Shown here one piece after another: positions 1-64,000 of a DNA stretch of 64,000 bases. This stretch comes from Opitutales bacterium (lineage in GTDB: Bacteria > Verrucomicrobiota > Verrucomicrobiia > Opitutales > Seribacteraceae), in the NCBI GenBank assembly GCA_028042835.1, contig JAOFOL010000006.1:1-64000 (forward strand). The letters are read 5' to 3'. The position numbers and the translations under genes are program-made. How positions within the stretch are numbered: position 1 is the first letter of the stretch; every line of letters starts with the position of its first letter. Under the pieces are notes generated by a model. That model was not told the origin of the DNA and made no database searches. It saw only the letters and a list, made by a program, of their open reading frames with translations.

Positions 1-83
1 AAAAATGGGGTATGCAGGGTAGGCAGGTTGACCCTGTCCCAGTTGATAAAGAAAATGAGGAGAATCAGGAAAAAGAAGTATGA
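1..83 (+). CDS. C-terminal end of an unidentified protein (partial)
   Basis: An open frame enters from the left edge (codons in phase with position 3) and stops at the TGA at 81-83. The visible tail of about 26 residues is polar and rich in Glu, Asn and Lys, which suggests a disordered C-terminus. Its stop overlaps the menB start in the arrangement ATGA, so the two genes are probably cotranscribed and translationally coupled. Too little is visible to name the protein. A menaquinone-pathway gene is a reasonable guess from context only. Confidence 0.55.
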
Positions 84-907
84 ATTGGGAAACATTTGGA
101 GAATTTGAAGATATTCTATATCACAAAGCTGGCGGAGTGGCCAAAGTCACGATCAACCGTCCTCATAAACGAAACGCATTTCGCCCGAAAACTGTAAGCG
201 AAATGTATGAAGCTTTTTTAGATGCCAGGGAAGATCCAAAAGTCGGAGTAGTTTTGCTTACCGGAGCCGGTCCTCATACCGATGGAAAATATGCGTTCTG
301 TTCTGGTGGGGATCAAAGTGTACGCGGGGAAGCTGGGTACGTCGGAGAAGATGGCGTGCCCAGGTTAAATGTATTAGATTTACAGAAACTTATTCGTAGT
401 ATGCCCAAGGTGGTGATCGCACTGGTTGCAGGCTATGCAATTGGTGGTGGGCATGTTTTACATGTTGTATGTGATCTTACGATTGCTGCGGATAATGCAA
501 TTTTCGGACAGACTGGGCCCAAGGTTGGTAGCTTTGATGGAGGACTTGGCTCAAGTTATCTTGCCCGTATCGTTGGTCAGAAAAAGGCTCGTGAAATTTG
601 GTATCTTTGCCGACAGTATAATGCCAAAGAGGCTTCGGACATGGGACTGGTCAACAAAGTTGTACCAGTTGAGGAATTAGAATCGGAAGGTTTACAGTGG
701 GCAAGTGAGATTATGGAAAAAAGCCCACTCGCTATACGTTGTTTAAAGTCTGCATTTAATGCTGAGCTTGATGGGCAATCTGGCATACAGGAACTGGCAG
801 GTAATGCCACTCTATTATACTATTTGTCTGAAGAAGGTTCGGAAGGTAAGAAAGCATTTCTTGAAAAACGAAAACCCGATTTTGGGCAGTACCCTTGGTT
901 GCCCTAA
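80..907 (+). CDS. menB: 1,4-dihydroxy-2-naphthoyl-CoA synthase
   Basis: Crotonase-fold enzyme of menaquinone synthesis that cyclises o-succinylbenzoyl-CoA to 1,4-dihydroxy-2-naphthoyl-CoA in the cytosol. At 275 aa it has the normal MenB length. Diagnostic features are visible: [10 protein letters not shown] near residue 26, the FCSGGDQ oxyanion-hole segment near 73, [11 protein letters not shown] near 117, the [12 protein letters not shown] stretch near 143 that separates MenB from other enoyl-CoA hydratases, and a C-terminus ending in the [13 protein letters not shown] type. The ATG overlaps the stop of the preceding gene. It converges with the sulfatase gene, only 6 bp from that gene's stop. 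Confidence 0.96.
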
Positions 908-913
908 TATTTG

Positions 914-2413
914 CTATTTCTTTTTCTTCCGAAAATCCTGATTTGCATCATAATTTCGATTGATTGAATTAAGTCGAGCATTTGACTCCACTTGCCATTT
1001 GTGTAGGGACTGAACCATTTTTTTAGCCAGCCCGGGCATTATGTTTACTAAGTTGTTTTTTTCTTCAATATCTTTACGAACATTGTAGAGTTCATATTCA
1101 CCGGTTTCAAAGATTTCGATGAGTTTATAATCACCCTTTCTAATCGCTCCGCTAGGTCCCATAGAATTAATGTGGTGATAGTGAGGATAGTGAAAATAAA
1201 TGGCTTCCCGTTGAAGAAATGCGGCTCCGTTTAATAAAGGTTTCAAACTTTTCCCGTCCACATGTTGTTCGGGACATAACGGCAACTCCAGGAGGTCAAG
1301 AATCGTAGGGTACAAGTCAGTACTTACGACTGGTTGAGGGATTCGAGTGCCTGATTTGATCTTTCCTGGGAATTTCATGATGAACGGGACCCGAATACCC
1401 CCTTCATAAAGCCATGATTTACCCGCTCGTAATGGAAGGCAAGAAGTTGGCATATTTGCCCCGGGTCCTGTGGAAAGACCACCATTGTCGGAAAAGAAGA
1501 TCACCAAAGTCTCTTCTTCTAAATCAAGGGTTTTCAAAGTTTTTAGAACTCGCCCGATATTTTCATCCATGCTTTCTACCATACACGCATATGCTGGGGA
1601 GTCTTGTTGTTTACGGGCTGTACTTTGCCAAACAGGGATTCCATCCTGATGGCGAGGAGGGAATCCAAACTTCTTTGCTTTGGCTTGGTATTTGGCCATT
1701 TTGTTTTTCTTGGGTTGGATCGGAGTGTGAACAGTGTAATACCAGAAGTTTATAAAAAAGGGTTGGTTCTTATTGTTCTTAATGAACTGGATCGCACGAT
1801 CGGTAAGGGTATCAGTAAGGTAGTCTCCCTCTTTTCCATTTTCCAAACCAGGGACATTGGTACCAGGGTGCCGTTCACTTTTAAAAGGAAAATAATAAGA
1901 ACCTGGTTGTCCCATTTTGAAACCTCCGATGTTTTCATCGAAACCATGTTTTTCAGGATAATGTGGCTTCCCTTGCTCGGTATGGTTTTGCAGGTGCCAT
2001 TTTCCAATATGAGCAGTCTTATACCCATGGCTACCCAGGGTTTCAGCTAAAGTCTTTTCTTGATATGAAATATTACCATCCGGTTTGGGGGCAATTAATT
2101 TATATTCAGGACCATGTGGCCCAGTGGTTCCGCTAATATAGCTTATGTTGATTCGGCTAGGGTATTTCCCCGTGAGAATACTGGCGCGAGTTGGAGAGCA
2201 CACTGGACTGGCGGAATACGCATCTGTAAAAAGCGAACCATCTTTTGCCATCCTATCGACATGTGGAGTCTCATGAAAAGTACTTCCATAGGCACCAATA
2301 TCAGACCAACCCAGATCATCGATAAGGAAGAGAATAACATTGGGTTGCTTGGTATTCTTTTTGGCAGATAGGGAAACAACAAGGATAAATATATATGAAA
2401 TAAAGATTTTCAT
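914..2413 (-). CDS. Secreted sulfatase (type I, formylglycine-dependent)
   Basis: Predicted exported sulfatase of the alkaline-phosphatase superfamily, probably removing sulfate esters from a polysaccharide; the substrate cannot be read from sequence. The preferred ATG at 2413 starts a clear signal peptide (MKIFISYIFILVVSLSA) and lies one base after the pyrC stop; a longer reading from 2452 would overlap pyrC and bury the signal peptide. From this start, metal-binding DD is at residues 32-33. The formylglycine motif CSPTR begins at Cys72, followed by LTGKYPSR. A mid-protein IGKWHLQN segment and FFSDNGG near residue 310 match the family. The C-terminus is a basic KKKK tail. A separate anaerobic or FGE-type maturase is needed but none is visible here. 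Confidence 0.93.
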   Translation of the reverse strand: MKIFISYIFILVVSLSAKKNTKQPNVILFLIDDLGWSDIGAYGSTFHETPHVDRMAKDGSLFTDAYSASPVCSPTRASILTGKYPSRINISYISGTTGPHGPEYKLIAPKPDGNISYQEKTLAETLGSHGYKTAHIGKWHLQNHTEQGKPHYPEKHGFDENIGGFKMGQPGSYYFPFKSERHPGTNVPGLENGKEGDYLTDTLTDRAIQFIKNNKNQPFFINFWYYTVHTPIQPKKNKMAKYQAKAKKFGFPPRHQDGIPVWQSTARKQQDSPAYACMVESMDENIGRVLKTLKTLDLEEETLVIFFSDNGGLSTGPGANMPTSCLPLRAGKSWLYEGGIRVPFIMKFPGKIKSGTRIPQPVVSTDLYPTILDLLELPLCPEQHVDGKSLKPLLNGAAFLQREAIYFHYPHYHHINSMGPSGAIRKGDYKLIEIFETGEYELYNVRKDIEEKNNLVNIMPGLAKKMVQSLHKWQVESNARLNSINRNYDANQDFRKKKK

Positions 2414-2414
2414 T

Positions 2415-3749
2415 TTATCTTCTAATTTTAGCAAATTGAACTCTTTGTCCACGGCAATCAGATTTTATTTCTCCCTGATGGTAAGCAACCATCCCTGAAA
2501 TAATAGTTGTATCGATTGAGTTGGTGAAGGTCATGTGAGGAAAAGGAGACCAGGCGCATTTGCTGAAGATCTCCGTTTCTTTAACGGTGGTATTTTGTGA
2601 GGGATCAACAATAACGATATCACCCCAGTATCCTTCCCGTAAATAACCCCTTTCTTTAACCTGAAACAAACGGGCAGGGGCATGGCATGCACGCTCAACA
2701 ATTGTTTCAATCGAGAAGCAATGCTGTTCGCACATCTCAAGCAGTAGGAGGAGGGAGTGCTGGATTAAAGGCAGCCCTGATGGTGCGTTAAAATAAGTTC
2801 CCTGCTTTTCCTCCCAAGTGTGAGGTGCATGATCAGTTGCCAGTATGGATATAGTTCCATCTTTGACCGCTTTACGAATTGCATCCCGGTCGCTAGCTTT
2901 CTTAATTGCAGGATTGCATTTAATCAAAGAACCAAGAGTTGAATAACTTAGCTCCTCAAACCATAAATGGTGAACGCATGCCTCCGCCGTTATTCGATCA
3001 TTTCCTACTTCAAAAAGTTGTAACTCTTCTTGCGTGGTAATGTGTAAAACATGTAACTTGGCCTGCTCACGCTTGGCAAGTTCCACGGCCATAGAAGAGG
3101 ATTGTAGGCAAGCCTCTCGCGATCTAATTTTTGGATGTTCTGAAAAAGGAATATTTTCTCCGTACTTTTGTCTGGCAAGTACTTCATTGGCTACAATGGT
3201 TGGAGTATCCTCGCAATGGGTGGCGATAAGGGCCGGTGCATTTCTGAATATTCCTTCAAGCACGCTCACTTTATCGACTAACATATTTCCTGTGGATGAA
3301 CCCATAAAAACTTTTATTCCTGCAATTTTTGAAGGGTCTGCCGCTTTTACATTTTCTAGGTTTTCATTACTTGCACCCAGGAAAAAAGCATAGTTTGCCA
3401 ACGAATCACGATGAGCAATATCACATTTTTCTTCAATCCGCTCCATACTCAAAGAAGGGGGAGACACATTGGGCATTTCAAAAAAAGTAGTAATTCCTCC
3501 TGCGACTGCTGCTTTCGACTCAGTATGAATACAGGCTTTATGAGTAAGTCCGGGTTCTCTGAAATGTACTTGGTCATCAATCAGTCCTGGGAGAACAAGT
3601 TTCCCGGAAGCGTCGATTATTTCACAAACAGCTGGTTGGGAGATGGACGGGGCAATCGACTTGATTTTTCCATTTTGAATCAGGATGTCGTTTTGCAAAC
3701 GCTTTCCTTCATTAACCAAGGTACCTCCCGTAATAAGCAGGTTTTTCAT
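2415..3749 (-). CDS. pyrC: Dihydroorotase (class I, QVH-type)
   Basis: Amidohydrolase of pyrimidine synthesis that interconverts N-carbamoyl-aspartate and dihydroorotate; 444 aa. The metal motif reads DDQVHFREPG near residue 58, so the usual HxH is QxH. This is not decay: the same DDQVHFREPGLTHK segment together with VFMGSSTGNMLVD and EACVHHLWF is what I recall from Bacteroidetes-type dihydroorotases such as that of Porphyromonas. ATHCED near 176, LHITTQEE near 240 and ATDHAPH near 307 supply further ligands. It lies in a leftward row with proA upstream (15 bp) and the sulfatase downstream (1 bp). Confidence 0.93.
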   Translation of the reverse strand: MKNLLITGGTLVNEGKRLQNDILIQNGKIKSIAPSISQPAVCEIIDASGKLVLPGLIDDQVHFREPGLTHKACIHTESKAAVAGGITTFFEMPNVSPPSLSMERIEEKCDIAHRDSLANYAFFLGASNENLENVKAADPSKIAGIKVFMGSSTGNMLVDKVSVLEGIFRNAPALIATHCEDTPTIVANEVLARQKYGENIPFSEHPKIRSREACLQSSSMAVELAKREQAKLHVLHITTQEELQLFEVGNDRITAEACVHHLWFEELSYSTLGSLIKCNPAIKKASDRDAIRKAVKDGTISILATDHAPHTWEEKQGTYFNAPSGLPLIQHSLLLLLEMCEQHCFSIETIVERACHAPARLFQVKERGYLREGYWGDIVIVDPSQNTTVKETEIFSKCAWSPFPHMTFTNSIDTTIISGMVAYHQGEIKSDCRGQRVQFAKIRR

Positions 3750-3764
3750 TGAATTTATTTTAGG

Positions 3765-5030
3765 TTATTTCCACTGACCGTTTCCTATAATTTGATACTT
3801 GTAAGTGCAAAGCTCTTCAAGTCCCATGGGGCCTCGTGCGTGCAGGCGATCAGTCGAGATACCAATTTCTGCTCCCAAACCAAATTCAAATCCATCAGTA
3901 AATCGTGTACTTGCATTCCAGTAGACAGAAGATGCATCAACATCATTAAGGAAGGTTTCTGCCCGTTTTTTATTACTGGTTAATATCGACTCACTATGCC
4001 CGCTACCGAATTGGTTGATGAAAGCGATCGCCTCACCAAGAGAATCCACAACTTTTATAGCTAGTCTTAAATCAAGGAATTCCTCAGCGAAATCTTCTTG
4101 GGTAGCAATTTTGCATTCAAACCCCTCGAGTATATCTGCTGCCTTTTCATCCACTCGTAGTTCACATCCATGTTCTTGGAGTTTTTTGGCAACGGAAGGT
4201 AGGAAAGATTCCGCGATACTGGCATCTACAATCAAGTTTTCAATTGCATTGCAAACCCCCGGGCGTCCACATTTTGAAGATACCGCAATTTCTTCTGCCA
4301 TTTTTAGATCAGCACTCGCATCTACGAATAAATTACATACTCCTTTGTAATGCTTAATCACGGGGACCCGACTATTTTCAGCTACAAAACGGATTAATCC
4401 CTCTCCTCCTCGTGGGATAATGCAGTGGACGTACTGGTCCATGGTGAGCAAATGATTTAGTGCCTCCCGGTCGACCGTTGGAATAAGTTGGACCGCATCA
4501 TCAGGAAGTGGAGATGCCTTGAGGGCATCTGAAATAATTGAGGCGAGTGCAAGATTTGAATGCTTAGCTTCTTTTCCACCTCGTAAGATTGATGCATTTC
4601 CTGATTTTAAGCAAAGCCCGGCACAATCGATAGTCACATTTGGACGGGATTCGTAAATAATCCCGATGACACCTATGGGTACACGTACTTTATTAATTTC
4701 TAATCCATTTGGGCGAGCTTTTGAATCGAGGGTAGTGCCCACTGGATCTGGCAGTTCGATTAATTGTCGTAAGCCCTTAACCATCCCATCAATTCGTTCA
4801 TGAGTAAGTCTTAGGCGGTCGACCATCGCGCTGGATAGACCATTTTCTTCAGCCTTAGCTAAATCCTTTTCATTTTCCTCTTTTAAAAGTCTTCGGTTGG
4901 ATTCAAGACCCCGGGCGATTGCTTGGAGGGCCTCATTTTTTTCGGCGGTAGTTGAACTACATAGATTCAGGGATGCATTTCTTGCACGCTTTGCAATGGC
5001 TTCAATTTCAGAAGATAGGGAATTACTCAT
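3765..5030 (-). CDS. proA: Glutamate-5-semialdehyde dehydrogenase
   Basis: NADPH-dependent gamma-glutamyl-phosphate reductase, the second step of proline synthesis; 421 aa, normal for ProA. Seen: VPIGVIGIIYESRPNVT near residue 117, LRGGKEAKHSN near 150, IIPRGGEGLI near 205, the catalytic-Cys segment KCGRPGVCNAIE near 253, and GLGAEIGISTDRLHARGPMGLEEL near the C-terminus (quoted in parts of the family signature). No proB is adjacent. It is the first gene of the leftward proA-pyrC-sulfatase row; the spacing to pyrC is 15 bp. No Shine-Dalgarno sequence precedes the ATG. Confidence 0.96.
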   Translation of the reverse strand: MSNSLSSEIEAIAKRARNASLNLCSSTTAEKNEALQAIARGLESNRRLLKEENEKDLAKAEENGLSSAMVDRLRLTHERIDGMVKGLRQLIELPDPVGTTLDSKARPNGLEINKVRVPIGVIGIIYESRPNVTIDCAGLCLKSGNASILRGGKEAKHSNLALASIISDALKASPLPDDAVQLIPTVDREALNHLLTMDQYVHCIIPRGGEGLIRFVAENSRVPVIKHYKGVCNLFVDASADLKMAEEIAVSSKCGRPGVCNAIENLIVDASIAESFLPSVAKKLQEHGCELRVDEKAADILEGFECKIATQEDFAEEFLDLRLAIKVVDSLGEAIAFINQFGSGHSESILTSNKKRAETFLNDVDASSVYWNASTRFTDGFEFGLGAEIGISTDRLHARGPMGLEELCTYKYQIIGNGQWK

Positions 5031-5096
5031 ACATATCTATTAAGAGAAGTCTTCCTAAGGGTGAAGTGTATTCGCTTATATTTTCAATTATAAACA

Positions 5097-5122
5097 AAAA
5101 TGCCTCTTGAAAGAGGCATTTT
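5097..5122 (-). terminator. Rho-independent terminator of the EF-hand gene
   Basis: Perfect 11-bp inverted repeat (AAAATGCCTCT at 5097-5107 and AGAGGCATTTT at 5112-5122) with a 4-base loop, lying 27 bp after the stop of the leftward EF-hand gene. Read on the minus strand it is followed by a T-rich run, as expected for an intrinsic terminator. It separates that gene from proA. Confidence 0.8.
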
Positions 5123-5148
5123 CGATACATTTAAATTTTATAATAGTT

Positions 5149-5619
5149 TTATTTCTTTCCTTTTTTCTTTTTTCCTTCTTCTTGTTTGTTTCCTTTCCCT
5201 TTGCTTGGTGAATCTTCACCAGGCTTGGGTCTTGCCTCCATTGCCGCTTTTCTTTCTTCGTCGTTAAGCTTGCCATCACCGTCCTTATCAAATTCTTCGA
5301 TCATTTCTTTCCGACGAGCTTCCATTACTTTTCGTGCTTCGGCTTTTTCTTCTTGGTTAAGTTCGCCGTCCCCATCTTTATCAAACTTCTTCATTAGCAG
5401 AGGGGGAAGTTTACGACCTCGCTCAGACATATTCTTACGTAATTCTGCTTTTTCCTCCTCACTGAGTTTACCATCACCGTCCTTATCAAATTTCTTGATC
5501 ATTTCTTCCCGGGATGGACGGCCTTCGCCACGACCTGTTTTCTTACCATCTTTTTCAGGTTTTGCCTGACTTCCTATGGAGAAAGCAAATAAAGAGACAA
5601 AAAAGAGTATTTTTTTCAT
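5149..5619 (-). CDS. Secreted EF-hand calcium-binding protein
   Basis: Small exported protein of 156 aa. A signal peptide (MKKILFFVSLFAFSIGSQA) is followed by three EF-hand loops, each reading FDKDGDGxLxxEE, starting near residues 44, 78 and 110. Each loop has the acidic positions needed for calcium. The C-terminal 30 residues are a Lys/Gly-rich basic tail. Proteins of this type are common in Verrucomicrobiota and Planctomycetota, but their role is not established. The gene is divergent from the CRTAC1-like gene and has its own terminator. No Shine-Dalgarno sequence is seen before the ATG. Confidence 0.88.
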   Translation of the reverse strand: MKKILFFVSLFAFSIGSQAKPEKDGKKTGRGEGRPSREEMIKKFDKDGDGKLSEEEKAELRKNMSERGRKLPPLLMKKFDKDGDGELNQEEKAEARKVMEARRKEMIEEFDKDGDGKLNDEERKAAMEARPKPGEDSPSKGKGNKQEEGKKKKGKK

Positions 5620-5732
5620 ATAGTTGTTTGGGTTTTAAGGTTATTATTGAATACATAAACGCCTTCAAAATACTAAAGTTTCAAAGTAATTTTATTCTTG
5701 AAGAAGTGAGCCGGAGAATCTTCACTTTTAAT

Positions 5733-8700
5733 ATGAGTTCAACTTTTGGATCTTCATCTGGATTTCTCCTTTGTTGGCTTGTTTTACTCTTTGGCGAGTT
5801 TACGATTGCTCAGAATGCAAAAGTGAAAAGCTTTCCCTTTGAAACTTCACTATCAAAAGGTAAGAAGGCAGGGTTGTTGACCGAAGTGGCACCCTCTCAA
5901 AGTGGGGTGATTTTTCAAAGGGAAAATAATGATAAAATAAAATCCCTATTAAATAAAAATCCATTTTTTGTGACAAGCAGGCAAGCCATTGGAGTATCTG
6001 CGGGAGACTTTGATAATGATGGATGGGATGATATTCTATTTGTGAATTCTTTTGGAGGGCATCAACTTTTCAGAAACTTGGGAGACTTTAAGTTTAAGGA
6101 TGTTACGCAGGAATTAGGGCTGAAAAATATTTTCCGTAACCATTGGGCCGTAGGTTGCTCTTTTGTCGATATCAATGGGGATGGATGGTTAGATTTATTT
6201 GTGGCTGGAACCGGTGATCCCAATCTTGTTCTGATCAGTCAATCAGGAGAATCCTTTGTCGAGTCTTCTGCTAAGCTCGGTTTGAATAGAAAAGGGGCGA
6301 GTGTACAAATGGCCTTTGCTGATTTTGATCGTGATGGAGATTTAGATGGATATCTGGTGACGAACCGTTTGAGCGGCTTGCCAGACCCTATTCCTGGACT
6401 TCAGGTAAAAGCGGAGTTGGGAAAAGGAAAACTTCAAGTCGAAAAACAATATGATGAGATTTTCAATGTGGTCTTTCATCCAAATGAAAAATTTCGGGTA
6501 GTCAACGCGGGCGAGCGGGACCTTTTCTATAGAAATGATAATGGGAAATTTGTCGAAGTCTCTGCAAGTATGGGGATCGATGGAACGGATGAAGGATTGG
6601 CAGTTACATGGTTTGATTATGACCAAGATGGTTGGCCTGATCTTTATGTAGCTAACGATTTTTATGCCCCTGATAGATTGTATCGTAATGTAGAGGGTAC
6701 CAGGTTTCAAGAAGTCACAAATGCGGTCCTCCCCCATGTCCCGTGGTTTTCAATGGGTACGGATTCCGCAGATATTAATAACGATGGTTGGCCCGATCTC
6801 ATGACTTCAGACATGGCAGGCTCCGATCATTATAAAGCTAAAATGGGGATGGGAGATATGGAGGATAATGGTTGGTTTCTTCGAAGTTCCAATCCCAAGC
6901 AGTACATGCGGAATTCACTTTTTTTAAATGCGGGGCAGGGTAGATTTATGGAAATTGCCCATCAGGCTGGTGTAGGGAGTACGGATTGGACATGGTCAGT
7001 AAAATTTGGAGATTTTGATAATGATGGATTTGTCGACCTGCTTGGAACTAACGGCATGATGCAGGACCGTACAAATTCGGATCTTCTTAGAAAGGCAAAA
7101 TCACTAAAGACTAGAGAAGAAAGAGTTAACTTTTGGAAAAAAATTCCGCCAAAAAAAGATCAGAATTTCATTTTTCGTAACTTCGATGGTTTGCACTTTA
7201 CGAAGATGGGAAAGGAGTGGGGGTTTAATTTCCTTGGGGTTAGTTTTGGAACTGCTCTAGCCGATTTCGATCGGGATGGTGATCTGGATGTGGCAGTTGC
7301 TTCCATGGAAGAACCCTACAAGTTATACCGCAATGATCTGACTGCAGTAGGTGCTGCTGTTACCCTTCGATTGTATGGGCATAGCTCGAATCGGTGGGCT
7401 ATTGGAGCTACCGTTCGGATCACCACCGAATTAGGCAGTTATTGGCGGACGCTTGCTTCCTCTCAGGGGTATGCTTCTGCAAATTCTCCGGTCCTGCATT
7501 TTGGTTTAGGCAAGGCACAAAAAATTAGTGAAATTCAGGTGCGTTGGCCGGATGGAAAAGCAGACAGCTTTACAGATCTGCCGATTAATGCTCACCATCA
7601 TTTACACCAGTCCGGGGAAAAAGGTCTGCTCCGTAAGAGGCCAATCGCCGAACCCCAATTTAAGCCAGATGACCGCTTCTCCAAGATTCGGCATCAGGAA
7701 AACCTCGTTGATGATTTTGGTCTTCAGCCTCTCCTTCCTTACCGCTTATCCCAATTAGGGCCTGGGATCAGCTGGGGCGATGTTGATAACGATGGAGATC
7801 TTGATTTGTTTGCCGGGCAGTCCCGGATCAGTGGTTCGGAATTATATCTTCAGGATTCAGGCGGTTCATTTATTAAAAAAGAACAGAAATATTTTTCCGA
7901 TTCTCAACTGGTTCCTTTCAAAGATATGGGCTCACTTTTCCTGGATGCGGATTCGGATGGTGACTTAGATCTTTATGTCACATCCGGTGGATATGATCCA
8001 GGTGTTCGTTCTCTATATTTACGTGATCGTCTTTTTTTAAACCAAGGGAAGGGTGATTTTGTTTTAGGTCTTCCGAACACCCCGGACATTAGGGATTCCA
8101 GTGGAACGGTCTGTGCGGCAGATTTTGATCGCGACGGGGATCTCGATCTTTTTGTTGGAGGCAGGTTAGTTCCCGGTAAATATCCACAGACTCCAAAGAG
8201 TAGACTCTTGCTGAATCAGGATGGAGTCTTCTCCGATCAAACTGAAAGGCTTGCTTCTGGTTTGATGGACGCTGGACTGGTTAATTCTGCCGTATGGAGC
8301 GATCATAATGGGGATGGTTGGATTGATCTTTGGATTGTACCGGAGTGGGGTTCTATACGGGTCTGGGAAAATCAAAAGGGAAAGCTTATCGAAGTTACAA
8401 GTACCCTTGGCGTACAAGAAGATAAGGGTTGGTGGACATCTATTTTACCCATCGATTTTGATTCCGATGGTGATATGGATTATGCGGTTGGAAACCTCGG
8501 TTATAATTCCAAGTACTCGGCAAGCCCTCAGGAACCGATGGTTCTACACTGGGGGGATATGGACGGTACGGGGAAGCCTCGTTTGATTGAAGCTTGTTAT
8601 AAGGCTGGGCAGTTCCTTCCTATCCGAGGGAAGAGTTGTTCGACCAATGCCATTCCAAGTCTTGCTCAGAAATTCAAGACCTTCCATTCATTTGCTTCTG

Positions 8701-9416
8701 CTGAACTTACCCAAATTTATCAACCTAAGTTTCTTCAGCAATCTTTACGCCTCGAAGTCAATCAACTTGCTTCCGGACTGTGGGTCAACACAGATGGGCA
8801 ATTTTCCTTTCAACCGTTTCCAGCTCTTGCTCAGGTATCGGCTGTTTTTGGAATCACTGCCGCCGACTATAATGGCGACGGATGGATCGATCTCTGCCTT
8901 GCTCAAAATTTCTTTCCCATGCAACCCGAGACTGGTCAGGTAAATGGAGGATTGGGTTTGATTCTTCTTGGTGATGAAGAAGCGCGGTGGTCTCCTCAGT
9001 TTGCCAGAGAAAGTGGAGTGATTATTCCTGGAGATGCAACTTCTATAAGTACTCTAGATCTGAATAATGATTTTCGTCCTGACCTTGTAGTGGCAAAGAA
9101 TAATGGTGCAATGCAGGCTTTTCTCTGCAATGAAAAAGGCCAGTCCTCTTTGCTTGTTCGGGTCAAAGGCAAGCCTGGGAATACCAGGGGAGCAGGTGGG
9201 CGACTGCAGGTTATTAGAGAAAATGGAGCGTCAGAAGTGATCGAGCTTACCTTAGGTGTTGGCTACCTCACTGGTAATGAGCCGCAAGCGTGGGTTCCTC
9301 AAAGAGCAAATAATCCGATCACTTATATTTTGCTCATGGATTCGATGGGTCGACAACATAAGTTGAGTCCTAGCCTTATGACCAAGGTTTTGACCTTTGA
9401 TCTTTCAGAAAAATAA
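5733..9416 (+). CDS. CRTAC1-like FG-GAP/VCBS repeat protein with ASPIC/UnbV domains
   Basis: Large exported beta-propeller-type protein of 1227 aa. I place the start at the ATG at 5733, which begins a signal peptide ending near FTIAQNA; an open frame reaching back to 5514 would overlap the divergent EF-hand gene. Many FG-GAP/VCBS repeats carry the calcium-binding loop DFDNDGWDD or variants (DFDRDGDLD, DYNGDGWID). An ASPIC/UnbV-like segment (SNRWAIGATVRI, then SQGYASANSP and VRWPDGK) sits at about residues 548-615, and a shorter second copy (GNTRGAGGRLQV, then GVGYLTGNE) ends the protein. The layout is therefore two propeller halves each closed by an ASPIC segment. Function is unknown; a cell-surface binding role is inferred from family. 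Confidence 0.9.
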   Translation: MSSTFGSSSGFLLCWLVLLFGEFTIAQNAKVKSFPFETSLSKGKKAGLLTEVAPSQSGVIFQRENNDKIKSLLNKNPFFVTSRQAIGVSAGDFDNDGWDDILFVNSFGGHQLFRNLGDFKFKDVTQELGLKNIFRNHWAVGCSFVDINGDGWLDLFVAGTGDPNLVLISQSGESFVESSAKLGLNRKGASVQMAFADFDRDGDLDGYLVTNRLSGLPDPIPGLQVKAELGKGKLQVEKQYDEIFNVVFHPNEKFRVVNAGERDLFYRNDNGKFVEVSASMGIDGTDEGLAVTWFDYDQDGWPDLYVANDFYAPDRLYRNVEGTRFQEVTNAVLPHVPWFSMGTDSADINNDGWPDLMTSDMAGSDHYKAKMGMGDMEDNGWFLRSSNPKQYMRNSLFLNAGQGRFMEIAHQAGVGSTDWTWSVKFGDFDNDGFVDLLGTNGMMQDRTNSDLLRKAKSLKTREERVNFWKKIPPKKDQNFIFRNFDGLHFTKMGKEWGFNFLGVSFGTALADFDRDGDLDVAVASMEEPYKLYRNDLTAVGAAVTLRLYGHSSNRWAIGATVRITTELGSYWRTLASSQGYASANSPVLHFGLGKAQKISEIQVRWPDGKADSFTDLPINAHHHLHQSGEKGLLRKRPIAEPQFKPDDRFSKIRHQENLVDDFGLQPLLPYRLSQLGPGISWGDVDNDGDLDLFAGQSRISGSELYLQDSGGSFIKKEQKYFSDSQLVPFKDMGSLFLDADSDGDLDLYVTSGGYDPGVRSLYLRDRLFLNQGKGDFVLGLPNTPDIRDSSGTVCAADFDRDGDLDLFVGGRLVPGKYPQTPKSRLLLNQDGVFSDQTERLASGLMDAGLVNSAVWSDHNGDGWIDLWIVPEWGSIRVWENQKGKLIEVTSTLGVQEDKGWWTSILPIDFDSDGDMDYAVGNLGYNSKYSASPQEPMVLHWGDMDGTGKPRLIEACYKAGQFLPIRGKSCSTNAIPSLAQKFKTFHSFASAELTQIYQPKFLQQSLRLEVNQLASGLWVNTDGQFSFQPFPALAQVSAVFGITAADYNGDGWIDLCLAQNFFPMQPETGQVNGGLGLILLGDEEARWSPQFARESGVIIPGDATSISTLDLNNDFRPDLVVAKNNGAMQAFLCNEKGQSSLLVRVKGKPGNTRGAGGRLQVIRENGASEVIELTLGVGYLTGNEPQAWVPQRANNPITYILLMDSMGRQHKLSPSLMTKVLTFDLSEK

Positions 9417-9429
9417 CTGATTGCCCAAG

Positions 9430-10836
9430 CTAGCTGATTTCTAATCCCAGATAATTCTTGGCATTTGCATAGCATACGCGCTTGGCTAAATTCCCGATTA
9501 ATTCAAAGTCATCAGGAACGAAACCCTCTTCCATCCAATTACCCAGTAGGTTACAAAGAATTCTCCGAAAATACTCATGTCGGGGGAAGGAAAGAAAAGA
9601 CCGTGAATCCGTGAGCATTCCCACGAAATGAGAAAGCAATCCGACATTGGCCAAGGTTTTAATTTGTTCTTCCATCCCGTCACGTTGGTCAAGGTGCCAC
9701 CAGCCCGATCCAAATTGCATTTTCCCTGGAATATCCCTTTGGAAATTTCCAAGCATCGTGGCAACGGTAAAATTATCAGCTGGGTTATTATTATAAATAA
9801 TTGTTTTGGGTAAAGATTCATCTTTATCCAATTTGTCGAGAAATGCCCTCATGTTATCTGCCTGGCTCCGATCACCGATGGAATCGGTTCCTGCGTCTGG
9901 ACCAAACTCTTTGAGCAAACGGCTTGAATTATTTCGCAACGGACCTAAGTGCACCTGCATTGTCCATCCTTTTGCTTGGTAGAGGCGTCCGAGGAAGAGC
10001 ATAATAAAACCCGTGAAATTATTTTCATCCTCTGTATTAGCGGATACTCCATCGAGTACATCTGCAAATATCTGACGAGCTCTATCTTCGTTAGGAAAGG
10101 AGCTCGGGAAAGTTGGGAAACTATGGTCAGATAACCGGCATCCAATCTCATGAAAGTGATTTACGCGTCTAGCTAAGCATTCAAGGAAATCATTCAAATG
10201 ATTAATTTCTTTATCTGCCTGTATTTCCAAGTTTTCTATCCAGTTGAGAAAGGAGGGGGAGTCTCCAACTCCCCAGGCTTTGTCTGGCCTAAAGGTCGGA
10301 TACACGCCAGTGCCCACATGGTCATCTGCCGCGATACGTTCATGGTCTGTGGTCGGTGCTGCGGGGTCATCGGTGGTGCACAGTGCATTCACCTGAAATT
10401 TTTCCAACATGCCATGGGCACTGAAATTAGGAGCCTGTAATTTTGCATTGGCAGCTTCCCATATCTCCTCGGCAGTCTCCGGTCCGAGCAGGGTATCGAT
10501 ATCGAAGCATCGCTTGAGTTCCAAGTGAGTCCAGTGATAAAGCGGGTTCCCTAAACTGTGTGGAATAGTGGCAGCCCAGGCCAAGTATTTTTCTTTGGGA
10601 TCTCCGTTCCCCGTGACTAATTCTTCGGGTGTACCATTTGCCCGCATTGCCCGCCATTTGTAGTGGTCTGATTCCAACCACGCATCTGCCAAATTTTCAA
10701 ACTTTCGGTTATTAGCGATTTCATCAGGCGGCAAATGATTGTGGAAATCTAGAATAGGTTCATTCTCCGCATACTCGTGGAATAAGCGAACTGCTTGGCT
10801 GCTCGAAAGAAGGAAGTCGTCGTGAATGAAGCTCAT
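9430..10836 (-). CDS. uxaC: Uronate (glucuronate) isomerase
   Basis: Amidohydrolase-fold isomerase converting glucuronate/galacturonate to fructuronate/tagaturonate; 468 aa, the usual UxaC length. Seen: the HxH metal motif in ILDFHNHLPP (His32, His34), YKWRAMRANG near residue 59, CTTDDPA near 151, MQVHLGPLRNNS near 295, and the C-terminal FVGMLTDSRSFLSFPRHEYFRR stretch (given here only as its position, about 405-426). It ends 13 bp from the convergent CRTAC1-like gene and is followed upstream by a sulfatase gene, a pairing that suggests breakdown of sulfated, uronate-containing polysaccharide. Confidence 0.95.
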   Translation of the reverse strand: MSFIHDDFLLSSSQAVRLFHEYAENEPILDFHNHLPPDEIANNRKFENLADAWLESDHYKWRAMRANGTPEELVTGNGDPKEKYLAWAATIPHSLGNPLYHWTHLELKRCFDIDTLLGPETAEEIWEAANAKLQAPNFSAHGMLEKFQVNALCTTDDPAAPTTDHERIAADDHVGTGVYPTFRPDKAWGVGDSPSFLNWIENLEIQADKEINHLNDFLECLARRVNHFHEIGCRLSDHSFPTFPSSFPNEDRARQIFADVLDGVSANTEDENNFTGFIMLFLGRLYQAKGWTMQVHLGPLRNNSSRLLKEFGPDAGTDSIGDRSQADNMRAFLDKLDKDESLPKTIIYNNNPADNFTVATMLGNFQRDIPGKMQFGSGWWHLDQRDGMEEQIKTLANVGLLSHFVGMLTDSRSFLSFPRHEYFRRILCNLLGNWMEEGFVPDDFELIGNLAKRVCYANAKNYLGLEIS

Positions 10837-10842
10837 TTAAAA

Positions 10843-12991
10843 TTATTTTATCTTTATTCTGACTTTCTCGATCTTCCCGTCAAAGGCAAATACATCATTA
10901 TATTCTCCTACAGTACCGCCTTCATCACGGCCAACCTGCAAACCATCGATGGGCATTTCGTTGACTAGACTGCTAACTTTTCCATTACCAATTTTCCGCT
11001 TGCCGGCAAAGAGCTCCACCATCCCCGCGGCATTTAATTTAGCAAAAACTTTCCCATCTTTCTCTCTTAATTTTTCGTTTGCTTTAATGGTCTCAACTTT
11101 TCCTCCGAGACTCAGGCTAAAGTGGAGAATATTATTTTTTACAAATAAAACCCATCCGTGAGTATCACCTCCTTGGGCAACCAAAACACCTTCTCCGTGC
11201 TTCCCCATCTGAACTTCCATCTCGAAAGCCTTTTTTGCAATCATCGGCGCCTGATTCTGTCCGAGGTTTGCATTATGTTCTAAAGTAAATGTTTTTTTAT
11301 TACTGAAGGAACTCTTTTTGTTTCGGTTCCAAGGCCAAGGCTTTGCTTTTGCTTCGATCGCCCATACTTCCCATTTTTTTGCCATTTCCTTGGCTCGCTC
11401 GGAATGCGCTTCGCTTAAGTCATTTAGTTCTGAACGGTCCGCTTCAAGGTCATACAACTCCCACCCCCCATTGGCTCCCTTTGCGACCAGTTTCCATTTT
11501 CCTATTCGTATTGCCCCGGTTTCCTTCATGTTCCCAGAAAATCGGGTTTTGTCGTTTGAATTTCTTTCCGGAAAAGGCAGGCTTTAAAGAAACTCCCTGC
11601 ATCGGGACAATTTTTTCTCCGTTCTTTTCTTCAGGGAAATCTGCTTGGGCTAAGTCTACACAGGTAGCCATCAGGTCGATCAGATGCGCTGGTTGGTGAT
11701 CGAACTTTCCACGAAGTTTTTGGGGAATTCCTTTAGGCCAGTGAGCTACCAATGGTGTACTTATACCCCCTTCATGGACCCAGTGCTTGTATTGGCGAAA
11801 TGGGGTATTACTGACATTTGCCCACGCCTTTCCGTATCCATGATAGGTGTCTGCTCCGCCAGTCATCACTTCCGTTCCCTGTTTCATAACCACCCCGTCA
11901 CGGGTACGCTTTGGAATCATGTCCATTTGTAGATCCGTCGCTTTCATAGGTTTTAAAATATTGGGATCACTATCCTTATATTGAATACCTTCTCTTCTGC
12001 CCATCCCCTCGGCACAACCTCCATTATCGGCTATAAACATGATCAATGTATTATCAAGCATCTTTCTTTTTTCGAGAGTTCCAATCACTTTGCCCAGTCC
12101 CTGATCCAAGCGGTCAACCATAGCCGCATACACTTCCATATGTCGGATTTCCCATTCTTTGTTCTTGGCATCATCCCATGCTTCGGCATCGCGGGGAGAA
12201 AGTTTCCATTTCGGATCAATCAGGCCCAACTCGACTTGTTTTTTATAGCGAGCTGTTCTAATTTTCTCCCACCCTTCATCATATTTTCCTTTATATTTTT
12301 CAATATCTTCGGGCAGAGCATGCATTGGCCAGTGGGGAGCGGTGTGGGCTACATAAAGAAAGAACGGATTTTCACCATCATGCTCATTGATAAAACGCGT
12401 GGCATGATCATTGATTGCATCAGTATAGTAAAATACATCTGGTTTGTATTCCTTGTCGGCGTAAGGAGAAATTAAGGTATTGTCCCGTGTCAGTGAATTT
12501 GGATCAAAGAAACTACCGGCTCCGTGAATAGTACCATAGAAACGATCAAAGCCACGTTGCCTTGGCCAGTTGTGCTGGGATGAACCGAGTTGAACTTTTG
12601 GAGTGACATGCCATTTGCCTGATAAATAAGTTGAATATTTAGCAGGTCTAAGGACTTCGGCAATGGTTTGAACATTTGTACCCAGATCACCTTTATATCC
12701 AGGCAACCCGGTATCATTCATCATGTGTCCGATTCCTGCCTGGTGGGGATAGGTGCCCGTAAGCAGGCTGGCACGGGTAGGGCAGCAACGGCCGGTGTTA
12801 TAGAACTGCGTGAATCGTAATCCATTGTTGGCAAGACGATCGAGATTGGGAGTTTCAATCTCGCTGCCATAGCACCCGATATCCGACCAACCCATATCGT
12901 CTGCCATTACAATAATGACATTCGGTCTGTTTTGCCCCATGGCAATGCCGTACATAAAAAGAAAAAAGCTAAAAACGATAGAAAATCTCAT
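10843..12991 (-). pseudogene. Secreted sulfatase with C-terminal lectin-like domain, frameshifted
   Basis: Two overlapping frames make up one sulfatase of about 715 aa. Frame one (start 12991) has a signal peptide, DD at residues 31-32, the formylglycine motif CCPTR starting at Cys69, SGKWHVTP near 124 and FIADNGG near 319, and is in register up to FWEHEGNR. The expected continuation, AIRIGKWKLVAKG then GGWELYDLEADRSELNDL, lies in another frame. One extra base in the CCCC run at 11514-11517 explains the shift. After the sulfatase fold, about 150 residues form a LamG/concanavalin-like beta domain. If the shift is real the product loses its C-terminal sulfatase strand and the lectin-like domain. 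A sequencing error is equally possible. Confidence 0.85.
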
Positions 12992-13066
12992 AAGTGGTTA
13001 GGTTCAACAGGCTTTTTGCTTGCTCGAGGGGGGTAAAGTCAATACTTAACAAATGTTTTGGAGCAC

Positions 13067-13141
13067 GGCGCGGTAGCCAAGTGGTAAGGCCGGGGACTGC
13101 AAATCCTCTATTCGCCGGTTCGATTCCGGCCCGCGCCTCCA
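13067..13141 (+). tRNA. tRNA-Cys (anticodon GCA)
   Basis: Full cloverleaf: acceptor GGCGCGG (13067-13073) pairs with CCGCGCC (13131-13137), followed by discriminator T and encoded CCA. D arm GCC/GGC, anticodon stem GGGGA/TCCTC with one G-T pair around loop CTGCAAA (anticodon GCA at 13099-13101), and T arm GCCGG-TTCGATT-CCGGC are all present. The gene is intact, and its 3' part from 13094 is repeated at 35733, marking it as the integration site of the element. Confidence 0.97.
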
Positions 13142-13144
13142 TTC
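13094..13144 (+). repeat. attL, left attachment repeat within tRNA-Cys
   Basis: 51 bp running from the anticodon stem through the CCA end and three bases beyond. It matches 35733-35783 at 50 of 51 positions; the one difference is C at 13113 against T at 35752, in the variable loop. The insertion lies downstream, so the tRNA remains complete. Confidence 0.93.
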
Positions 13145-13434
13145 TTTACTTATTCTGGATCAGTATTTTACGGGATTTATCTCTTTGCTGGTCTCACAAC
13201 CCCAAAAATATCCTTGGCCATTTCTTGGCCACTTTTGGGTTCTTTCCTAGCTGTTTTTAGTCCTCGAGTCCTGGATCTGTGGGGTTCGCTTGAAAAAGTC
13301 AAAACCATGGAATCCTTAGACTATTGAGATAATTCAAAATGCAAGGGGGGGGAGGGGGGCTAAAGCAAAGGTCAGTCGGTCTGAATTACAAACTCATTTA
13401 GCCACAGAAAAAATGTGACAAAGGAGCTTGCTCA
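13145..13434. other. Gene-free left end of the element
   Basis: 290 bp between attL and the first element gene. Apart from the arm-type repeats it holds a G-rich tract (eight G, A, six G) at 13345-13359 and no convincing gene. An open frame across the tRNA and this region has no support as a gene. Confidence 0.6.
13211..13232 (+). promoter_or_regulatory. Left arm-type repeats (putative integrase sites)
   Basis: Two tandem copies of a 10-bp motif, TCCTTGGCCA (13211-13220) and TTCTTGGCCA (13222-13231), spaced 11 bp apart, about one helical turn. The same doublet in the same orientation occurs at the right end (35593-35613), so both ends carry it just inside the attachment repeats. This is the arrangement of arm-type binding sites of lambda-type integrases; binding itself is inferred. 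Confidence 0.6.
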
Positions 13435-13641
13435 ATGAAGAGTTTAGGGGCACGATTTGAGGATATTCTATACTTCGAAAAGAAGATGGAGGCAGGCAAA
13501 CTACCCTCAGAAGATACTTCCTGTTACATCAAATTCGTAGGTACCCTAGGAGCTAGAGATGCAGTTATGACCAACAGAAGCAAAGAGAAGTTAGCTGAGT
13601 CTGAGGAGGTACTTGAGTTACCTTTTGAGGTGAGAGATTGA
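13435..13641 (+). CDS. Small hypothetical protein (68 aa)
   Basis: Unrecognised 68-aa protein with mixed charge, no membrane segment and no signal peptide. A strong Shine-Dalgarno sequence (AAGGAG at 13421-13426, 8 bp before the ATG) supports translation and the chosen start. It is the first rightward gene of the element and lies 37 bp before the HNH nuclease gene, so the two may form an operon. One could think of a regulator or anti-nuclease protein, but nothing in the sequence shows this. Confidence 0.6.
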   Translation: MKSLGARFEDILYFEKKMEAGKLPSEDTSCYIKFVGTLGARDAVMTNRSKEKLAESEEVLELPFEVRD

Positions 13642-13678
13642 CTAGTGGTCTAAAAAGTTTTTCTTTTGGTTAAAGCTG

Positions 13679-14800
13679 ATGGCGATTCCACAGAAATTTA
13701 TCTACCAAAACGGTAGAAATAAAGGGAGAATAATTCAAAATTTGGTACAAATAAAAGGAGATCACAATTTTGAACGAAGAGATGCACACCCTAAGATAAA
13801 AGGCTTATTCTTTCTACGTTACGAGCAAAGTCGTACCATACAACGATGGGTTGAAGAAGAGAGGCTCAAGCCTTTGCACCCAACTAATCACATAATAACA
13901 AAAGCTCTACCAAAAGATATACCAATCCACAACTCAGGAAAGGCACTTGGCAGAATTAATCAAACTCTATTACAGACAGGCAAAGAACAAGGATTTTACA
14001 ACATAGGGGATCTTCACCCGATATATAAAAATTGTTTTTATCTCAGGTGGAACGGAAGAGTGAGAGCTAAAAACAGTGAAATGTGGGGATCTTCGGATCA
14101 ATTAAATAAAATAAAGTCAAGAGCTCGGAAACGGCATGTAAAGAGATGGAATGTTGATAAAGGCCGACCGACTATGGCCGAAAAATCGTATCAGACGGGC
14201 TCTTCAATAAAATTTAAACGAGGCGATCAACATCCCTCAAGGAAACTGGTGTTTAAAAGTTATAAAAAAGATAAGAAACAAAACAAAGTATATGAAATTT
14301 GGGTGACAGCCGGAGATTTACATGCGTGGAAACAGAAAAGAAAAGATTTTCCATCGAGACAGGCGAGACCATCAACACCTAGAGAAAGAAAACAAAATAG
14401 AGAGCGGGCTAAAAAAAAGAGAGACAACGACCCGCAGTACAGATTAGCAAGCGTCTTGAGAGTATTAGTCAGAACTTCTTTATCTGTACGAAAGGCTTCA
14501 AAAGCTGAAAGAACAAAAGAACTTTTGGGTTCTTCCATTGAGCAATTTAAGGTGCACCTAGAGTCTCAATTTACCGAAGGAATGTCTTGGAATAACATGG
14601 GGAGAGGAGGTTGGCATATTGATCACATCATTCCGTGTGCATTCTTTGACCTGACCAAACCAAGTCATCAAAAGGTATGTTTTAACTGGCAAAATCTTCA
14701 GCCGTTATGGGAAAAAGATAATATTACTAAAGGTGATAAATTTCCGCTTTCTGTATTGCTTGTACTTTTTAAATACGGGTACAACCGAATTACCGTGTAA
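13679..14800 (+). CDS. HNH endonuclease with three N-terminal repeat modules
   Basis: Protein of 373 aa ending in a phage-type HNH nuclease domain at about residues 300-355: WHIDHIIP supplies the first His-Asp pair, and FNWQNLQPLW followed by KDNITKGDK the N and last-H region (the final ligand is replaced by K/D-type residues as in many phage HNH proteins). Upstream are three copies of a module whose core reads D-x-H-P-x4-(L/C)-x-F, at residues 35-45, 111-120 and 183-192, each followed by an aromatic/basic strand. Residues 225-262 are a highly basic, probably disordered or DNA-contacting linker. The neighbour to the right, 9 bp away, is a second HNH protein. Homing, island maintenance or defence are all possible roles. 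Confidence 0.8.
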   Translation: MAIPQKFIYQNGRNKGRIIQNLVQIKGDHNFERRDAHPKIKGLFFLRYEQSRTIQRWVEEERLKPLHPTNHIITKALPKDIPIHNSGKALGRINQTLLQTGKEQGFYNIGDLHPIYKNCFYLRWNGRVRAKNSEMWGSSDQLNKIKSRARKRHVKRWNVDKGRPTMAEKSYQTGSSIKFKRGDQHPSRKLVFKSYKKDKKQNKVYEIWVTAGDLHAWKQKRKDFPSRQARPSTPRERKQNRERAKKKRDNDPQYRLASVLRVLVRTSLSVRKASKAERTKELLGSSIEQFKVHLESQFTEGMSWNNMGRGGWHIDHIIPCAFFDLTKPSHQKVCFNWQNLQPLWEKDNITKGDKFPLSVLLVLFKYGYNRITV

Positions 14801-14809
14801 GTCCAAGTA

Positions 14810-16405
14810 ATGAATATAACAACTAAAGAGAAACGTCAGGAATGGAACTCATTTTTCAAAGGAGATATTGATCCAAATAACATTCCTAGCAAAGAACTTA
14901 TAATCTCAAAGCTTGTTGAGAAGAGTCACATAAATGACAAAAAAAGGGTAAGAAAAGAAATTGAATCAAAAACTGAAGAATTTATCAAAGAGGCTAAGAA
15001 AGCTTGGGGTAATGATGAATTTAGCTACTCAAACACAGTTTTTTATGGAAGAGGAATAATTGTTATACATAAAGATTTTGGACCAGCTTGGCAAAGACCA
15101 GAGGCACATCTCAAAAAGATATTTCCATATGGAAACAAAGCTTTTCCTTTAAAAACAGAAAGAGAGATAGTCAGGCTCAATAAAAATGGTCTTAACACTA
15201 GAGAAATTGCGGAGAAGTTTAAAACCACTGATAGTACAATTTCGAAAGTTTTAAAGATTTATAATCAAAAACCGAAAGGGTCTAAAAAAACAACAGAAGA
15301 AGTTGAATTTGAAATAGTTTCGATGTGGGACAGAGGTGAGGTCATTAGCGATATTAAAAATGAAACAAAATTATCTCATTCAACAATTTATAAAGTCCTA
15401 GATAAACACAAGAGAAACAGGGTGGGTAAAAGAGAGAAGAAAGAGAGGCTTAATAGAAGAAAAATACCAGCTGAGATTGCAAAGGAAATAATCGAAAAAT
15501 ATACATCTGTGGAACAACCGACTATATCTTCTCTAGCACGGGAATATAATTTTTCAGGTGATTTGATTCGAGGTTGCCTTAAAAGAAGTAATATCGAAAT
15601 CCGAAAAAACTGTAAAGTTACAGACGCCGAATTTAAAATAATCGTTGAGCGTTATAAAAATGGTGAATCCTCATACAAGTTATCAGAAGATTTTGGAATA
15701 GCTCCAAGTTCGATAACTACAAGACTTCACAGAAAGAATCATAAAGTAAGAGACTCGCTTGATTACAAAAATACTGTAAACGAAGAAGATATTCCTAAAA
15801 TTATAGATTTATACAGTGTAGCAAAATTAGGTTCTTCAACGATTGCTGATCTACTTGGTTACTGGAAAAAGCAAATACTAGATATTCTTAAAGCAAATGA
15901 TATTGAGTCTGATAGATCACCCACATTTTATAGCAGATATAGCAGCCAATCAGAGAGAAAAATAATTAAAAGTATAAGAGGTGGATTAGAGAAAATATAT
16001 AAAAATAGTAAGGGTGATCATGAGAATATTTCTCTAACCGAAAAGGCTCTTAAATTTGTTGGTTGTTCGCCCAAAGAATTATTAACGCATTTGGAAGAAA
16101 CAAAACCGAAATGTGATAAAGATACCACCTTGAATTTAGATCATATAATTCCAATTTCTGCATTTGGTGAATTTATTGGAAATGAGGAAAAACTGAAAGT
16201 TTCATGCCATTACCAGAATCTTCAATTGCTGACTAAAGAGGATAACGAGGCTAAAAGTGATAGTATGGAGATCGGGCTTGAAATGTTGATGAAAAAAGAA
16301 GTTAAAGATAAAGAAGTTTACTTTATACTTGTGGAAATAGCTGAGAAGGAGATTAGAAATAAACAAAAGATTATCGCTGACATTTTGACAAAATATTCTC
16401 CTTGA
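14810..16405 (+). CDS. HNH endonuclease with tandem helix-turn-helix repeats
   Basis: Protein of 531 aa. The first 120 residues are unrecognised. Between about residues 125 and 365 there are five successive resolvase-type HTH units, the clearest reading IVRLNKNGLNTREIAEKF and IVERYKNGESSYKLSEDFG, each about 45-50 residues. The C-terminal third carries an HNH domain: LNLDHIIPISAFG near 443 and CHYQNLQLLTKEDNEAKSD near 467. It has no Cys-based zinc site. Base composition is strongly A-rich. It probably forms an operon with the preceding HNH gene. Multiple HTH units suggest recognition of a long or repeated DNA site by the nuclease; this is inference. Confidence 0.82.
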   Translation: MNITTKEKRQEWNSFFKGDIDPNNIPSKELIISKLVEKSHINDKKRVRKEIESKTEEFIKEAKKAWGNDEFSYSNTVFYGRGIIVIHKDFGPAWQRPEAHLKKIFPYGNKAFPLKTEREIVRLNKNGLNTREIAEKFKTTDSTISKVLKIYNQKPKGSKKTTEEVEFEIVSMWDRGEVISDIKNETKLSHSTIYKVLDKHKRNRVGKREKKERLNRRKIPAEIAKEIIEKYTSVEQPTISSLAREYNFSGDLIRGCLKRSNIEIRKNCKVTDAEFKIIVERYKNGESSYKLSEDFGIAPSSITTRLHRKNHKVRDSLDYKNTVNEEDIPKIIDLYSVAKLGSSTIADLLGYWKKQILDILKANDIESDRSPTFYSRYSSQSERKIIKSIRGGLEKIYKNSKGDHENISLTEKALKFVGCSPKELLTHLEETKPKCDKDTTLNLDHIIPISAFGEFIGNEEKLKVSCHYQNLQLLTKEDNEAKSDSMEIGLEMLMKKEVKDKEVYFILVEIAEKEIRNKQKIIADILTKYSP

Positions 16406-16719
16406 AGAATACGATTCAGGCTTCGCGCACTCTTAATTATAATCTTTCGCCAAGCCTATTACATAGCTCATGTCGGCAAGCAATTAACTAAAGAACAATC
16501 ATGAAAATGAAAGTCATTAGGCAATGTTATGAAAATTTGGTTTTTTTAATCAATCCATCATATTCTAAAATAATCCATTCTGTTCATTTATGCATAGGTT
16601 AAGAATTCTATAGAGTCCTAAAAAAAGGATTTCATTAATGGGAATCATTCTTCCGGAAAAAAACTGAAACAAAAGAAAAGAGATAAATAAAAGTAATTTA
16701 AAAATTCCTTTTATTTATT
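16406..16719. other. Intergenic stretch between convergent gene groups
   Basis: About 310 bp of AT-rich DNA between the rightward HNH gene and the leftward replication genes. I see no gene, tRNA or clear terminator hairpin here. It could hold an origin; the 21-bp repeat at its right edge is listed separately. Confidence 0.5.
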
Positions 16720-16740
16720 CTGACAAAATGACAAAACCTC
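16720..16740 (+). repeat. 21-bp inverted-repeat copy, left of replication module
   Basis: Sequence CTGACAAAATGACAAAACCTC, itself a tandem of TGACAAAA. An inverted copy with 20 of 21 matches is at 20230-20250. The two copies exactly bracket the four leftward genes (DUF3987 ATPase, primase, excisionase-like HTH, hypothetical). This copy lies 4 bp past the stop of the ATPase gene. Likely a binding site for a regulator or replication initiator. Confidence 0.75.
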
Positions 16741-16744
16741 AACT

Positions 16745-18229
16745 TCACTCCTGAGTCTTTAACCTAAGAATTCTTGAGGGTCTGCCCCCTTTTTTTCCTG
16801 CTTCTGGCTTAATGATTTCAAACCGATCGTCGTAGGTTCCAACCACTTCTTCCACTTCTTCGACGTCATAACCCATCCTCCCTAAGTTTCTAATTGTTTC
16901 CGACATTTTACCTTCTTTTTCGAGCACTGATTCAAGCTTACTAGCATATTCGGCTAAGGATAGAATTCGCTTTGATTTAATTTCATTCATTAATTCCTGT
17001 TGGCAAAACTTAACAATTTCCACGGCCCTACGAGTTTGATCCAAGTTAATTTCAACAGGCATGGAATTCTCGTCTTCTGCAATAGCTAGAATACCAGCAA
17101 CTCGAATTGCAATCTCTCGGGACTTACCAAGCTCATTCCTATATGCACTGAGGTCTCCAAATGTATCGTTTCTTCTTTGATTATGGAATTCTAAGAGGTA
17201 CATCCTCGCATCTCGAGTAAACTTGATCTCATGGGGGCTTGTCAGACTTTTCCTTATGGATAAGATTTGTCGAATCTTACATCCCCATAATTCTTTAAGA
17301 TTTGGATCTATTGCAACTTCATCAATTGTTTCAGGTTCAAGAATCATATGTCCTTTGATATATAAAATTCTCGCGGTTAGTCCCTGAGATGAAGCCTCCT
17401 TATCATATATTAATTTTCCAACTACGGATGGTTGAGCCATCCAAAGGGAAGATAAACAAGGCTCTTGTATTTTAACATTGGCTCTTCCAACTCTTCGAAA
17501 TTCTGTTGGGTCCCCAGAAAAACCCTTAAGAATTAATGTAAAATCATTTCCCTGATTACTATATTTACCTTGTAAGTTAGAAAAAATATCTCCTGCCTCG
17601 GAGCTTGCACTAAAAAGGACCCCTTTTGCTTCTTCGAGTGCTACACCCATTGCTTCTGGCGAAGCGTTGTCTATAAAGAAAGGAACCGGACCCCGGATCG
17701 TTTTTTCATCAAGTGAAATTTTATCAATTTCTTTTTGAATGAATTCCAATGGGTCTTGCCCTAAACTTAAGTTTGGTAGGTCAATCTTTTTACTTGAACC
17801 ATTTAAGACACTTTTCTTATGTGCCTTAAATTGTTCTAACCTTGCTTTAAGCCTGGGTATTTTCTTTTGATACTCATCTTCAATTGCTTTGTCAAAATCA
17901 TGTAACGGTTTCAGGGCATTTCCCATTATTACTCCTTTACCCGATGATGATGTGGCAGAAATTAAGGTGTATAGATTGAGATAACTTCCACCATGTTTTG
18001 ATCCATTAGTTGCCTTGAAACTTTTTCCTACTGCTCCAGAAATTGCAGATAGGCCGCTCATTAAGCACATTGCTGGATCGACATCATTGACCTGGCCAAC
18101 AGCTTCAGAAAACTCTTTGAGGATACCTGTGAAGGCCGAATGCGGAAATTTTATTTCATCAATCTCAGTTACATTTGATTTACCTTTATTCAAGGAATGC
18201 TCATTCATATTGTTTGCTAATTTCGGCAT
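16745..18229 (-). CDS. DUF3987-family ATPase (putative replicative helicase of the element)
   Basis: Protein of about 494 aa of the DUF3987 type found beside primases on mobile elements; a helicase or helicase-loader role in element replication is inferred. A P-loop-like segment ATSSSGKGV lies near residue 78, followed by FSASSEAGDIFSNLQGKYS near 210-230 and a C-terminal region reading KKGGRPSRILRL that looks like a winged-helix end. The start is set by AAAGGAG 8 bp before the ATG at 18229. It overlaps the end of the primase gene by 29 bp, so translation is probably coupled. Confidence 0.8.
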   Translation of the reverse strand: MPKLANNMNEHSLNKGKSNVTEIDEIKFPHSAFTGILKEFSEAVGQVNDVDPAMCLMSGLSAISGAVGKSFKATNGSKHGGSYLNLYTLISATSSSGKGVIMGNALKPLHDFDKAIEDEYQKKIPRLKARLEQFKAHKKSVLNGSSKKIDLPNLSLGQDPLEFIQKEIDKISLDEKTIRGPVPFFIDNASPEAMGVALEEAKGVLFSASSEAGDIFSNLQGKYSNQGNDFTLILKGFSGDPTEFRRVGRANVKIQEPCLSSLWMAQPSVVGKLIYDKEASSQGLTARILYIKGHMILEPETIDEVAIDPNLKELWGCKIRQILSIRKSLTSPHEIKFTRDARMYLLEFHNQRRNDTFGDLSAYRNELGKSREIAIRVAGILAIAEDENSMPVEINLDQTRRAVEIVKFCQQELMNEIKSKRILSLAEYASKLESVLEKEGKMSETIRNLGRMGYDVEEVEEVVGTYDDRFEIIKPEAGKKGGRPSRILRLKTQE

Positions 18230-19232
18230 TTTTATAACTCCTTTCTGAAAGTCCAAGAAGAGGGTTTCGGATTAATGGATCATTATCCCAGTCATCCAAA
18301 TTCGCCCGAAGCAGATCATTTAAATCAGTAATCAGATTCCCATCATTAGACTTTGTTTTGTCAAAATCATAGATGTCCGTATCGACACCCACATACTTCA
18401 GGGAGGAAGACCAATTCTTCGCACCTTTCATACCGGCTTCATCCATATGAGGGAAGACACGGACTCTTTTGCCTTTTAAGTTCCTTGCCTGTTCGCGAGA
18501 AAATTCCTGATAAGCTCCAAACATTGCGATTACTCCAAAGAGATCCTTTTGTTTGGATTGGGTGATTAAGTAATTAGCGGCAAGGAAATCGGGACCTCCT
18601 TCCACTAATAAAACGTATTTGTAAGGACCAATCTCGGTAAGTCCCAAAGGATGCTTTAATTTTCCCAATGTCCTTGTTTTAACCTTATTTCCATCCTTCA
18701 GTCTTACGCGACTTCCCGACAGTAACCTATCTTGCCTAAAAGCACCCCCGATATCCGCTAATGTCCATAATGTATCTGCCTTATTTGATGAAAACCTTAA
18801 ATGCCCTCGATCCTGAGCTAGTTTAATGCCCTGAAACCCAATCCCCCTTAATTCAGCCAATTGATAAAGTTCGTCCTCAGATCCTAGTCGTAAGTACTTA
18901 GAAAAGTTTAGGTCCTTTTCTTGAGTCTTTTTGTCTTTAGGGGAATGTGCTACGGCCGTAAAAGGTAACTTTTCTCCACTTGCCAATTTGATTAGCTCCT
19001 TACAAGCTAAGGACTCAGTTATTCCAAGGACAACAGAAATAAAGACAACAACATCTCCATTTTCTCCAGTTCCGAAGTCTTTAAATCTATTTCCGTTTTC
19101 ATAAACGGAAAAGGATGGACTCCTGTCTTCACGATGTGGCGCCTTGCATGACTTACCAGGCTTCCCAGGAAGGTTCAATAGCTCCCAAGCTGAATAAATA
19201 TTTATAACTCTTTTAGCCTCCTTAATCGTCAT
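18201..19232 (-). CDS. DnaG/phage-type primase with degenerate zinc finger
   Basis: About 343 aa. The N-terminus resembles the CHC2 zinc domain: CKAPHREDRSPSF supplies Cys and His, but the usual second Cys pair is replaced in KDFGTGENGDVVVF, as in many mobile-element primases. A TOPRIM-like half follows: KYVLLVEGGPDFLAA near residue 208 with the catalytic Glu, and RVFPHMDEAGMKGA near 270 supplying the acidic DxD-type site in altered form. The start is chosen by GGAGG 8 bp before the ATG at 19232. It overlaps the HTH gene upstream by 11 bp and the ATPase gene downstream by 29 bp; the three form one translationally linked unit. Confidence 0.82.
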   Translation of the reverse strand: MTIKEAKRVINIYSAWELLNLPGKPGKSCKAPHREDRSPSFSVYENGNRFKDFGTGENGDVVVFISVVLGITESLACKELIKLASGEKLPFTAVAHSPKDKKTQEKDLNFSKYLRLGSEDELYQLAELRGIGFQGIKLAQDRGHLRFSSNKADTLWTLADIGGAFRQDRLLSGSRVRLKDGNKVKTRTLGKLKHPLGLTEIGPYKYVLLVEGGPDFLAANYLITQSKQKDLFGVIAMFGAYQEFSREQARNLKGKRVRVFPHMDEAGMKGAKNWSSSLKYVGVDTDIYDFDKTKSNDGNLITDLNDLLRANLDDWDNDPLIRNPLLGLSERSYKNAEISKQYE

Positions 19233-19431
19233 TCCTAGGCCCTCCAAGCAGTTTATCTACCTCCGCCTTATCATAGCGAATAACCCTACTGTTAATGCGA
19301 ATAGGCGTTAAAACCTTATCGCGGCGTTCCCATCTCTTAACCGTCCCTGGATGTACCCCAGCCATCTTTGCTACCTGCTTACGAGACAGCAACTCAGGAC
19401 GACTTGCGTGTAGATAATAATTCTTAATCAT
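19222..19431 (-). CDS. Excisionase-like MerR-type HTH protein
   Basis: A 69-aa DNA-binding protein. The segment LLSRKQVAKMAGVHPGTVKRWERRD at residues 14-38 (quoted here only to show the HTH pattern SRKQVAKMAGVHPGTVKRW) is a winged-helix/MerR-type HTH of the AlpA/Xis family, followed by a wing reading RINSRVIRYDKAEVDKLL. Proteins of this kind bend DNA for excision or switch on island genes. It heads the primase-ATPase unit, with an 11-bp overlap into the primase gene, so it may also regulate replication of the element. Confidence 0.82.
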   Translation of the reverse strand: MIKNYYLHASRPELLSRKQVAKMAGVHPGTVKRWERRDKVLTPIRINSRVIRYDKAEVDKLLGGPRNDD

Positions 19432-19601
19432 GTTTATAATTTTGCCGACTGACTGCCAAAAATCTATCGGAAGAAAAAGGTCTTTTTTTTCCGATTGACA
19501 GGGAACGCTAGTCTAAACCTGTGATTGAGAGATTTTAGCCCTTTAAAAAAATAAAAAGATATTTTTTCTAATTTACCTTAGATAATTTTTGTAAAATATT
19601 G
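19432..19601. other. Short intergenic region upstream of the HTH gene
   Basis: 170 bp, AT-rich, between the hypothetical gene at 19602 and the HTH gene, both leftward. It probably contains the promoter of the HTH-primase-ATPase unit, but no clear -35/-10 pair can be named by eye. Confidence 0.4.
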
Positions 19602-20192
19602 TTAACCAGAAAGATGAAGTGGATAAAACTTTCCGTAATATTTTTCCTTCAATCGCAACCAATCTTTTCTTTTTTTGTCTAATTTTGAACGAATCTTAAA
19701 CACGGAATCATCGATTGGGAGTTCTTTTCCGAAGAGCTCATAGATCGGTCTCACATCGTCAGCAATTCTTTTATCAATATTTTCTTTTCTGGACAGATCA
19801 GATTCCAAAAAGTGGTATGTGAGTTGATCATTCTCATAAGTAACATTCAATAAGACCTGAATTAATTTCCATGTAATTTCTGGGAACCTATTTCTTGTTT
19901 CAATGAAAATTTCAAGGGCAGTTGGTTCATCTTCATAAAAGCGATAGTTATGGGCATTTTCTACATTAAGGTCTTTTTCAGGAATGATGGTAAATAGAAT
20001 AGATACGATGTTTCTATAATTAAAATCTTTGATTTCGAACTCATGCTCAGAAGCTATTTCGTCAAACTCTTCCATTCTTAAAAGCAGGTGATAGTAGTAA
20101 AACTCGAAAATGCCAAAGTCGGGTAAAGTTTTTTTCCTCCCTTTTTTCCTTCTAAAAGATTTTGGAGTTTTATTAGAATCTTTCCCTGGCAT
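19602..20192 (-). CDS. Hypothetical protein (196 aa)
   Basis: Unrecognised soluble protein. The first 25 residues are very basic (KSFRRKKGRKK), the rest is rich in aromatic and acidic residues with predicted helices, and there is no signal peptide or membrane segment. It starts 37 bp from the right copy of the 21-bp inverted repeat, so its promoter region probably contains that site. GAGAGAAG about 13 bp before the ATG is a weak ribosome-binding site. It is the first leftward gene of the replication side and is divergent from the Lon/STAND operon. A regulator or replication accessory role is possible but not shown. Confidence 0.65.
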   Translation of the reverse strand: MPGKDSNKTPKSFRRKKGRKKTLPDFGIFEFYYYHLLLRMEEFDEIASEHEFEIKDFNYRNIVSILFTIIPEKDLNVENAHNYRFYEDEPTALEIFIETRNRFPEITWKLIQVLLNVTYENDQLTYHFLESDLSRKENIDKRIADDVRPIYELFGKELPIDDSVFKIRSKLDKKRKDWLRLKEKYYGKFYPLHLSG

Positions 20193-20229
20193 ACATGACC
20201 AACTTCTCTCAATGTAGTTCTCGTTTCAA

Positions 20230-20250
20230 GAGGTTTTGTCGTTTTGTCAG
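20230..20250 (-). repeat. 21-bp inverted-repeat copy, right of replication module
   Basis: GAGGTTTTGTCGTTTTGTCAG, the reverse complement of 16720-16740 with one mismatch. It lies in the divergent region between the leftward hypothetical gene (37 bp from its start) and the rightward four-gene operon (75 bp from its start), so a protein bound here could control both. Confidence 0.75.
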
Positions 20251-20324
20251 TAAAAAATCAGGGAGGTATAAGTAATTGAATAATACATCTTGAGAACATA
20301 ATAAGTTTTATGTAAATTTCGCGA

Positions 20325-20810
20325 GTGATTGATTTAGACCTAAACGCGTTACTTTTTTCAACTGATGTCAGTATGGGAACTCTGTGGCGTGTTAAAGAAA
20401 GCGTTTGGAAAGACCAATTGCCTTCTTTCTATGTAGCCAAAGAAGACACAAAAATGCATCCTGGGCTTTCGATCATGCGGGCAAAAAGTGCAAGTTCAGA
20501 AATAACAGTGCCTTTGCTCCATGGGACTTCAGGAAAAAAGGGCCCTGTGGTAGTAAAGGGCATTTCAAATGAGCAAAAGTACGACGAAAACCATAAGTGC
20601 TCCTTTGGGCAAATTATTTGTCCTGCTTTTATTCCAAAAAAGAAAATGGAGGAGTTTGATCGGTCTACTACGGTTTTCGACCCAGGATTGGGGCCTAATT
20701 GGGATGCTGAATTTGATGTAATTCCAAACAGACATAAGCCACGTGTCTCCATTGACGAGAAAGAGAAGTTAGATTTGTTTTTGAAAAGGAAGATGGCAGA
20801 GGATGAGTAA
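20325..20810 (+). CDS. MazF/PemK-like barrel protein, first gene of the Lon/STAND operon
   Basis: 161 aa. The segment order GTLWRVKES (18-26), HPGLSIMR (45-52), VPLLHGTSG (62-70), GPVVVKGI (73-80) recalls the strand pattern of the PemK/MazF SH3-like barrel, but the match is weak and the RNase residues cannot be assigned with confidence. The C-terminus is charged and probably flexible. GTG at 20325 is the longest start; an ATG at residue 17 is an alternative. Its end overlaps the next gene by 8 bp. Family proteins are endoribonuclease toxins; here a regulatory or effector role within the operon is equally possible. Confidence 0.6.
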   Translation: MIDLDLNALLFSTDVSMGTLWRVKESVWKDQLPSFYVAKEDTKMHPGLSIMRAKSASSEITVPLLHGTSGKKGPVVVKGISNEQKYDENHKCSFGQIICPAFIPKKKMEEFDRSTTVFDPGLGPNWDAEFDVIPNRHKPRVSIDEKEKLDLFLKRKMAEDE

Positions 20811-21645
20811 GCTGACGAAAGAGTCTGACTGGGCAGAGTGGAAGCAAGAGTGTGCATTTGAACTTTGTAACGAAAAAGCTCAGGAGAGATTTGGCAAGTT
20901 CTGCTCGATGAGACTGTTTAACTCATCAAAAGGTTGTTCACCCAAAACTTTTTTAGAGATTTCAGAGCAATTAGGAATAGGAGGAAATGTTGATCTTAAA
21001 ATTAAGAACCAGAGAGTTTTAGCTTACTTAGATGCTCAATTTATCATTGATAAACTCGATAATAAGCAGAAGGGGAAAAAGAAGAAAATTCTTAAAGAAT
21101 GGATGATTAAAGAGAGTCCAACTCTTTCGCATATCGAGGCTACAGCTACGCATTTTATTTGGGGCTTGAGAAAGAAATTCCTTAAAGACGAAAGAGGAGC
21201 AGAGTTTTCTAATTTCTCCAAAGGAAGAAAAGTAGGAAATGAAGGACTTACTCTAGATGATTTGGCTGAGTCCAACGAACCAAACCCTGCTGATGAAATT
21301 AAATATAAAGAACTGGAAGAGGAACTTTATGCAAAGGCGAATGTGTTTTACCTTGAGCTGTCTAAAGATCGAAAGATTGCGATTTTAGCAAGATCACTAG
21401 GAATTTCCCTTAAGAATTCAATTGTGTTAGCAGCTTCTGAAAAAGGGCATTCCGTTCTTTATGAAAACCTCAAAAATGACCTGGCAGCGTTTGCTGGGAT
21501 TATTCAAAAATGTGAGGATCTTAAAAATGAGCCAACGGCCAGGCTCGAGATAGCGAGTCTACATATTTTAGGCGGAATTTCTCTAGAGTGGGCGAAAAAA
21601 ACGGAAAATGGCTGTATTGAAATCCTTAAGGTAAGTGATGACTAA
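20803..21645 (+). CDS. Sigma-70-like protein of the Lon/STAND operon
   Basis: 280 aa. A helical stretch at residues 108-135 (LSHIEATATHFIWGLRKKFL) resembles sigma region 2. It is followed by an acidic linker with LDDLAESNEPNPADE (151-165), typical between sigma regions, and by a region 4-like HTH at 187-227 (KIAILARSLGISL, then EKGHSVLYENL). The first 100 residues and last 50 are unrecognised. If it does bind RNA polymerase it could switch on the operon or redirect transcription; a divergent DNA-binding adaptor is the alternative. It overlaps the gene before by 8 bp and the gene after by several bases. Confidence 0.6.
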   Translation: MSKLTKESDWAEWKQECAFELCNEKAQERFGKFCSMRLFNSSKGCSPKTFLEISEQLGIGGNVDLKIKNQRVLAYLDAQFIIDKLDNKQKGKKKKILKEWMIKESPTLSHIEATATHFIWGLRKKFLKDERGAEFSNFSKGRKVGNEGLTLDDLAESNEPNPADEIKYKELEEELYAKANVFYLELSKDRKIAILARSLGISLKNSIVLAASEKGHSVLYENLKNDLAAFAGIIQKCEDLKNEPTARLEIASLHILGGISLEWAKKTENGCIEILKVSDD

Positions 21646-22654
21646 AAAAGAGAAAGAAATTTTCTTCAAGAAGTTAGCCTTGTGGCTGGACGATTGGGAG
21701 ATTGATCAACAGTTTCAAACTGAGAAAGAGGATGTTTTGGATGATGGGAAAAAACATGAAATTCCATATGAAGAGCCATTTTACCGAAATGTAAAACCGG
21801 GAGATGTATTACTTCTATCCAATAATTTAACGCCCAAAGAACATGGGTTGAATGGCCCCCTTTTTATAGCAGTATTGAGACTATGGGAAAAAGAAGAGGA
21901 TGAGGAGTATTTTCTTTGGGCACCTTATTCAAGTTTATCTCAACCGGCTACAGACAAGGAGCTTAAATTTGATCATACTGATGATAGGTTAGCCGTGCTT
22001 TCCCTTTGGAATGCTCATACTTCGACTAGAGACCAGCTGTCTGAATCTTGGTTTGCGGGTGAATTGAAAGATCAGGACAGGAAAGATGCATTAGGAGTAT
22101 TTTGGTACTCATTGGGGATGAAAGACCTTACGCAGAAGCTCGAGGATAAGGTTGGACCCAAGTTGTACCATGATAAAGATCCGCGCCACGAATATTTCGC
22201 GAGAGAGCTTAAAAGAACTCTGATCATTCGGGAGTTTTCATTTCAAGGTTTGCATTCTGAAACTGAAAAAGACAGTGATGCTGACGACAAAATTATCTCT
22301 TTTTCGGTATGGCAGGAAGAAGAACGTAAAGAGAGGCCAAAATTAGTGGCTGCCGATAGAAAAAGACAAAATAGATATCTTGAATTTTACAGTGAAGAGC
22401 TCCCGCTAAAGCTAATTTTTCGTTCAATCCCAAGGCATGACCAAATTATTTTTGAACTGCTTACCGATGATGAAAAGCTCAAAGATCAAATTGATGAATT
22501 CCTTATAAAGATAGAAGGGCATGAAAATCAGGAGCTTTCTTTTGAAAACGGTCAGTGCATACAGGATGCCTCTATGGACTTTCTTTCTATTTCACTGCAA
22601 TCACCTGAAGGAAAAATTTTAAAACTTAAAAGGTCAGATCCGGTAGATGAATGA
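21638..22654 (+). CDS. Hypothetical protein, third gene of the Lon/STAND operon
   Basis: 338 aa, not recognised. The N-terminal half has a strand-rich part (VKPGDVLLLSN near 54, GPLFIAVLRLWE near 73, YFLWAPYSSLSQPAT near 92) that could be a small barrel. The C-terminal part (ELSFENGQCIQDAS, then FLSISLQSPEGKIL) reads like a beta-sandwich. There is no signal peptide or membrane segment, and the protein is very acidic. ATG at 21638 is preferred over GTG at 21635. It overlaps the sigma-like gene, and its TGA overlaps the ATG of the STAND gene. Strict coupling suggests a fixed-ratio partner of the big protein. Confidence 0.65.
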   Translation: MTKKEKEIFFKKLALWLDDWEIDQQFQTEKEDVLDDGKKHEIPYEEPFYRNVKPGDVLLLSNNLTPKEHGLNGPLFIAVLRLWEKEEDEEYFLWAPYSSLSQPATDKELKFDHTDDRLAVLSLWNAHTSTRDQLSESWFAGELKDQDRKDALGVFWYSLGMKDLTQKLEDKVGPKLYHDKDPRHEYFARELKRTLIIREFSFQGLHSETEKDSDADDKIISFSVWQEEERKERPKLVAADRKRQNRYLEFYSEELPLKLIFRSIPRHDQIIFELLTDDEKLKDQIDEFLIKIEGHENQELSFENGQCIQDASMDFLSISLQSPEGKILKLKRSDPVDE

Positions 22655-25600
22655 TTTCATTAAGTGAGCAGAAATCTTTTTTAGATAGAGAGACTTTTGC
22701 ACCCGGGATTTTCTCATCTGAAACAATCCTTAAGATAGCTTTACCCAATGGTCGGCTCAGTAAAGAGGGTGCAATTACTGAGCTAATAGGGGAACTTCTT
22801 TTTCGGCAATGGTTGTTTAAAGACCAACTACCTGCAGAGCTCAAGGAGCTTATTGAACATCCGGAACTTTCAGAAGTTCGTCAGGCTCTTGACCAAGATG
22901 ATCTCGATTCTTTGGATAAGTTCAAGAAATCGAAAGACTATCTTGATGACCGAATTGAAGCTTTTGAGCGTGCGGATGGGATTATTGCACTCGTTGACTC
23001 TGATAATGAAGAAGCACTGCCGATTCCCTTTACTCTGATAAGGAATCGTCGGAGGTCTGGAGTTTGGGATAACTCAGAATTTGAGCCTCAGGAGATTGGA
23101 GTTTGGAGTGAATATCAACAGGAGATTGATGAGCTCTTGGGAACGGATATAAATTCGGTGAGATTGGAATTACCTCTTGGTCCTTATGCCGGCATGATTG
23201 AGGGGAGAAGCCTGATGCTTCCTTTGGCACTGGCAATCGCCCGAAGAAAAGACCCCACACTGCCCAAACCGATTGAAGTCTTGGCAAGTGGTGTGGTTTC
23301 AGGAGGGCGTATTGAGCAGGTCGCATATCTTAAGGAGAAGATTCTTTTGGCTAAACGAATGGGTGCCAGGATCGTGGCAGTAATGGATGAACCACCGGAT
23401 CATTCCTTCGTTCCTGAGAAGAGTGAAAAACTTACAACTTTTATGGAAAGATGGCAGACGAGATTTGGGAAGGTATTGCCTCCCATGTTGGAGTCTCATT
23501 TTGATGTATGGAGAGACCATATTTCCAATTTTAAAGGGAGGGAAAAGCTGGTTGGTCAAATTTTAAGTAGACTCAAAGATAAACATAAAGGTGGCCATGT
23601 AGCATTAGTAAGCCCGGAGGCGATGGGTAAGTCGGCATTACTCAGTTATGTGTCAAAGAGATTAAGTGATGATGCGAGAAATTCTGGCAAATATGAAGGA
23701 GCCAGGGCAATTTGCCCATGGTTGCCCGGTTGCCTGCTGCACATGGGTAAGTTTGGATCGGATCCGCACGCAGTAACTGAAAGTCTGTTGACTCAGGCCA
23801 ATGCAATGATCTCTGCTCCTGTCTCCATTCCGGAGATGCCATATAATAAAGATCCACAAAAAAATCAAAGGGAGGACGATTCTTCAGAGTTAACTCTCGA
23901 TTATCGCGAAGTATTTAGGGCTCACAGAGAAGCAATGGGCAGGGCTCTGAGGCAACTCGTCGAAAAAAGAGGTACAGTATACCTACTTATTGACGCATTG
24001 GATGAAATGACTGTGGATAGAGGGTTTCTAAGCGTATTTCCGGATTTATTTCCTGACGGTGTCCGTGTTTTGATTACAGGCAGAAATTGTGTCCAGGTTG
24101 ACAAATTTTTGGATCGGAGGGACGGGTTTAAAAAAATTGAAACGCAAAAACTGGAACGATTAGAAGTACCTGATATCAGCTGCGTGAGTGATGAAAATAA
24201 GAAAGGTAAAAGATTTAACGATCTTTTGTTCAAGAAAACTGGAGGCTGGACTTATGCTATTCATAAAGCAGGTAAAGCAGTAAGAGAAAACGAGGGTGAA
24301 TTTTCTGATGATTTAATTCAAAGTAGGGAAGAAACTCTTGATCGAATGGCAAAATGTTGGACAGGAGAAGTATTGGAAGATGCACTTGAGTTTCTTGTGA
24401 TAGAGGAATTCTTCCATTGCCTCAAAGACACTATCGAAATTAAACGATTCTTCTATTCAGATATTGCTTCTGGCGATTACCAAAATTCTTTTTATCCCAA
24501 TGTTGGCCCAAGATTCAGCGATTTATTTTCCTATCTCAAATCCAGGGGGCACAAGATTAATTTCAGGGGACTGCTCAAAGTACTTTCCCCCATTAGTGAG
24601 CAATTAGTATTTAAAACTTTTTATCCAAAAAAAAGATTTTCACTCAAAAAATTCCTAAATAGTTCGTTTATTGTTAAGGAAAAAACAGAAACCATCTCCT
24701 TTGCTCTTAGAATCTTCCCTGAATATTGTTTGGATAAGTTTTTTGGTATCGATGTAGAAGATAGTTTAGAGAAAATATGTGACTGGATGATCGAAGCCCA
24801 GAACCCTGGCCTTCTATGGAGGTTGGACTTTCTAATACATCGTTCAGAGTATTTCCATCCGACAATGTCGATTTTGCAAATTAACAATACTTGGTGGCAA
24901 ATTGGAGATAATTGTTGGTCTCAAATTATAAGAAAATGGTCTTCTGATTTAATTACAAAAATTGGTGTCGGGCAAGGTGATCACCCACCTTCACTTTGGC
25001 GAGACGCTGCTCTAGAAGTTGCGAGGCGAGGCGAGAATGGTGGTGAACAATTTGATGTGGCATGCGCTTATGCAGGATTCCATGAACATGCTTTTCTTTA
25101 TCGACTTGAATACAAGCCTTCGGAAGCAATAAGTATGCTTGATGGGATTCTGAAATCAGGTTCTAAACTAGCTTCTACAGCCGCCTTTTACATAGCTTGT
25201 ATTGAGCTAAATATAGATCCTACTGACCCTCGGGTCTTTCGAGATGCTCGGTATCTTAGACCCGGGAGAAATCGAGAGGGAAAAGATGCATTCAAAGCCT
25301 TGGCTTACTTGGAAGAATCCATCGAGATTGGGAACAAAGTAGCCGAATTATGTCTCGGAGCGATGTACTTGAATAATGATTTACCCTTTTATAATGCAAC
25401 AAAGGGAATCGAAATTTTAAAAACACTAACTAATTTAAAGGCTCCGAAAAAAGACTCGGAATTAAAAGAAGTTCAATCATGTGCAAATCAAGTTTTAGGA
25501 TGGCATTACATTGATAACGATTATGATTGCGGTCTTTTACTTTTTAAAAAAGCAATCACATGTAGTAACAATCACCAGCTAGGTATAGACTTGGTTGATC

Positions 25601-26748
25601 AATTTTCTGAAAGCTTTTATTTAGAGGGTGACAAGGATCATGAGAAATTTTTTACCGATATCCTTATTTACTCTCTTGATGCAATAAGTTGGAGTGCAAA
25701 AAAATCAGAGGTCTTAGATCGCTTAACCAAAAGACTTGTAGAAGCAGCTTTCGTGATTCCAAAAATGAGAAATCGAAAATATAGTCGTAATTCAACTTGG
25801 GGACTTTTTGGAGGATGGAATCTTCAGGAAGAAGGGGTTTTTAAAGGTGCTAATTCTTGGATATTGGTACAGGACTATGTTGTCAAATTTTGCATTAAAG
25901 GCGAATTGAGACCTAGTGGAGCTTCTGTTAAGGAAAGACTGGCACTTAAAAATGAGGAATTATTAGAAGTAGGTTTGAAAGGAATAAAAAGTAAATTTAG
26001 TTTTGCATCGGGTGAAGATTTAGAAAAAATTTTATCAATAAAATTCTTACCTTTATTAAATGTTTCTGAAACTATTCGCATTAGAGAGGAGGGAAAATCT
26101 CAAAGAGATTTTTCACATGTAGGGGAGTATACAAAATCCGCCTTAAAAACTTGGTATCAAAGAAATCAGATCAAAGGTAATAAAAAAGTTACCAAGCATA
26201 CCCGTAAAGTTCTAGAAGCTTTCGATGGTAAAGAGAAGCGACCCGGCAAAAAAATTATTGATAAAATCCACAAGCTGCAAAGCCTTTACAAAAAACAAAA
26301 GCTTTCAAAGGAGAATCAGGTTAATAGATTGTTTTATGTAAATGGTCCTGTTGCTATTTTAGAACTAATTGATTGGCTAGAATGGGAAGATTCTCAAAGT
26401 GCTCAAAATTGGCAAAAAGCCGAAAAAATCACTGAAAATCTGGCCGCAAAAGGGTTTAAGCTCAAGGATGGGTTGAGAATACCTTGGTTTGATCAGGAAA
26501 ACTGCAAGAATCCTCTTAAAACAGTCTTCGAAGATAAATTAATTGTGCGTGTAATAAAAGTGCCTGACTACAACTGGCTAGCAAGAGAGGCCCATCCTTT
26601 GTATGATTTATCTGTGGGGATGTTAGTCCGGCACGATATTTATGAAGACCCTGATGGACTTAGCCCAAAGCAGCGATTTGATATGGCGAGAAAGGGCGGA
26701 GTTAAAGTTCCCGAGTGGATGAATGATATCATAATCGAAAAAAAATAA
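22651..26748 (+). CDS. Lon-like peptidase domain fused to STAND NTPase and helical repeats
   Basis: 1365 aa. Residues 1-165 are unrecognised. Residues 170-250 resemble the Lon (S16) peptidase fold: Ser187 in EGRSLMLPLALA and Lys228 in AYLKEKILLAKRMGA match the Ser-Lys dyad, 41 residues apart (43 in E. coli Lon). A STAND/NACHT-type NTPase follows: Walker A SPEAMGKS at 321-328, Walker B LLIDALDE at 445-452, LITGR at 474-478. Beyond 550 the protein is helical, with Sel1/TPR-like units around 820-970, fitting a sensor region. No membrane segment is seen. It is the last of four overlapping genes. By analogy with STAND defence proteins, sensing of an invader by the repeats would trigger NTP-driven oligomerisation and proteolysis; this is inference. 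Confidence 0.78.
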   Translation: MISLSEQKSFLDRETFAPGIFSSETILKIALPNGRLSKEGAITELIGELLFRQWLFKDQLPAELKELIEHPELSEVRQALDQDDLDSLDKFKKSKDYLDDRIEAFERADGIIALVDSDNEEALPIPFTLIRNRRRSGVWDNSEFEPQEIGVWSEYQQEIDELLGTDINSVRLELPLGPYAGMIEGRSLMLPLALAIARRKDPTLPKPIEVLASGVVSGGRIEQVAYLKEKILLAKRMGARIVAVMDEPPDHSFVPEKSEKLTTFMERWQTRFGKVLPPMLESHFDVWRDHISNFKGREKLVGQILSRLKDKHKGGHVALVSPEAMGKSALLSYVSKRLSDDARNSGKYEGARAICPWLPGCLLHMGKFGSDPHAVTESLLTQANAMISAPVSIPEMPYNKDPQKNQREDDSSELTLDYREVFRAHREAMGRALRQLVEKRGTVYLLIDALDEMTVDRGFLSVFPDLFPDGVRVLITGRNCVQVDKFLDRRDGFKKIETQKLERLEVPDISCVSDENKKGKRFNDLLFKKTGGWTYAIHKAGKAVRENEGEFSDDLIQSREETLDRMAKCWTGEVLEDALEFLVIEEFFHCLKDTIEIKRFFYSDIASGDYQNSFYPNVGPRFSDLFSYLKSRGHKINFRGLLKVLSPISEQLVFKTFYPKKRFSLKKFLNSSFIVKEKTETISFALRIFPEYCLDKFFGIDVEDSLEKICDWMIEAQNPGLLWRLDFLIHRSEYFHPTMSILQINNTWWQIGDNCWSQIIRKWSSDLITKIGVGQGDHPPSLWRDAALEVARRGENGGEQFDVACAYAGFHEHAFLYRLEYKPSEAISMLDGILKSGSKLASTAAFYIACIELNIDPTDPRVFRDARYLRPGRNREGKDAFKALAYLEESIEIGNKVAELCLGAMYLNNDLPFYNATKGIEILKTLTNLKAPKKDSELKEVQSCANQVLGWHYIDNDYDCGLLLFKKAITCSNNHQLGIDLVDQFSESFYLEGDKDHEKFFTDILIYSLDAISWSAKKSEVLDRLTKRLVEAAFVIPKMRNRKYSRNSTWGLFGGWNLQEEGVFKGANSWILVQDYVVKFCIKGELRPSGASVKERLALKNEELLEVGLKGIKSKFSFASGEDLEKILSIKFLPLLNVSETIRIREEGKSQRDFSHVGEYTKSALKTWYQRNQIKGNKKVTKHTRKVLEAFDGKEKRPGKKIIDKIHKLQSLYKKQKLSKENQVNRLFYVNGPVAILELIDWLEWEDSQSAQNWQKAEKITENLAAKGFKLKDGLRIPWFDQENCKNPLKTVFEDKLIVRVIKVPDYNWLAREAHPLYDLSVGMLVRHDIYEDPDGLSPKQRFDMARKGGVKVPEWMNDIIIEKK

Positions 26749-26783
26749 ACTTTTTTTCATTTTTTTCGGAATTCTCCAAAGGC

Positions 26784-26819
26784 TGATTCCTTAAGGTTAT
26801 ATAACCACCACTGGAATCA
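26784..26819 (+). promoter_or_regulatory. Nested inverted repeats upstream of the SSB-like gene
   Basis: An outer pair TGATTCC (26784-26790) and GGAATCA (26813-26819) encloses a perfect 12-bp palindrome GGTTATATAACC (26795-26806). It lies 20 bp before the SSB-like ATG, just ahead of its AAAAAGGAG ribosome-binding site. It could be an operator or a hairpin terminating the Lon/STAND operon; no T-run follows, so an operator is more likely. Confidence 0.45.
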
Positions 26820-26839
26820 CCTAAAAAGGAGAATAAAAA

Positions 26840-27244
26840 ATGAATGCAATTACTATTAATCGAGAAGCGATCTCAACCAGACCGAAAATTATCAAGCAAT
26901 ACTTACATGAGGAGACTGGCGTACTCCATAATGTAGAGGATGTGCAAACCTTCGCGAGTGGCTTTCAGGTAAGGAACTTCACCATTATGTCTGAGGGCTA
27001 CAATCCTGAACCCATTACTTTTAAGTTATCCGCTGATAATGTCAGTCTTGTTCAAGGCGTTGGGATTGGAGCTACCGTGCGAGTCGTTTTTCAGGTGAGG
27101 GGAAGAGAGTGGGAGGGTCGGTATTTTAACAATTTGGAAGTAAGGTCGTTTGAGGTTCTTGATGGTGCAAATATCTCTTCAACCACTAAAGAGAATTCAG
27201 ATGATTTTATTGAGAACGATTTCGATGACGGAATAGCATTTTAA
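26840..27244 (+). CDS. DUF3127-like SSB (OB-fold) protein with acidic tip
   Basis: 134 aa. The core VRNFTIMSEGYNPEPITFKL near residue 49, followed by GIGATVRVVFQVRGREWEG and RYFNNLEVRSFEV, matches the DUF3127 family of phage and mobile-element OB-fold proteins, thought to bind single-stranded DNA. The C-terminus is acidic and ends DFDDGIAF, very like the SSB tip DDDIPF that recruits replication partners. AAAAAGGAG 6-7 bp before the ATG is a strong ribosome-binding site. It fits the element's primase and helicase-like genes as the third replication function, though on the other strand. Confidence 0.82.
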   Translation: MNAITINREAISTRPKIIKQYLHEETGVLHNVEDVQTFASGFQVRNFTIMSEGYNPEPITFKLSADNVSLVQGVGIGATVRVVFQVRGREWEGRYFNNLEVRSFEVLDGANISSTTKENSDDFIENDFDDGIAF

Positions 27245-27258
27245 GGGAGTTTTTGATC

Positions 27259-27528
27259 ATGTCATATAAAAGAAAACTTAAATACGAGAGGATCATGGAG
27301 GTGAGCCTGGGCGAGTATCGACTCTTTATTTCAGTTGGAAAGTTCTCAGAGAAGATGGCCTTTGGATTGCCGCTAGATAATTGCAAAAACAAGAAAGTCT
27401 GGGTGGAGGAAAATGGAGACTCCAACTATTTGTCTTTATCTAAAGCTAAAAAGCTTCTCTACAAGGCATTAGGTAAGACCGCTTATGGTCAGCTCAAAAT
27501 GAACCCGGAAATTAGAGGACTCATTTAA
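27259..27528 (+). CDS. Hypothetical protein (89 aa)
   Basis: Unrecognised small basic protein, soluble, with several predicted strands and a C-terminal helix (LSKAKKLLYKALG). The ATG at 27259 is preferred to the upstream TTG because AAGGGAG lies 9 bp before it. It begins 14 bp after the SSB-like gene and ends 3 bp before the next start, so the three genes form an operon closed by the hairpin at 27894. Confidence 0.65.
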   Translation: MSYKRKLKYERIMEVSLGEYRLFISVGKFSEKMAFGLPLDNCKNKKVWVEENGDSNYLSLSKAKKLLYKALGKTAYGQLKMNPEIRGLI

Positions 27529-27531
27529 TTC

Positions 27532-27852
27532 ATGAAAATTAATCCCAGGTTTATTAATAATGAAAATAATGAAGCTTATTCAGGGAATAATTCAAAAAAA
27601 GTATCTAAGATACATAACATAGAAGATTTGAGTCCAGATACCTTAAAGAGGTTTGAGCAATTGAGGAAAAAACTAAGCAGCATGCTCTCGCATCAAGGTC
27701 AGATCGGTGATGCGAATCCTTTGCTGTCCCTGTTATCTTTTCAGGCATTCCAAATAGGGTGCCTTCAGCGTAATGCAGTTTCACTTGAGGAAGTTAATAT
27801 ATATTTAGCAAAAAAGGTGGATGCACTCATCGGTGAGGATGGGGCACATTAA
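27532..27852 (+). CDS. Hypothetical protein (106 aa)
   Basis: Unrecognised soluble, largely helical protein with an Asn/Lys-rich N-terminus. The middle part LSPDTLKRFEQLRKKLSSML suggests an amphipathic helix. It starts 3 bp after the preceding gene, without its own clear ribosome-binding site, which points to translational coupling. It is the last gene before the terminator at 27894. Function unknown; a role in replication or regulation of the element is only suggested by position. Confidence 0.6.
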   Translation: MKINPRFINNENNEAYSGNNSKKVSKIHNIEDLSPDTLKRFEQLRKKLSSMLSHQGQIGDANPLLSLLSFQAFQIGCLQRNAVSLEEVNIYLAKKVDALIGEDGAH

Positions 27853-27893
27853 AAGAGTTTTTCTCCTCAAGGTGTGTGGTAACCCGTGAGGTA

Positions 27894-27944
27894 GGAGAGT
27901 CGCTTCGTTCAAAGGTTAGTAGAAGCGGCTCTCCAAATTTTTTC
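27894..27944 (+). terminator. Rho-independent terminator after the SSB-like operon
   Basis: 13-bp stem GGAGAGTCGCTTC (27894-27906) with GAAGCGGCTCTCC (27922-27934), one G-T pair, 15-base loop, followed by AAATTTTTTC. It closes the rightward operon that ends at 27852. Confidence 0.88.
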
Positions 27945-27988
27945 TAAATTAATTGTATGGAGGGAAATTGATCAGAGTTGATTATTTA

Positions 27989-28924
27989 ATGAAAATCAGA
28001 TGCCTTTGCATCGGATTTATAGGAATTGTATGTAACACTTGTTCGGATGCTCCTCTACGAGCAAAGCTCATCAGTGATTCGGAGACCTTCAGTCCTCAAA
28101 CCAGCAATGCTGTTCCTGTAGAAAGATTAAAGATGGAGTTGGCCTTTATGGCTCTCCCCATTGAATCACTCCAGATCCGTCAGATTGGAGAGAGTCTTGA
28201 ACAGTATTTTCAAAAGAATCAAAGCCACCCTTATTGTGGATTGGCGTATGAGAACCACGATAATGGGCAGGTGAAATTACTTTTCTCGATTAATAAGGGA
28301 AAAGTATTTTCTGCAAAAGGATGGAGAATGAACGGTGAGCCTAATGAAACCTACATAAAATCTGGTAGTGGTTTTGTAATCGAAACAGATAATCCTGAAA
28401 TTGGATTTATTTATGAGAGGGGAATTCAAGCAGGGTATAAAGGTCTGACGGATAACGGAAAGACATTCAGGCAAAGTTTTATAGATGGTGAAAATATCCT
28501 TTATCATGCAAATGGTAAAAAGTGGGAGCAGGGTAGACACGAAAATGGGGTAAGGGTAGGAGTGTGGAGAGAATGGAATATCGATGGAGTTCTGGTTAAA
28601 GAGAGAAACTATTCATCCGGATATTATGATGGGGTATGTCGTGAGTGGTATGACGACGGTAAAAACCGAAGTATTTTGCACTTCTGTAATGGAAAGCTGG
28701 AAGGAATGTAGACAGAGTACGATGAGGAGGGCCACCTTACTGATATTATGGAATTCTCAAACGGATTGGCGGAGGGACTTTGGAAATCCTTTCATGATAA
28801 CGGTCAGTTAAAATTTGAGGGAACTTTTTGCAATGACCTTGAGGATGGTTGGCATATATGGAGAGACCGTTTTGGACGAATTACCAAAAGGAAATTTTTT
28901 GCCAAAGGACGCGAGGTCCATTGA
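27989..28924 (+). pseudogene. MORN-repeat (YwqK-like) protein interrupted by an amber codon
   Basis: Reading from the ATG at 27989 gives a signal-like N-terminus (CLCIGFIGIVCNTCSDAP, possibly a lipoprotein) and MORN-type repeats such as GVWREWNIDGVLVKERNY and GVCREWYDDGK. A TAG at 28709-28711 stops the frame after GKLEGM. The same frame continues for 70 codons with TEYDEEGHLTDIMEFSNGL, GLWKSFHDNGQLKFEG and ends at 28922. The TAG stands where MORN repeats have Trp (TGG), so one G-to-A change explains it. Full length would be 311 aa. An alternative start is TTG at 27968 with GGAGGG close before it. Such proteins are often called antitoxins of YwqK type; function here is unknown. Confidence 0.8.
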
Positions 28925-28935
28925 GAAAATAAGAT

Positions 28936-31900
28936 TTAAACTACAATTTCAATCAGTGGTATTTCCCAGGAAGTGAAAAGGCATTGGGATTTATATTCCT
29001 CAGCTACATCCTCAATCGATCTTTTAATGATGGCTAAAACGCGGGCTTCATGAATTGAGTCCAATCTGGTTTTCCAACGCTCGGAGGAACTCTGGGAAAG
29101 GTAAGCAATGGTTTTTTCTTCCTGGTTTGTAACGATAACCCTTTTACCTTTAGTTGTAAGTTTAACAGGTTCACCAACTTCGAGTTTCGAAATATTCATC
29201 ATTACAATCTGGTCCTTGGATCCGAGGTCTAAGTATAAATCCTTCATCCCGAGGATTTCATATTTGCGATCCAGTATGCCTCCCCAATTCTCCTTTGGTT
29301 GTATTTTCTCTCTTTGAAAAATACTGGGAGTATTGAACAAACTTTTTGAGAAAGGATTCACGGAGTCTTCAGAATCGAGTAGAACCAGATTTTCCATCGC
29401 CCGGGTCATGGCTACATAATAAAGTCTTCTTTCTTCTTCGATGTTTTTAAGTGAAGTATGCCAACCACCATCAAGGACGAAGACATTTTTAAACTCCATC
29501 CCTTTAGCACTGTGAATGGTACCGACATAAATGCCAGTTCCATTCTTTTGATCGGCTTTCAGTTGAAAGAAAGCTTCAAAAATAAAATTTATCAGGCTTT
29601 GAACCGGAAAGGTCGAGTCCCCTGTTTCCTGCCCCCAGTCGTTGATGATTTCATTGAATAGCTCTTTCCATTGGTTTCTGTCCTTGCTTAGGAAATCGCT
29701 CATTTCCTCTTTGATCTCATCAAAAGTAACCAAAGGTTCTGATCCTTTTTTGGACTCCAACTTCTTTAAAATTTCAATGCCATCCCTGACTTCCCTAAGC
29801 CTGTGGAGTGGAAAGCTTTCGTTATGACCGCAACGCCACTCTACTTGTATGTCTTTTGTTTCGAGCAATGATCTGACGGGTTCGAGCTCCTTTCTTGTTC
29901 TGCCTAGAATTGCAAAGTCCTTCCATGTGGCATCTGAGTCTAATTTTCTGAGTCTTTCGATTTCATTTAAGATAAAGCCTGGTTGGTCCCGCAAAGAATT
30001 ACAGGGAATGATTTGAACAAGACCTTCGGATAAATCATCCATGCTCTCCCACCTTCCTCCCGAAGGATATTCTTTTCGCTTATCGTTGATTCGTATTGGA
30101 TCATCGGTCTTCATACGATCCACATTTTGTGAAATCAATTCGTTTGAAGCCTGAATAATGTTTGCGGAGGATCTGTAGTTTTGGAGTAGATTATGTCTTC
30201 TGGCTTCGTAATCTGATTCAAACTTTTTGATGAACTGGGTATTGGCTCCTCGAAATTGATAGATGTTCTGGTCGTCATCACCAACTGCCAGAATGGATAG
30301 TTTTTTACTGGTCTTGAATTCATCCTCTGTTCTGAGTCTTCCGGCAATGGAGGAAACGAAGTTGTACTGATTCGAGTCAATGTCTTGATATTCATCAATG
30401 AGGATATGATTCCATCGACCGAGGATGGAATTAAGTAACTGTTCATGATCCATTCCCACGGTTTCGACCTTTCCCTCCAGGAGTTCAGTAGCCTTTGGAA
30501 TAATTTCATCAAAGTTTTTCTGATTCTCCTGATCGTCATTATTCGACTTAAACGCAAACTCAGCTGACAACCCAAGAATGCGCAAGGCAAGGGAGTGGTA
30601 AGTGCAAATGGTTATTCCATTTGCATCTCTGTCACATAAGTCCCGGATTCTTTTGCGTAGTGTCATGGCTGCTGACCGGTTATAGCAAAGCACGAGAATT
30701 GATTCCGCACGGACCCGCTCCACTCGAATGAGATACGCACAGCGATGTGCCACCGTTTTGGTTTTTCCAGAACCCGGGCCAGCTAAAATAAGCATGTTAC
30801 TTTCTTTTTCATCCGCAACAATTGCCTGCTGGAAGGGATTCTCCAGAGACTCAACAATTCGCTGAAAAGACTCGCTGGAGGTGGCTAAATTCAAAATGTC
30901 AGCACTTCCTTTGAAATGTTTTTGAACAAAGCTTTTCTTATCCATACCAAAGTAGTCGAGGACAAACCCGATAGCCCGTGCTATCTCGGATGCTCCAAGC
31001 TTTGCATATTTTTCCATTACATGGATCTGCAGATTCTTTTCCTTATAATGAACTTCCAGGGATTTGTGGTCAGCATTCGAGTATCGGCGTTTTTTAGAAT
31101 CTTCATTGAGTTCAATTCTCATGGCCTGGGTAATCAGCCCAAGGCCTCCCTTGATCTGAATGATATTCATTTCATGCAAGTATCGTAACCCATGCTCGAT
31201 AGCGGCGTGAGGATCCCGGTAGTCACTGTACATGTCTTTTGATATTGCCTCCAGTAATTCCGATTCAGTGAAATTTACCGATAGATCCATGCCCCTTTCT
31301 TTCTCCGGAATCTTCGCTGTGATCTGTTCGAGAATGAACTGTGATACCTGAAGTCTTTTTTCAGAAATCTTCCTCAAATTTGATAGGGTGGTCTGAAGAC
31401 GGATCTTGTACTGGTCCTGCCCAAGTTCCCGTGGGACAATGCTACCTTTTCCTCCTGCTAACCCGGTTCCGTCCATACGAAGCATGGTTAGGATCTTACT
31501 GAGGTTGGTTGGCAGGCACCAGGAGAAGCCCTGATGCCTGAGGACCCCCACTGCGACCCTTATGTTTAAGGGATATGATTCTCCGCTCTCTGCATCTGGG
31601 AATTCCTCCTGTAGGAGTTTGATGAAAACAGACTCCAATTCACCTAGTTTCTTAAGCTGAACATTAGAACTCTTCTCACCTTGTTTGTGAGCAAGAGTGG
31701 CTGAGTATCCAATATCCTTCTGAATAAGCTTCACCGAAGGTGAGGCCATTGTGTTTAGAATCTTGAACACTGTTCTGGTGGCATCCCCATTTGTTTTCTC
31801 AACTATCTTGGAGAGGGAGGGGATTTCGGTAAACTGTTCTAATTCAGGGTTCGTGCCCTTGGGTAGATTTAAAAATGTATGATATATATCTTGCCAGGCA

Positions 31901-34161
31901 TGTCTTTCCTCATTGGGGGCAACTTTTATAATTATTTTGATTGCCTCCTCCATATTATGAACGAGGGGTAAACCCTGGAAAACCCTGGTCTGATTTTGAT
32001 CTCTTTTGAGGAATCCTGTGTTTTCCAGATTCGAAATGGCGGTGGATACCTTTGTCCTTTTGGATGTGCCATATTCGTCATCAAAGGATGTAGTGATCTC
32101 TTCCAGTATCTGAGTGGCACTCAAAAAAGCATAAGGGGTTTTCTCAACATTGTTGGAGCTCTGTTTTTTTACACGGTAGCGAATACTTCGTAGAATATGC
32201 CTGACATCATTTTTGCTTATCCTTCCGTAAGTATCCATGGAGAACTGAGTATCTATATCTCCACCCTTACCGTCTGATCCTGGATTATAGAGCAGGACGC
32301 AGTGGGCTGGTTCTTGATCTCTTCCACCTCTCCCTGCTTCCTGAATGTAATTTTCCAGTGAACCTGGGATATCATGGTGAATGACAAGTCGGATATCTGG
32401 TTTATCCACTCCCATCCCAAACGCATTGGTTGCACAAATTACTTGAAGATCCCCGGAATTAAAGGCTTCCAGAAGTCTCCCTTTCTCCTCGGTTGCAATC
32501 CCTGCATGAAAGGGGGCAACTTCCCACTCTCTTTCCTCCAGAAATCCTGCCAGCCTCTCCACCGATGCCCTGGTGGAGCAAAAGACGACTGCGGCACCTT
32601 CTTTTCTTGATGGCAAGTGATCAAGGAGCAGTTCGTGAGCTCGAAAGGGCTTTTGTGGCTCACTCACGATACTTACATCATAGGAGAGATTACCTCTTTC
32701 AGTGCCCCCGTCCAAAAGCTCAAGACTTTGATTTAGTTCCTTTTCGAAATATTGCAGGAGCTCTTGTTTGACGTCGTTTTTTGCTGTGGCGGTAAGACAA
32801 GAAATTGGAGGAATGGGGACTCCTTGCCTTTGAGACAATTCCCTAATGAATCTTCCTGCATAGGTATAGTCAGGCCTGAAGTCATGTCCCCATTTTGATA
32901 AGCAATGAGCCTCATCAAATACCCATCTCGAAATCTGTCTTTTAGCGATGGCTTCCTTGAACCTTTTATTACGAAGTTGTTCTGGGGAAACATAAAGAAT
33001 AGCTGTATCCCCACCATGTAATCTTTCGTAAACGCCACCTCTTTCCGGGCCTGTTTGAAGCCCGTAAATTGCATCAATGGAAGAATGCATGCCCGTTTGT
33101 TTCCTGAGATTATCAACCTGGTCTTTAATGAGTGCCTGTAGAGGAGATAAGACGATTGTAAGTCCTCCACTTCTATAGTGGTTGACCAATGCCGGAATTT
33201 GAAAACACAGAGATTTACCTCCTCCGGTTGGTAGAATTGCTAGGATGGGTTGGTTTTCTAACCCAGCCTCCACAATGCTTTTTTGGAGGCTATTGCCATC
33301 GGCTGTAGCGGGTTGCATTCGGTAGGAATCAAACCCGAAGAATTTCTTAAGTTGTTTTTCTGAGGAATGGTTTTCTAAACAAAATTCGCATGAAGGATTT
33401 TCACAGGGTGTCTCTCTAAGTTTGTAAACCAAGTCTATAATGTGGGGATACTGGTAGCATACCCAGTAAGGGAGAATTGAATTGGAACCCGCAACGAGTA
33501 GCCAAGATAGGAGATAAGCATGGTAATCCTTCTTGAAGACATCATCTTCTAGCAGATTTAAAAAGGCTTGTTCACAAACTTTATCATGGAGGTATTGTTT
33601 TAATACTTCTTTGAGATCTTCATCATCAGAAAGTTTTTTGACGCCAATTCCATCGAAGAAAATATCAAGCCCCTCTTTCTCCAATTGATTTTCAGTTTCA
33701 GAGAGAATTTTTCTGTATGTTGATGCTAATTTTGGATGTTTATTATTTAATCGGGAGAGTGCATTGATCTCATCATTCAAAAGTGCATGAGCGAGTTCAC
33801 AGTCTTTAATTGGATCGCTTCTTGAATCACCTTCAAGTTTATATCCTTTAACCAGTTTATGATATGGATTTTCAGGGAAGCAGATGGGGGATAACCTGAG
33901 TGTGTCCAATACGGGTTTGGATGAAATAGGGTTTCGTGGGTCTAGGTTTCCTATGTGTTCAAGGTCGTGAGCGATAATATTGTGCCCGACTATAACCTTC
34001 GCTTTGGAAATAAAATTTCCCATTTCCTCCACGGATTGTGCGTTGACTTTCTTTCCGTGGAGTTGTGATCCATTGAGAATCGTGCCAAACTCTCGAATTA
34101 GACCGCTGTCGGTAATTTCAAGATCGAAAAATGCGTAATCTTCGAACCTACTACTCATCAA
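28936..34161 (-). CDS. DEDD exonuclease-RecQ helicase-UvrD helicase fusion
   Basis: A 1741-aa nuclease/double-helicase protein. Residues 1-130: DEDD-type 3'-5' exonuclease with FFDLE (Asp13, Glu15), GHNIIAHD (Asp66) and SDPIKDCELA (Asp116/120). Residues 250-262 hold a Cys cluster (CENPSCEFC). Residues 275-650: RecQ-type SF2 helicase with PTGGGKS at 311-317, DEAH at 416-419, HDFRPDY, ATNAFGMGVDKPDIR and QEAGRGGRD. After winged-helix-like regions, residues about 1110-1640 form a UvrD-type SF1 helicase: GPGSGKT near 1127, DEYQD near 1255, GDDDQNIYQFRGA near 1287, HSAKGMEF and YYVAMTRA. It is not the housekeeping RecQ, which lies at 44920. DNA unwinding with degradation suggests defence against foreign DNA or a role in element replication. 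It lies 82 bp after the integrase stop side. Confidence 0.88.
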   Translation of the reverse strand: MMSSRFEDYAFFDLEITDSGLIREFGTILNGSQLHGKKVNAQSVEEMGNFISKAKVIVGHNIIAHDLEHIGNLDPRNPISSKPVLDTLRLSPICFPENPYHKLVKGYKLEGDSRSDPIKDCELAHALLNDEINALSRLNNKHPKLASTYRKILSETENQLEKEGLDIFFDGIGVKKLSDDEDLKEVLKQYLHDKVCEQAFLNLLEDDVFKKDYHAYLLSWLLVAGSNSILPYWVCYQYPHIIDLVYKLRETPCENPSCEFCLENHSSEKQLKKFFGFDSYRMQPATADGNSLQKSIVEAGLENQPILAILPTGGGKSLCFQIPALVNHYRSGGLTIVLSPLQALIKDQVDNLRKQTGMHSSIDAIYGLQTGPERGGVYERLHGGDTAILYVSPEQLRNKRFKEAIAKRQISRWVFDEAHCLSKWGHDFRPDYTYAGRFIRELSQRQGVPIPPISCLTATAKNDVKQELLQYFEKELNQSLELLDGGTERGNLSYDVSIVSEPQKPFRAHELLLDHLPSRKEGAAVVFCSTRASVERLAGFLEEREWEVAPFHAGIATEEKGRLLEAFNSGDLQVICATNAFGMGVDKPDIRLVIHHDIPGSLENYIQEAGRGGRDQEPAHCVLLYNPGSDGKGGDIDTQFSMDTYGRISKNDVRHILRSIRYRVKKQSSNNVEKTPYAFLSATQILEEITTSFDDEYGTSKRTKVSTAISNLENTGFLKRDQNQTRVFQGLPLVHNMEEAIKIIIKVAPNEERHAWQDIYHTFLNLPKGTNPELEQFTEIPSLSKIVEKTNGDATRTVFKILNTMASPSVKLIQKDIGYSATLAHKQGEKSSNVQLKKLGELESVFIKLLQEEFPDAESGESYPLNIRVAVGVLRHQGFSWCLPTNLSKILTMLRMDGTGLAGGKGSIVPRELGQDQYKIRLQTTLSNLRKISEKRLQVSQFILEQITAKIPEKERGMDLSVNFTESELLEAISKDMYSDYRDPHAAIEHGLRYLHEMNIIQIKGGLGLITQAMRIELNEDSKKRRYSNADHKSLEVHYKEKNLQIHVMEKYAKLGASEIARAIGFVLDYFGMDKKSFVQKHFKGSADILNLATSSESFQRIVESLENPFQQAIVADEKESNMLILAGPGSGKTKTVAHRCAYLIRVERVRAESILVLCYNRSAAMTLRKRIRDLCDRDANGITICTYHSLALRILGLSAEFAFKSNNDDQENQKNFDEIIPKATELLEGKVETVGMDHEQLLNSILGRWNHILIDEYQDIDSNQYNFVSSIAGRLRTEDEFKTSKKLSILAVGDDDQNIYQFRGANTQFIKKFESDYEARRHNLLQNYRSSANIIQASNELISQNVDRMKTDDPIRINDKRKEYPSGGRWESMDDLSEGLVQIIPCNSLRDQPGFILNEIERLRKLDSDATWKDFAILGRTRKELEPVRSLLETKDIQVEWRCGHNESFPLHRLREVRDGIEILKKLESKKGSEPLVTFDEIKEEMSDFLSKDRNQWKELFNEIINDWGQETGDSTFPVQSLINFIFEAFFQLKADQKNGTGIYVGTIHSAKGMEFKNVFVLDGGWHTSLKNIEEERRLYYVAMTRAMENLVLLDSEDSVNPFSKSLFNTPSIFQREKIQPKENWGGILDRKYEILGMKDLYLDLGSKDQIVMMNISKLEVGEPVKLTTKGKRVIVTNQEEKTIAYLSQSSSERWKTRLDSIHEARVLAIIKRSIEDVAEEYKSQCLFTSWEIPLIEIVV

Positions 34162-34243
34162 TCAAGGTTGTAGAAAAGGAAAGCATTTTTGTTGAATACA
34201 TGATTCATAGGAGAAAGGGAATCAACTTCTCAATCAATAATAT

Positions 34244-35572
34244 TTAATACGCTTTTTCTTTGAGAAGGGAAGATGTCTCAATTTTTGATAGCTTTCGGTT
34301 TTCAACATAGATTTGGCTGGTTATTCGTATGTCACTGTGTCTTGCAAAACTGCTTGCTGCATGGATACCATGTTGATCTGCAATTATTGATGTGGCTTCC
34401 TGGCGAAGTGTGTGAATAGGTTTCTGGGATTTCACTCCATGTTTCCTCAACCATTTACAAAGTTGTTTGAACAAGTAGCCGCATCGATAGGAACCTGCCT
34501 TGCGAGAATCAGAGTTCCTCCTGGATATCGAAACAACAAATTTTCCCTTACTTTTTCGTTTTAGCTTTTTCAACTGATTTACAGTGAACTCATCGATGGC
34601 AATCAGATTTTCCGATTCCGCTGACTTAAGCTCATAATCAGTGGATGCTTGGACATAGATGAGCTTTTGTTTGAAGTCGATGTGGTCCCATTGTAACCAA
34701 TCGATTTCCTTTCTTCTTAACCCGCTCACTGCAGCTATGAGGAAGACTTTGTACAATTCCGGTTTGCTTGGAAGCAGTTCGTTTTGAGCTAGTTTAAAAA
34801 GTTTTCCAAGATCCATTCCCGCTCGCTGGGCATCGTATTTTCTGATCCTAACCTTCTCCTGGCTCACATCCTCAAATGGATCATGAGGAATGATGAGCCT
34901 CCCTTTAAGAGTTCTTTTACCACTGCGATCGTAAGCATGCTTGCTACCACCAATTTCAGCCGCAACAAAAACTATATTATTAGCTGAAAACAAACTTTTG
35001 GAATTTCGAATGATTGAATTCACAGTTTGAACCCGAGCTCTTTTTTCTTCCTCGTTTCGTGCTTTTGAGATGTATTTCTTTTTCCAAGTCATTATTTTGG
35101 CAGGGGTTAGCTCAGAGAGCATAACCTTGTTAACCTTTTTTCTGAGGGCTAAATTCCCTTTACCCACTCTTGTTTCTTCGTGCTTGAGGCCACATGCTTC
35201 GGCTATGAGTCGCCGGAATTTCTTCTTGTATGAGTATAGTGTATCAGGTTTGAGAGTGGTTTTATCCCTGATTTCATTTAAGAAAATCTCAACGGTCGGA
35301 GATTCCACTTTCTGCTCACCCTTTGGCTTGTACTTTTCAAGGGTCGGCTCCCAACCATTAAGCTCTCGAAACAAAAAAATCTCTCTAGCCTTTCTCGCTG
35401 CCTCATCCTTGTTGCCAGTTCCCAGACCGAAAGTGTGTCTTTGGAAATACTCTGAAAATCTGACTGAGTAATCACTTTGTTTGAACTTCTTTCCTTTGTA
35501 GGTGTAAGTGTTGAAAAACACCTTGGTTTTCCAGTAGCGGTAATCGCTTTTCGAATATCTGATTCCAGGCAT
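34244..35572 (-). CDS. int: Tyrosine recombinase/integrase of the element
   Basis: 442 aa from the ATG at 35572; a TTG at 35629 would extend it through the arm-type repeats. The catalytic set is visible: Arg286 (SGLRRKE), His387 and Arg390 (HTLRQE), His412 (ARHSD), Tyr422 (SQIYVENR). A SAM-like core-binding domain lies around residues 80-190, and the N-terminal 70 residues probably bind arm sites. The gene is at the right end, about 160 bp from attR, and is transcribed toward the element interior. No Shine-Dalgarno sequence is seen. The repeats overlapping its promoter suggest that integrase represses its own expression. Confidence 0.95.
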   Translation of the reverse strand: MPGIRYSKSDYRYWKTKVFFNTYTYKGKKFKQSDYSVRFSEYFQRHTFGLGTGNKDEAARKAREIFLFRELNGWEPTLEKYKPKGEQKVESPTVEIFLNEIRDKTTLKPDTLYSYKKKFRRLIAEACGLKHEETRVGKGNLALRKKVNKVMLSELTPAKIMTWKKKYISKARNEEEKRARVQTVNSIIRNSKSLFSANNIVFVAAEIGGSKHAYDRSGKRTLKGRLIIPHDPFEDVSQEKVRIRKYDAQRAGMDLGKLFKLAQNELLPSKPELYKVFLIAAVSGLRRKEIDWLQWDHIDFKQKLIYVQASTDYELKSAESENLIAIDEFTVNQLKKLKRKSKGKFVVSISRRNSDSRKAGSYRCGYLFKQLCKWLRKHGVKSQKPIHTLRQEATSIIADQHGIHAASSFARHSDIRITSQIYVENRKLSKIETSSLLKEKAY

Positions 35573-35579
35573 GTTAAAA

Positions 35580-35614
35580 TGGCCAAGAATTATTCTTGGC
35601 CAATTCTTGGCCAC
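35580..35614 (+). promoter_or_regulatory. Right arm-type repeats (putative integrase sites / int operator)
   Basis: Two direct copies of TTCTTGGCCA (35593-35602 and 35604-35613) spaced 11 bp, plus an inverted copy TGGCCAAGAA (35580-35589). They match the doublet at 13211-13231 and lie directly upstream of the int ATG, so they may serve both as arm sites and as an operator. Confidence 0.6.
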
Positions 35615-35732
35615 TTTTTGTGTTCTCAAGTGTTTTCATCTGAATATTTAAATGAAGCTAAAGCTCAGTAAATATCAAGATAAATCTTTGATCTTCAGCG
35701 CATTTCAGAACATCTGGGGACAAATAAATAGA

Positions 35733-35783
35733 GGACTGCAAATCCTCTATTTGCCGGTTCGATTCCGGCCCGCGCCTCCATTC
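35733..35783 (+). repeat. attR, right attachment repeat (tRNA-Cys 3' fragment)
   Basis: 51-bp copy of the 3' part of tRNA-Cys, differing at one base from attL. It has no 5' half and cannot form a tRNA. It marks the right end of the element and, after excision, the junction restored to chromosome. Confidence 0.93.
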
Positions 35784-36310
35784 CCTAAAATACTGATATT
35801 TGTAGGATTTAAGGGCTTTTTTTAGTCCAAAGTGACATCAAGTTTGGCTGTATCCCTCTATGTTTGGGGTTGTTTGTCTTTATGCAAGACAAGGGGGAGG
35901 AGGTCTAGGGCGGAGTGGTGAGGTTAGTTTGATGGGTTCCATGTTCTCGTTCCATCTCTTAATAGCTTTAACCCTCAGTGAGTTGCGTTACTACAATAGC
36001 AAAAATTGATGTTGCGAAAATCATATAAAACAATTGACAAAATCTAAAAACTTCCGAGTTCTCTTTTAAATTTGGGTTTCTTACTTGCAGGCAGAAAATT
36101 TAAGATAACTTTTTCCCTAATAGTTAATTTTTCTGAAAATTCCCTATATCCCCTTTTACCTAGTGTATTCTAAAAAATGCATCTGATTTTTCTTGTCCAA
36201 TTCAATGAACGAATGATCATGCATAACCTGTTCCCTAGATGAAGTAATCGATCTAGAAAAAAGGCGGAAAGGATTGGCTTTCCTAGTTCTCATACTCTAA
36301 GAAGTATAAA
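35784..36310. other. Gene-free region right of attR
   Basis: About 530 bp of AT-rich DNA with no convincing gene. Two short segments (around 35799-35811 and 35882-35909) resemble segments just inside the left end of the element (13160-13176 and 13340-13362), hinting at the decayed left end of an earlier insertion at the same tRNA. Confidence 0.4.
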
Positions 36311-36433
36311 GTGAGCGATCAGAAGCCTAAGCCTATAATAAGCAAAAAATTTCTTCTTCTTGGATTTGTCGTACTGATAGAATTATCAGGGCATGGAATC
36401 TTAGGAAGCCTCTTCAAAGTACTGACCCAATGA
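36311..36433 (+). CDS. Possible small membrane protein (40 aa)
   Basis: GTG start, then a basic N-terminus (SDQKPKPIISKK) and one hydrophobic helix (FLLLGFVVLIELSGHGILG), ending VLTQ. The composition is that of a real single-span peptide, but only a weak purine run (AAGAAG) precedes the start and no relative is known to me. It lies in a region with gene remnants, so it may be a fragment of a larger lost gene. Confidence 0.3.
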   Translation: MSDQKPKPIISKKFLLLGFVVLIELSGHGILGSLFKVLTQ

Positions 36434-36465
36434 ATCGGTTTGATTGTCCTGACCTTTTGAGTGAT

Positions 36466-36573
36466 CTAGGTCGCTTGGTTCCAGCCTGACTGATTCAATT
36501 CCAAGATCGATTCATCAAACATACCCAATTCACGATAACCGTTGGAGCGGGATAGGCGGGTGCGGAGGTTCGC
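36466..36573 (-). pseudogene. Possible TPR-protein C-terminal remnant
   Basis: A 35-codon open stretch on the minus strand reads like the end of a TPR protein (RSNGYRELGMFDESILELNQ) and stops at TAG. It has no start codon and follows a TAA in frame. It abuts the truncated gene at 36586, so both look like debris of rearranged genes. The identification rests on a single TPR-like helix pair. Confidence 0.3.
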
Positions 36574-36585
36574 TTAGTTCATTGT

Positions 36586-36870
36586 TTACTCGGTGTTGCC
36601 TAGAAGTATGGAATACAATCCACCGTTGACGGAAACGGCAACCGATGCCTGAGGTTCCGATCCAGCAATGCTTGTTCCGTCATTGCTCCAATAAGTGACA
36701 TTGCCATCAGCATTGACGAGGGCAAACTTGAACAAGCCATTGCCTTTAAAGGCTTCGCCATTGACTGCGACCTGACCTGCATAATTGAGGACAGGTGGAA
36801 CAGCATAGGCAATATAAACGGCTAAGGCTAGGAATGTGACAAATCCAACTATTCTTGTCATGAATTTCAC
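36586..36870 (-). pseudogene. Truncated Verrucomicrobia-type secreted protein (94 aa)
   Basis: A signal peptide-like N-terminus (FVTFLALAVYIAYAVPP) is followed by LNYAGQVAVNGEAF, GNGLFKFALVNADGN, YWSNDGTS and VNGGLYSILLGNTE. In Verrucomicrobiota this start belongs to longer exported proteins with repeats; here it stops after GNTE. Together with the neighbouring TPR-like remnant this suggests a 3' truncation. The alternative is a genuine short secreted domain. Confidence 0.6.
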
Positions 36871-36969
36871 TTTTGAATAATTGGCTTACTTTGTCAATGC
36901 ATCAGGGGGAAGAGTGATGATTAACTGATCTTGCTCTCCATTTCAAAGGACAACTCAAAAACTTAGATC

Positions 36970-38133
36970 TTGTCCTTCAAAGCATTCAATTTGCGTTTAA
37001 TCGTTGATCAATTATCGAAATGTAAGATTGTTGGAAACTTGACTGAATCATCCACACCCATTTCTACCTCGACTCCTGCGACTGCTTGCTTGATTCGTAT
37101 TTCTAAAAACTTTGAACATTTTGCAGATGATATCATAGCTGATCTTGGTGCGACCCTGACCAAACGATTAGGACAGGAATACTTTTTACTAAAGTGCCAC
37201 AACCCTAATACGATAACGAATTCCGATGCGGCTCGTTACATTAGGTGGAATCTAGTGATGGACCATGCCTGGCCTTGTCGGCCGGAAAAAATGAAGGATT
37301 TCATCGAGAAAGCGGCTCAAGCACTTTTTCAAAAATTTGGTGGATGTAATTTACAGGGCGTTTTTATAGGAGTTTTAGAGGCCAGTTCCACTCATAATCC
37401 ATATAAGTCATTGGCGTCTAATCTTCGAGGGCGGACGCTTCAGTTATTCACGGACGAGTTGGCGGCTTTTAAAGAGGTTGAAGAACAGGAAGTCCGGTCC
37501 CCAAGCCTCTTCTGTCTAGTTGGAAAAGAAGGCCTTTATTGCGGAATACGCAGTCCTTTGCAGGCAAATGGTTTTTATCCTGGTGGAACCAAATTTATCA
37601 GTCAAAAAGCACCTCATACGATCAGTCGTGCTGGTGCGAAGATTGCAGAGGCATTGCATTACCTGAAGCTACATCAACCACTACCAGTCGAGGGAAGTCA
37701 TTGGCTGGAATTGGGGGCCTGTCCGGGAGGGATGACATCCGAGCTGCTTGAACGAGGATACCGAGTAACCGCGATCGACCGAGCACCACTGGATGAGCGA
37801 CTCAAAGGTCGAAAGGGTCTGAGTTTTAAGAAGGCAGATGTGGCACGCTACAATCCTGTCTTACAAACACAATTTGATAGTCTACTTTGTGATATGAATG
37901 GGGATGTACAAGTATCATTGAAGCAGGTGATCCGCTTGTCTGAAAACTTGCTACCTGGAGGTCTAATCCTATTTACTTTGAAAACCCACGGCGCTACCAC
38001 TTTTAAAGAATGCAATTCTCTCTACCACGAAGCGATTAAAAGTGCGAATGCAGGTGGCTTAGAACAAATTGCCTGCACCCACCTGACTTATAACCGCCAC
38101 GAATTTACCCTCTTTTTAAAGAAAACTAAATAG
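36970..38133 (+). CDS. rlmM: RlmM/FtsJ-type rRNA 2'-O-methyltransferase
   Basis: About 387 aa from a TTG; no ATG occurs in the first 70 codons, so the true start is uncertain. The C-terminal half is a Rossmann-fold SAM methyltransferase: WLELGACPGGMTSELL near residue 245, VTAIDRAPL near 263, SLLCDMNGD near 303, and GGLILFTLKT near 330 supply the K-D-K-E type tetrad region. The N-terminal half fits a THUMP-like RNA-binding domain. The family methylates C2498 of 23S rRNA. It is the first clear chromosomal gene right of the element. The substrate is by analogy only. Confidence 0.82.
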   Translation: MSFKAFNLRLIVDQLSKCKIVGNLTESSTPISTSTPATACLIRISKNFEHFADDIIADLGATLTKRLGQEYFLLKCHNPNTITNSDAARYIRWNLVMDHAWPCRPEKMKDFIEKAAQALFQKFGGCNLQGVFIGVLEASSTHNPYKSLASNLRGRTLQLFTDELAAFKEVEEQEVRSPSLFCLVGKEGLYCGIRSPLQANGFYPGGTKFISQKAPHTISRAGAKIAEALHYLKLHQPLPVEGSHWLELGACPGGMTSELLERGYRVTAIDRAPLDERLKGRKGLSFKKADVARYNPVLQTQFDSLLCDMNGDVQVSLKQVIRLSENLLPGGLILFTLKTHGATTFKECNSLYHEAIKSANAGGLEQIACTHLTYNRHEFTLFLKKTK

Positions 38134-38236
38134 ACGGATTGTCATAAGAATTGAAATCTTTGAAAATACTTTTTCGGAAGATTTTGTCGCTATCCTGAGA
38201 TGAGCCTCAGAGAGAGGGTCGATCTCTAGAGATTGA

Positions 38237-39310
38237 CTAATTTTGTGAAACCCAATTGCTGTTTGCAGAGTCCCATGAAAACCACATCTGGTGATTGTTG
38301 CTCCATACCAAGTTAGAATAGTAGTAGAACCAACCTTTTGAAGATTGATTGTAAACCCAGGGCCATTTGTACCAGTTCCATCCATCTAGATCTACCCTAG
38401 TTGACTGGTCCTTTTTTTCGGTAGGATCTGTTAAATCAGGGATTCCATCAAGATCTTCATCGTTTGTATCTGTCACCTCGATAAACCAATCGGTGAAGTC
38501 TGCCCAGGAAGTAGCAGGTTCACCATCGACTGCCTCGGCAAACCCTGAGTAGGTATTTCCATCACGGTCCATGGTGTTAATTGAAAGCTGAATCAATTCT
38601 CCATCTAGGCTAAGATTTATTTGCCCAAGATTTAGGCTTTCTGAATTTGAAAATGAATAGGTAGTGGAACCTGTTGCTGTGATTGCATTGCCTTTTGAAT
38701 CAATAGTCGTGGCATTGATCGTGTATGTAGAATTATCATACTCTATTGTACCTTCGTAATATCCAGCGTACCATATCCCTTTTGCAGTCGCTGAGCCTAA
38801 ACCAGGTAAGAAATAATTAAGAGCATAACTTCCATCACTGTCGCCCGCAGTTCTCGTGAATTTTCCGGTTAGGGTAGCATTAGTTGAATATGCGCCGGGC
38901 ACGAGATAATGAACATCAGAAAATCCTGTAACATTTTCATTCGCGCTGAGGTTTTTCTGCAACCAATCAGGCACACCATTCCTATCACTATCTTTCAATG
39001 GAATAGAAATAGATACGGATCCATGTTCATTAATTCCATTGTAGCCATTAACTAAATAGTCAGTTACGTAGGTAGTAGGATTTGAACTAAGTGCCTTTAG
39101 TTCACCACTAATTAGATTTAAGTCATTAAGGGGGTAAGTTGTTTTACCATCATAAGTAGTAAAATATAAATAGTCCCCGAAGGAGGTGGATCCCACATCA
39201 AGAGAAACCTGTAAGCCATAAGCCTTTATTGATGCCGTTTTTTTCGCAAAGCTTGATGACCATATTAACAGCAAATGAAAGATTATAAGAAGAAATTTCA
39301 AAATTTTCAT
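38237..39310 (-). CDS. Secreted hypothetical protein
   Basis: 357 aa with a signal peptide (LLIIFHLLLIWSSSFA). The body is rich in Ser, Thr, Tyr and Asp with beta-strand character. DSDRNGVPDWLQ near 110 and DEDLDGIPDLTD near 281 are thrombospondin type-3-like calcium loops. The C-terminal 60 residues are very aromatic (GWNWYKWPWVYN, GWFYYYSN), a tail that recurs in exported proteins of this group as far as I recall and could be a sorting or surface-binding domain. No enzyme motif is seen. It is divergent from the propeller gene at 39532. Confidence 0.75.
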   Translation of the reverse strand: MKILKFLLIIFHLLLIWSSSFAKKTASIKAYGLQVSLDVGSTSFGDYLYFTTYDGKTTYPLNDLNLISGELKALSSNPTTYVTDYLVNGYNGINEHGSVSISIPLKDSDRNGVPDWLQKNLSANENVTGFSDVHYLVPGAYSTNATLTGKFTRTAGDSDGSYALNYFLPGLGSATAKGIWYAGYYEGTIEYDNSTYTINATTIDSKGNAITATGSTTYSFSNSESLNLGQINLSLDGELIQLSINTMDRDGNTYSGFAEAVDGEPATSWADFTDWFIEVTDTNDEDLDGIPDLTDPTEKKDQSTRVDLDGWNWYKWPWVYNQSSKGWFYYYSNLVWSNNHQMWFSWDSANSNWVSQN

Positions 39311-39531
39311 GTAATGTGATTATTTAGATAAGTACTGAATTAAGTAAATAAAAAACACTTATAGTAAAGGAAATATATAGCCCTCACAATCGATTCAAAT
39401 TTTTCATCAAGAGAAATATAAGCAGGTGCACCTTGAAGAGAGTCGTCAATTTATCCTGTGCTTGGTTGACATGCTATTTTAAATATGAAGTATGTTTCAT
39501 ATTTCAACTTTTAACTGCAATCCCTTCTTTT

Positions 39532-40470
39532 ATGAAAATTATTAAATTCAGTATTCTCGTGTTATTTTCCGTTTTTGTGGTTCCAATAGTTTGGGCGGAC
39601 CGGTTAGTTCTCGTCAGTGCATCCTACGGTAAAAATATTCTCGCGATTACTGAAGCCAATGGTGATGTCATTTGGTCACATCAAACCGCCGGTCAGGCGA
39701 AAGGGCATGCCGGGCATCACGATGTGCATATGTTGCCCAATGGAAATATTCTTTTTCACGAGACCTGGCAGGATGTAAAGGAGGTCACTCTGGGTAAGAA
39801 AATTGTGATGGATTACGATTGTGCCACGGCCAACGGCAACGAGGGTAAGCATGTTCATGTCCATGCTTTTTCGCGGTTGGCTAATGGTGATACCCAAATT
39901 GTGGAAAGTGGAGTGGGGCGCGTTATCAATGTGGATGTATTTGGGAAATTAAAACATTCCTTTGACCTTAAGACAGGAGGTACACAAAATTCCCGTTGGG
40001 CACGTGCGACCCCCCAAGGCACTCTACTTGTCTGTTCCGAACAACCTGGTGTGGTTACTGAGTATGATGAAAATGGAAAAGTGGTTTGGGATTATTTAAT
40101 TAATACACGGGTCTATGGTGCAATGCGTCTTAGGAATGGAAATACTCTGATTGCATCCGGAAGTGGAAACAGTGTGGTGGAGGTAACCCCTGATAAAAAA
40201 GTGGTTTGGGAAATTAAGGGGAAAGTTCCGGGTACAGATATTAATTTGAAATGGATGACTTGTCTTCAGGAAACAAAAAGTGGAAACTTTATCGTAGGTA
40301 ACTGCCATGCTGGACCGGATAATCCACAGATCTTTGAAATTAGCCGAGAAAAGAAAGTCGTGTGGGAGTTTAATGAATTTGAACTCGTCGGTAATGGACT
40401 TGCCTGCTGGCAGGTGTTGGATGGGGAGGATGCAATAAGACTTCGTGAACAATTAGCTGAACTTCGCTAG
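39532..40470 (+). CDS. Exported PQQ-like beta-propeller protein
   Basis: 312 aa from the ATG at 39532, which begins a signal peptide (FSILVLFSVFVVPIVWA); a TTG at 39433 would put 33 residues ahead of it. Repeats of the form NGNTLIASG, GKVVWDYLIN and KKVVWEIKG mark propeller blades. The HHDVHMLPNGN and HVHVHAFSRL segments are His-rich. The pattern resembles arylsulfotransferase-like or PQQ-type propellers without clear catalytic residues. Function is unknown; it probably acts in the periplasm. Confidence 0.78.
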   Translation: MKIIKFSILVLFSVFVVPIVWADRLVLVSASYGKNILAITEANGDVIWSHQTAGQAKGHAGHHDVHMLPNGNILFHETWQDVKEVTLGKKIVMDYDCATANGNEGKHVHVHAFSRLANGDTQIVESGVGRVINVDVFGKLKHSFDLKTGGTQNSRWARATPQGTLLVCSEQPGVVTEYDENGKVVWDYLINTRVYGAMRLRNGNTLIASGSGNSVVEVTPDKKVVWEIKGKVPGTDINLKWMTCLQETKSGNFIVGNCHAGPDNPQIFEISREKKVVWEFNEFELVGNGLACWQVLDGEDAIRLREQLAELR

Positions 40471-40663
40471 GAAGAATTTCGCTATTTTAGGAGGGGAAAA
40501 AAAGAAAATTTATATATTTTTCGATATTTAGGCTAAATATTTGATTCTTATAACTTATAGTTAGATAGAACATTTGACTTAAGTTCTCAAAAGCAAAAAT
40601 TAGTTTTTTATATATTTTTTAATAATTCCGTAAGAAAACAAAGTAACAGGGTATTTACATTGT
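40471..40663. other. AT-rich intergenic region
   Basis: 193 bp with many A/T runs (for example near 40606-40622). No gene or hairpin terminator is apparent. Confidence 0.4.
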
Positions 40664-40888
40664 ATGTTTGAAGATATAATCGATAGAATTGGTACAAATT
40701 TAGGGCTCACTGCTGATGAAATCGCAAGTGAAGAATTCATAAATTCAAAATTAGTGAAATCCATTTGTGTTCAATTAGTTTATGGGGGTATCGTAGTTTT
40801 TGATTCAGAACGAGGCCTCGCTGCCACAACGGTTAACAGTATAGAATCACTATGTAGAAATAAAGAAGAACTGTTTAGTCGTAGCTAA
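40664..40888 (+). CDS. Small hypothetical protein (74 aa)
   Basis: ATG-initiated frame encoding an acidic, probably helical protein (FEDIIDRIGTNLGLTADEI at the N-terminus). The amino acid make-up is plausible for a real protein, but the ribosome-binding site is weak and no family is recognised. It stands alone between the propeller gene and the convergent DoxX-like pair. Confidence 0.4.
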   Translation: MFEDIIDRIGTNLGLTADEIASEEFINSKLVKSICVQLVYGGIVVFDSERGLAATTVNSIESLCRNKEELFSRS

Positions 40889-40958
40889 AACTAAAATTTT
40901 TACAGTAGATACTCTTAACACCTGTTGGACGGTGCCCATTCTAAAAACTGTAAAGTAA

Positions 40959-41321
40959 CTAGATACCGACGGAAAAAGTTATCCAATAAATCATTCCGAG
41001 GATTAAAAAATTTCCTATGATTTGTTTATAATCCCCGATCACAATGTGGGTGATGACTGCACCGATCATCGTTGCCATCAATAGGCATCCAGAAAAAAGC
41101 AGAAAGGAAAAAGATGAACCGGTGAAAACCAAGGGGAGGATGATGCCGATTCCACAAAATACTTCAATTAACGCGATTCCGCGAACAATTCGTGGACTGA
41201 AATATCTAACCCATAACATCCTGCGAGCTAGGGTATCAATAGGTTGGAAAAAACGAATGGTTCCCCCAACAGCAAAGACCAAAAATAAAATAATTTGGAC
41301 CGTAGTGCTAAGGTATTGCAT
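40959..41321 (-). CDS. DoxX-like membrane protein (second of pair)
   Basis: About 120 aa from the ATG at 41321, with four hydrophobic helices (VQIILFLVFAVGGTIRFF, GIALIEVFCGIGIILPLVF, FLLFSGCLLMATMIGAVITH, IIGNFLILGMIYWI). The order and the short loops fit the DoxX-like family of four-helix inner-membrane proteins. Function is uncertain in this family. It starts 11 bp after the stop of a similar gene, suggesting tandem duplication. Confidence 0.75.
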   Translation of the reverse strand: MQYLSTTVQIILFLVFAVGGTIRFFQPIDTLARRMLWVRYFSPRIVRGIALIEVFCGIGIILPLVFTGSSFSFLLFSGCLLMATMIGAVITHIVIGDYKQIIGNFLILGMIYWITFSVGI

Positions 41322-41332
41322 GAAATATGTAA

Positions 41333-41680
41333 TTAAGTGGAGGGGGACAGTTGAGTGCACATGTAAGAGATTACAAGGCAGACACACAGCAACGAGAAGG
41401 ATGGTAGCATTTTAGTGGCTTTGCTGTTTAAACGGATGTGGGTTATCAGAGCAGCGATCATTAGAACAGCAATGCCAGAAGCACCAAGTCTGGAAATCTC
41501 GAAATCGTCGTTCAATAACATGATGGCGAATGCAAATTTAAATATCCCAACGAGATCACGCAACCACTTGGGGAGATTGAAATGCTTGAATTCGTCTTTA
41601 ATGTTATTGTAGCGAACGCCCCATACAAAAATAATGGAGCCAAAAACAAGGATGGACAAAACCTCGTGAAAGAAGGGCAT
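41333..41680 (-). CDS. DoxX-like membrane protein (first of pair)
   Basis: About 115 aa if started at the ATG at 41680; an ATG at 41794 would add a 38-residue soluble N-terminus. Four hydrophobic helices are seen, beginning EVLSILVFGSIIFVWGVRY and ending FSLLCVCLVISYMCTQL, with LVGIFKFAFAIML and ASGIAVLMIAALITH between. It resembles the following gene in helix order and in the A-x-x-TH motif of helix three, so the two are probably paralogues in one operon. Confidence 0.72.
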   Translation of the reverse strand: MPFFHEVLSILVFGSIIFVWGVRYNNIKDEFKHFNLPKWLRDLVGIFKFAFAIMLLNDDFEISRLGASGIAVLMIAALITHIRLNSKATKMLPSFSLLCVCLVISYMCTQLSPST

Positions 41681-42025
41681 AGACACAGGGAAATAAAAGA
41701 TGTCAATAAATCCCAGATTTTCAGATAAACTTGTTGGACCAGATGCATCGGAGGATGATAGTAGAAAGGTTGGAAAGTATTTGTTTTCTAACATTCAATC
41801 ATACTTTATTAAAATGTTGTTTCAGTAAATCGCAAAAAATGTGACAGATCAAATGGAGGAACTCTTTTTTCAAAAATAATGATTCTATGCAGAAACCCTA
41901 TTTTTCACTAGGTTTGAAGTTTGCACCATTATTTTTAGCGGAAGTACAAAGGTGTGGAAACCCCGCATATATCGTAAATTCTGCTTGAAAGAATTATGCT
42001 TCAATCTAGGTTTTCTATTCTACCT

Positions 42026-44794
42026 ATGAATACCTACTTAGAATACATCCAAGAGATCGAAGAACGCAGAGCACAGGGTTTAAGTCCTAAACCAATTGAT
42101 GACTCTGTGTTGCTCGCCGAAATTATCAGTCAAATAAAAGATTCCGATCATGAACATAGGAAAGAATCAATCGACTTTTTTATCTACAATACGTTACCGG
42201 GCACAACTAGTGCCGCGGGAGAAAAAGCTGGTTTTCTAAAAGAGATTATTTTAGGTGAATATACAGTAGGCGAAATCACACCCACCTTTGCTTTCGAACT
42301 GCTCTCTCACATGAAAGGAGGACCTTCGATCGAAGTTCTCCTTGACCTGGCACTAGGAGATAATGAATCGATTGCACACGAAGCAGCCCAAGTACTTAAA
42401 ACTCAAGTTTTTCTCTATGAAGCAGATACGGATCGACTTGAGAATGCCTACAAGGGAGGCAGTTCCATCGCCAAAGATATCATTGAAAGTTATGCTCAGG
42501 CAGAATTCTTCACCAACCTTCCCGAAGTTGATGAGGAGATCGAAGTAGTCACATATATTGCTGGAGAAGGAGACATCTCCACGGATTTACTTTCTCCAGG
42601 AAATCAGGCTCACTCACGTTCAGATCGTGAACTGCACGGAAAATGTCTGATCTCAGAAAAAGCCCAGGCAGAAATTACCGAACTCAAAAGTAAGCACCCC
42701 GATAAACGTGTAATGCTAATTGCAGAAAAAGGAACGATGGGCGTGGGTTCATCCAGAATGTCTGGAGTAAATAATGTGGCTCTGTGGACCGGGAAGCTTG
42801 CCAGTCCTTATGTCCCGTTTGTGAACTTTGCTCCCATTGTTGCTGGAACAAACGGGGTTTCTCCTATTTTCCTGACCACAGTGAGCGTGACCGGAGGCAT
42901 CGGTATCGATCTCAATAATTGGGTTCGTAAAATGGATACAGAAGGTAATCCTGTTATGGATAGCAATGGCGATCCTGTACTGGAACAGACTTATTCAGTC
43001 GAAACCGGAAAAGTACTGACTATAAATACCGAGAAAAAGAAACTTTATGAAGGCGACAAGGAATTAACTGACATTTCCCCAGCCTTGACCCCGCAAAAAG
43101 TAGAGTTCATCAAGGCCGGTGGATCATATGCGATCGTTTTTGGTAAGAAGTTGCAGAGCTTTGCTTCGGCCGCATTAGGAATCGATATTCCTTTAGTGTA
43201 CGCACCCGCCCGTGAAGTTTCCCATGAGGGACAGGGCTTAACTGCTGTCGAGAAGATCTTTAATAAAAATATGGTTGGTGTGAAAGAAGGCACCGTATTG
43301 CACGCCGGATCAGATGTTCGGGTAAAAGTAAATATCGTAGGTTCTCAGGATACGACAGGTCTAATGACTTCCCAGGAATTGGAAGCGATGGCAGCTACGA
43401 TCATTTCTCCCACCGTTGATGGTGCGTACCAGTCAGGTTGCCATACCGCATCAGTTTGGGATAAAAAAGCTCAGGCAAATATACCCAAGTTAATGAAGTT
43501 TATGCATAACTTTGGACTGATTACTGCACGCGATCCTAAAGGTGAGTACCATGCGATGACTGATGTAATTCATAAAGTACTCAATGATTTAACAGTGGAT
43601 GAGTGGGCAATTATTATTGGAGGGGATTCGCACACGAGGATGTCTAAGGGCGTGGCCTTTGGTGCCGATTCTGGGACAGTCGCTTTGGCCCTGGCCACAG
43701 GAGAAGCCACCATGCCGATTCCAGAATCTGTGAAGGTCACATTTAAAGGTGATCTCAAAAACCACATGGACTTTCGAGATGTGGTCCATGCTACCCAGTC
43801 CCAAATGCTTAAAGAATTCGGAGATAATGTATTTCAGGGAAGGATTATCGAAGTGCACATCGGTACCTTGCCGGCAGACCAAGCTTTCACTTTTACTGAT
43901 TGGACTGCAGAAATGAAAGCAAAAGCATCAATTTGTATTTCCGAGGACGATACACTTGTTGAATCCCTCGAAATTGCTAAGAGCCGAATCCAGGTGATGA
44001 TAGACAAGGGCATGGACAATCAAAAACAGGTTCTTCAGGGCTTGTACGATATTGCTGACAATAGAATCAAAGAAATCCGTGGAGGCGAGAAACCGGCTCT
44101 GACTCCTGATGCTAATGCTAAATACTTTGAAGAATTCGTGGTGGACTTGGATAAAATCAACGAACCCATGATCGCAGATCCGGATGTAAACAATGAGGAT
44201 GTTTCCAAGAGATACACTCATGACACCATTCGCCCAGTATCTTTTTACGAAGGTACTAAAAAAGTAGATCTTGGTTTTGTGGGATCCTGTATGGTGCACA
44301 AAGGAGATCTTAAAATTGTCTCCCAAATGCTGAAAAATTTGGAGAAGGAAGCTGGTAAGGTGGAGTTTCAAGCACCACTGGTGGTCGCTGCACCTACTTA
44401 CAATATCATCGACGAACTTAAAACTGAAGGTGATTGGAATATGTTAGAGAAATATTCCGGTTTCGTTTTTAACGATGACGCACCCAAGAATACAGCAAGG
44501 GAAGAGTACCAAAATATGATGTATCTGGAGCGTCCAGGTTGTAACCTTTGCATGGGTAATCAAGAAAAAGCTGCCCGTGGAGATACGGTGATGGCTACCT
44601 CCACCCGCCTTTTTCAGGGACGAGTCGTCGAAGATTCCGAGCGTAAAAAAGGAGAATCTTTGCTCGCATCCACTCCAGTGGTTGTACTTTCTGCAATCCT
44701 TGGGCGTATTCCAACCATGGACGAATATCAAACTGCGGTTGAGGGGATAAATCTTACGAAGTTTGCTCCTCCACTCAATGCAATGATCAATTAA
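42026..44794 (+). CDS. acnB: Bifunctional aconitate hydratase 2 / 2-methylisocitrate dehydratase
   Basis: TCA-cycle enzyme interconverting citrate and isocitrate, and acting in the methylcitrate cycle; about 922 aa from the ATG at 42026 (an ATG at 41996 adds ten residues). The N-terminal helical HEAT-like domain is followed by the AcnB core: LIAEKGTMGVGSSRMSGVNN near 236, GCHTASVWD near 480, and the Fe-S cysteines in RPGCNLCMGNQ near 840 with the swivel-side STRLFQGR after it. It stands alone, divergent from the DoxX-like pair; the 200 bp upstream should hold its promoter. Confidence 0.95.
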   Translation: MNTYLEYIQEIEERRAQGLSPKPIDDSVLLAEIISQIKDSDHEHRKESIDFFIYNTLPGTTSAAGEKAGFLKEIILGEYTVGEITPTFAFELLSHMKGGPSIEVLLDLALGDNESIAHEAAQVLKTQVFLYEADTDRLENAYKGGSSIAKDIIESYAQAEFFTNLPEVDEEIEVVTYIAGEGDISTDLLSPGNQAHSRSDRELHGKCLISEKAQAEITELKSKHPDKRVMLIAEKGTMGVGSSRMSGVNNVALWTGKLASPYVPFVNFAPIVAGTNGVSPIFLTTVSVTGGIGIDLNNWVRKMDTEGNPVMDSNGDPVLEQTYSVETGKVLTINTEKKKLYEGDKELTDISPALTPQKVEFIKAGGSYAIVFGKKLQSFASAALGIDIPLVYAPAREVSHEGQGLTAVEKIFNKNMVGVKEGTVLHAGSDVRVKVNIVGSQDTTGLMTSQELEAMAATIISPTVDGAYQSGCHTASVWDKKAQANIPKLMKFMHNFGLITARDPKGEYHAMTDVIHKVLNDLTVDEWAIIIGGDSHTRMSKGVAFGADSGTVALALATGEATMPIPESVKVTFKGDLKNHMDFRDVVHATQSQMLKEFGDNVFQGRIIEVHIGTLPADQAFTFTDWTAEMKAKASICISEDDTLVESLEIAKSRIQVMIDKGMDNQKQVLQGLYDIADNRIKEIRGGEKPALTPDANAKYFEEFVVDLDKINEPMIADPDVNNEDVSKRYTHDTIRPVSFYEGTKKVDLGFVGSCMVHKGDLKIVSQMLKNLEKEAGKVEFQAPLVVAAPTYNIIDELKTEGDWNMLEKYSGFVFNDDAPKNTAREEYQNMMYLERPGCNLCMGNQEKAARGDTVMATSTRLFQGRVVEDSERKKGESLLASTPVVVLSAILGRIPTMDEYQTAVEGINLTKFAPPLNAMIN

Positions 44795-44919
44795 TTTGGA
44801 ATCTCTTTCTTTTTAAAACAACGTCGTTGTGCGAACAGGGAGAAGTAAGTAGTTGTAAAATCTTACCTCTAGATTTTTGCGTTGTTATTAAGATAAAAAT
44901 TTCTAGCCATTTCTCTATC

Positions 44920-46731
44920 CTAGCTCGCGAGAATAACATCCAGTAATGTCTGGCCAAACTTTTTCAGTTTTGATTCTCCGATGCCGTTAATTTCAAGCAT
45001 CTCGTCCAAACTTTGGGGTTTCGCCTTTGCGAGTTCAATCAGAGTTTTGTCGTGAAAGATAACATAAGCAGGAACCCTTCGTGTCTTTGCCATTTTCTGC
45101 CTGGCAGATTTTAAATTTTCATAGAGAGATTTATCTTCATCAAGATCAAGTGCGACTTTGGTTCTTCTAGAGTTCTTCTTTTTGCTTTCTTTTGCCTTCT
45201 CTGTGATCTTACGGAAATGGATCGATTCCTTCTTTTTTAGAAATGCAAAGCCTTTATCCGTAATTTTGATTCCATTATGTTCATTTACATCTACCCGAAG
45301 CAGGTTACGGGAGACCAATTGTCGGAAAACATTTTGCCACTCGGGTTTACTTGATTCTTTTCCTATCCCAAAAGTACTCTGTTGGTCATGTCCAAAACGA
45401 ATAATACGGTCATCTTCCTTTCCGATTAATACATCCACCACATATACCATCCCAAACCGTTGCCCTGTTCTATAAACCGCGGACAATGCCATTTGAGCAG
45501 GAATGGTACCATCAAATGTTTCGGGTTTTGCATCACAGGTGTCGCAATTTCCACACGGTTCTCCTGTATCGTCAAAATATTCCAGTAATACCTGCCTTCG
45601 ACAAATCGCTGCTTCACATAAGCCAAGCAAAGCATTTAATTTTTGGTGCTCAATTCGCTTTTGGATCTCAGCGGCTTCTGAGTTTTCGATCCAGCTACGC
45701 TGCATCGCTGCATCATCCATCCCAAATATCATAAAGGCATTTGAGGGCAGTCCGTCACGTCCGGCACGCCCAGTCTCCTGATAGTAAGCCTCAATTGACT
45801 TGGGTATATTCATATGGGCAACATATCGTACATCCGGCTTATCAATCCCCATACCGAAAGCTATGGTGGCCACCATGATAATGTTATCTTCTCGCAAAAA
45901 AAGATCCTGATTTGCACTCCTTGCTTCGGCAGACATACCGGCATGATAGGGCAGGGCATTGATTCCCTTTTTCTGCAACCAGTCTGCCATATCATCTACT
46001 TTTTTTCGGGAGATGCAGTAAATAATACCACTGTCACCCGCATGATTATTCACGATGAAGTCATGCACTTGTTTTTTTGGATTATTTCTTTCCACAATGG
46101 AATAGTGAATGTTTGGCCGGTCGAAGCCTCCAATAAAAGTCTTTCCTTTTTCCAACTTTAAACGCTCAATGATGTCCTTACGAGTCGCTCGGTCCGCTGT
46201 GGCTGTCAGGGCGATCCGTGGAATACCCTTGAATCTTTCTGCGAGGAAAGAAAGTGCTGTATAATCTGGACGGAAGTCATGTCCCCACTGAGATACGCAA
46301 TGAGCTTCATCGATAGCGAATAAGGCAATATTGACTGTATCTAGTAGATCAAGGAATTCAGGCATAACCAATCTTTCAGGAGCTACATAGAGTAAGTCTA
46401 ATTGATTGCTTTCAAGCTTTTGCTTTACCTGAAAGACATTCGAGTGAGACATGCCTGAATTGATCGCACCAGCAGCGATTCCCCATTGGGCAAGTGCCGT
46501 TATCTGATCCTGCATCAGTGCAATTAATGGAGATACAATGACTCCCACCCCTTCACGGCAAAGAGCTGGTATTTGGTAGCATAGTGACTTTCCGCTTCCC
46601 GTAGGCATCAGTACAAAAGAACTACCCCCAGCAACTAGATGCTCTATTATCTCGGCCTGTTGTCCGCGGAATTGATCATACCCATATGTATGCTTTAAAA
46701 TGCTAAGCGGATTTTTGGTTGCTGAGTACAC
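44920..46731 (-). CDS. recQ: ATP-dependent DNA helicase RecQ (housekeeping)
   Basis: 603 aa, 3'-5' helicase for recombination repair. Walker A is in MPTGSGKSLCYQ near residue 40, DEAH in IDEAHCVSQWGHDFRPDY near 137, and QETGRAGRDG near 318 closes the helicase core. The zinc-binding Cys set is in CEAAICRRQ, CGNCDTC near 375-400. A C-terminal HRDC domain (LAKAKPQSLDEMLEINGIG) ends the protein. GTG at 46731 is the likely start; no Shine-Dalgarno sequence is seen. It differs from the element-borne RecQ fusion by having both zinc and HRDC parts. Confidence 0.96.
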   Translation of the reverse strand: MYSATKNPLSILKHTYGYDQFRGQQAEIIEHLVAGGSSFVLMPTGSGKSLCYQIPALCREGVGVIVSPLIALMQDQITALAQWGIAAGAINSGMSHSNVFQVKQKLESNQLDLLYVAPERLVMPEFLDLLDTVNIALFAIDEAHCVSQWGHDFRPDYTALSFLAERFKGIPRIALTATADRATRKDIIERLKLEKGKTFIGGFDRPNIHYSIVERNNPKKQVHDFIVNNHAGDSGIIYCISRKKVDDMADWLQKKGINALPYHAGMSAEARSANQDLFLREDNIIMVATIAFGMGIDKPDVRYVAHMNIPKSIEAYYQETGRAGRDGLPSNAFMIFGMDDAAMQRSWIENSEAAEIQKRIEHQKLNALLGLCEAAICRRQVLLEYFDDTGEPCGNCDTCDAKPETFDGTIPAQMALSAVYRTGQRFGMVYVVDVLIGKEDDRIIRFGHDQQSTFGIGKESSKPEWQNVFRQLVSRNLLRVDVNEHNGIKITDKGFAFLKKKESIHFRKITEKAKESKKKNSRRTKVALDLDEDKSLYENLKSARQKMAKTRRVPAYVIFHDKTLIELAKAKPQSLDEMLEINGIGESKLKKFGQTLLDVILAS

Positions 46732-47157
46732 GGTGAAAAGTGATGAGTGAAAAGAGTATCGAATCTGTTATGGTGGTGATTTAAGGAGGTTTTGAATAGT
46801 AAGCAGACGAGCACATACACTTTATGAAATGATGTCCCTATCTGCGGTCCGTCACACTAAGGTTAAAGAATTCCAACTTATTTAAATCACGACTTAATCC
46901 AATCATAACTTTTAAAAACCTATCGTTCATCCAGGTTGTGGTTATATTCAATGGTCCACAAATTTTCGTTCTTAGGTACTATGGATAAAAGGCTCAGTCT
47001 TGGGGGGGGGTACTGATGGAGTAAAAAATTACAGGAGTTCGTTTAGTAAAATAAGTTATTAGTGAAACCACAATAAATGTACCTAGAATTGTGAAGATAA
47101 AATTAGGTTTAAGAACCAAGTCGGGTTGGTCTTGGGCTTTTGCTGAATTTTCATAGT
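46732..47157. other. Divergent intergenic region
   Basis: 426 bp between recQ and the ABC transporter operon, both reading outward. No gene is supported. It contains a run of nine G at 47002-47010, a likely slippage or sequencing trouble spot. Promoters of both flanking units should lie here but cannot be placed by eye. Confidence 0.5.
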
Positions 47158-47859
47158 ATGAAATTCTTGAATGATAATATGAAAGACTTCGCTGGACCAT
47201 TTGCATTAGCAGTTACTGGTGCAAAAAAATCGTTTGGGAAAGTCGATGTACTCAAAGGGCTCGACCTTACTATTCAAAGTGGTGAGAGAGTCGCACTGAT
47301 GGGACCTAGTGGTAGTGGGAAGTCTACACTGCTAAATTGCATCTGTGGGATTGAACCTTTGGATTCCGGGAACATCCAGGTTGGTGGAAAGGAATTATCT
47401 GACCTGAAGCGCACTGAATTAGAAAAAATAAGGAGAGAAAATATTGGTTATGTATTTCAATCATTTCATTTATTGCCCACATTAAACGCTTTTGAAAATG
47501 TTGAGTTTCCTGCTCAACTGGTTGGGATGCCTCGGGATCAACGGATTCAACGAGTGACGGATTTATTCAATGATGTGGGTTTGTCCCATCGCAAAGACCA
47601 CTTGCCCGATGAGTTGAGTGGTGGGGAGCGGCAGCGGGTGGCGATAGCCCGTGCATTGGTGCACCGACCCCGGCTGATACTCGCTGATGAACCAACTGGA
47701 AGTTTGGATACAGAGTCAGGCGGGCAGGTGCTGGAATTACTGAAATCTCTATCCATAGAAATAGGAGTCGCTCTTCTTTTAGTTACGCACGATCATGAAT
47801 CTACGCGGATATGTGACCGGGTAATTAGGATGAAGGATGGTTTCTTGATTTCTGACTAA
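47158..47859 (+). CDS. ABC transporter ATP-binding protein (LolD/MacB-like)
   Basis: 233 aa from the ATG at 47158. Walker [10 protein letters not shown] near 53, the family Q-loop [21 protein letters not shown] near 105, signature [15 protein letters not shown] near 153, Walker [13 protein letters not shown] near 177 and the H-loop TH near 208 are all present. This is the LolD/MacB/FtsE subfamily that drives FtsX-type permeases. The permease follows 4 bp downstream and a lipocalin-like exported protein comes third, so the operon is of AttE-F/G-H type. Confidence 0.93.
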
Positions 47860-47863
47860 GCAG

Positions 47864-50449
47864 ATGTCACTCAGTTCCCGCTTTCAGCTTGTGTGGCTAT
47901 TGCTCACAAAAATGACTTTTCGGCATTGGCGAAATAAGGCCGGGCATTACCTTCTTCTTATGGTCATTGTTGCGGTTGGAGTCGGGGCCTTCAATGGTAT
48001 TCGACAGGCGAGTCGCTCAGCTTCAGCAAACTTTGGGCTTTTTAATCAGGCTGTTTCAGGCCAGAGCGATTTTTTGATCGAATCTCCTACTCAGCGGTTA
48101 TTGGAAAAAGATTTGAAGCAATTAGCTCGGTTAGGGAAAAGTCCAGATTGGAATCTGGTTCCCGTGGTAGAGGGGTCAGTAACAGCCGTGGAGTTAATCA
48201 ACGGGGCAAAAAAACAACTTCGTTTAATCGGCTTGGATTTGTTAGCTTTGGGCAATCTTCCAACTTTGACTCAGCAAAACCTCAAGTTTTCTGAAGAGAA
48301 TGCTTCCTGGTACGACTGGTTGGGCAGTGATAATGAAGTGTGGGTTGGTCAGTCTCTGGCAGATTCGGTAGGAGTGACGGGAGGGGATACTATCTCATTT
48401 CTGGCAAGTGGACGGAAGGCGAAGATGAAAATACGGATGATTTTGGATGATCCAGATGGTAATCTACCAGACGATCTTGTGCTCGGTGATCTGCCTACGG
48501 TGCAGCACTTACTGAGCCGTTCCGGGGAGTTAAATCGAGTGGAGGTAGTCCTTACACAAGTGGACCGGAGGGAAGATAAACCATATCTCGCTGAAATCGA
48601 AGATCGTTTACGAAAAGAACTACCCAGGAATTTGATTTTATCTCCTACGGAAAATCGTGCGGCTGATCGTGCGGCCATGACGGCGGCCTTTCGACTTAAT
48701 CTAACAATTCTTTCGCTCATCGCAATTTTGGTGGGTGCTTACCTCATACTACAGGCCTTGGATGCAGCGGTGGTCCGAAGGCGGGCGGAGATTGCCACCC
48801 TTCGTTCTTTGGGCGTTGGTGCATCTGTTCTTTTTAGCACTTTTCTATTGGAAGCTTTAGTTCTCGGATTATTGGGTTCGATTGCTGGGGTCGGGGTTGG
48901 TCAGGTTCTTGCCTTTGGTGCAGTGGGTATGTTGGCAGATACCGTTAATGCTCTTTATTTTGCCACTTCTGTTGAAGCCTTATCGGTAACTTCTTTGGAT
49001 GTTATTGTGGGAGTAGGCTTGGGCGTGGCCTTTAGTTTGCTCGCTGGTTGGCTACCGGCCCGAGATGCCACTCAAACTCCACCTGCACAAATTCTCGCCA
49101 AGGGTGATTGGTCACCAGGCTTTTTTTGGCTACGAAAGCCTAAAGTCGGTCTGTGTTTGCTTGGACTCGGCGGGGTAGCGTTATGTTTTCCTCCTTTTAT
49201 TATGGAAGCAGGTTCAAAAATGCCAGTCGGGGGGTTTGTTGCGGCAGGGTGCTGGATTTTAGGTTCAGCTCTATTGGCAGGGCATGGGTTGGTCTTATTG
49301 GCTGGATGGGTACGACCATTTTGTTCAGGACCAGTTTCCCGTCTTGCTTGCAGTCGTTTGTGGGATGGGTCGAGTCGTCACCGGTTGGCGGTTGCCGGGT
49401 TAGTTGTGGCGGTGAGCATGGTGACGGGCATGTTTCAAATGATCGAAAGCTTTCGTGATACGATTGAGGAATGGTTCGATGTTCGTTTTCAAGCCGATCT
49501 CTACATCTCTGAGAGTGGGGTAACTGGAGCAGGTAGTATCAACGGGATTGATCCAACGCTATTGGATGGGTTGTTAAGGCAACCCAATATTAAATACGCA
49601 GATATCATGCGGATTTGTTACGCTAAGCCTGCCAGAGGCGTGACGGTTTTAGCAGGAGTTGATATGAAGCACTGGAGTCAGGAAGCTCGACAGATATGGC
49701 TTAAAGAGCCTGGGACTTTACAATCTGTAAAGGGTACGGAGCCCGCGTTGGTAAGCGAAACCTTTGCTCGTCGATTTGGCGTTTTAGAGGGCGGCGTTGT
49801 AGAATTACAGACTCCTTCCGGAATGCAAAAGGTGTCTCCTTTTGGAATTTTTTGTGACTATGGAAATGAGTTTGGGATGGCGGCAATCTCCCAGTTGGAA
49901 TGGATAAAATGGACAGGTTCCGAGCGTGCGGTGAATGTGAGTTTATATCTTGAGGACCGATCGAAATTAAAAGAAATGCGCGACCAGTTAAGGATCGCCT
50001 ATCCTGGTTTAGATATCCGAAACGAACGGGAGCTTAGGGATGTAGCTTTGGGTATTTTTGAGCAGACCTTTCAGGCCACTCATGCACTCAGTTTGATCGG
50101 ATTGGCAGTTGCCTTCGCAGGTTTACTTTTGGGATTGCTTTCGATTTTTGATGAGTCTACCCAAACATGGCAGACCTTGAAACATCTAGGCTTTTCTACT
50201 CAGCGTTTCATTTTGGCCGCGGGTTTAGAGGGAGCCGGGATTGGAGTAGCCGCGTGGGTTGTCGGTGCTATAACCGGGCTGGCTCTCGGGTGGTTGTTGG
50301 TCTTTGTAATTAATGTTCAATCTTTTGGATGGACCTTACTTTGGACGGTGCCTCTTGCAAATATTTTATGGTTTGGTGTGCTGTTAACCGTGGTTGGCTT
50401 CGTTTCTGGAATGATCTCGGCGAGCTATTGGAATTTTCGAAGAAGATGA
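47864..50449 (+). CDS. FtsX-like ABC transporter permease
   Basis: 861 aa inner-membrane permease with two FtsX-type halves. An N-terminal helix (AGHYLLLMVIVAVGVGAF) is followed by a periplasmic MacB-like domain, then helices near 280-420, a second set near 430-530, another periplasmic domain, and four C-terminal helices (ALSLIGLAVAFAGLLLGLL and others). Energy comes from the preceding ATPase. Such transporters move lipoproteins, lipids or peptides rather than nutrients. The stop overlaps the next ATG as ATGA. Confidence 0.92.
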   Translation: MSLSSRFQLVWLLLTKMTFRHWRNKAGHYLLLMVIVAVGVGAFNGIRQASRSASANFGLFNQAVSGQSDFLIESPTQRLLEKDLKQLARLGKSPDWNLVPVVEGSVTAVELINGAKKQLRLIGLDLLALGNLPTLTQQNLKFSEENASWYDWLGSDNEVWVGQSLADSVGVTGGDTISFLASGRKAKMKIRMILDDPDGNLPDDLVLGDLPTVQHLLSRSGELNRVEVVLTQVDRREDKPYLAEIEDRLRKELPRNLILSPTENRAADRAAMTAAFRLNLTILSLIAILVGAYLILQALDAAVVRRRAEIATLRSLGVGASVLFSTFLLEALVLGLLGSIAGVGVGQVLAFGAVGMLADTVNALYFATSVEALSVTSLDVIVGVGLGVAFSLLAGWLPARDATQTPPAQILAKGDWSPGFFWLRKPKVGLCLLGLGGVALCFPPFIMEAGSKMPVGGFVAAGCWILGSALLAGHGLVLLAGWVRPFCSGPVSRLACSRLWDGSSRHRLAVAGLVVAVSMVTGMFQMIESFRDTIEEWFDVRFQADLYISESGVTGAGSINGIDPTLLDGLLRQPNIKYADIMRICYAKPARGVTVLAGVDMKHWSQEARQIWLKEPGTLQSVKGTEPALVSETFARRFGVLEGGVVELQTPSGMQKVSPFGIFCDYGNEFGMAAISQLEWIKWTGSERAVNVSLYLEDRSKLKEMRDQLRIAYPGLDIRNERELRDVALGIFEQTFQATHALSLIGLAVAFAGLLLGLLSIFDESTQTWQTLKHLGFSTQRFILAAGLEGAGIGVAAWVVGAITGLALGWLLVFVINVQSFGWTLLWTVPLANILWFGVLLTVVGFVSGMISASYWNFRRR

Positions 50450-51576
50450 AAATAATTTTTGGTTTCCTACTGATTTCTTGTTTAAACATTCATGCCGAGT
50501 GGATTGAGCCACCAACTCGTTCGAGTAAAGGGTTTCTTGTTCCGACTGCGGACTATATCCCTACATTTCCACAAGATCATGGTGCTCACCGAGGCTATGC
50601 GTTGGAATGGTGGTACTGGGTAGGGCATTTGGAAACGGTTAATGACGGGCAGAAATATGGATTTCAATCCACGGTTTTTAGGGTAGCCGGGGATCCAAAA
50701 AATTCGAAGGATTCAGAAACGGAAACTTTTGGCAGCCGACAGCTTTTCCTCGCACACTCTGCCCTGAGTGATCGATCCGAAAAAAAATACCTCCACCATG
50801 AACGAGTTCTTCGGGAGGGATGGCAAGCTCAAGCGAGTAAGGATACCTTGGGCTTGGAGGTTGCAGGGATTGAAGCCAGGATGCTTGTTGATGGGAAGGG
50901 GCACCACTTGACCACGCACTATCCAGGAGGGGGCAAGTTGGAACTTGAACTGATACCAGCCAAGCCTCTCGTGCGCTTTGGAGAACGGGGACTTAGTCGA
51001 AAAGGAGATGGAGCTGCCTCGGTGAGTTGGTATTGGTCGTACTCTCGCCTAAAAGCAACTGGAGTTTTATCTCACAATGGACAAGTGCAAAAGGTAAGAG
51101 GATTTGCATGGATGGACCATGAGATTTCCTCCAGTCAACTAGGTAAGGGACTAGCTGGATGGGATTGGACTTGTATGCAACTTGATGATGGAACGGAAGT
51201 GAAGGCTTATCGTTTACGTAAGGATGATGGATCTAGTGATCGTTGGTCTGCGGTGTATTGGATTGATGCAAAAGGTAAAACCCAGCATGTATATGCTGAT
51301 CAATTTACTTGGGGAGAGGAAGGTGACTGGACCAGTCCTACCACTGGGCTTACTTACCCGACTTATATACGAATAAATGCTGATCACCCTACGAGGGGAA
51401 AACAGAGTTATCGTTTGCGACCAATTATTGATGATCAGGAATTTTATGGTAACCGGGCGGATAATGCCTACTGGGAGGGAGCGTGTGATGTAATAAGTCC
51501 GGATGATGAAGTGATCGGTCGTGCTTACCTTGAGCTTGCGGGTTACGGAGGTGGGCTTGGTGCCCGTCTAAATTAG
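50446..51576 (+). CDS. AttH/CrtC lipocalin-like exported protein
   Basis: 376 aa from the ATG at 50446, which starts a signal peptide (IIFGFLLISCLNIHA). Family motifs are YALEWWYWVGHL near 57, the KSWYW-type strand VSWYWSYSRL near 192, GFAWMDHEISSS near 220 and WDWTCMQLDDG near 238. It belongs to the AttH/hydroxyneurosporene-synthase-like lipocalins, which sit beside LolD/FtsX transporters as here (ATGA overlap). Probably a periplasmic lipid-handling partner of the transporter; no carotenoid gene is nearby. Confidence 0.9.
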   Translation: MKIIFGFLLISCLNIHAEWIEPPTRSSKGFLVPTADYIPTFPQDHGAHRGYALEWWYWVGHLETVNDGQKYGFQSTVFRVAGDPKNSKDSETETFGSRQLFLAHSALSDRSEKKYLHHERVLREGWQAQASKDTLGLEVAGIEARMLVDGKGHHLTTHYPGGGKLELELIPAKPLVRFGERGLSRKGDGAASVSWYWSYSRLKATGVLSHNGQVQKVRGFAWMDHEISSSQLGKGLAGWDWTCMQLDDGTEVKAYRLRKDDGSSDRWSAVYWIDAKGKTQHVYADQFTWGEEGDWTSPTTGLTYPTYIRINADHPTRGKQSYRLRPIIDDQEFYGNRADNAYWEGACDVISPDDEVIGRAYLELAGYGGGLGARLN

Positions 51577-51667
51577 GATATGTCTTGAATTAAATCCCAG
51601 GTATATTCTCTAATTCCTAATTGTTCCAAATCTTGACCTAAAAGTTAGTTTAGTTTTTTATGAAATA

Positions 51668-52549
51668 ATGAAGGTATTTCATTTATTCTTACTACTCTCA
51701 TTCGGATTTTTAGTAGTGGAAGGTAAGTCGGGTGTAAATGAGGTGAAATCTCTCAGGCATAAACAAAATGGCATGTTAAGAGTGATGAGTTTTAATATTC
51801 GCCTTGGAATCGCGAACGATGGCCCTAATCGATGGGATTTACGAAAAGAGTTGGTGGTCAAAACTATTCAAAAATTTAAACCTGACCTGCTTGGTTTGCA
51901 GGAAGTTTTTCCGATGCAGGAGAACTATTTGAGCGAAAGTTTGCCTGAGTATGAATACTACGGCAGAAGTCGTCTGGTGAATCCGGATGATGGGGAAGCG
52001 TGCTCGGTTATGTTTAAAAAAGACCGATTTTCAATGATTGAAAAATCTACATTTTGGTTGTCGGAAAATCAATATAGACCAGGGAGTAAAAGCTGGGATT
52101 CATCCTTGCCCAGAATCGTGAATGAAGTCTGCCTATTAGATAAGGTTAACCCAAAGAAAAAAATTCATTTTTTTAACACTCATTTTGATCATAAAGGAAA
52201 AATAGCCAGAGAGAAGTCTGCAAAAATTATCAAAAATAAAATCAATAAAATGAATGATGATTCCAGGGTAGTGATAACAGGTGATTTTAATTCAAGAGAA
52301 GATAGCACCCCGTACCAAACTTTGGTGGGAGGTAAACTAGTGGATACTTTTCGGCATACTCACCCGGTTCGTACGAATGAAGAAAGTACTATGACTTCCT
52401 GGAATGGTAGGCTTATCGGAAACCGTATAGATTGGATCTTATGCAGTACTACTTTTAATGTCCTAAAAGGATCGATTGATCGTACTCATGAGAACGGGCG
52501 ATATCCGTCTGATCATTATCCTATTACTTCAATATTAGAATTTAAATGA
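51668..52549 (+). CDS. Exported endonuclease/exonuclease/phosphatase family protein
   Basis: 293 aa with a signal peptide (FHLFLLLSFGFLVVEGKS). EEP-fold catalytic motifs are in order: MSFNIRLG near 40, LGLQEVF near 77 (catalytic Glu), NTHFDHKG near 170, ITGDFNSRE near 198, RIDWILCS near 257 and SDHYPI near 283. The fold covers DNases, sphingomyelinases and sugar or inositol phosphatases; the substrate cannot be told. It overlaps the acid phosphatase gene by four bases, suggesting phosphate scavenging by the pair. Confidence 0.9.
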   Translation: MKVFHLFLLLSFGFLVVEGKSGVNEVKSLRHKQNGMLRVMSFNIRLGIANDGPNRWDLRKELVVKTIQKFKPDLLGLQEVFPMQENYLSESLPEYEYYGRSRLVNPDDGEACSVMFKKDRFSMIEKSTFWLSENQYRPGSKSWDSSLPRIVNEVCLLDKVNPKKKIHFFNTHFDHKGKIAREKSAKIIKNKINKMNDDSRVVITGDFNSREDSTPYQTLVGGKLVDTFRHTHPVRTNEESTMTSWNGRLIGNRIDWILCSTTFNVLKGSIDRTHENGRYPSDHYPITSILEFK

Positions 52550-53247
52550 ATAATCACTTTCAATTTACGCTAGCTGCCCTGATTGTTATTTTAAACTTAT
52601 CATCACAGGCAGGGCTTGCTCGCCCAGCACTTCCTAATGATGTGAGGTGGGTCCGGAATTCGACAGAATATAAAAGTTTATGCGATTATGTCTTCCGGAA
52701 AGCAGCGGAGAGCGTTCAGGTACAAATGGACCTATATGCATCCACCGGAAGTAAAGAAAAGAAGCAAGGTTTTGCAGCGGTGGTCGATTTAGATGAAACA
52801 GTTTTGGATAACAGTCTTTACCAGGTTGAAAGATGGAAAGCTGGACTGGGGTTCACTCAGGCCTCCTGGTCTTCTTGGGTTAAAAGAAAAGAGGCGAAAC
52901 TAATCTCCGGGGCTAAAAGTTTTTTAGACACGGTAAGAAATGAGGGGGTGCAAATTGTTTTTTTAAGTAACCGTATGAATCAAAACTTAAAACCGACTCA
53001 GGAGAACTTACTGAAATTAGATGTCCTCAAACCAAAAGATATATTTTTACTTCGGCAAAATAAACTGGATACTAAAGAAAAAAGAAGAGCAGAGGTTTTG
53101 GAGGGTAGGGGACGAATGGAGAAGTTTGGTCCATTGAATGTAATTGTTTATCTAGGAGATCAAATGGGCGACTTTCCTCAGGAGCATTCTGCAGAGATAG
53201 GTAGAAAGTACTTCCTACTGCCCAACCCAATGTATGGTAAATGGTAA
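52546..53247 (+). CDS. HAD acid phosphatase, class B/e(P4)-like
   Basis: 233 aa exported phosphatase. A signal peptide is followed by the HAD motif I VVDLDETVLDN (Asp81, Asp83), motif II IVFLSNRM near 130 and the acidic motif YLGDQMGDFP near 203. This order and size fit HAD subfamily IIIB, the e(P4)/class B acid phosphatases that release phosphate from nucleotides. No lipobox Cys follows the signal peptide, so it is probably a soluble periplasmic enzyme. ATGA overlap with the preceding nuclease/phosphatase gene. Confidence 0.9.
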   Translation: MNNHFQFTLAALIVILNLSSQAGLARPALPNDVRWVRNSTEYKSLCDYVFRKAAESVQVQMDLYASTGSKEKKQGFAAVVDLDETVLDNSLYQVERWKAGLGFTQASWSSWVKRKEAKLISGAKSFLDTVRNEGVQIVFLSNRMNQNLKPTQENLLKLDVLKPKDIFLLRQNKLDTKEKRRAEVLEGRGRMEKFGPLNVIVYLGDQMGDFPQEHSAEIGRKYFLLPNPMYGKW

Positions 53248-53372
53248 GATAACTGTCTGGATTATATTGATAAAGAATCCATGGGACTAGCTGAATAAGT
53301 AGTCACAAAGTGTATTTTTCGAAATATTAACTGAACTTGACCTAGCACACTAATCAATTTGGGATGATATGA

Positions 53373-54401
53373 ATGCAAAATTTACTCCCTGCTCTTTGTT
53401 TCTCATTTCCGTTGATGTTATTTTCCTCCAATTGGTACAAGGGAAATACTCACGTTCACACGACTCTTTGCGGCCATGCTGACTCGACTCCAGAGTTTGT
53501 CGCTCAATGGTACCACGATCAGGGCTACAACTTCCTGGTTCTTAGTGAACATAATAAATTTATTGATCCTTCTACAGTGAAATTAAAAAGGGATGTTCGT
53601 ACGGACTTTCTTCTTGTTCCTGGAGAAGAGGTCACAGCAGCTGTTCACAGCACTGCCATGAATATTAGTCGGCTGGTTCCTTGGCACCATAAAGACAAGA
53701 ACCGTTCCAAGGTCATGCAGAATCATGTGGACGAAATTAGTAAAGCCGGGGGTGCAATGATCCTTAATCATCCTAATTTTGGTAGACGTATTCATTCCCA
53801 TGAAATTCTTCCCGTGAAAAATCTTTACATGTTCGAACTGTATAATGCCCACCCAGGGGTGCATAGTTTTGGAAATGCTCATCGCCCGAATCTTGAACAG
53901 GTTTGGGACGCATTACTTGAGAAGGGTATGAAGATCTATGGGGTATCTTCTGACGATGCTCACAAGCTTCAAAAATGGGGAGAAAAAGAGAATAATCCAG
54001 GTCGTGGTTGGATCATGGTTAACTCTCATGAACTTACTTCAGATGCCATTACTCAATCGATGCTCCGTGGCGACTTTTATTCCTCTTCAGGGATTATGCT
54101 AGAAAAGCTCGTGCGTGGAGATAATCATATCGAGGTCTCAGTTGATAAAGATGAAACTGCCCGCGAATTAGAATCTGAATTTATCTTTGGCCGTCCCGTA
54201 AAAAAAGGTGTACCCGGAACCTTTATCGACTTTATTGGACCTGGCGGAGAGGTACTCAAAACAGTACAGGGAATCTCAGCATCTTTTGAAACTGAAGGTA
54301 TCTACCTACGCACAAAAATTACTCTCCGAGTAAAAAAAGAAGATGGTTCACTTCGTGAATACTATGCTTGGACGCAACCAGTCTTTACGGATGGTAGGTA
54401 A
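53373..54401 (+). CDS. PHP-domain metal-dependent phosphoesterase
   Basis: 342 aa. GNTHVHTTLCGH (His27, His29) is PHP motif I; VLSEHN near 55, PGEEVTA near 83, ILNHPNFG near 130 and YGVSSDDAH near 189 supply the other metal ligands. The C-terminal 100 residues form a beta domain. The N-terminus is hydrophobic (LLPALCFSFPLMLFSS) and probably a signal peptide. The substrate is unknown; the family includes histidinol phosphatases and trinuclear-metal phosphoesterases. It converges with the propeller-cupredoxin gene with a 4-bp gap. Confidence 0.88.
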   Translation: MQNLLPALCFSFPLMLFSSNWYKGNTHVHTTLCGHADSTPEFVAQWYHDQGYNFLVLSEHNKFIDPSTVKLKRDVRTDFLLVPGEEVTAAVHSTAMNISRLVPWHHKDKNRSKVMQNHVDEISKAGGAMILNHPNFGRRIHSHEILPVKNLYMFELYNAHPGVHSFGNAHRPNLEQVWDALLEKGMKIYGVSSDDAHKLQKWGEKENNPGRGWIMVNSHELTSDAITQSMLRGDFYSSSGIMLEKLVRGDNHIEVSVDKDETARELESEFIFGRPVKKGVPGTFIDFIGPGGEVLKTVQGISASFETEGIYLRTKITLRVKKEDGSLREYYAWTQPVFTDGR

Positions 54402-54405
54402 AAAT

Positions 54406-57138
54406 TCATTTTACCCTGAGGATTCCATTCATAGCCATCCAGTGTCCTGGGAAGGTGCAAAGGAAAGGATAGTCCCCGGGTTTCGTGGGTGCACGAAAAT
54501 GTAAGGAGTGAACTTTTCCCGGGTCGATAACAGGCAAAACATGGAGAACTTCAGGTAAGTCGGGTGCATAATTTTTCTCCCCTGCACTGGGGTCACTTAA
54601 CATTTTAAAAGAAGCATCCCCCACTTTTTTTGAAGCACCAGGTTTAATTACGACCAGGTTGTGAGGCATTGCGTCGATGTTGTTTAATTTTATAATAAGG
54701 GCTTCCTTGGGTTTGGCTTCGATTAAGGTCCTCGAATATTTTAGACCACTGACTGCATTTATCAGGACTTCTCTCGCTCCTTCGACGATCGTACCTGACC
54801 AATCCTTTCTCTTTCTGACCTGCTGACCTTCAACTCGCAAGGTAACAAAAGTTGGTTTACTGGGTTTCAATTCCGCAATTCCATCTCGCTTGAAGGCGGT
54901 ATCTGGATACATGGGAGAGCAAAATAAATCAGTCTTGAATTCTGTGCCATCTTGATCCTTGAGGTGCATTCTCAGGTGAAGTTGCATTACTGGTTCCATC
55001 TTTGGTATTTCGACAAAGATAGATTTCCTATCGTTTAGTAAAGATACCGAACGAACCTGTAAAGGGTCGTGCCCGAGTATTTCTGGTTCTTGAACGGAAA
55101 ATTCGGGCGATCCATAGCGTTTGGCATATTCGTAATTCCACATCTGAGCAAAGATGCGTTTAAGATTTGTCGATGTATCTGAATCAAGTTGGGTGGAGAA
55201 ATCAATTCGTACTCCGTTCGCGTGAACCTTAAAGCTAGTGGGCTTTCGTACTTTTCCTCCAATGAATCTTATTCTATGCAGGCAGCCATCTTTGACTGAG
55301 TAATCTCCCCAGCCATCAAGACCAGCAACATATAACTGACCGTCTTGCGGGTGGAATTCTCCACGCATAATCCCGGCTAAGAAATTACCTGTTAATGGGA
55401 CGATACCTCCCTGCGGACGGCTACTTGTATCATCTCGTAGGATCAAATAATGAGTGCCTGAACCATAACTCAACCCTACATGGGAGCCTTTAAACGGGCC
55501 CCATTTATCACTGGTGATTTCTTTCATTCCACCTGTTGAATTATCAATTCCCCTCGGAACAAAGCAAAGGGGCGGGGAAATGTTTTTCCCTCCCATTCCA
55601 TACTCTTCTCCTTTATTTACCTCGATAATAGCAGAGGTAGGGGTCCATGTTCCTTCCTGTGGAGCAGCCCAGAAATAATCTTCAGTACCACCTACACCCA
55701 TGCAATTTCGTACACCCGTTGCAATTTTTTCTGTTATTTTGTCGGCTCCGGTACGAAATACACTCGTCCATTGGATAAAATAAAAAGATTTATCCTTTGT
55801 GCGATGAAGTCCAAAGGTGTGAGTGTGACTACGGTCGAAGCCGCCAAAGTCATTCGCGTATTTTTCATAGTAGTCAACCTCTTCGTCGCCGTTTCTATCG
55901 TGCAGAATTGAAATCTGGCAGCGGTCGAGCACGAAGATTCCGTCCTGATCTATATGAATTCCGATTGGCTGATTAAATCCAGTGGCATATCTTTGCCATG
56001 AAACATCCTTCAAGTCGTTTGTAATCCCTTTTACCAACCAGATGTCTCCGGGGAGAGTGGCAACAAGGGCATTTCCATTCGGTAGGAATCCAATACTCGT
56101 GAGTTGCATAACAGTTTTGAATGGATTGTCATATGGAATGTGAAGAGTATCGATTGCGTAGTTTTCACCTTCTTTTATGTGCCCCAAGCTTCCCGGCACT
56201 TTCAACTGTGTATGCCATCTTTTTTGAATTTTTCTTTCTGAATTTAAATGGGCTAATACACCACTTTCTCCGCTCGGCTTATTACTCTTTGAGATTCGAA
56301 TGATTATTCTGGCATCGACTTTTGCATTCTCAAAAATGAGTTCACCTTGATTCCAGTAGACCTTATCTACTCCTTGGGACATTACGATATTCATTTTTAG
56401 ATTTGCATCTATTACCTTGTAGGGTAAGGACAGGCGCTCGGTTGCTTGGCGAATGTCAATTCTACGATAAAAAGCTTCTTTTGTTCCCCATGGTTCATCC
56501 TCGATCTTGACTGTCGCTATTCGGTACTCGAAAACAGTTCGCTTGCCATAACGTCGTAGACCCAAGTACTCGCCTCCACTCGGCATTTCTGCTTTAGCCT
56601 TCTTAAACCAAGTCTCACCCTGGATCGTTGCTCCTCTTGATGACCCCCAGCGAAAAGGCTGGAAGCCAATCCATCCATCTTGCCAAATAGCCCGGTAAGA
56701 AAGTGTCTGAGGATCGAAGCAAGTCGACAGAATATGTGGATCCCCTAATTTAACGCAGATTCCTTTTTCGATATTTAGTCCATTGGATTTAACCACATGT
56801 GAAAAATGTTCCCCGGTATCTCCATCATTCCACCTGCCATCGTTGTATCCATTTTGATTATGTTTCCCCCAATGCCCGTGGAGACCAGCATCAAGTCCGG
56901 GGAAAGCCGGGATTACTTTTGGCAGTTTACCCGGGTTAGCCATGTAATAGTCAGCCTGTCTTTGATAAAAGTCATATACTCGAGCCTCATTGACAGTTTC
57001 TCCGGCTAAGGTGTAGTTAGCTCTTCCCAAGGCAGGATCGACATAGGGATGCAGTTTGGGGTCGGCTACATTCAGCGGAGCAGACCAAATGAACTGAATT
57101 GTTAGTAGAGAGGTAAGGGCTAATGAAGTTTTTTTCAC
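54406..57138 (-). CDS. DUF6797-like propeller protein with C-terminal cupredoxin
   Basis: 910 aa exported protein starting with GTG at 57138 (AGGA 8 bp before it is a weak ribosome-binding site). A signal peptide precedes an N-terminal domain rich in Trp and Gly (GLDAGLHGHWG, FSHVVKSNGLNIEKG). Residues about 350-660 form an NHL/PQQ-like propeller (IGFLPNGNALVATLPGDIW, GIHIDQDGIFVLDR). The last 110 residues are a blue-copper fold: MPHNLVV supplies the first His, and FLCTFPGHWMAMNG supplies Cys, His and Met. The layout is known from Verrucomicrobiota/Planctomycetota; electron transfer to a carbohydrate-oxidising or similar activity is inference. Confidence 0.83.
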   Translation of the reverse strand: MKKTSLALTSLLTIQFIWSAPLNVADPKLHPYVDPALGRANYTLAGETVNEARVYDFYQRQADYYMANPGKLPKVIPAFPGLDAGLHGHWGKHNQNGYNDGRWNDGDTGEHFSHVVKSNGLNIEKGICVKLGDPHILSTCFDPQTLSYRAIWQDGWIGFQPFRWGSSRGATIQGETWFKKAKAEMPSGGEYLGLRRYGKRTVFEYRIATVKIEDEPWGTKEAFYRRIDIRQATERLSLPYKVIDANLKMNIVMSQGVDKVYWNQGELIFENAKVDARIIIRISKSNKPSGESGVLAHLNSERKIQKRWHTQLKVPGSLGHIKEGENYAIDTLHIPYDNPFKTVMQLTSIGFLPNGNALVATLPGDIWLVKGITNDLKDVSWQRYATGFNQPIGIHIDQDGIFVLDRCQISILHDRNGDEEVDYYEKYANDFGGFDRSHTHTFGLHRTKDKSFYFIQWTSVFRTGADKITEKIATGVRNCMGVGGTEDYFWAAPQEGTWTPTSAIIEVNKGEEYGMGGKNISPPLCFVPRGIDNSTGGMKEITSDKWGPFKGSHVGLSYGSGTHYLILRDDTSSRPQGGIVPLTGNFLAGIMRGEFHPQDGQLYVAGLDGWGDYSVKDGCLHRIRFIGGKVRKPTSFKVHANGVRIDFSTQLDSDTSTNLKRIFAQMWNYEYAKRYGSPEFSVQEPEILGHDPLQVRSVSLLNDRKSIFVEIPKMEPVMQLHLRMHLKDQDGTEFKTDLFCSPMYPDTAFKRDGIAELKPSKPTFVTLRVEGQQVRKRKDWSGTIVEGAREVLINAVSGLKYSRTLIEAKPKEALIIKLNNIDAMPHNLVVIKPGASKKVGDASFKMLSDPSAGEKNYAPDLPEVLHVLPVIDPGKVHSLHFRAPTKPGDYPFLCTFPGHWMAMNGILRVK

Positions 57139-57222
57139 ATGTAATATCCTGTTTGATTATACATTTTTCGCAATGTTCTAAGTATAAACTTATGAAGATT
57201 GTGTGACTCAATATCTACTCCT

Positions 57223-57254
57223 AAATAAGGTTCTTGATAGATGGAACCTTATTT
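57223..57254 (-). terminator. Hairpin downstream of holA
   Basis: Perfect 11-bp inverted repeat AAATAAGGTTC (57223-57233) and GAACCTTATTT (57244-57254) with a 10-base loop, located 35 bp after the leftward holA stop. The T-rich strand end lies inside the stem, and no further T-run follows, so it is a probable but not textbook terminator. Confidence 0.6.
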
Positions 57255-57288
57255 ACTTCTTTCGTTGGTACATTTGAGCAGCAGTTTG

Positions 57289-58386
57289 CTACCCAGGTGA
57301 GTGTGTTCGAATTACCAGGTTTTTAAAAATGGTGTTGTGCTGTTCTTTTGGTTGGGCCAAAACTTGTTCGAAGGCTTCAATTAAGCCAGCTTGGAGATCG
57401 ATCAAGCGACGAGTAGGAAACTTTCTTACCAGAGGAAGTAATCGGCCTAAGAACCATGGGTTTTGAGAGAAAACATTGAGGGTAGTTTTATCTGAAGGGT
57501 TCGAGAAATGCTGCAGATACTTATTTCCAATTTTCGCGAGCTGGTCTTTACCTAACCTCTGGTTCGGGTCCAATTCTCCACCATCCACTAATACGCGTAA
57601 CTGAATAAGTAACCGGTTGCGGTTTTGTAGAGTGGCTAGAAGTGGACGAGCGTCTTTACCTTGAAAAAAGTGACGATCGATCGCATCCAGTGCCCAGTCC
57701 AGTTTACCCGAAAAGAATGCTTCTGAGGCTTCAAAAAAATCGCCTTCACCAAAATCTGGAACTAGGTCGATTATCATTTGTTCGGTGATTTCCCCGCCAT
57801 CAGTTCCAAGAAAAGATGCAAGCTTGCGGGTTTCCTCAACACCCATTCTTGGATGGGCACCGATTTTACCGGCTAAGTATTCAAGTGCTCCTTGGCTAAA
57901 ACTGATTCCCATTTCACTGGCTGTATCTTCGACCAAACGACGAAATGCGACATCTTCCTTTTCGCTTTTGGCTACATCTTCATAGGTAGAATTTTTCTGT
58001 AACCATTTTACAAATGAATGATTACGATGAACCGGGCAGGCAGAGATGATGACTTTTGAATCACCAAGATTTTCTAAGAAAGGCTTGAATGCTTCGAGTG
58101 CATCTTTTGTACCCTGTGCTGCGCCTGTCTTTGTTTGATTTAAGAAGTTGGCTTCATTGATCCAAACTAGTTTCCCTCCTCCAAATAAGGATAGGGTTTC
58201 GCCTGCAGACTTAGCTTCCTGTAGAATACTTTCCACATCATCTACCCGGTCAGCGCGTCCATCTATGGTTTCTCTGGATAGGTCGTCAGGAAAATCACTG
58301 CAGAGATCTTCGTAAGTTTCCTTCGCTTTCTGCCGGACTAAATAATCATCATCTCCAAGGATGACGAGTAGAGATTCTTTCGCCAT
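57289..58386 (-). CDS. holA: DNA polymerase III subunit delta
   Basis: 365 aa clamp-loader subunit that opens the sliding clamp. Seen: LVILGDDDYLVRQKAKE at the N-terminus (family GxDxYLxxE-like start), LSLFGGGKLVWINEANFL near 65, KVIISACP near 110, GISFSQGALEYLAGKIG near 160, and the helical collar region with FFSGKLDWALDAIDRHFFQG near 228. The gene follows cinA by 24 bp in the same direction, probably one transcript ending at the hairpin at 57223. Confidence 0.9.
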   Translation of the reverse strand: MAKESLLVILGDDDYLVRQKAKETYEDLCSDFPDDLSRETIDGRADRVDDVESILQEAKSAGETLSLFGGGKLVWINEANFLNQTKTGAAQGTKDALEAFKPFLENLGDSKVIISACPVHRNHSFVKWLQKNSTYEDVAKSEKEDVAFRRLVEDTASEMGISFSQGALEYLAGKIGAHPRMGVEETRKLASFLGTDGGEITEQMIIDLVPDFGEGDFFEASEAFFSGKLDWALDAIDRHFFQGKDARPLLATLQNRNRLLIQLRVLVDGGELDPNQRLGKDQLAKIGNKYLQHFSNPSDKTTLNVFSQNPWFLGRLLPLVRKFPTRRLIDLQAGLIEAFEQVLAQPKEQHNTIFKNLVIRTHSPG

Positions 58387-58410
58387 AAATCTGGGTCTAT
58401 AACCAGTTTT

Positions 58411-59709
58411 TTAAATTTCGAACTGTCCGGATTCTGCAGCCGCAAAAACTTCTTCAAGTTTATATTTTCTGAGTTTTCGCAGCATCCAATCGAGAGCTGC
58501 TGTTGCAGCTCTTCTGCGGTTGGATGCACGATCTCCTCGAAGTTGTAGTTTCTTTGCCCAAACTCCAATAGGGGAGGCGTATCCAAGATAAATAGAACCA
58601 ACTGGAAGGACCTGAGTTCCACCTGTTGGTCCGGCAAATCCAGTGACACTAAGACCATAATCTGCCCCATACTTTTCGCAGGCTCCCGTGGCCATAGCAA
58701 TGGCAATTTCTTCACTCACTGCTCCATGTTGCTCGAGCATACTTTCAGGCACATCGAGCATCTGTACCTTAGCATCATTATGGTAGCAAACCGCACCTCC
58801 TTGAAATACTTTTGAAATTCCTGGAACTTCGGTAAAATGAGAGGATAATAGCCCTCCTGTACAAGATTCGGCAACTGCGAGGGTTTTATCAAGTGATCGT
58901 AATTCACGAAAGATAATTTCAGCCAGGGTACGTTCACCAAAACAGACAAAGTCATCTCCAAGTGCCTTGCGGCAATCCTCTCCAATCTGTTGCAAGCTTT
59001 CTTCAGATAAGACATCGGAATCTAAAGAACTCAGTCTAAGATCAACCATTCCTGCATGTGCACAATACCCGACAACTAATCCCTCCTTGTTGGCGAGAAT
59101 ATGCTGTACCTTCTCAGCCAAAGCAGATTCTCCAAGGCCCGCGGTACGAAGCTGTAAATAACAATCAATTTCTGGAAAGATTCCTTCTTGCTGAAGTTTA
59201 GGTACTACTAATTGTTCAAACATTGGGTGCATTTCTCGGGCTGGTCCCGGTAGCATCACTAAAATTTTGCCTTCTTTTTTCAGGTATATACCGGGTGCAG
59301 TCCCGTAGGGATTGGGCAAAATTTCAGAGGATGCAGGGCGGTAGCTTTGTCGTGTATTATTTTCAGGCATCGGACGTTCAAGAAGCCGGAATCTTTCCTT
59401 GATCGCATTTTCAATCTCTGGATCGTACACAAGTTCTTCTCCAAGAACTTCGGCAATTGTCTCGCGTGTTAGATCGTCACTTGTGGGGCCTAATCCACCT
59501 GTGGTGATCACCAAGTCGGATCGTTTCCAGCAATCTGCGAAAAATAAGCGAATATCTTCTACTTGGTCGCGGATAACTAAGTTGGCAGCGGGTTCGATGC
59601 CGTGATGGGCAAGCTGTCTTCCTAGATAGGTCAAATGAGCATTTTCCCGAATCCCGAGCAAGAGCTCATCGCCAAGAGTTATGGTTTCTACTCTAATAGA
59701 AGCAGTCAT
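58411..59709 (-). CDS. cinA: CinA, MoCF-like pyrophosphatase / NMN amidohydrolase
   Basis: 432 aa two-domain protein. The N-terminal COG1058/MoCF domain shows LGDELLLGIREN near 12, ITTGGLGPTSDDLTRE near 67 and MLPGPAREMHPMF near 151. The C-terminal PncC domain shows AVAESCTGGLLSSHFTEVPG near 277 (catalytic Ser), GAVCYHNDAK near 303 and SVTGFAGPTGG near 352. It recycles pyridine nucleotides. An upstream Shine-Dalgarno sequence is not evident. It is divergent from uvrC and heads a transcript with holA. Confidence 0.94.
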   Translation of the reverse strand: MTASIRVETITLGDELLLGIRENAHLTYLGRQLAHHGIEPAANLVIRDQVEDIRLFFADCWKRSDLVITTGGLGPTSDDLTRETIAEVLGEELVYDPEIENAIKERFRLLERPMPENNTRQSYRPASSEILPNPYGTAPGIYLKKEGKILVMLPGPAREMHPMFEQLVVPKLQQEGIFPEIDCYLQLRTAGLGESALAEKVQHILANKEGLVVGYCAHAGMVDLRLSSLDSDVLSEESLQQIGEDCRKALGDDFVCFGERTLAEIIFRELRSLDKTLAVAESCTGGLLSSHFTEVPGISKVFQGGAVCYHNDAKVQMLDVPESMLEQHGAVSEEIAIAMATGACEKYGADYGLSVTGFAGPTGGTQVLPVGSIYLGYASPIGVWAKKLQLRGDRASNRRRAATAALDWMLRKLRKYKLEEVFAAAESGQFEI

Positions 59710-59794
59710 GATAAGTGTAAGGAGTTGGGCGGAGTGTATGGAATAGTTTGTGTTTTAAGCAAACTAAAGGTACTCAAGAATGCACTAATTGCCA

Positions 59795-61276
59795 ATGCAA
59801 AATCAAATTGTTGAAATGCGAAAGGTTGCCCGCAACCTCCCCCAAGTCCCAGGAGTGTATCTGATGAAAGATCGCCTTGGGCAGGTCATATATGTGGGGA
59901 AAGCTAAAAATTTACGCAAACGTGTAACGAGTTATTTTCAAGGATCTCGTAAATTTATTTGGGCCCAGCCTAAGATTGGAGCAATGGTTGAGATGGTTCG
60001 TGAAATTTCCATCCATGAAACCCGTAATGAAACTGAAGCACTCCTTCTAGAAGGTAAGTTGATCAAGGAATACAGACCACGGTATAATACTGACTTTACC
60101 GATGATAAACAGTTCCTGATGGTACGGGTAGATATTCAGAATGAACTTCCCCGATTCAAGCTGTGCCGGAACCGGAAGGAAGATGGTGCCCATTATTATG
60201 GTCCGTTTGCACAGGCTGGAATGCTAAGATCCACCCTTTCTGAGATGCGAAAAAAATTTGGTATTTTATTAAATGATGCGAAGCCCGAAAAGTTGCCAGA
60301 CGGTCAATGGCGCCTTTATGGAGATGCTCGAGCAGAGATTTTTGCCGGTCACAACGAAACTACCCCAGAGGAATATGGTAAAAGAGTTGAGGATGCCTGC
60401 TTATTTTTAGAGGGCAGAGCGAAAGGGTGGCTGGCTGAATTACGAGAAGAAATGCAAAAGCGTGCGGAAGCGATGGATTTTGAACGAGCTGCAGAATTGC
60501 GAGATTTGGCGGATTCGTTATCCAAGACGATCAAGAAAAACCGTAAATTTACTCGTGCCTGGCCCAAAGATGATTCTGGGGACTGGGGGGCTTTGGAAAA
60601 ACTCGGAGAAAGTCTGGATCTTGTGCGTCCACCTCATACTATTGAATGTTTTGATATCTCCCATGTTTCTGGAACTTTTGTAGTTGCATCCATGGTCAGG
60701 TTTGTGGGAGGGAAACCCGATAAAAGAGGGTATCGAAGGTTTAAAATTAAAAGTTTTATTGGAAACGATGATTTCCGGGCGATGGAAGAAGTGGTTGGTC
60801 GGAGGTATAGCCGATTATTGGAGGAAGGGCAGAGCTTTCCCGAACTTGTGGTTATTGATGGCGGCTTGGGCCAAGTAATGTCATCGATGAAAGCATTTGC
60901 AGAAATGGAAGCGGATCCTCCTCCCTTGATCGGCTTGGCTAAGCGGGAGGAAACGATTGTTTTCCATGATGATCGTGGAGAACTAAAGTTAAAGGCCAGT
61001 GATCCTGGTCTTCGTTTACTTCAACGGGTGCGTGATGAAGCTCACCGTTTTGCTAATCGATTTAATGCAGATCTTAGAAGTAAAAAAATTAAGGAATCCA
61101 TACTGGATGATTTTCCAGGTTTAGGCAAAGTTCGGCGTGCTGTTCTTCTAGAAAAATTTGGGTCTATTGAAAAGATGCGAAAAGCCACTTTGGAAGAGTT
61201 ATCAGCAGTCGAAGGTTTCGGAGTAAAAATGGCTGGGCGGTTGTTCGATTTTTTAAAAACGGGTAAAACGGAATGA
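59795..61276 (+). CDS. uvrC: Excinuclease ABC subunit C (short form)
   Basis: 493 aa from the ATG at 59795 (TTG at 59789 possible). The dual-incision nuclease of nucleotide excision repair. GIY-YIG domain: VPGVYLMKDRLGQVIYVGKAK near 18-38. The UVR motif is RAEAMDFERAAELRDLAD near 225. RNase H-like endonuclease domain: IECFDISHVSGT near 282, VVIDGGLGQV near 350 and DEAHRFAN near 413. HhH motifs close the C-terminus. The region between GIY-YIG and UVR has no cysteines, so the four-Cys Fe-S motif of E. coli UvrC is absent and the protein is about 115 residues shorter. Confidence 0.93.
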   Translation: MQNQIVEMRKVARNLPQVPGVYLMKDRLGQVIYVGKAKNLRKRVTSYFQGSRKFIWAQPKIGAMVEMVREISIHETRNETEALLLEGKLIKEYRPRYNTDFTDDKQFLMVRVDIQNELPRFKLCRNRKEDGAHYYGPFAQAGMLRSTLSEMRKKFGILLNDAKPEKLPDGQWRLYGDARAEIFAGHNETTPEEYGKRVEDACLFLEGRAKGWLAELREEMQKRAEAMDFERAAELRDLADSLSKTIKKNRKFTRAWPKDDSGDWGALEKLGESLDLVRPPHTIECFDISHVSGTFVVASMVRFVGGKPDKRGYRRFKIKSFIGNDDFRAMEEVVGRRYSRLLEEGQSFPELVVIDGGLGQVMSSMKAFAEMEADPPPLIGLAKREETIVFHDDRGELKLKASDPGLRLLQRVRDEAHRFANRFNADLRSKKIKESILDDFPGLGKVRRAVLLEKFGSIEKMRKATLEELSAVEGFGVKMAGRLFDFLKTGKTE

Positions 61277-62526
61277 GACTTTTTATCTTGGGTTTAATTT
61301 TTTCTTTGCTTGGTCAATTCTTGCACGGGGAAGATTGGCCGGGGTGGCGAGGCACGAAGGGTAATGGTACTTGGCGAGGCCCAGGTTTAGCGAAGAATTT
61401 ACCCGAAGAAGGGCTTCGCAAGGTTTGGGGAATTGGGGTGAATCCAGGATACTCGGGAGTCACCTCCTCCAATGGGCGGGTATTCTTAATGGATCGTCCG
61501 GATAAGGAAAATGGAAAAGAGAGAGAGCGAGTCATCTGTATTGACCAAATTACAGGTATCAAAATTTGGGAGTTTGTATACGAAGCGAAATACCAAAGCC
61601 TTGACTATGGAAAGGGACCTAGGGCATCGATTACCATTTTCGAAAACTATGGCTATGGACTTGGTGCGATGGGGCATGCATTTTGTTTAGACCTAAAATT
61701 AGGAAAATTAATTTGGTTTAGAAATCTTCTTGTCGAGGAGAATGGTACTTCTCCTATCTGGGGTTTTTCCGCATCACCAAAAATTTTGGATGATACTGTA
61801 CTCTATCATGTAGGTGGGGGAATGAGTGGTAACTTGTTGGCCCTCGATCTCAAGAGCGGAAAAACTAAATGGTCGGTGGGAGAGGATGAAAAAGCAGGCT
61901 ATGCTCAGCCCCTTTTGGTTTCAATAGGCAATACCAAACAATTAATCTGCTGGGGACCTACAAAAATCATGGGCTTACCCATTGGAGGAGGGGAGGAAAT
62001 TTGGAATTTTCCATATGAAGTGAAGTATGGAGTATCTATTGCAAAGCCTATTTTTGAAGAAGGCATCGTATTAGTTTGTGGTTACTGGAATGGATCTCGT
62101 GCAATTCAAGTTTTCAATAATGGAAAAGGAGCAAAATTAATATGGGCAGAAGAGGAAAAATTAAGAGGATTAATGGCTCAGCCACTTTACCGAGAGGGAA
62201 TAATTTATTTATTGGATCGTACGTACGGACTTACCGCTTTTAGATTACAGACAGGGGAGATTCTTTGGAGGGATGAGCATAAATTAACTCTTGCTGGGCG
62301 TAATCCACATGCGACCCTGATCTGGTCGAATCAGGAGGCAGGAGACGCACTTTCGTTAAATGCTGAGGGAGAGCTAGTCTATCTAAATTTAAATACGGAC
62401 GGATGCATGGAATATTGGCGAGACCAAGTTTGTGGAAAAACATGGGCCCATCCGGCTTATTCTGGTAACCAAGTTATCGTTCGGGATGATCGTTCCCTTA
62501 GTTGTTGGGAATTACCCCTTCAATAG
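61273..62526 (+). CDS. Exported PQQ-like beta-propeller protein
   Basis: 417 aa with a signal peptide (LFILGLIFSLLGQFLHG) and the DWPGWRGTKGNG start typical of PQQ-binding-like propellers of Verrucomicrobiota and Planctomycetota. Blade motifs include VICIDQITGIKIWEF, LLALDLKSGKTKWSV and LTAFRLQTGEILWRD. No catalytic site or heme motif is seen. It overlaps uvrC by four bases (ATGA), an operon position that need not reflect shared function. Confidence 0.88.
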   Translation: MRLFILGLIFSLLGQFLHGEDWPGWRGTKGNGTWRGPGLAKNLPEEGLRKVWGIGVNPGYSGVTSSNGRVFLMDRPDKENGKERERVICIDQITGIKIWEFVYEAKYQSLDYGKGPRASITIFENYGYGLGAMGHAFCLDLKLGKLIWFRNLLVEENGTSPIWGFSASPKILDDTVLYHVGGGMSGNLLALDLKSGKTKWSVGEDEKAGYAQPLLVSIGNTKQLICWGPTKIMGLPIGGGEEIWNFPYEVKYGVSIAKPIFEEGIVLVCGYWNGSRAIQVFNNGKGAKLIWAEEEKLRGLMAQPLYREGIIYLLDRTYGLTAFRLQTGEILWRDEHKLTLAGRNPHATLIWSNQEAGDALSLNAEGELVYLNLNTDGCMEYWRDQVCGKTWAHPAYSGNQVIVRDDRSLSCWELPLQ

Positions 62527-62541
62527 TTTAGATAAGGGGCT

Positions 62542-63069
62542 TCAGTAATCTCGATTGGGTGGGATCCGTTTAAATAATTCCTTTTGTGTAAATGGTTTTT
62601 CGACAGGCAGGCGTTTGATCCATTCATTGCCAATTATCTTACTGTAATCATTTGCATGTTCAATCATGGTTGTATTGAAGTCAAACTGCCGAGCTGCTGC
62701 GAAGGACCAATTACCATCACTGTAGTTATGCCTCACTTCAATCAGCGACTTTATTTGAATAATGGCATCATATCCCTGGGCAAAGTCTGATTCCTCCTGA
62801 TATTGAAACTCAGTCCAGTTTAATGGGAAAATTACATTTGCAGAATAGGTCTGTGTGGTCGCATTTTCCTCGATAACTTTGATTACTAAGTCCTCCGCAG
62901 ATTTCTTAAATAATGGATTTACTTGGTGCCATGAATCAAGAAAATCGATAAGGTAAATCTGGAATTTTTCTTTTGGGCTAAGTTCAGGGATTTCTCGAGT
63001 ACAACATACGAGAATCAGAGGAATGATAAGAATAAATAACTTGATATGTATCGACTTGGAAGTGTTCAT
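62542..63069 (-). CDS. Putative lipoprotein of unknown function
   Basis: 175 aa. Hydrophobic segment LFILIIPLILVCC ends in a Cys pair that could serve as lipobox (LVCC). The mature part is polar, with no recognised domain; FDFNTTMIEHANDYSKIIG near 130 is helical. It converges with the propeller gene, 15 bp apart, and is divergent from the kinase-like gene at 63304. Probably a small periplasmic or outer-membrane lipoprotein. Confidence 0.68.
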   Translation of the reverse strand: MNTSKSIHIKLFILIIPLILVCCTREIPELSPKEKFQIYLIDFLDSWHQVNPLFKKSAEDLVIKVIEENATTQTYSANVIFPLNWTEFQYQEESDFAQGYDAIIQIKSLIEVRHNYSDGNWSFAAARQFDFNTTMIEHANDYSKIIGNEWIKRLPVEKPFTQKELFKRIPPNRDY

Positions 63070-63303
63070 TTTTGCAATTTACTATCATTCATGGCCACGG
63101 CTTCCGATTCAATTCTTTTCGTAATTTCTGAATTTATTTTTACCTCTTAAATTCCTTACTTTGTAAGGCATATTTATTGCTTGCGAGGATTTGATACTGG
63201 AAGGCAGTTATTATTCTCATTTTGCTTTGAGGATCCTCTTTAATTTCCTGGCTCAAGGGATACATGGTCAGGATGTCTTGATGATGTTTTCATTGATGAA
63301 TAT
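63070..63303. other. Divergent intergenic region
   Basis: 234 bp between the lipoprotein gene and the kinase-like gene. No gene is supported; promoters for both are expected here. Confidence 0.4.
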
Positions 63304-64000
63304 TTGAATGTCAATTTTCTGCAAAATTCGAGTTTGCAGGGATTATTTAAGTTTGCTAAGCAAATAGGCTTGGACAACTTTTGCGACAAGTCTCTGGTTG
63401 AAAATATTAGTTATTTTTCTGTGGATGGAAAATGCATCAATCTTGTGTCTAATGGAAATGGGAATGTAAATGATACTTTCGTTGCCACCCTCGAGAATAG
63501 AGGGAGCTTGGGAAAGTACACTCTCCAAAGAATCAATCATTTGGTGTTTACAAATCCGCCACAATTGATGGAAAACTTCTCGAGGGTATCCAGGCATCTG
63601 CAGGCAAAACCCGGGCGTCGTTGTTTACGGGTTATCCCTGCCAAAGATGGGCAATTTTTTCACCTCGATGAAGATGGGAATTACTGGAGATTGATGGAAT
63701 ACATTGAGCAAGTAAAATGCTTGGAGGTTCCTCAAAACCGAAAGCAAGCCTATGAAGCTGCGTTTACATTTGGTCAATTCCAGGCAGATTTACTGGACCT
63801 GCCGGGGGCTCGTCTGATTGAAACAATACCTGATTTTCATAACACGAAGAAACGGTTTGAGACTTTTTCCGAAAGCCTTAGGGAGAATTCTCACAACCGA
63901 GCCAAGGAAGCGATTGAGTGGATTGATTTTGTAAGGAAACGTGAACCTTTATGTGAAATCTTGAAGGTTGAAGAACTTCCTGTTCGAGTGGTTCATAATG
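63304..64000 (+). CDS. Phosphotransferase-family kinase (APH/NahK-like), partial
   Basis: An open frame runs to the right edge. The frame is open from 63244 but contains no ATG before residue MENF, so the start is uncertain; TTG at 63304 or 63334 are candidates. NGNGNVNDTFVATL near the N-terminus, YTLQRINHLVF and LMENFSRV match the N-lobe of aminoglycoside/N-acetylhexosamine-kinase-like phosphotransferases, and VRVVHN at the very end is the beginning of the catalytic HND loop. The rest of the catalytic lobe lies beyond the window. The substrate is probably a sugar or amino sugar, by family only. Confidence 0.78.
   Translation, partial: MNVNFLQNSSLQGLFKFAKQIGLDNFCDKSLVENISYFSVDGKCINLVSNGNGNVNDTFVATLENRGSLGKYTLQRINHLVFTNPPQLMENFSRVSRHLQAKPGRRCLRVIPAKDGQFFHLDEDGNYWRLMEYIEQVKCLEVPQNRKQAYEAAFTFGQFQADLLDLPGARLIETIPDFHNTKKRFETFSESLRENSHNRAKEAIEWIDFVRKREPLCEILKVEELPVRVVHN

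Follow-up and report, generated by a model that had tools for sequence, protein, structure and literature searches.

Inverted tandem repeats bracketing a DUF3987 helicase module as putative replication iterons of a mobile element

Two inverted copies of a 21-bp repeat bracket a group of replication genes in the window, the whole 64,000-nucleotide stretch of DNA analyzed here, and the question is what function such a pair could serve. We consider that the repeats are probably replication iterons bound by the DUF3987 protein of the module and resembling the origins of SaPI and PICI elements, with the second array being either a partner of the origin or an operator. DUF3987 genes are found in many integrative elements and phages and carry only a placeholder name; a helicase function of the family was previously no more than a prediction (PMC5862659), and the literature searched contained no paper naming both "DUF3987" and "iteron". 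If the arrays are origins, the sequence of any DUF3987 element would reveal where its origin lies, a small plasmid could serve to test the initiator together with its site, and the split arrangement seen here would make it possible to ask directly whether origin and operator loop together.

The repeat pair and its surroundings

The module resides in a 22.6-kb mobile element inserted in a tRNA-Cys gene (Table 1). The sequence CTGACAAAATGACAAAACCTC on the plus strand and CTGACAAAACGACAAAACCTC, read on the minus strand, are inverted copies matching at 20 of 21 positions, exactly as the earlier note had described them, and a longer form of the match extends over 27 nt (24/27 or 89%; 16714-16740 and 20230-20256). 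Each copy is indeed a tandem of two short units of 8 to 9 bp, TGACAAAA twice on the left and TGACAAAAC GACAAAAC on the right. Since the left copy lies 4 nt past the DUF3987 stop codon and the right copy 38 nt before an ATG, the repeats bracket exactly four same-strand genes, namely, those for the ATPase, the primase, the HTH protein, and a hypothetical protein, as had been claimed. None of the other modules sampled encoded a relative of the hypothetical protein, which has 196 amino acids.

Table 1. Coordinates of the repeats, the module genes, and the ends of the element in the window
Feature	Position	Strand	Remarks
tRNA-Cys with attL	13067..13144	+	attL at 13094-13144
AT-rich imperfect palindrome, 36 bp	16683..16718		abuts downstream pair; candidate unwinding element or terminator
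Downstream putative iteron pair	16720..16740	+	TGACAAAA TGACAAAA CCTC; begins 4 nt past DUF3987 stop (16745)
DUF3987 ATPase, predicted MCM-like AAA+ replicative helicase	16745..18256	-	Pfam E 8e-56; PHROG DNA helicase; model and PDB matches
DnaG-type primase	18201..19247	-	zinc ribbon; weak Toprim
69-aa MerR/HTH_17-like protein (excisionase/AlpA-like)	19222..19431	-	family matches
196-aa protein without family	19602..20192	-	first gene of bracketed module
Upstream putative iteron pair	20230..20250	-	TGACAAAAC GACAAAAC CTC; inverted relative to downstream pair; 38 nt before ATG of 196-aa gene (20192)
Tyrosine integrase of element	34244..35629	-	Phage_integrase PF00589, E 2.6e-11
attR	35733..35783	+	copy of tRNA-Cys 3' half, 50/51

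The pair ranked first among the inverted pairs listed across 17 kb, and the expectation for a 21-mer with up to three mismatches is 0.01 per window. For the two intergenic gaps that hold the copies, the best inverted match scored 18, against a maximum of 17 in 20,000 shuffles. The motif is rich in poly(A), and AT-rich spacers might resemble each other by chance; however, none of the shuffles was as good and the repeats recur at other DUF3987 genes (see below), so that the probability of this explanation is negligible and the match itself is as improbable by chance as the earlier note had argued. Since the gaps of the element number only 10 and total ~1.6 kb, the placement at both edges is less striking than the sequence match.

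The downstream array adjoins a stretch that is among the most AT-rich in the element (16660-16719; 85% A+T) and that contains the palindrome listed in Table 1. DNA folding at the left site was no better than that of shuffles (z -0.86), and GC skew tracked gene direction without an origin signal. Across the AT-rich stretch from the left array, TGACATTTTGACAAAA (16378-16393) is a weak half-match in direct orientation; the strong partner array of the window lies 3.5 kb from the left array.

Tandem repeats at distant DUF3987 loci

As no close relative of the DUF3987 protein was found in the IMG/VR or GTDB contigs searched, distant DUF3987 modules (25 to 30% identity) were surveyed. In these, element-specific tandem repeats followed directly after the DUF3987 gene, and an inverted partner array was located either close by or, as in the window, where the operon begins. 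Inverted tandem clusters with a total mismatch of ≤2 were present at 15 of 36 DUF3987 genes, compared with 11 of 228 other genes (p=1.6e-8) and 6 of 180 shuffles; at a total mismatch of ≤1, the corresponding numbers were 8/36, 3/228, and 0/180. In a held-out set, fixed beforehand, such clusters were found at 6 of 10 DUF3987 genes versus 2 of 62 others (p=3.4e-5). Thus, distant modules have their own versions of the repeats at the DUF3987 3' end, which supports the proposal of the earlier note that the repeats are iterons of an origin (or an operator). Arrays were absent at some of the DUF3987 loci surveyed.

Two layouts were observed. A long-range inverted bracket like that in the window was clear in L087, L039/L085, L086, L097, and L033; the array of L087 is 39 bp long and consists of four TGCCAAAA-like units, the first of which is at the stop codon. 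In the compact layout, both arrays are 3' of the DUF3987 gene (L034, L035, L037, L107, and L111 and, in the held-out set, L119, L126, and L127), and many relatives keep the two arrays within 0.5 kb of each other, compared with 3.5 kb in the window. In one of the scans, two of the top-scoring DUF3987 loci proved not to have iterons, L036 being a tRNA remnant and L104 a dispersed palindrome.

The sequence and the unit number of the repeats vary between elements. In an unbiased scan of hexamers after DUF3987 genes, GACAAA was the best of about 2,080 (19/41 versus 39/311, p=1.3e-6), followed by TGACAA and CTGACA, and the top hexamers of the first set spell CTGACAAA, matching the motif in the window. 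Among the held-out loci, the CTGACAAA consensus failed to replicate (3/10 versus 8/62, p=0.17). Units of the TGACAAAA type flank an AT-rich stretch directly 3' of the DUF3987 gene in Streptococcus phage Javan191 and in phage NatCom_43819. A blind scan of IMG/VR with the window motif retrieved a phage contig (L071) that has a dense TGACAAAAC cluster and also encodes a DUF3987 protein. Pattern matches in Treponema, Saprospiraceae, and other genomes (L077 to L084) were discarded, there being no DUF3987 near the site; L083 among them gave a weak tblastn match, yet the site is an ordinary promoter region. None of the plasmid records matched the DUF3987 query, and profile A1 contained no stretch sufficiently conserved for a viral scan.

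The survey also bears on whether the repeats are operators only, binding a transcription regulator (the 69-aa HTH protein, the 196-aa protein, or another) to control the divergent promoter at 20193-20324 and an antisense or terminator function at 16406-16744, with no role in replication. The right copy is within the divergent promoter gap, 38 nt ahead of the start codon, and in several relatives (L030, L087, L089, and L039) the first gene of the operon begins within or right beside the upstream array. The left copy, however, is located past a stop codon in a convergent gap, an odd place for an operator, and what stays constant across relatives is the location at the 3' end of DUF3987, where many of them have both arrays, away from any operon start. 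Control of transcription as the sole function is therefore unlikely.

Two inverted repeats that exactly enclose a coherent module could also be the terminal repeats of a transposon-like or swappable cassette, with the four genes having moved as one unit. However, there is no transposase between the repeats, only the 196-aa, HTH, primase, and DUF3987 genes, and the flanks (TTTATT and TAAAAAAT) have no clear target duplication by eye. Many copies over the chromosome, an outcome considered in the earlier note, were not found: the 2.1-Mb genome bin (63% complete) contained no further copy of the 21-mer at up to two mismatches, the pair being unique there. Among 373 genomes of the order scanned with the 21-mer pattern, the other matches were single and at control level, with no pair. 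The copies are tandems of an 8- to 9-bp unit, and relatives differ in sequence, in unit number, and even in having the compact layout. The trace of module swapping suggested previously is thus unsupported, and a cassette is extremely improbable.

The element encodes an integrase and a small HTH_17/MerR-like protein, for which the repeats could be accessory sites of excision and integration (integrase arm sites or AlpA-like excisionase sites). This we regard as very improbable: the att sites lie 3.6 and 15 kb away from the repeats, CTTGGCCA repeats near both element ends (13213-13236 and 35577-35615) are better candidates for integrase arm sites, and relatives retain the arrays beside the helicase gene. 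The integrase of the element was not found in ten genus-mates, in a search that had no positive control and carries little weight.

The predicted initiator and a model of replication

By prediction, the DUF3987 protein is an AAA+ helicase of the MCM-like type that carries a winged helix at its C terminus. Structure comparison of the model gave a match to the MCM core with a Z score of 18.9; the C terminus has the element order of a winged helix in the predicted structure, the PDB matches being weak (best E value, 0.19). This predicted winged helix is the likeliest reader of the repeats. The HTH protein, which had also been proposed as the binder, is not favored because the constant neighbor of the arrays is the DUF3987 helicase.

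What this analysis shows is the repeats, where they lie, that the arrangement recurs at DUF3987 genes, and how the helicase is predicted to fold. From this we infer binding by DUF3987, an origin at the left array, and the role of the right array. In the replication model, two short iteron arrays in opposite orientations would serve replication of the excised element. The predicted winged helix of DUF3987 would bind TGACAAAA units; the protein would load at the array that follows its own gene, next to the AT-rich palindrome, and open the DNA, and the single strands would pass to the adjoining DnaG-type primase. The array at the operon front would be a second binding site, either as the partner half of the origin, comparable to ori and crr of phage P4, or, alternatively or in addition, as an operator limiting the initiator's own operon. 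Several points count against the model: two units per array are few for an origin, some DUF3987 loci lack arrays, the partner array is farther off in the window than in many relatives, the CTGACAAA consensus failed in the held-out loci, two top-scoring loci of one scan were not iterons, and the winged-helix matches in the PDB are weak.

Known systems share parts of this arrangement. In SaPI Rep and SCCmec Cch2, the C-terminal domain of the helicase binds iterons that immediately follow the gene encoding it (PMC7581432), and PICI origins are located just 3' of rep (PMC6092414). Likewise, the window has a putative hexameric AAA+ helicase beside a primase, iteron-like repeats immediately 3' of the helicase gene, a predicted C-terminal DNA-binding domain, and an AT-rich stretch beside the array, and the compact DUF3987 relatives, like SaPI and PICI origins, have two sets of repeats with AT-rich DNA between them. 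However, SaPIbov1 Rep and Cch have DUF927 and SaPI5 Rep and Cch2 have D5_N/Primase_Cterm, whereas the Pfam assignment here is DUF3987, with neither DUF927 nor D5_N listed, and the second set in the window is 3.5 kb away at the operon front. Phage P4 has its repeats at two places, ori and crr, separated by several kilobases, and the window similarly has the same putative iteron at two sites around the replication genes. In P4, the winged-helix domain of the helicase binds the repeats (PMC4234260); the P4 alpha protein, however, is one polypeptide with a Toprim primase, whereas the primase and the helicase with its predicted MCM-like core are encoded by separate genes here. In the archaeal plasmid pRN1, essential sites flank the replication operon, the upstream one (64 bp) including the promoter and the downstream one (166 bp) the putative origin, and the replication protein of the plasmid has a C-terminal winged helix (PMC4234260). 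The window likewise has sites on either side of its module and a predicted winged helix. Unlike in the window, the site of pRN1 consists of a long stem-loop and lacks iterons, and the protein combines prim/pol with an SF3 helicase.

A broader reading, which we offer tentatively, is that DUF3987 helicases might be a third, undescribed family of self-loading MCM-like initiators, the origins of which are inverted iteron arrays at the helicase 3' end. The window would then belong to a split-origin subtype in which the partner array lies at the opposite end of the operon, placing the module inside an initiator-closed loop that couples origin control to operon expression.

The PICMI satellites of Vibrionaceae encode an integrase, a regulator of the AlpA type, and a primase whose definition rests on DUF3987/DUF5906 models (PMC10803314), and the element in the window likewise has an integrase, an AlpA-like regulator, and DUF3987. 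PICMI elements are found next to fis and have a Fis regulator, whereas the insertion site here is tRNA-Cys and there was no Fis match among the proteins scanned. In another genome (G027), a 30-residue DUF3987 remnant (73% identity) is present at a contig edge, ~0.9 kb from the same tRNA-Cys; the TGACAA repeats directly following that tRNA gene may be part either of the element or of its flank, which resembles the attR flank of the window.

The repeat pair and its host element

The window contains an integrated element of about 22.6 kb, bounded by a tRNA-Cys gene and a copy of the 3' half of that gene, and the CTTGGCCA repeats close to either end may be integrase arm sites. Within the element, four minus-strand genes encode, in order, a 196-aa protein, a 69-aa MerR/HTH_17-like protein, a DnaG-type primase, and the DUF3987 ATPase. 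The earlier note had described 21-bp inverted repeats, each a tandem, at both edges of this module and had considered a chance match unlikely; all of this was confirmed. The left copy starts 4 nt past the DUF3987 stop codon; at the other edge, 38 nt separate the start of the 196-aa gene from the right copy upstream of it. Each consists of two tandem units, and the inverted match lengthens to 24/27. The pair was at the top of the inverted-repeat list for 13 to 30 kb, and its score between the two gaps (18) was reached in none of 20,000 shuffles (maximum, 17). No additional copy was identified in the genome bin (2.1 Mb, 63% complete) at up to 2 mismatches.

Coordinates of the element features and of the repeats in related loci
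Feature	Position	Strand	Remark
tRNA-Cys	13067-13141 (boundary span, 13067-13144)		element boundary
CTTGGCCA repeats	13213-13236, 35577-35615
Two HNH/endonuclease VII-like proteins	13679-16405	+
Palindrome	16683-16718
Left copy, CTGACAAAATGACAAAACCTC	16720-16740	+	20/21 inverted match to right copy
Right copy, CTGACAAAACGACAAAACCTC	20230-20250	-	20/21 inverted match to left copy
Four-gene operon	20325-26748	+
1741-aa protein	28936-34161	-
Tyrosine integrase	34244-35629
Duplicate of tRNA-Cys 3' half	35733-35783		50/51 bp; other boundary
L087, AATGCCAAAAGACAAAAGCGCCAAAAGTGCCAAAAGCCC	starts at DUF3987 stop codon		window-like layout
L039/L085 and L086, TGTGACA units	+58/59 from stop		window-like layout
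L097, CTGACAAAACTGACAGAACC	+133 from stop		window-like layout
L033, GTTTTGCAGGTTTCGCAGG	+17 from stop		window-like layout
L029, stretch with DUF3987 remnant and TGACAA repeats	7205-8097		contig end
L031, stem-loop	11124-11233

The 1741-aa protein beside the integrase, possibly a defense gene product, combines RecQ/DpdF-like and UvrD/GajB-like helicase parts in a single chain. The four-gene operon resembles defense cargo; it encodes a STAND-type NTPase of 1365 aa together with three unknown proteins. At the attL end, the second HNH/endonuclease VII-like protein contains several helix-turn-helix repeats.

Repeats beside distant DUF3987 genes

No close relatives were found, and therefore DUF3987 modules of 25 to 30% identity from the same order, phylum, and class were used, the 250 bp past each DUF3987 stop being searched against 5 kb upstream. 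Several loci had the window-like inverted layout, the sequence differing from locus to locus, and tandem units of 7 to 10 bp were seen in many loci within 200 bp past the stop. In L034, L035, L037, L107, and L111, the two arrays face each other and both fall in the roughly 0.5 kb that follows the 3' end of the gene. L030, from the same genus as the window, has TGCCAATAG arrays in direct orientation. L034 and L035 also contain an operator-like four-unit array of 11-bp AACATACAACT-like units between the 423-aa and 254-aa genes. In L029 (G027:C45), a truncated DUF3987 remnant (73% identity over 30 aa) and the same tRNA-Cys are roughly 0.9 kb apart, with TGACAA repeats directly past that tRNA.

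Outside the phylum, TGACAAAA-type units flank an AT-rich stretch directly 3' of DUF3987 in Streptococcus phage Javan191 and phage NatCom_43819. When IMG/VR was scanned blind for the motif of the window, seven contigs gave matches, and the motif occurred more than once in three of them. Of these three, L071 contains a dense cluster of TGACAAAAC as well as a gene for a DUF3987 protein (E value, 1.2e-15).

Control tests of the architecture

The controls were the other genes in each locus that encode 200 aa or more; inverted match scores of at least 13 were obtained for 14/37 DUF3987 genes versus 10/254 control genes. L036 and L104, among the strongest DUF3987 scores, were rejected as iterons; in L104 (G386:C71), a 50-bp palindromic repeat (GGGGAAGGG...CCCTTCCCC) recurs around the DUF3987 module and resembles a dispersed REP-like element. 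A stricter test, combining a tandem cluster past the stop with an inverted tandem cluster elsewhere, recovered 8/36 DUF3987 genes, 3/228 others, and 0/180 shuffles at up to 1 mismatch (15/36, 11/228, and 6/180 at up to 2 mismatches; P = 1.6e-8). Two of the three decoys at up to 1 mismatch (L102 and L093) adjoin the DUF3987 gene within their own modules.

An unbiased hexamer scan of the first set ranked GACAAA, TGACAA, and CTGACA highest, together giving CTGACAAA. In held-out loci, with tests fixed in writing before fetching, the architecture was present in 6/10 DUF3987 genes versus 2/62 others (P = 3.4e-5), whereas GACAAA (3/10 versus 8/62) was not significant. Thus, the architecture replicates, but the sequence consensus fails in some lineages. 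The comparison with distant loci supports the earlier reading of the repeats as an origin or operator; the alternative, that they are the trace of module swapping, was not supported.

Proposed role of the two arrays

In the AlphaFold2 model of the DUF3987 protein (mean pLDDT, 83.8), residues 33 to 414 match the MCM AAA+ core (Z score, 18.9; root mean square deviation, 3.5), which was also weakly detected by sequence profile (E value, 0.005). The C-terminal part has a predicted winged-helix element order, and its best PDB matches, with weak E values, include winged-helix proteins (TFE-alpha and MarR-like regulators). In four loci with short DUF3987 proteins (393 to 394 aa; L091, L092, L096, and L098), the match stops before the C-terminal domain and no array was seen, a co-occurrence that in four cases is no more than suggestive.

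In the AAA+ helicases SaPI Rep and SCCmec Cch2, a C-terminal domain binds the iterons that immediately follow the respective helicase gene (PMC7581432), PICI origins lie directly 3' of rep with AT-rich DNA between two iteron sets (PMC6092414), and the winged helix of P4 alpha binds origin repeats (PMC4234260). By analogy with these systems, DUF3987 would bind the left array, which adjoins a palindrome-containing stretch of 85% A+T, and would initiate replication of the circular excised form. Since the right array marks the leading end of the operon, and since the upstream array in relatives often abuts or overlaps the first start codon, this array may act as an operator as well. We infer DUF3987 binding, origin activity, and a division of labor between the two arrays. 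In P4, the repeats occupy two separate sites, ori and crr. Iteron origins placed next to self-loading helicases are an already known kind; the association with DUF3987 and the split arrangement seem not to have been described in the literature searched. Directly 3' of the DUF3987 gene in L031, an inverted repeat of 26 nt with a 58-nt loop is about as large as the stem-loop at the pRN1 origin.

Follow-up and report, generated by a model that had tools for sequence, protein, structure and literature searches.

A mobile exonuclease-RecQ-UvrD fusion with a predicted helicase-nuclease function in an Opitutales bacterium

Background

Helicase-nucleases decide between the repair and the destruction of foreign or broken DNA. 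On which side does a protein stand that joins a 3'-5' exonuclease to both a RecQ and a UvrD motor? Such a chain is hidden in the databases under the ordinary name of a RecQ helicase. If it acts in defence, it would be a one-gene system missed by current tools; if it acts in repair, it would be an equivalent of WRN or DinG that moves between genomes. We analyzed a representative encoded in a 64,000-nucleotide stretch of an Opitutales genome (contig JAOFOL010000006.1, positions 1 to 64,000, henceforth referred to as the window) together with its relatives in genomes, plasmids and viral records. The best reading of the combined evidence is a self-contained, horizontally exchanged helicase-nuclease without a fixed partner.

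One gene encodes an exonuclease and two helicase cores

The 1741-amino-acid protein listed at 28936-34161 in an initial annotation corresponds to one exact, intact open frame of 1741 codons. It lies on the minus strand, which the annotation had left unstated, and the plus strand across the same interval has stops throughout. The listed start is a TTG and the following codon is an ATG, so translation probably begins at the ATG at 34158. In 77 of the 81 family copies that we fetched, the frame is open over the whole match.

The annotation had proposed that an exonuclease, a RecQ helicase and a UvrD helicase are joined in one chain, and this holds: Pfam recovers the two helicases, whereas the exonuclease is recovered from an AlphaFold model and its structural matches. 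The order along the chain is DEDD exonuclease, a helical linker with a Cys3His cluster, RecQ core, winged-helix-like modules and UvrD core. The Pfam matches DEAD (residues 291-465), Helicase_C (511-615), UvrD-helicase (two stretches, the best at 1108-1200) and UvrD_C (best at 1519-1594) are all well above the cut-off.

To assess conservation, we aligned 75 proteins, namely the window protein and those from 74 of the 81 family loci; seven loci were left out where the called protein was shorter than 1650 amino acids. The GTDB loci are the best 80 of 374 matching stretches, and near relatives are over-represented among them. Full-length relatives are 38-43% identical to the window protein. The cysteine cluster that had been noticed between the exonuclease and RecQ parts (33367-33405, minus strand) stands out in this alignment: C253, C258 and C261 are present in 75/75 proteins and H265 in 68/75. 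The cluster probably binds zinc.

The RecQ-type SF2 core comprises residues 270-628 (32278-33354, minus strand) and was delimited with DpdF and RecQ profiles and RecQ structures. It has the Walker A motif, the DEAH box and the aromatic-rich loop of a RecQ-type SF2 helicase, and it scores 275.7 bits with TIGR00614, the NCBIfam RecQ family (cut-off 219.8). RecQ structures in the PDB match residues 293-628, with RecQ, BLM, RECQ5 and WRN among the matches, and those to RecQ, BLM and WRN end at 626-629. Beyond the core, we found no Pfam match to the RecQ zinc, RQC or HRDC domains up to an E-value of 1, and the only cysteines between residues 600 and 1110 are C621 and C882. These parts are missing from some RecQ-family proteins. 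The SF2 core therefore counts as RecQ-family and not as a complete RecQ. The protein falls far under the NCBIfam equivalog cut-offs for RecQ, UvrD, PcrA and Rep.

Between the two motors, residues ~650-1060 (30982-32214, minus strand) are modeled as several winged-helix-like modules (residues 622-1100, mean pLDDT 82.9). Structural matches to winged-helix proteins are weak (best Z 8.2). For residues 622-1100, a sequence search of the PDB found nothing at E ≤ 1 and Foldseek gave nothing significant; the model thus hints weakly at a winged-helix region. The UvrD-type SF1 core follows at residues ~1098-1600 (29362-30870, minus strand). It carries the GxGKT, DEYQD, GDDDQ and VAMTRA motifs of the UvrD/Rep/PcrA helicases, and PF00580 and PF13361 are both above their cut-offs.

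We examined whether any of the three parts has lost essential motifs. In the RecQ part, the Walker A lysine K316 and the DEAH box at 416-419 are conserved in 75/75 proteins and W424 in 74/75. In the UvrD part, K1133, DEYQD (1256-1260) and GDDDQ (1294-1298) are all conserved in 75/75. The four exonuclease acids are kept as well (D13 in 74/75 with one gap; E15, D66 and D120 in 75/75). No domain thus shows the loss of an essential motif in the 75 proteins, although the usual DEDD histidine or tyrosine is not in place. Since active-site residues of all three engines are kept at 38-43% identity, the exonuclease, RecQ and UvrD activities all appear to be under selection.

The exonuclease has an atypical active site

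The DEDD exonuclease domain (residues ~9-140; 33742-34137, minus strand) is hardly visible in sequence comparisons. The window protein matches RNase_T with an E-value of 0.008, which is below the Pfam cut-off, and only 2/30 family members match it at E ≤ 0.1. A PDB search with a 30-row profile of the exonuclease gave chance matches at the top (amyloid precursor, E 0.07), whereas a shorter profile placed DinG first with an E-value of 0.055. Structural comparison was therefore needed. The AlphaFold model of residues 1-300 has a mean pLDDT of 90.2, and its best structural match is Staphylococcus aureus DinG (Z 13.8 over 229 residues, rmsd 4.7), spanning residues 3-259 of the fusion protein. Comparisons of the same model with DnaQ, ExoI, Pol II and oligoribonuclease gave Z scores of 10-12, and Foldseek alone gave a best E-value of 0.002. 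The domain has the four acidic residues of the DEDD (DnaQ-like) exonucleases, D13, E15, D66 and D120, in an RNase H-like fold.

DEDD exonucleases have a catalytic histidine five residues before the last aspartate (DEDDh) or a tyrosine four residues before it (DEDDy). Neither is present in any of the 75 aligned proteins. The position five before D120 is N in 54, S in 16 and A in 5 proteins; the position four before it is D in 55, N in 15, S in 2, H in 2 and K in 1. Because the usual residue is replaced in all 75 proteins, the exonuclease is atypical, and it either uses another base or has changed its function. Three residues that are invariant in the alignment, Y100, H101 and K105, could provide the catalytic base. 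The adjoining residues 106-110 are the least confident stretch of the model.

The family is patchy and exchanged between lineages

Similar fusions had been anticipated in databases, and we did find full-length relatives in GTDB genomes and in plasmid records. In the GTDB genomes, 374 stretches encode a relative, and the best 80 of these match over nearly the full length; many of the 374 may share the helicase core only. Full-length relatives occur across many phyla. Among 72,556 plasmid records, 20 cover 80% or more of the query at a single location, and the full-length relatives in these records (~1700 amino acids) carry no more specific name than "RecQ family ATP-dependent DNA helicase". We found no full-length copy among 50,697 phage records and one contig with a full-length copy in IMG/VR. 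The IMG/VR copy (L081:6726-9965) adjoins genes that look by eye like a repressor and a Mu-like transposase, and may border a Mu-like prophage or be part of one.

Within lineages, the distribution is patchy. The gene is carried by 0/56 close relatives of the window's genome, by 16/387 genomes of the phylum (the window's genome included) and by 45/151 Methylococcaceae, where the 20 copies examined lie mostly at different sites. The suggestion that it is not a housekeeping gene is borne out by these counts. The separate RecQ gene at 44920-46731 is located outside the element that carries the fusion. In a family tree, 18 changes are required for 8 groups, compared with a minimum of 7 and a mean of 32.8 after shuffling; this is a quick FastTree in which the window protein sits on a long branch, so phyla are seen to be mixed and the placement of the window is not safe. 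The mixing of phyla is consistent with repeated transfer added to some vertical descent.

We also considered whether the fusion replaces RecBCD. RecB was detected in 145/151 Methylococcaceae (44/45 carriers and 101/106 non-carriers) and in the window's genome. We dropped this candidate because nearly all Methylococcaceae carriers, and the window's genome, have RecB.

The window copy is carried by an integrated element

The window copy had been assigned to a mobile element, and we could delimit that element. It is a 22.6-kb insertion in a tRNA-Cys gene, bounded by 51-bp direct repeats and encoding a tyrosine integrase. The first att repeat (13094-13144, plus strand) lies over the 3' part of the tRNA-Cys gene (13067-13141) and the second (35733-35783, plus strand) marks the opposite end; the two differ by one mismatch. 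The integrase gene (34244-35629, minus strand; Phage_integrase E 2.6e-11, phrog_1) adjoins the second repeat; it has the same orientation as the fusion gene and precedes it by 82 bp. Promoter and terminator sites in the gap between these two genes were no commoner than in shuffled sequence. A DnaG-like primase, a phage-type helicase and an SSB-like protein are also encoded on the element.

We searched for homologues of the other element proteins among the neighbours at the 81 family loci and at 20 additional Methylococcaceae loci (five places are counted twice in these sets) and found none at E ≤ 1e-4. Since these proteins do not accompany the relatives, the fusion gene looks like cargo and not like a fixed module of the element.

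Several other genes of the element were noted. A four-gene cluster at 20325-26748 (plus strand) encodes a 1365-amino-acid protein, at 22651, whose N-terminal stretch resembles a Lon-type protease by eye and is followed by a STAND-like NTPase (AAA_16 and NPHP3_N slightly under the Pfam cut-off), and a 280-amino-acid protein, at 20803, that looks sigma-factor-like by eye and has no convincing Pfam match. This cluster may be a protease-type defence operon. At 13679-16405 (plus strand), two adjacent proteins have HNH-like C-terminal stretches by eye, and the second has repeated helix-turn-helix segments (NCBIfam Cbp1, E 1.2e-12, under the cut-off). A further protein, encoded at 27953-28711 (plus strand) in the interval that separates the fusion gene from the SSB-like gene, has short repeats that resemble the MORN type by eye.

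Relatives have no fixed partner and weak linkage to defence genes

No neighbour proved to be conserved across the 81 loci, many of which have short flanks (three or more called genes are available upstream in 46 and downstream in 45), and we found no fixed partner across the 20 Methylococcaceae loci. Among the 20 Methylococcaceae copies, one site is common to four genomes and another to three, two further copies have a pair of nearby genes in common and the remaining copies differ in their surroundings. The genes nearby are mostly ordinary ones, for example gyrB, thyA, htpG and pyrD (named from their sequences by reading). With its patchy occurrence, mostly differing sites and lack of a fixed partner, the family is accessory. 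Universal placement in repair operons, which would have counted against the initial interpretation, is not seen at the 20 Methylococcaceae loci.

Linkage to defence islands had been proposed, and we assessed it in several ways. At the 81 loci and the 20 Methylococcaceae loci, we did not find partner genes of Gabija, PsyrTA or Dpd beside the helicase. PADLOC has no model of the whole architecture, and the best models for the fusion are the single-core DpdF, PsyrT and GajB. At E ≤ 1e-15, 120 PADLOC models were matched by 147 neighbours compared with 20 by 150 control genes, figures that count models and not genes, so that one restriction enzyme can match many. Two long genes were left out of the neighbour set, which leaves 147 of 149; from the control set, four genes were left out for their length and eight because their loci were short, which leaves 150 of 162. 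Each genome contributed control regions from a single place (contig C3 in 37/40), and of the 40 regions planned, 14 were absent or did not reach 5 kb. When 10 selected neighbours were scanned protein by protein, the matches were a type I restriction-like protein, a type IIG/ISP restriction enzyme and one PDC-S03 candidate; the other seven gave nothing.

Within 20 kb, HSDR_N (E ≤ 1e-12) was found near 4/55 copies compared with 0.91 expected (P 0.014), and N6_Mtase (E ≤ 1e-65) near 4/55 compared with 0.83 expected (P 0.010). When shared sites are counted once, these become two sites for HSDR_N (P 0.23) and three for N6_Mtase (P 0.05), and the N6_Mtase sites are largely the same as the HSDR_N sites. 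A looser cut-off places HSDR_N near 5/55 copies. WYL regulators are not enriched near the 55 copies (1 seen, 0.69 expected). The excess of restriction genes is owed partly to three Methylococcaceae with one common site. In L160, L161 and L166, all from Methylococcaceae, the gene has one shared site near type I restriction R-like and HipA-like genes.

For the plasmids, we opened 14 matches, 12 of which are annotated around the gene and two of which have no annotation there. In 2/12, the gene is near classical defence genes (type I-D CRISPR in one and type I restriction in the other); in one of the 12, its neighbours are a WYL regulator and a large helicase operon, and toxin-antitoxin genes occur in four other annotated plasmids. 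No common partner was found across the 12 contexts. Overall, the proposed linkage proved weak once shared sites were counted once: it is a hint, slightly above chance, and not proof.

Predicted function

Motors of the RecQ and UvrD types travel along single strands in the 3'-5' direction, and exonucleases of the DinG type digest DNA from its 3' ends. Given these polarities, we propose that the fusion protein would load wherever single strands are exposed, be it at ends, gaps or forks, that one or both motors would then unwind the duplex and that the exonuclease would degrade the freed 3' strand. Its targets could be phage or plasmid DNA entering the cell, in which such structures are more exposed than in host DNA. 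The exonuclease of Bacillus subtilis DinG is reported to trim 3' ends on single strands (PMC12525004), and a nuclease-helicase acting on linear DNA that lacks RecBCD protection has a precedent in Gabija (PMC12407980).

Our tentative prediction, slightly favoured over the repair of forks or ends, is that attack on incoming phage or plasmid DNA is the selected benefit, because the family is patchy and mobile and restriction genes are mildly in excess nearby. A fuller version is possible but rather doubtful: a one-gene immune machine, spread on integrative elements, plasmids and chromosomes, in which a DinG-like exonuclease with an unusual site and two motors of different superfamilies would recognise exposed ends or gaps in incoming DNA and digest it, needing neither partner nor guide.

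The chief alternative is only slightly less likely: an accessory repair enzyme, a bacterial protein functionally analogous to DinG or WRN, that would resolve stalled forks or process damaged ends and be exchanged as a stress aid with no role in defence. The exonuclease is structurally closest to DinG, which is reported to act in replication stress (PMC12525004), the RecQ core matches the structures of RecQ, BLM, RECQ5 and WRN, and the chromosomal neighbours are mostly ordinary genes. However, the family is very patchy even among close relatives, its loci present neither a repair operon nor a fixed partner, and the hosts already have RecB, as the Methylococcaceae carriers and the window's genome illustrate.

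It is improbable that the exonuclease is catalytically dead and only binds 3' ends or single strands, which would make the protein a double helicase. Such a loss would account for the missing histidine or tyrosine, and the low confidence of the model at 106-110 leaves room for it, whereas the retention of all four acids and the invariant Y100, H101 and K105, which could supply a base, argue against it. Very improbable is a role in the replication or maintenance of the element itself, including the processing of its own forks that the initial annotation had entertained: the gene does lie beside the integrase on an element with a primase, a helicase and an SSB-like protein, but those other proteins have no homologues beside the relatives and the examined Methylococcaceae copies sit among ordinary chromosomal genes.

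Comparison with known systems

We compared the self-contained helicase-nuclease favoured here with known machines of similar composition. In the freely accessible literature that we searched, we found no description of an exonuclease-RecQ-UvrD fusion. Gabija (GajA-GajB) and PsyrTA resemble it in part, GajB corresponding to the UvrD part and PsyrT to the RecQ part. Unlike these systems, the fusion is one chain, no OLD nuclease or antitoxin partner was found for it and no PADLOC model describes it. RecBCD, AddAB and AdnAB are machines that combine motors with a nuclease of the PD-(D/E)XK fold on DNA ends. They share with the fusion the joining of motor and nuclease, whereas they differ in the nuclease fold and in having several subunits, and the SF1 core alone is common to both.

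The closest likenesses are to WRN and to the DinG of Firmicutes. In WRN, a DEDD exonuclease is placed ahead of a RecQ core; the fusion has the same order, and WRN helicase structures match its residues 293-629. It differs from WRN in having no Pfam match to the RecQ zinc, RQC or HRDC domains and in the addition of a UvrD motor. DinG of S. aureus and B. subtilis likewise begins with a DEDD exonuclease that is followed by a helicase, but that helicase is a single one of the XPD type (SF2), whereas the fusion has a RecQ core, winged-helix-like modules and a UvrD core. The sequences are already public under the name of their RecQ core, and the fusion is a variant of the helicase-nucleases.
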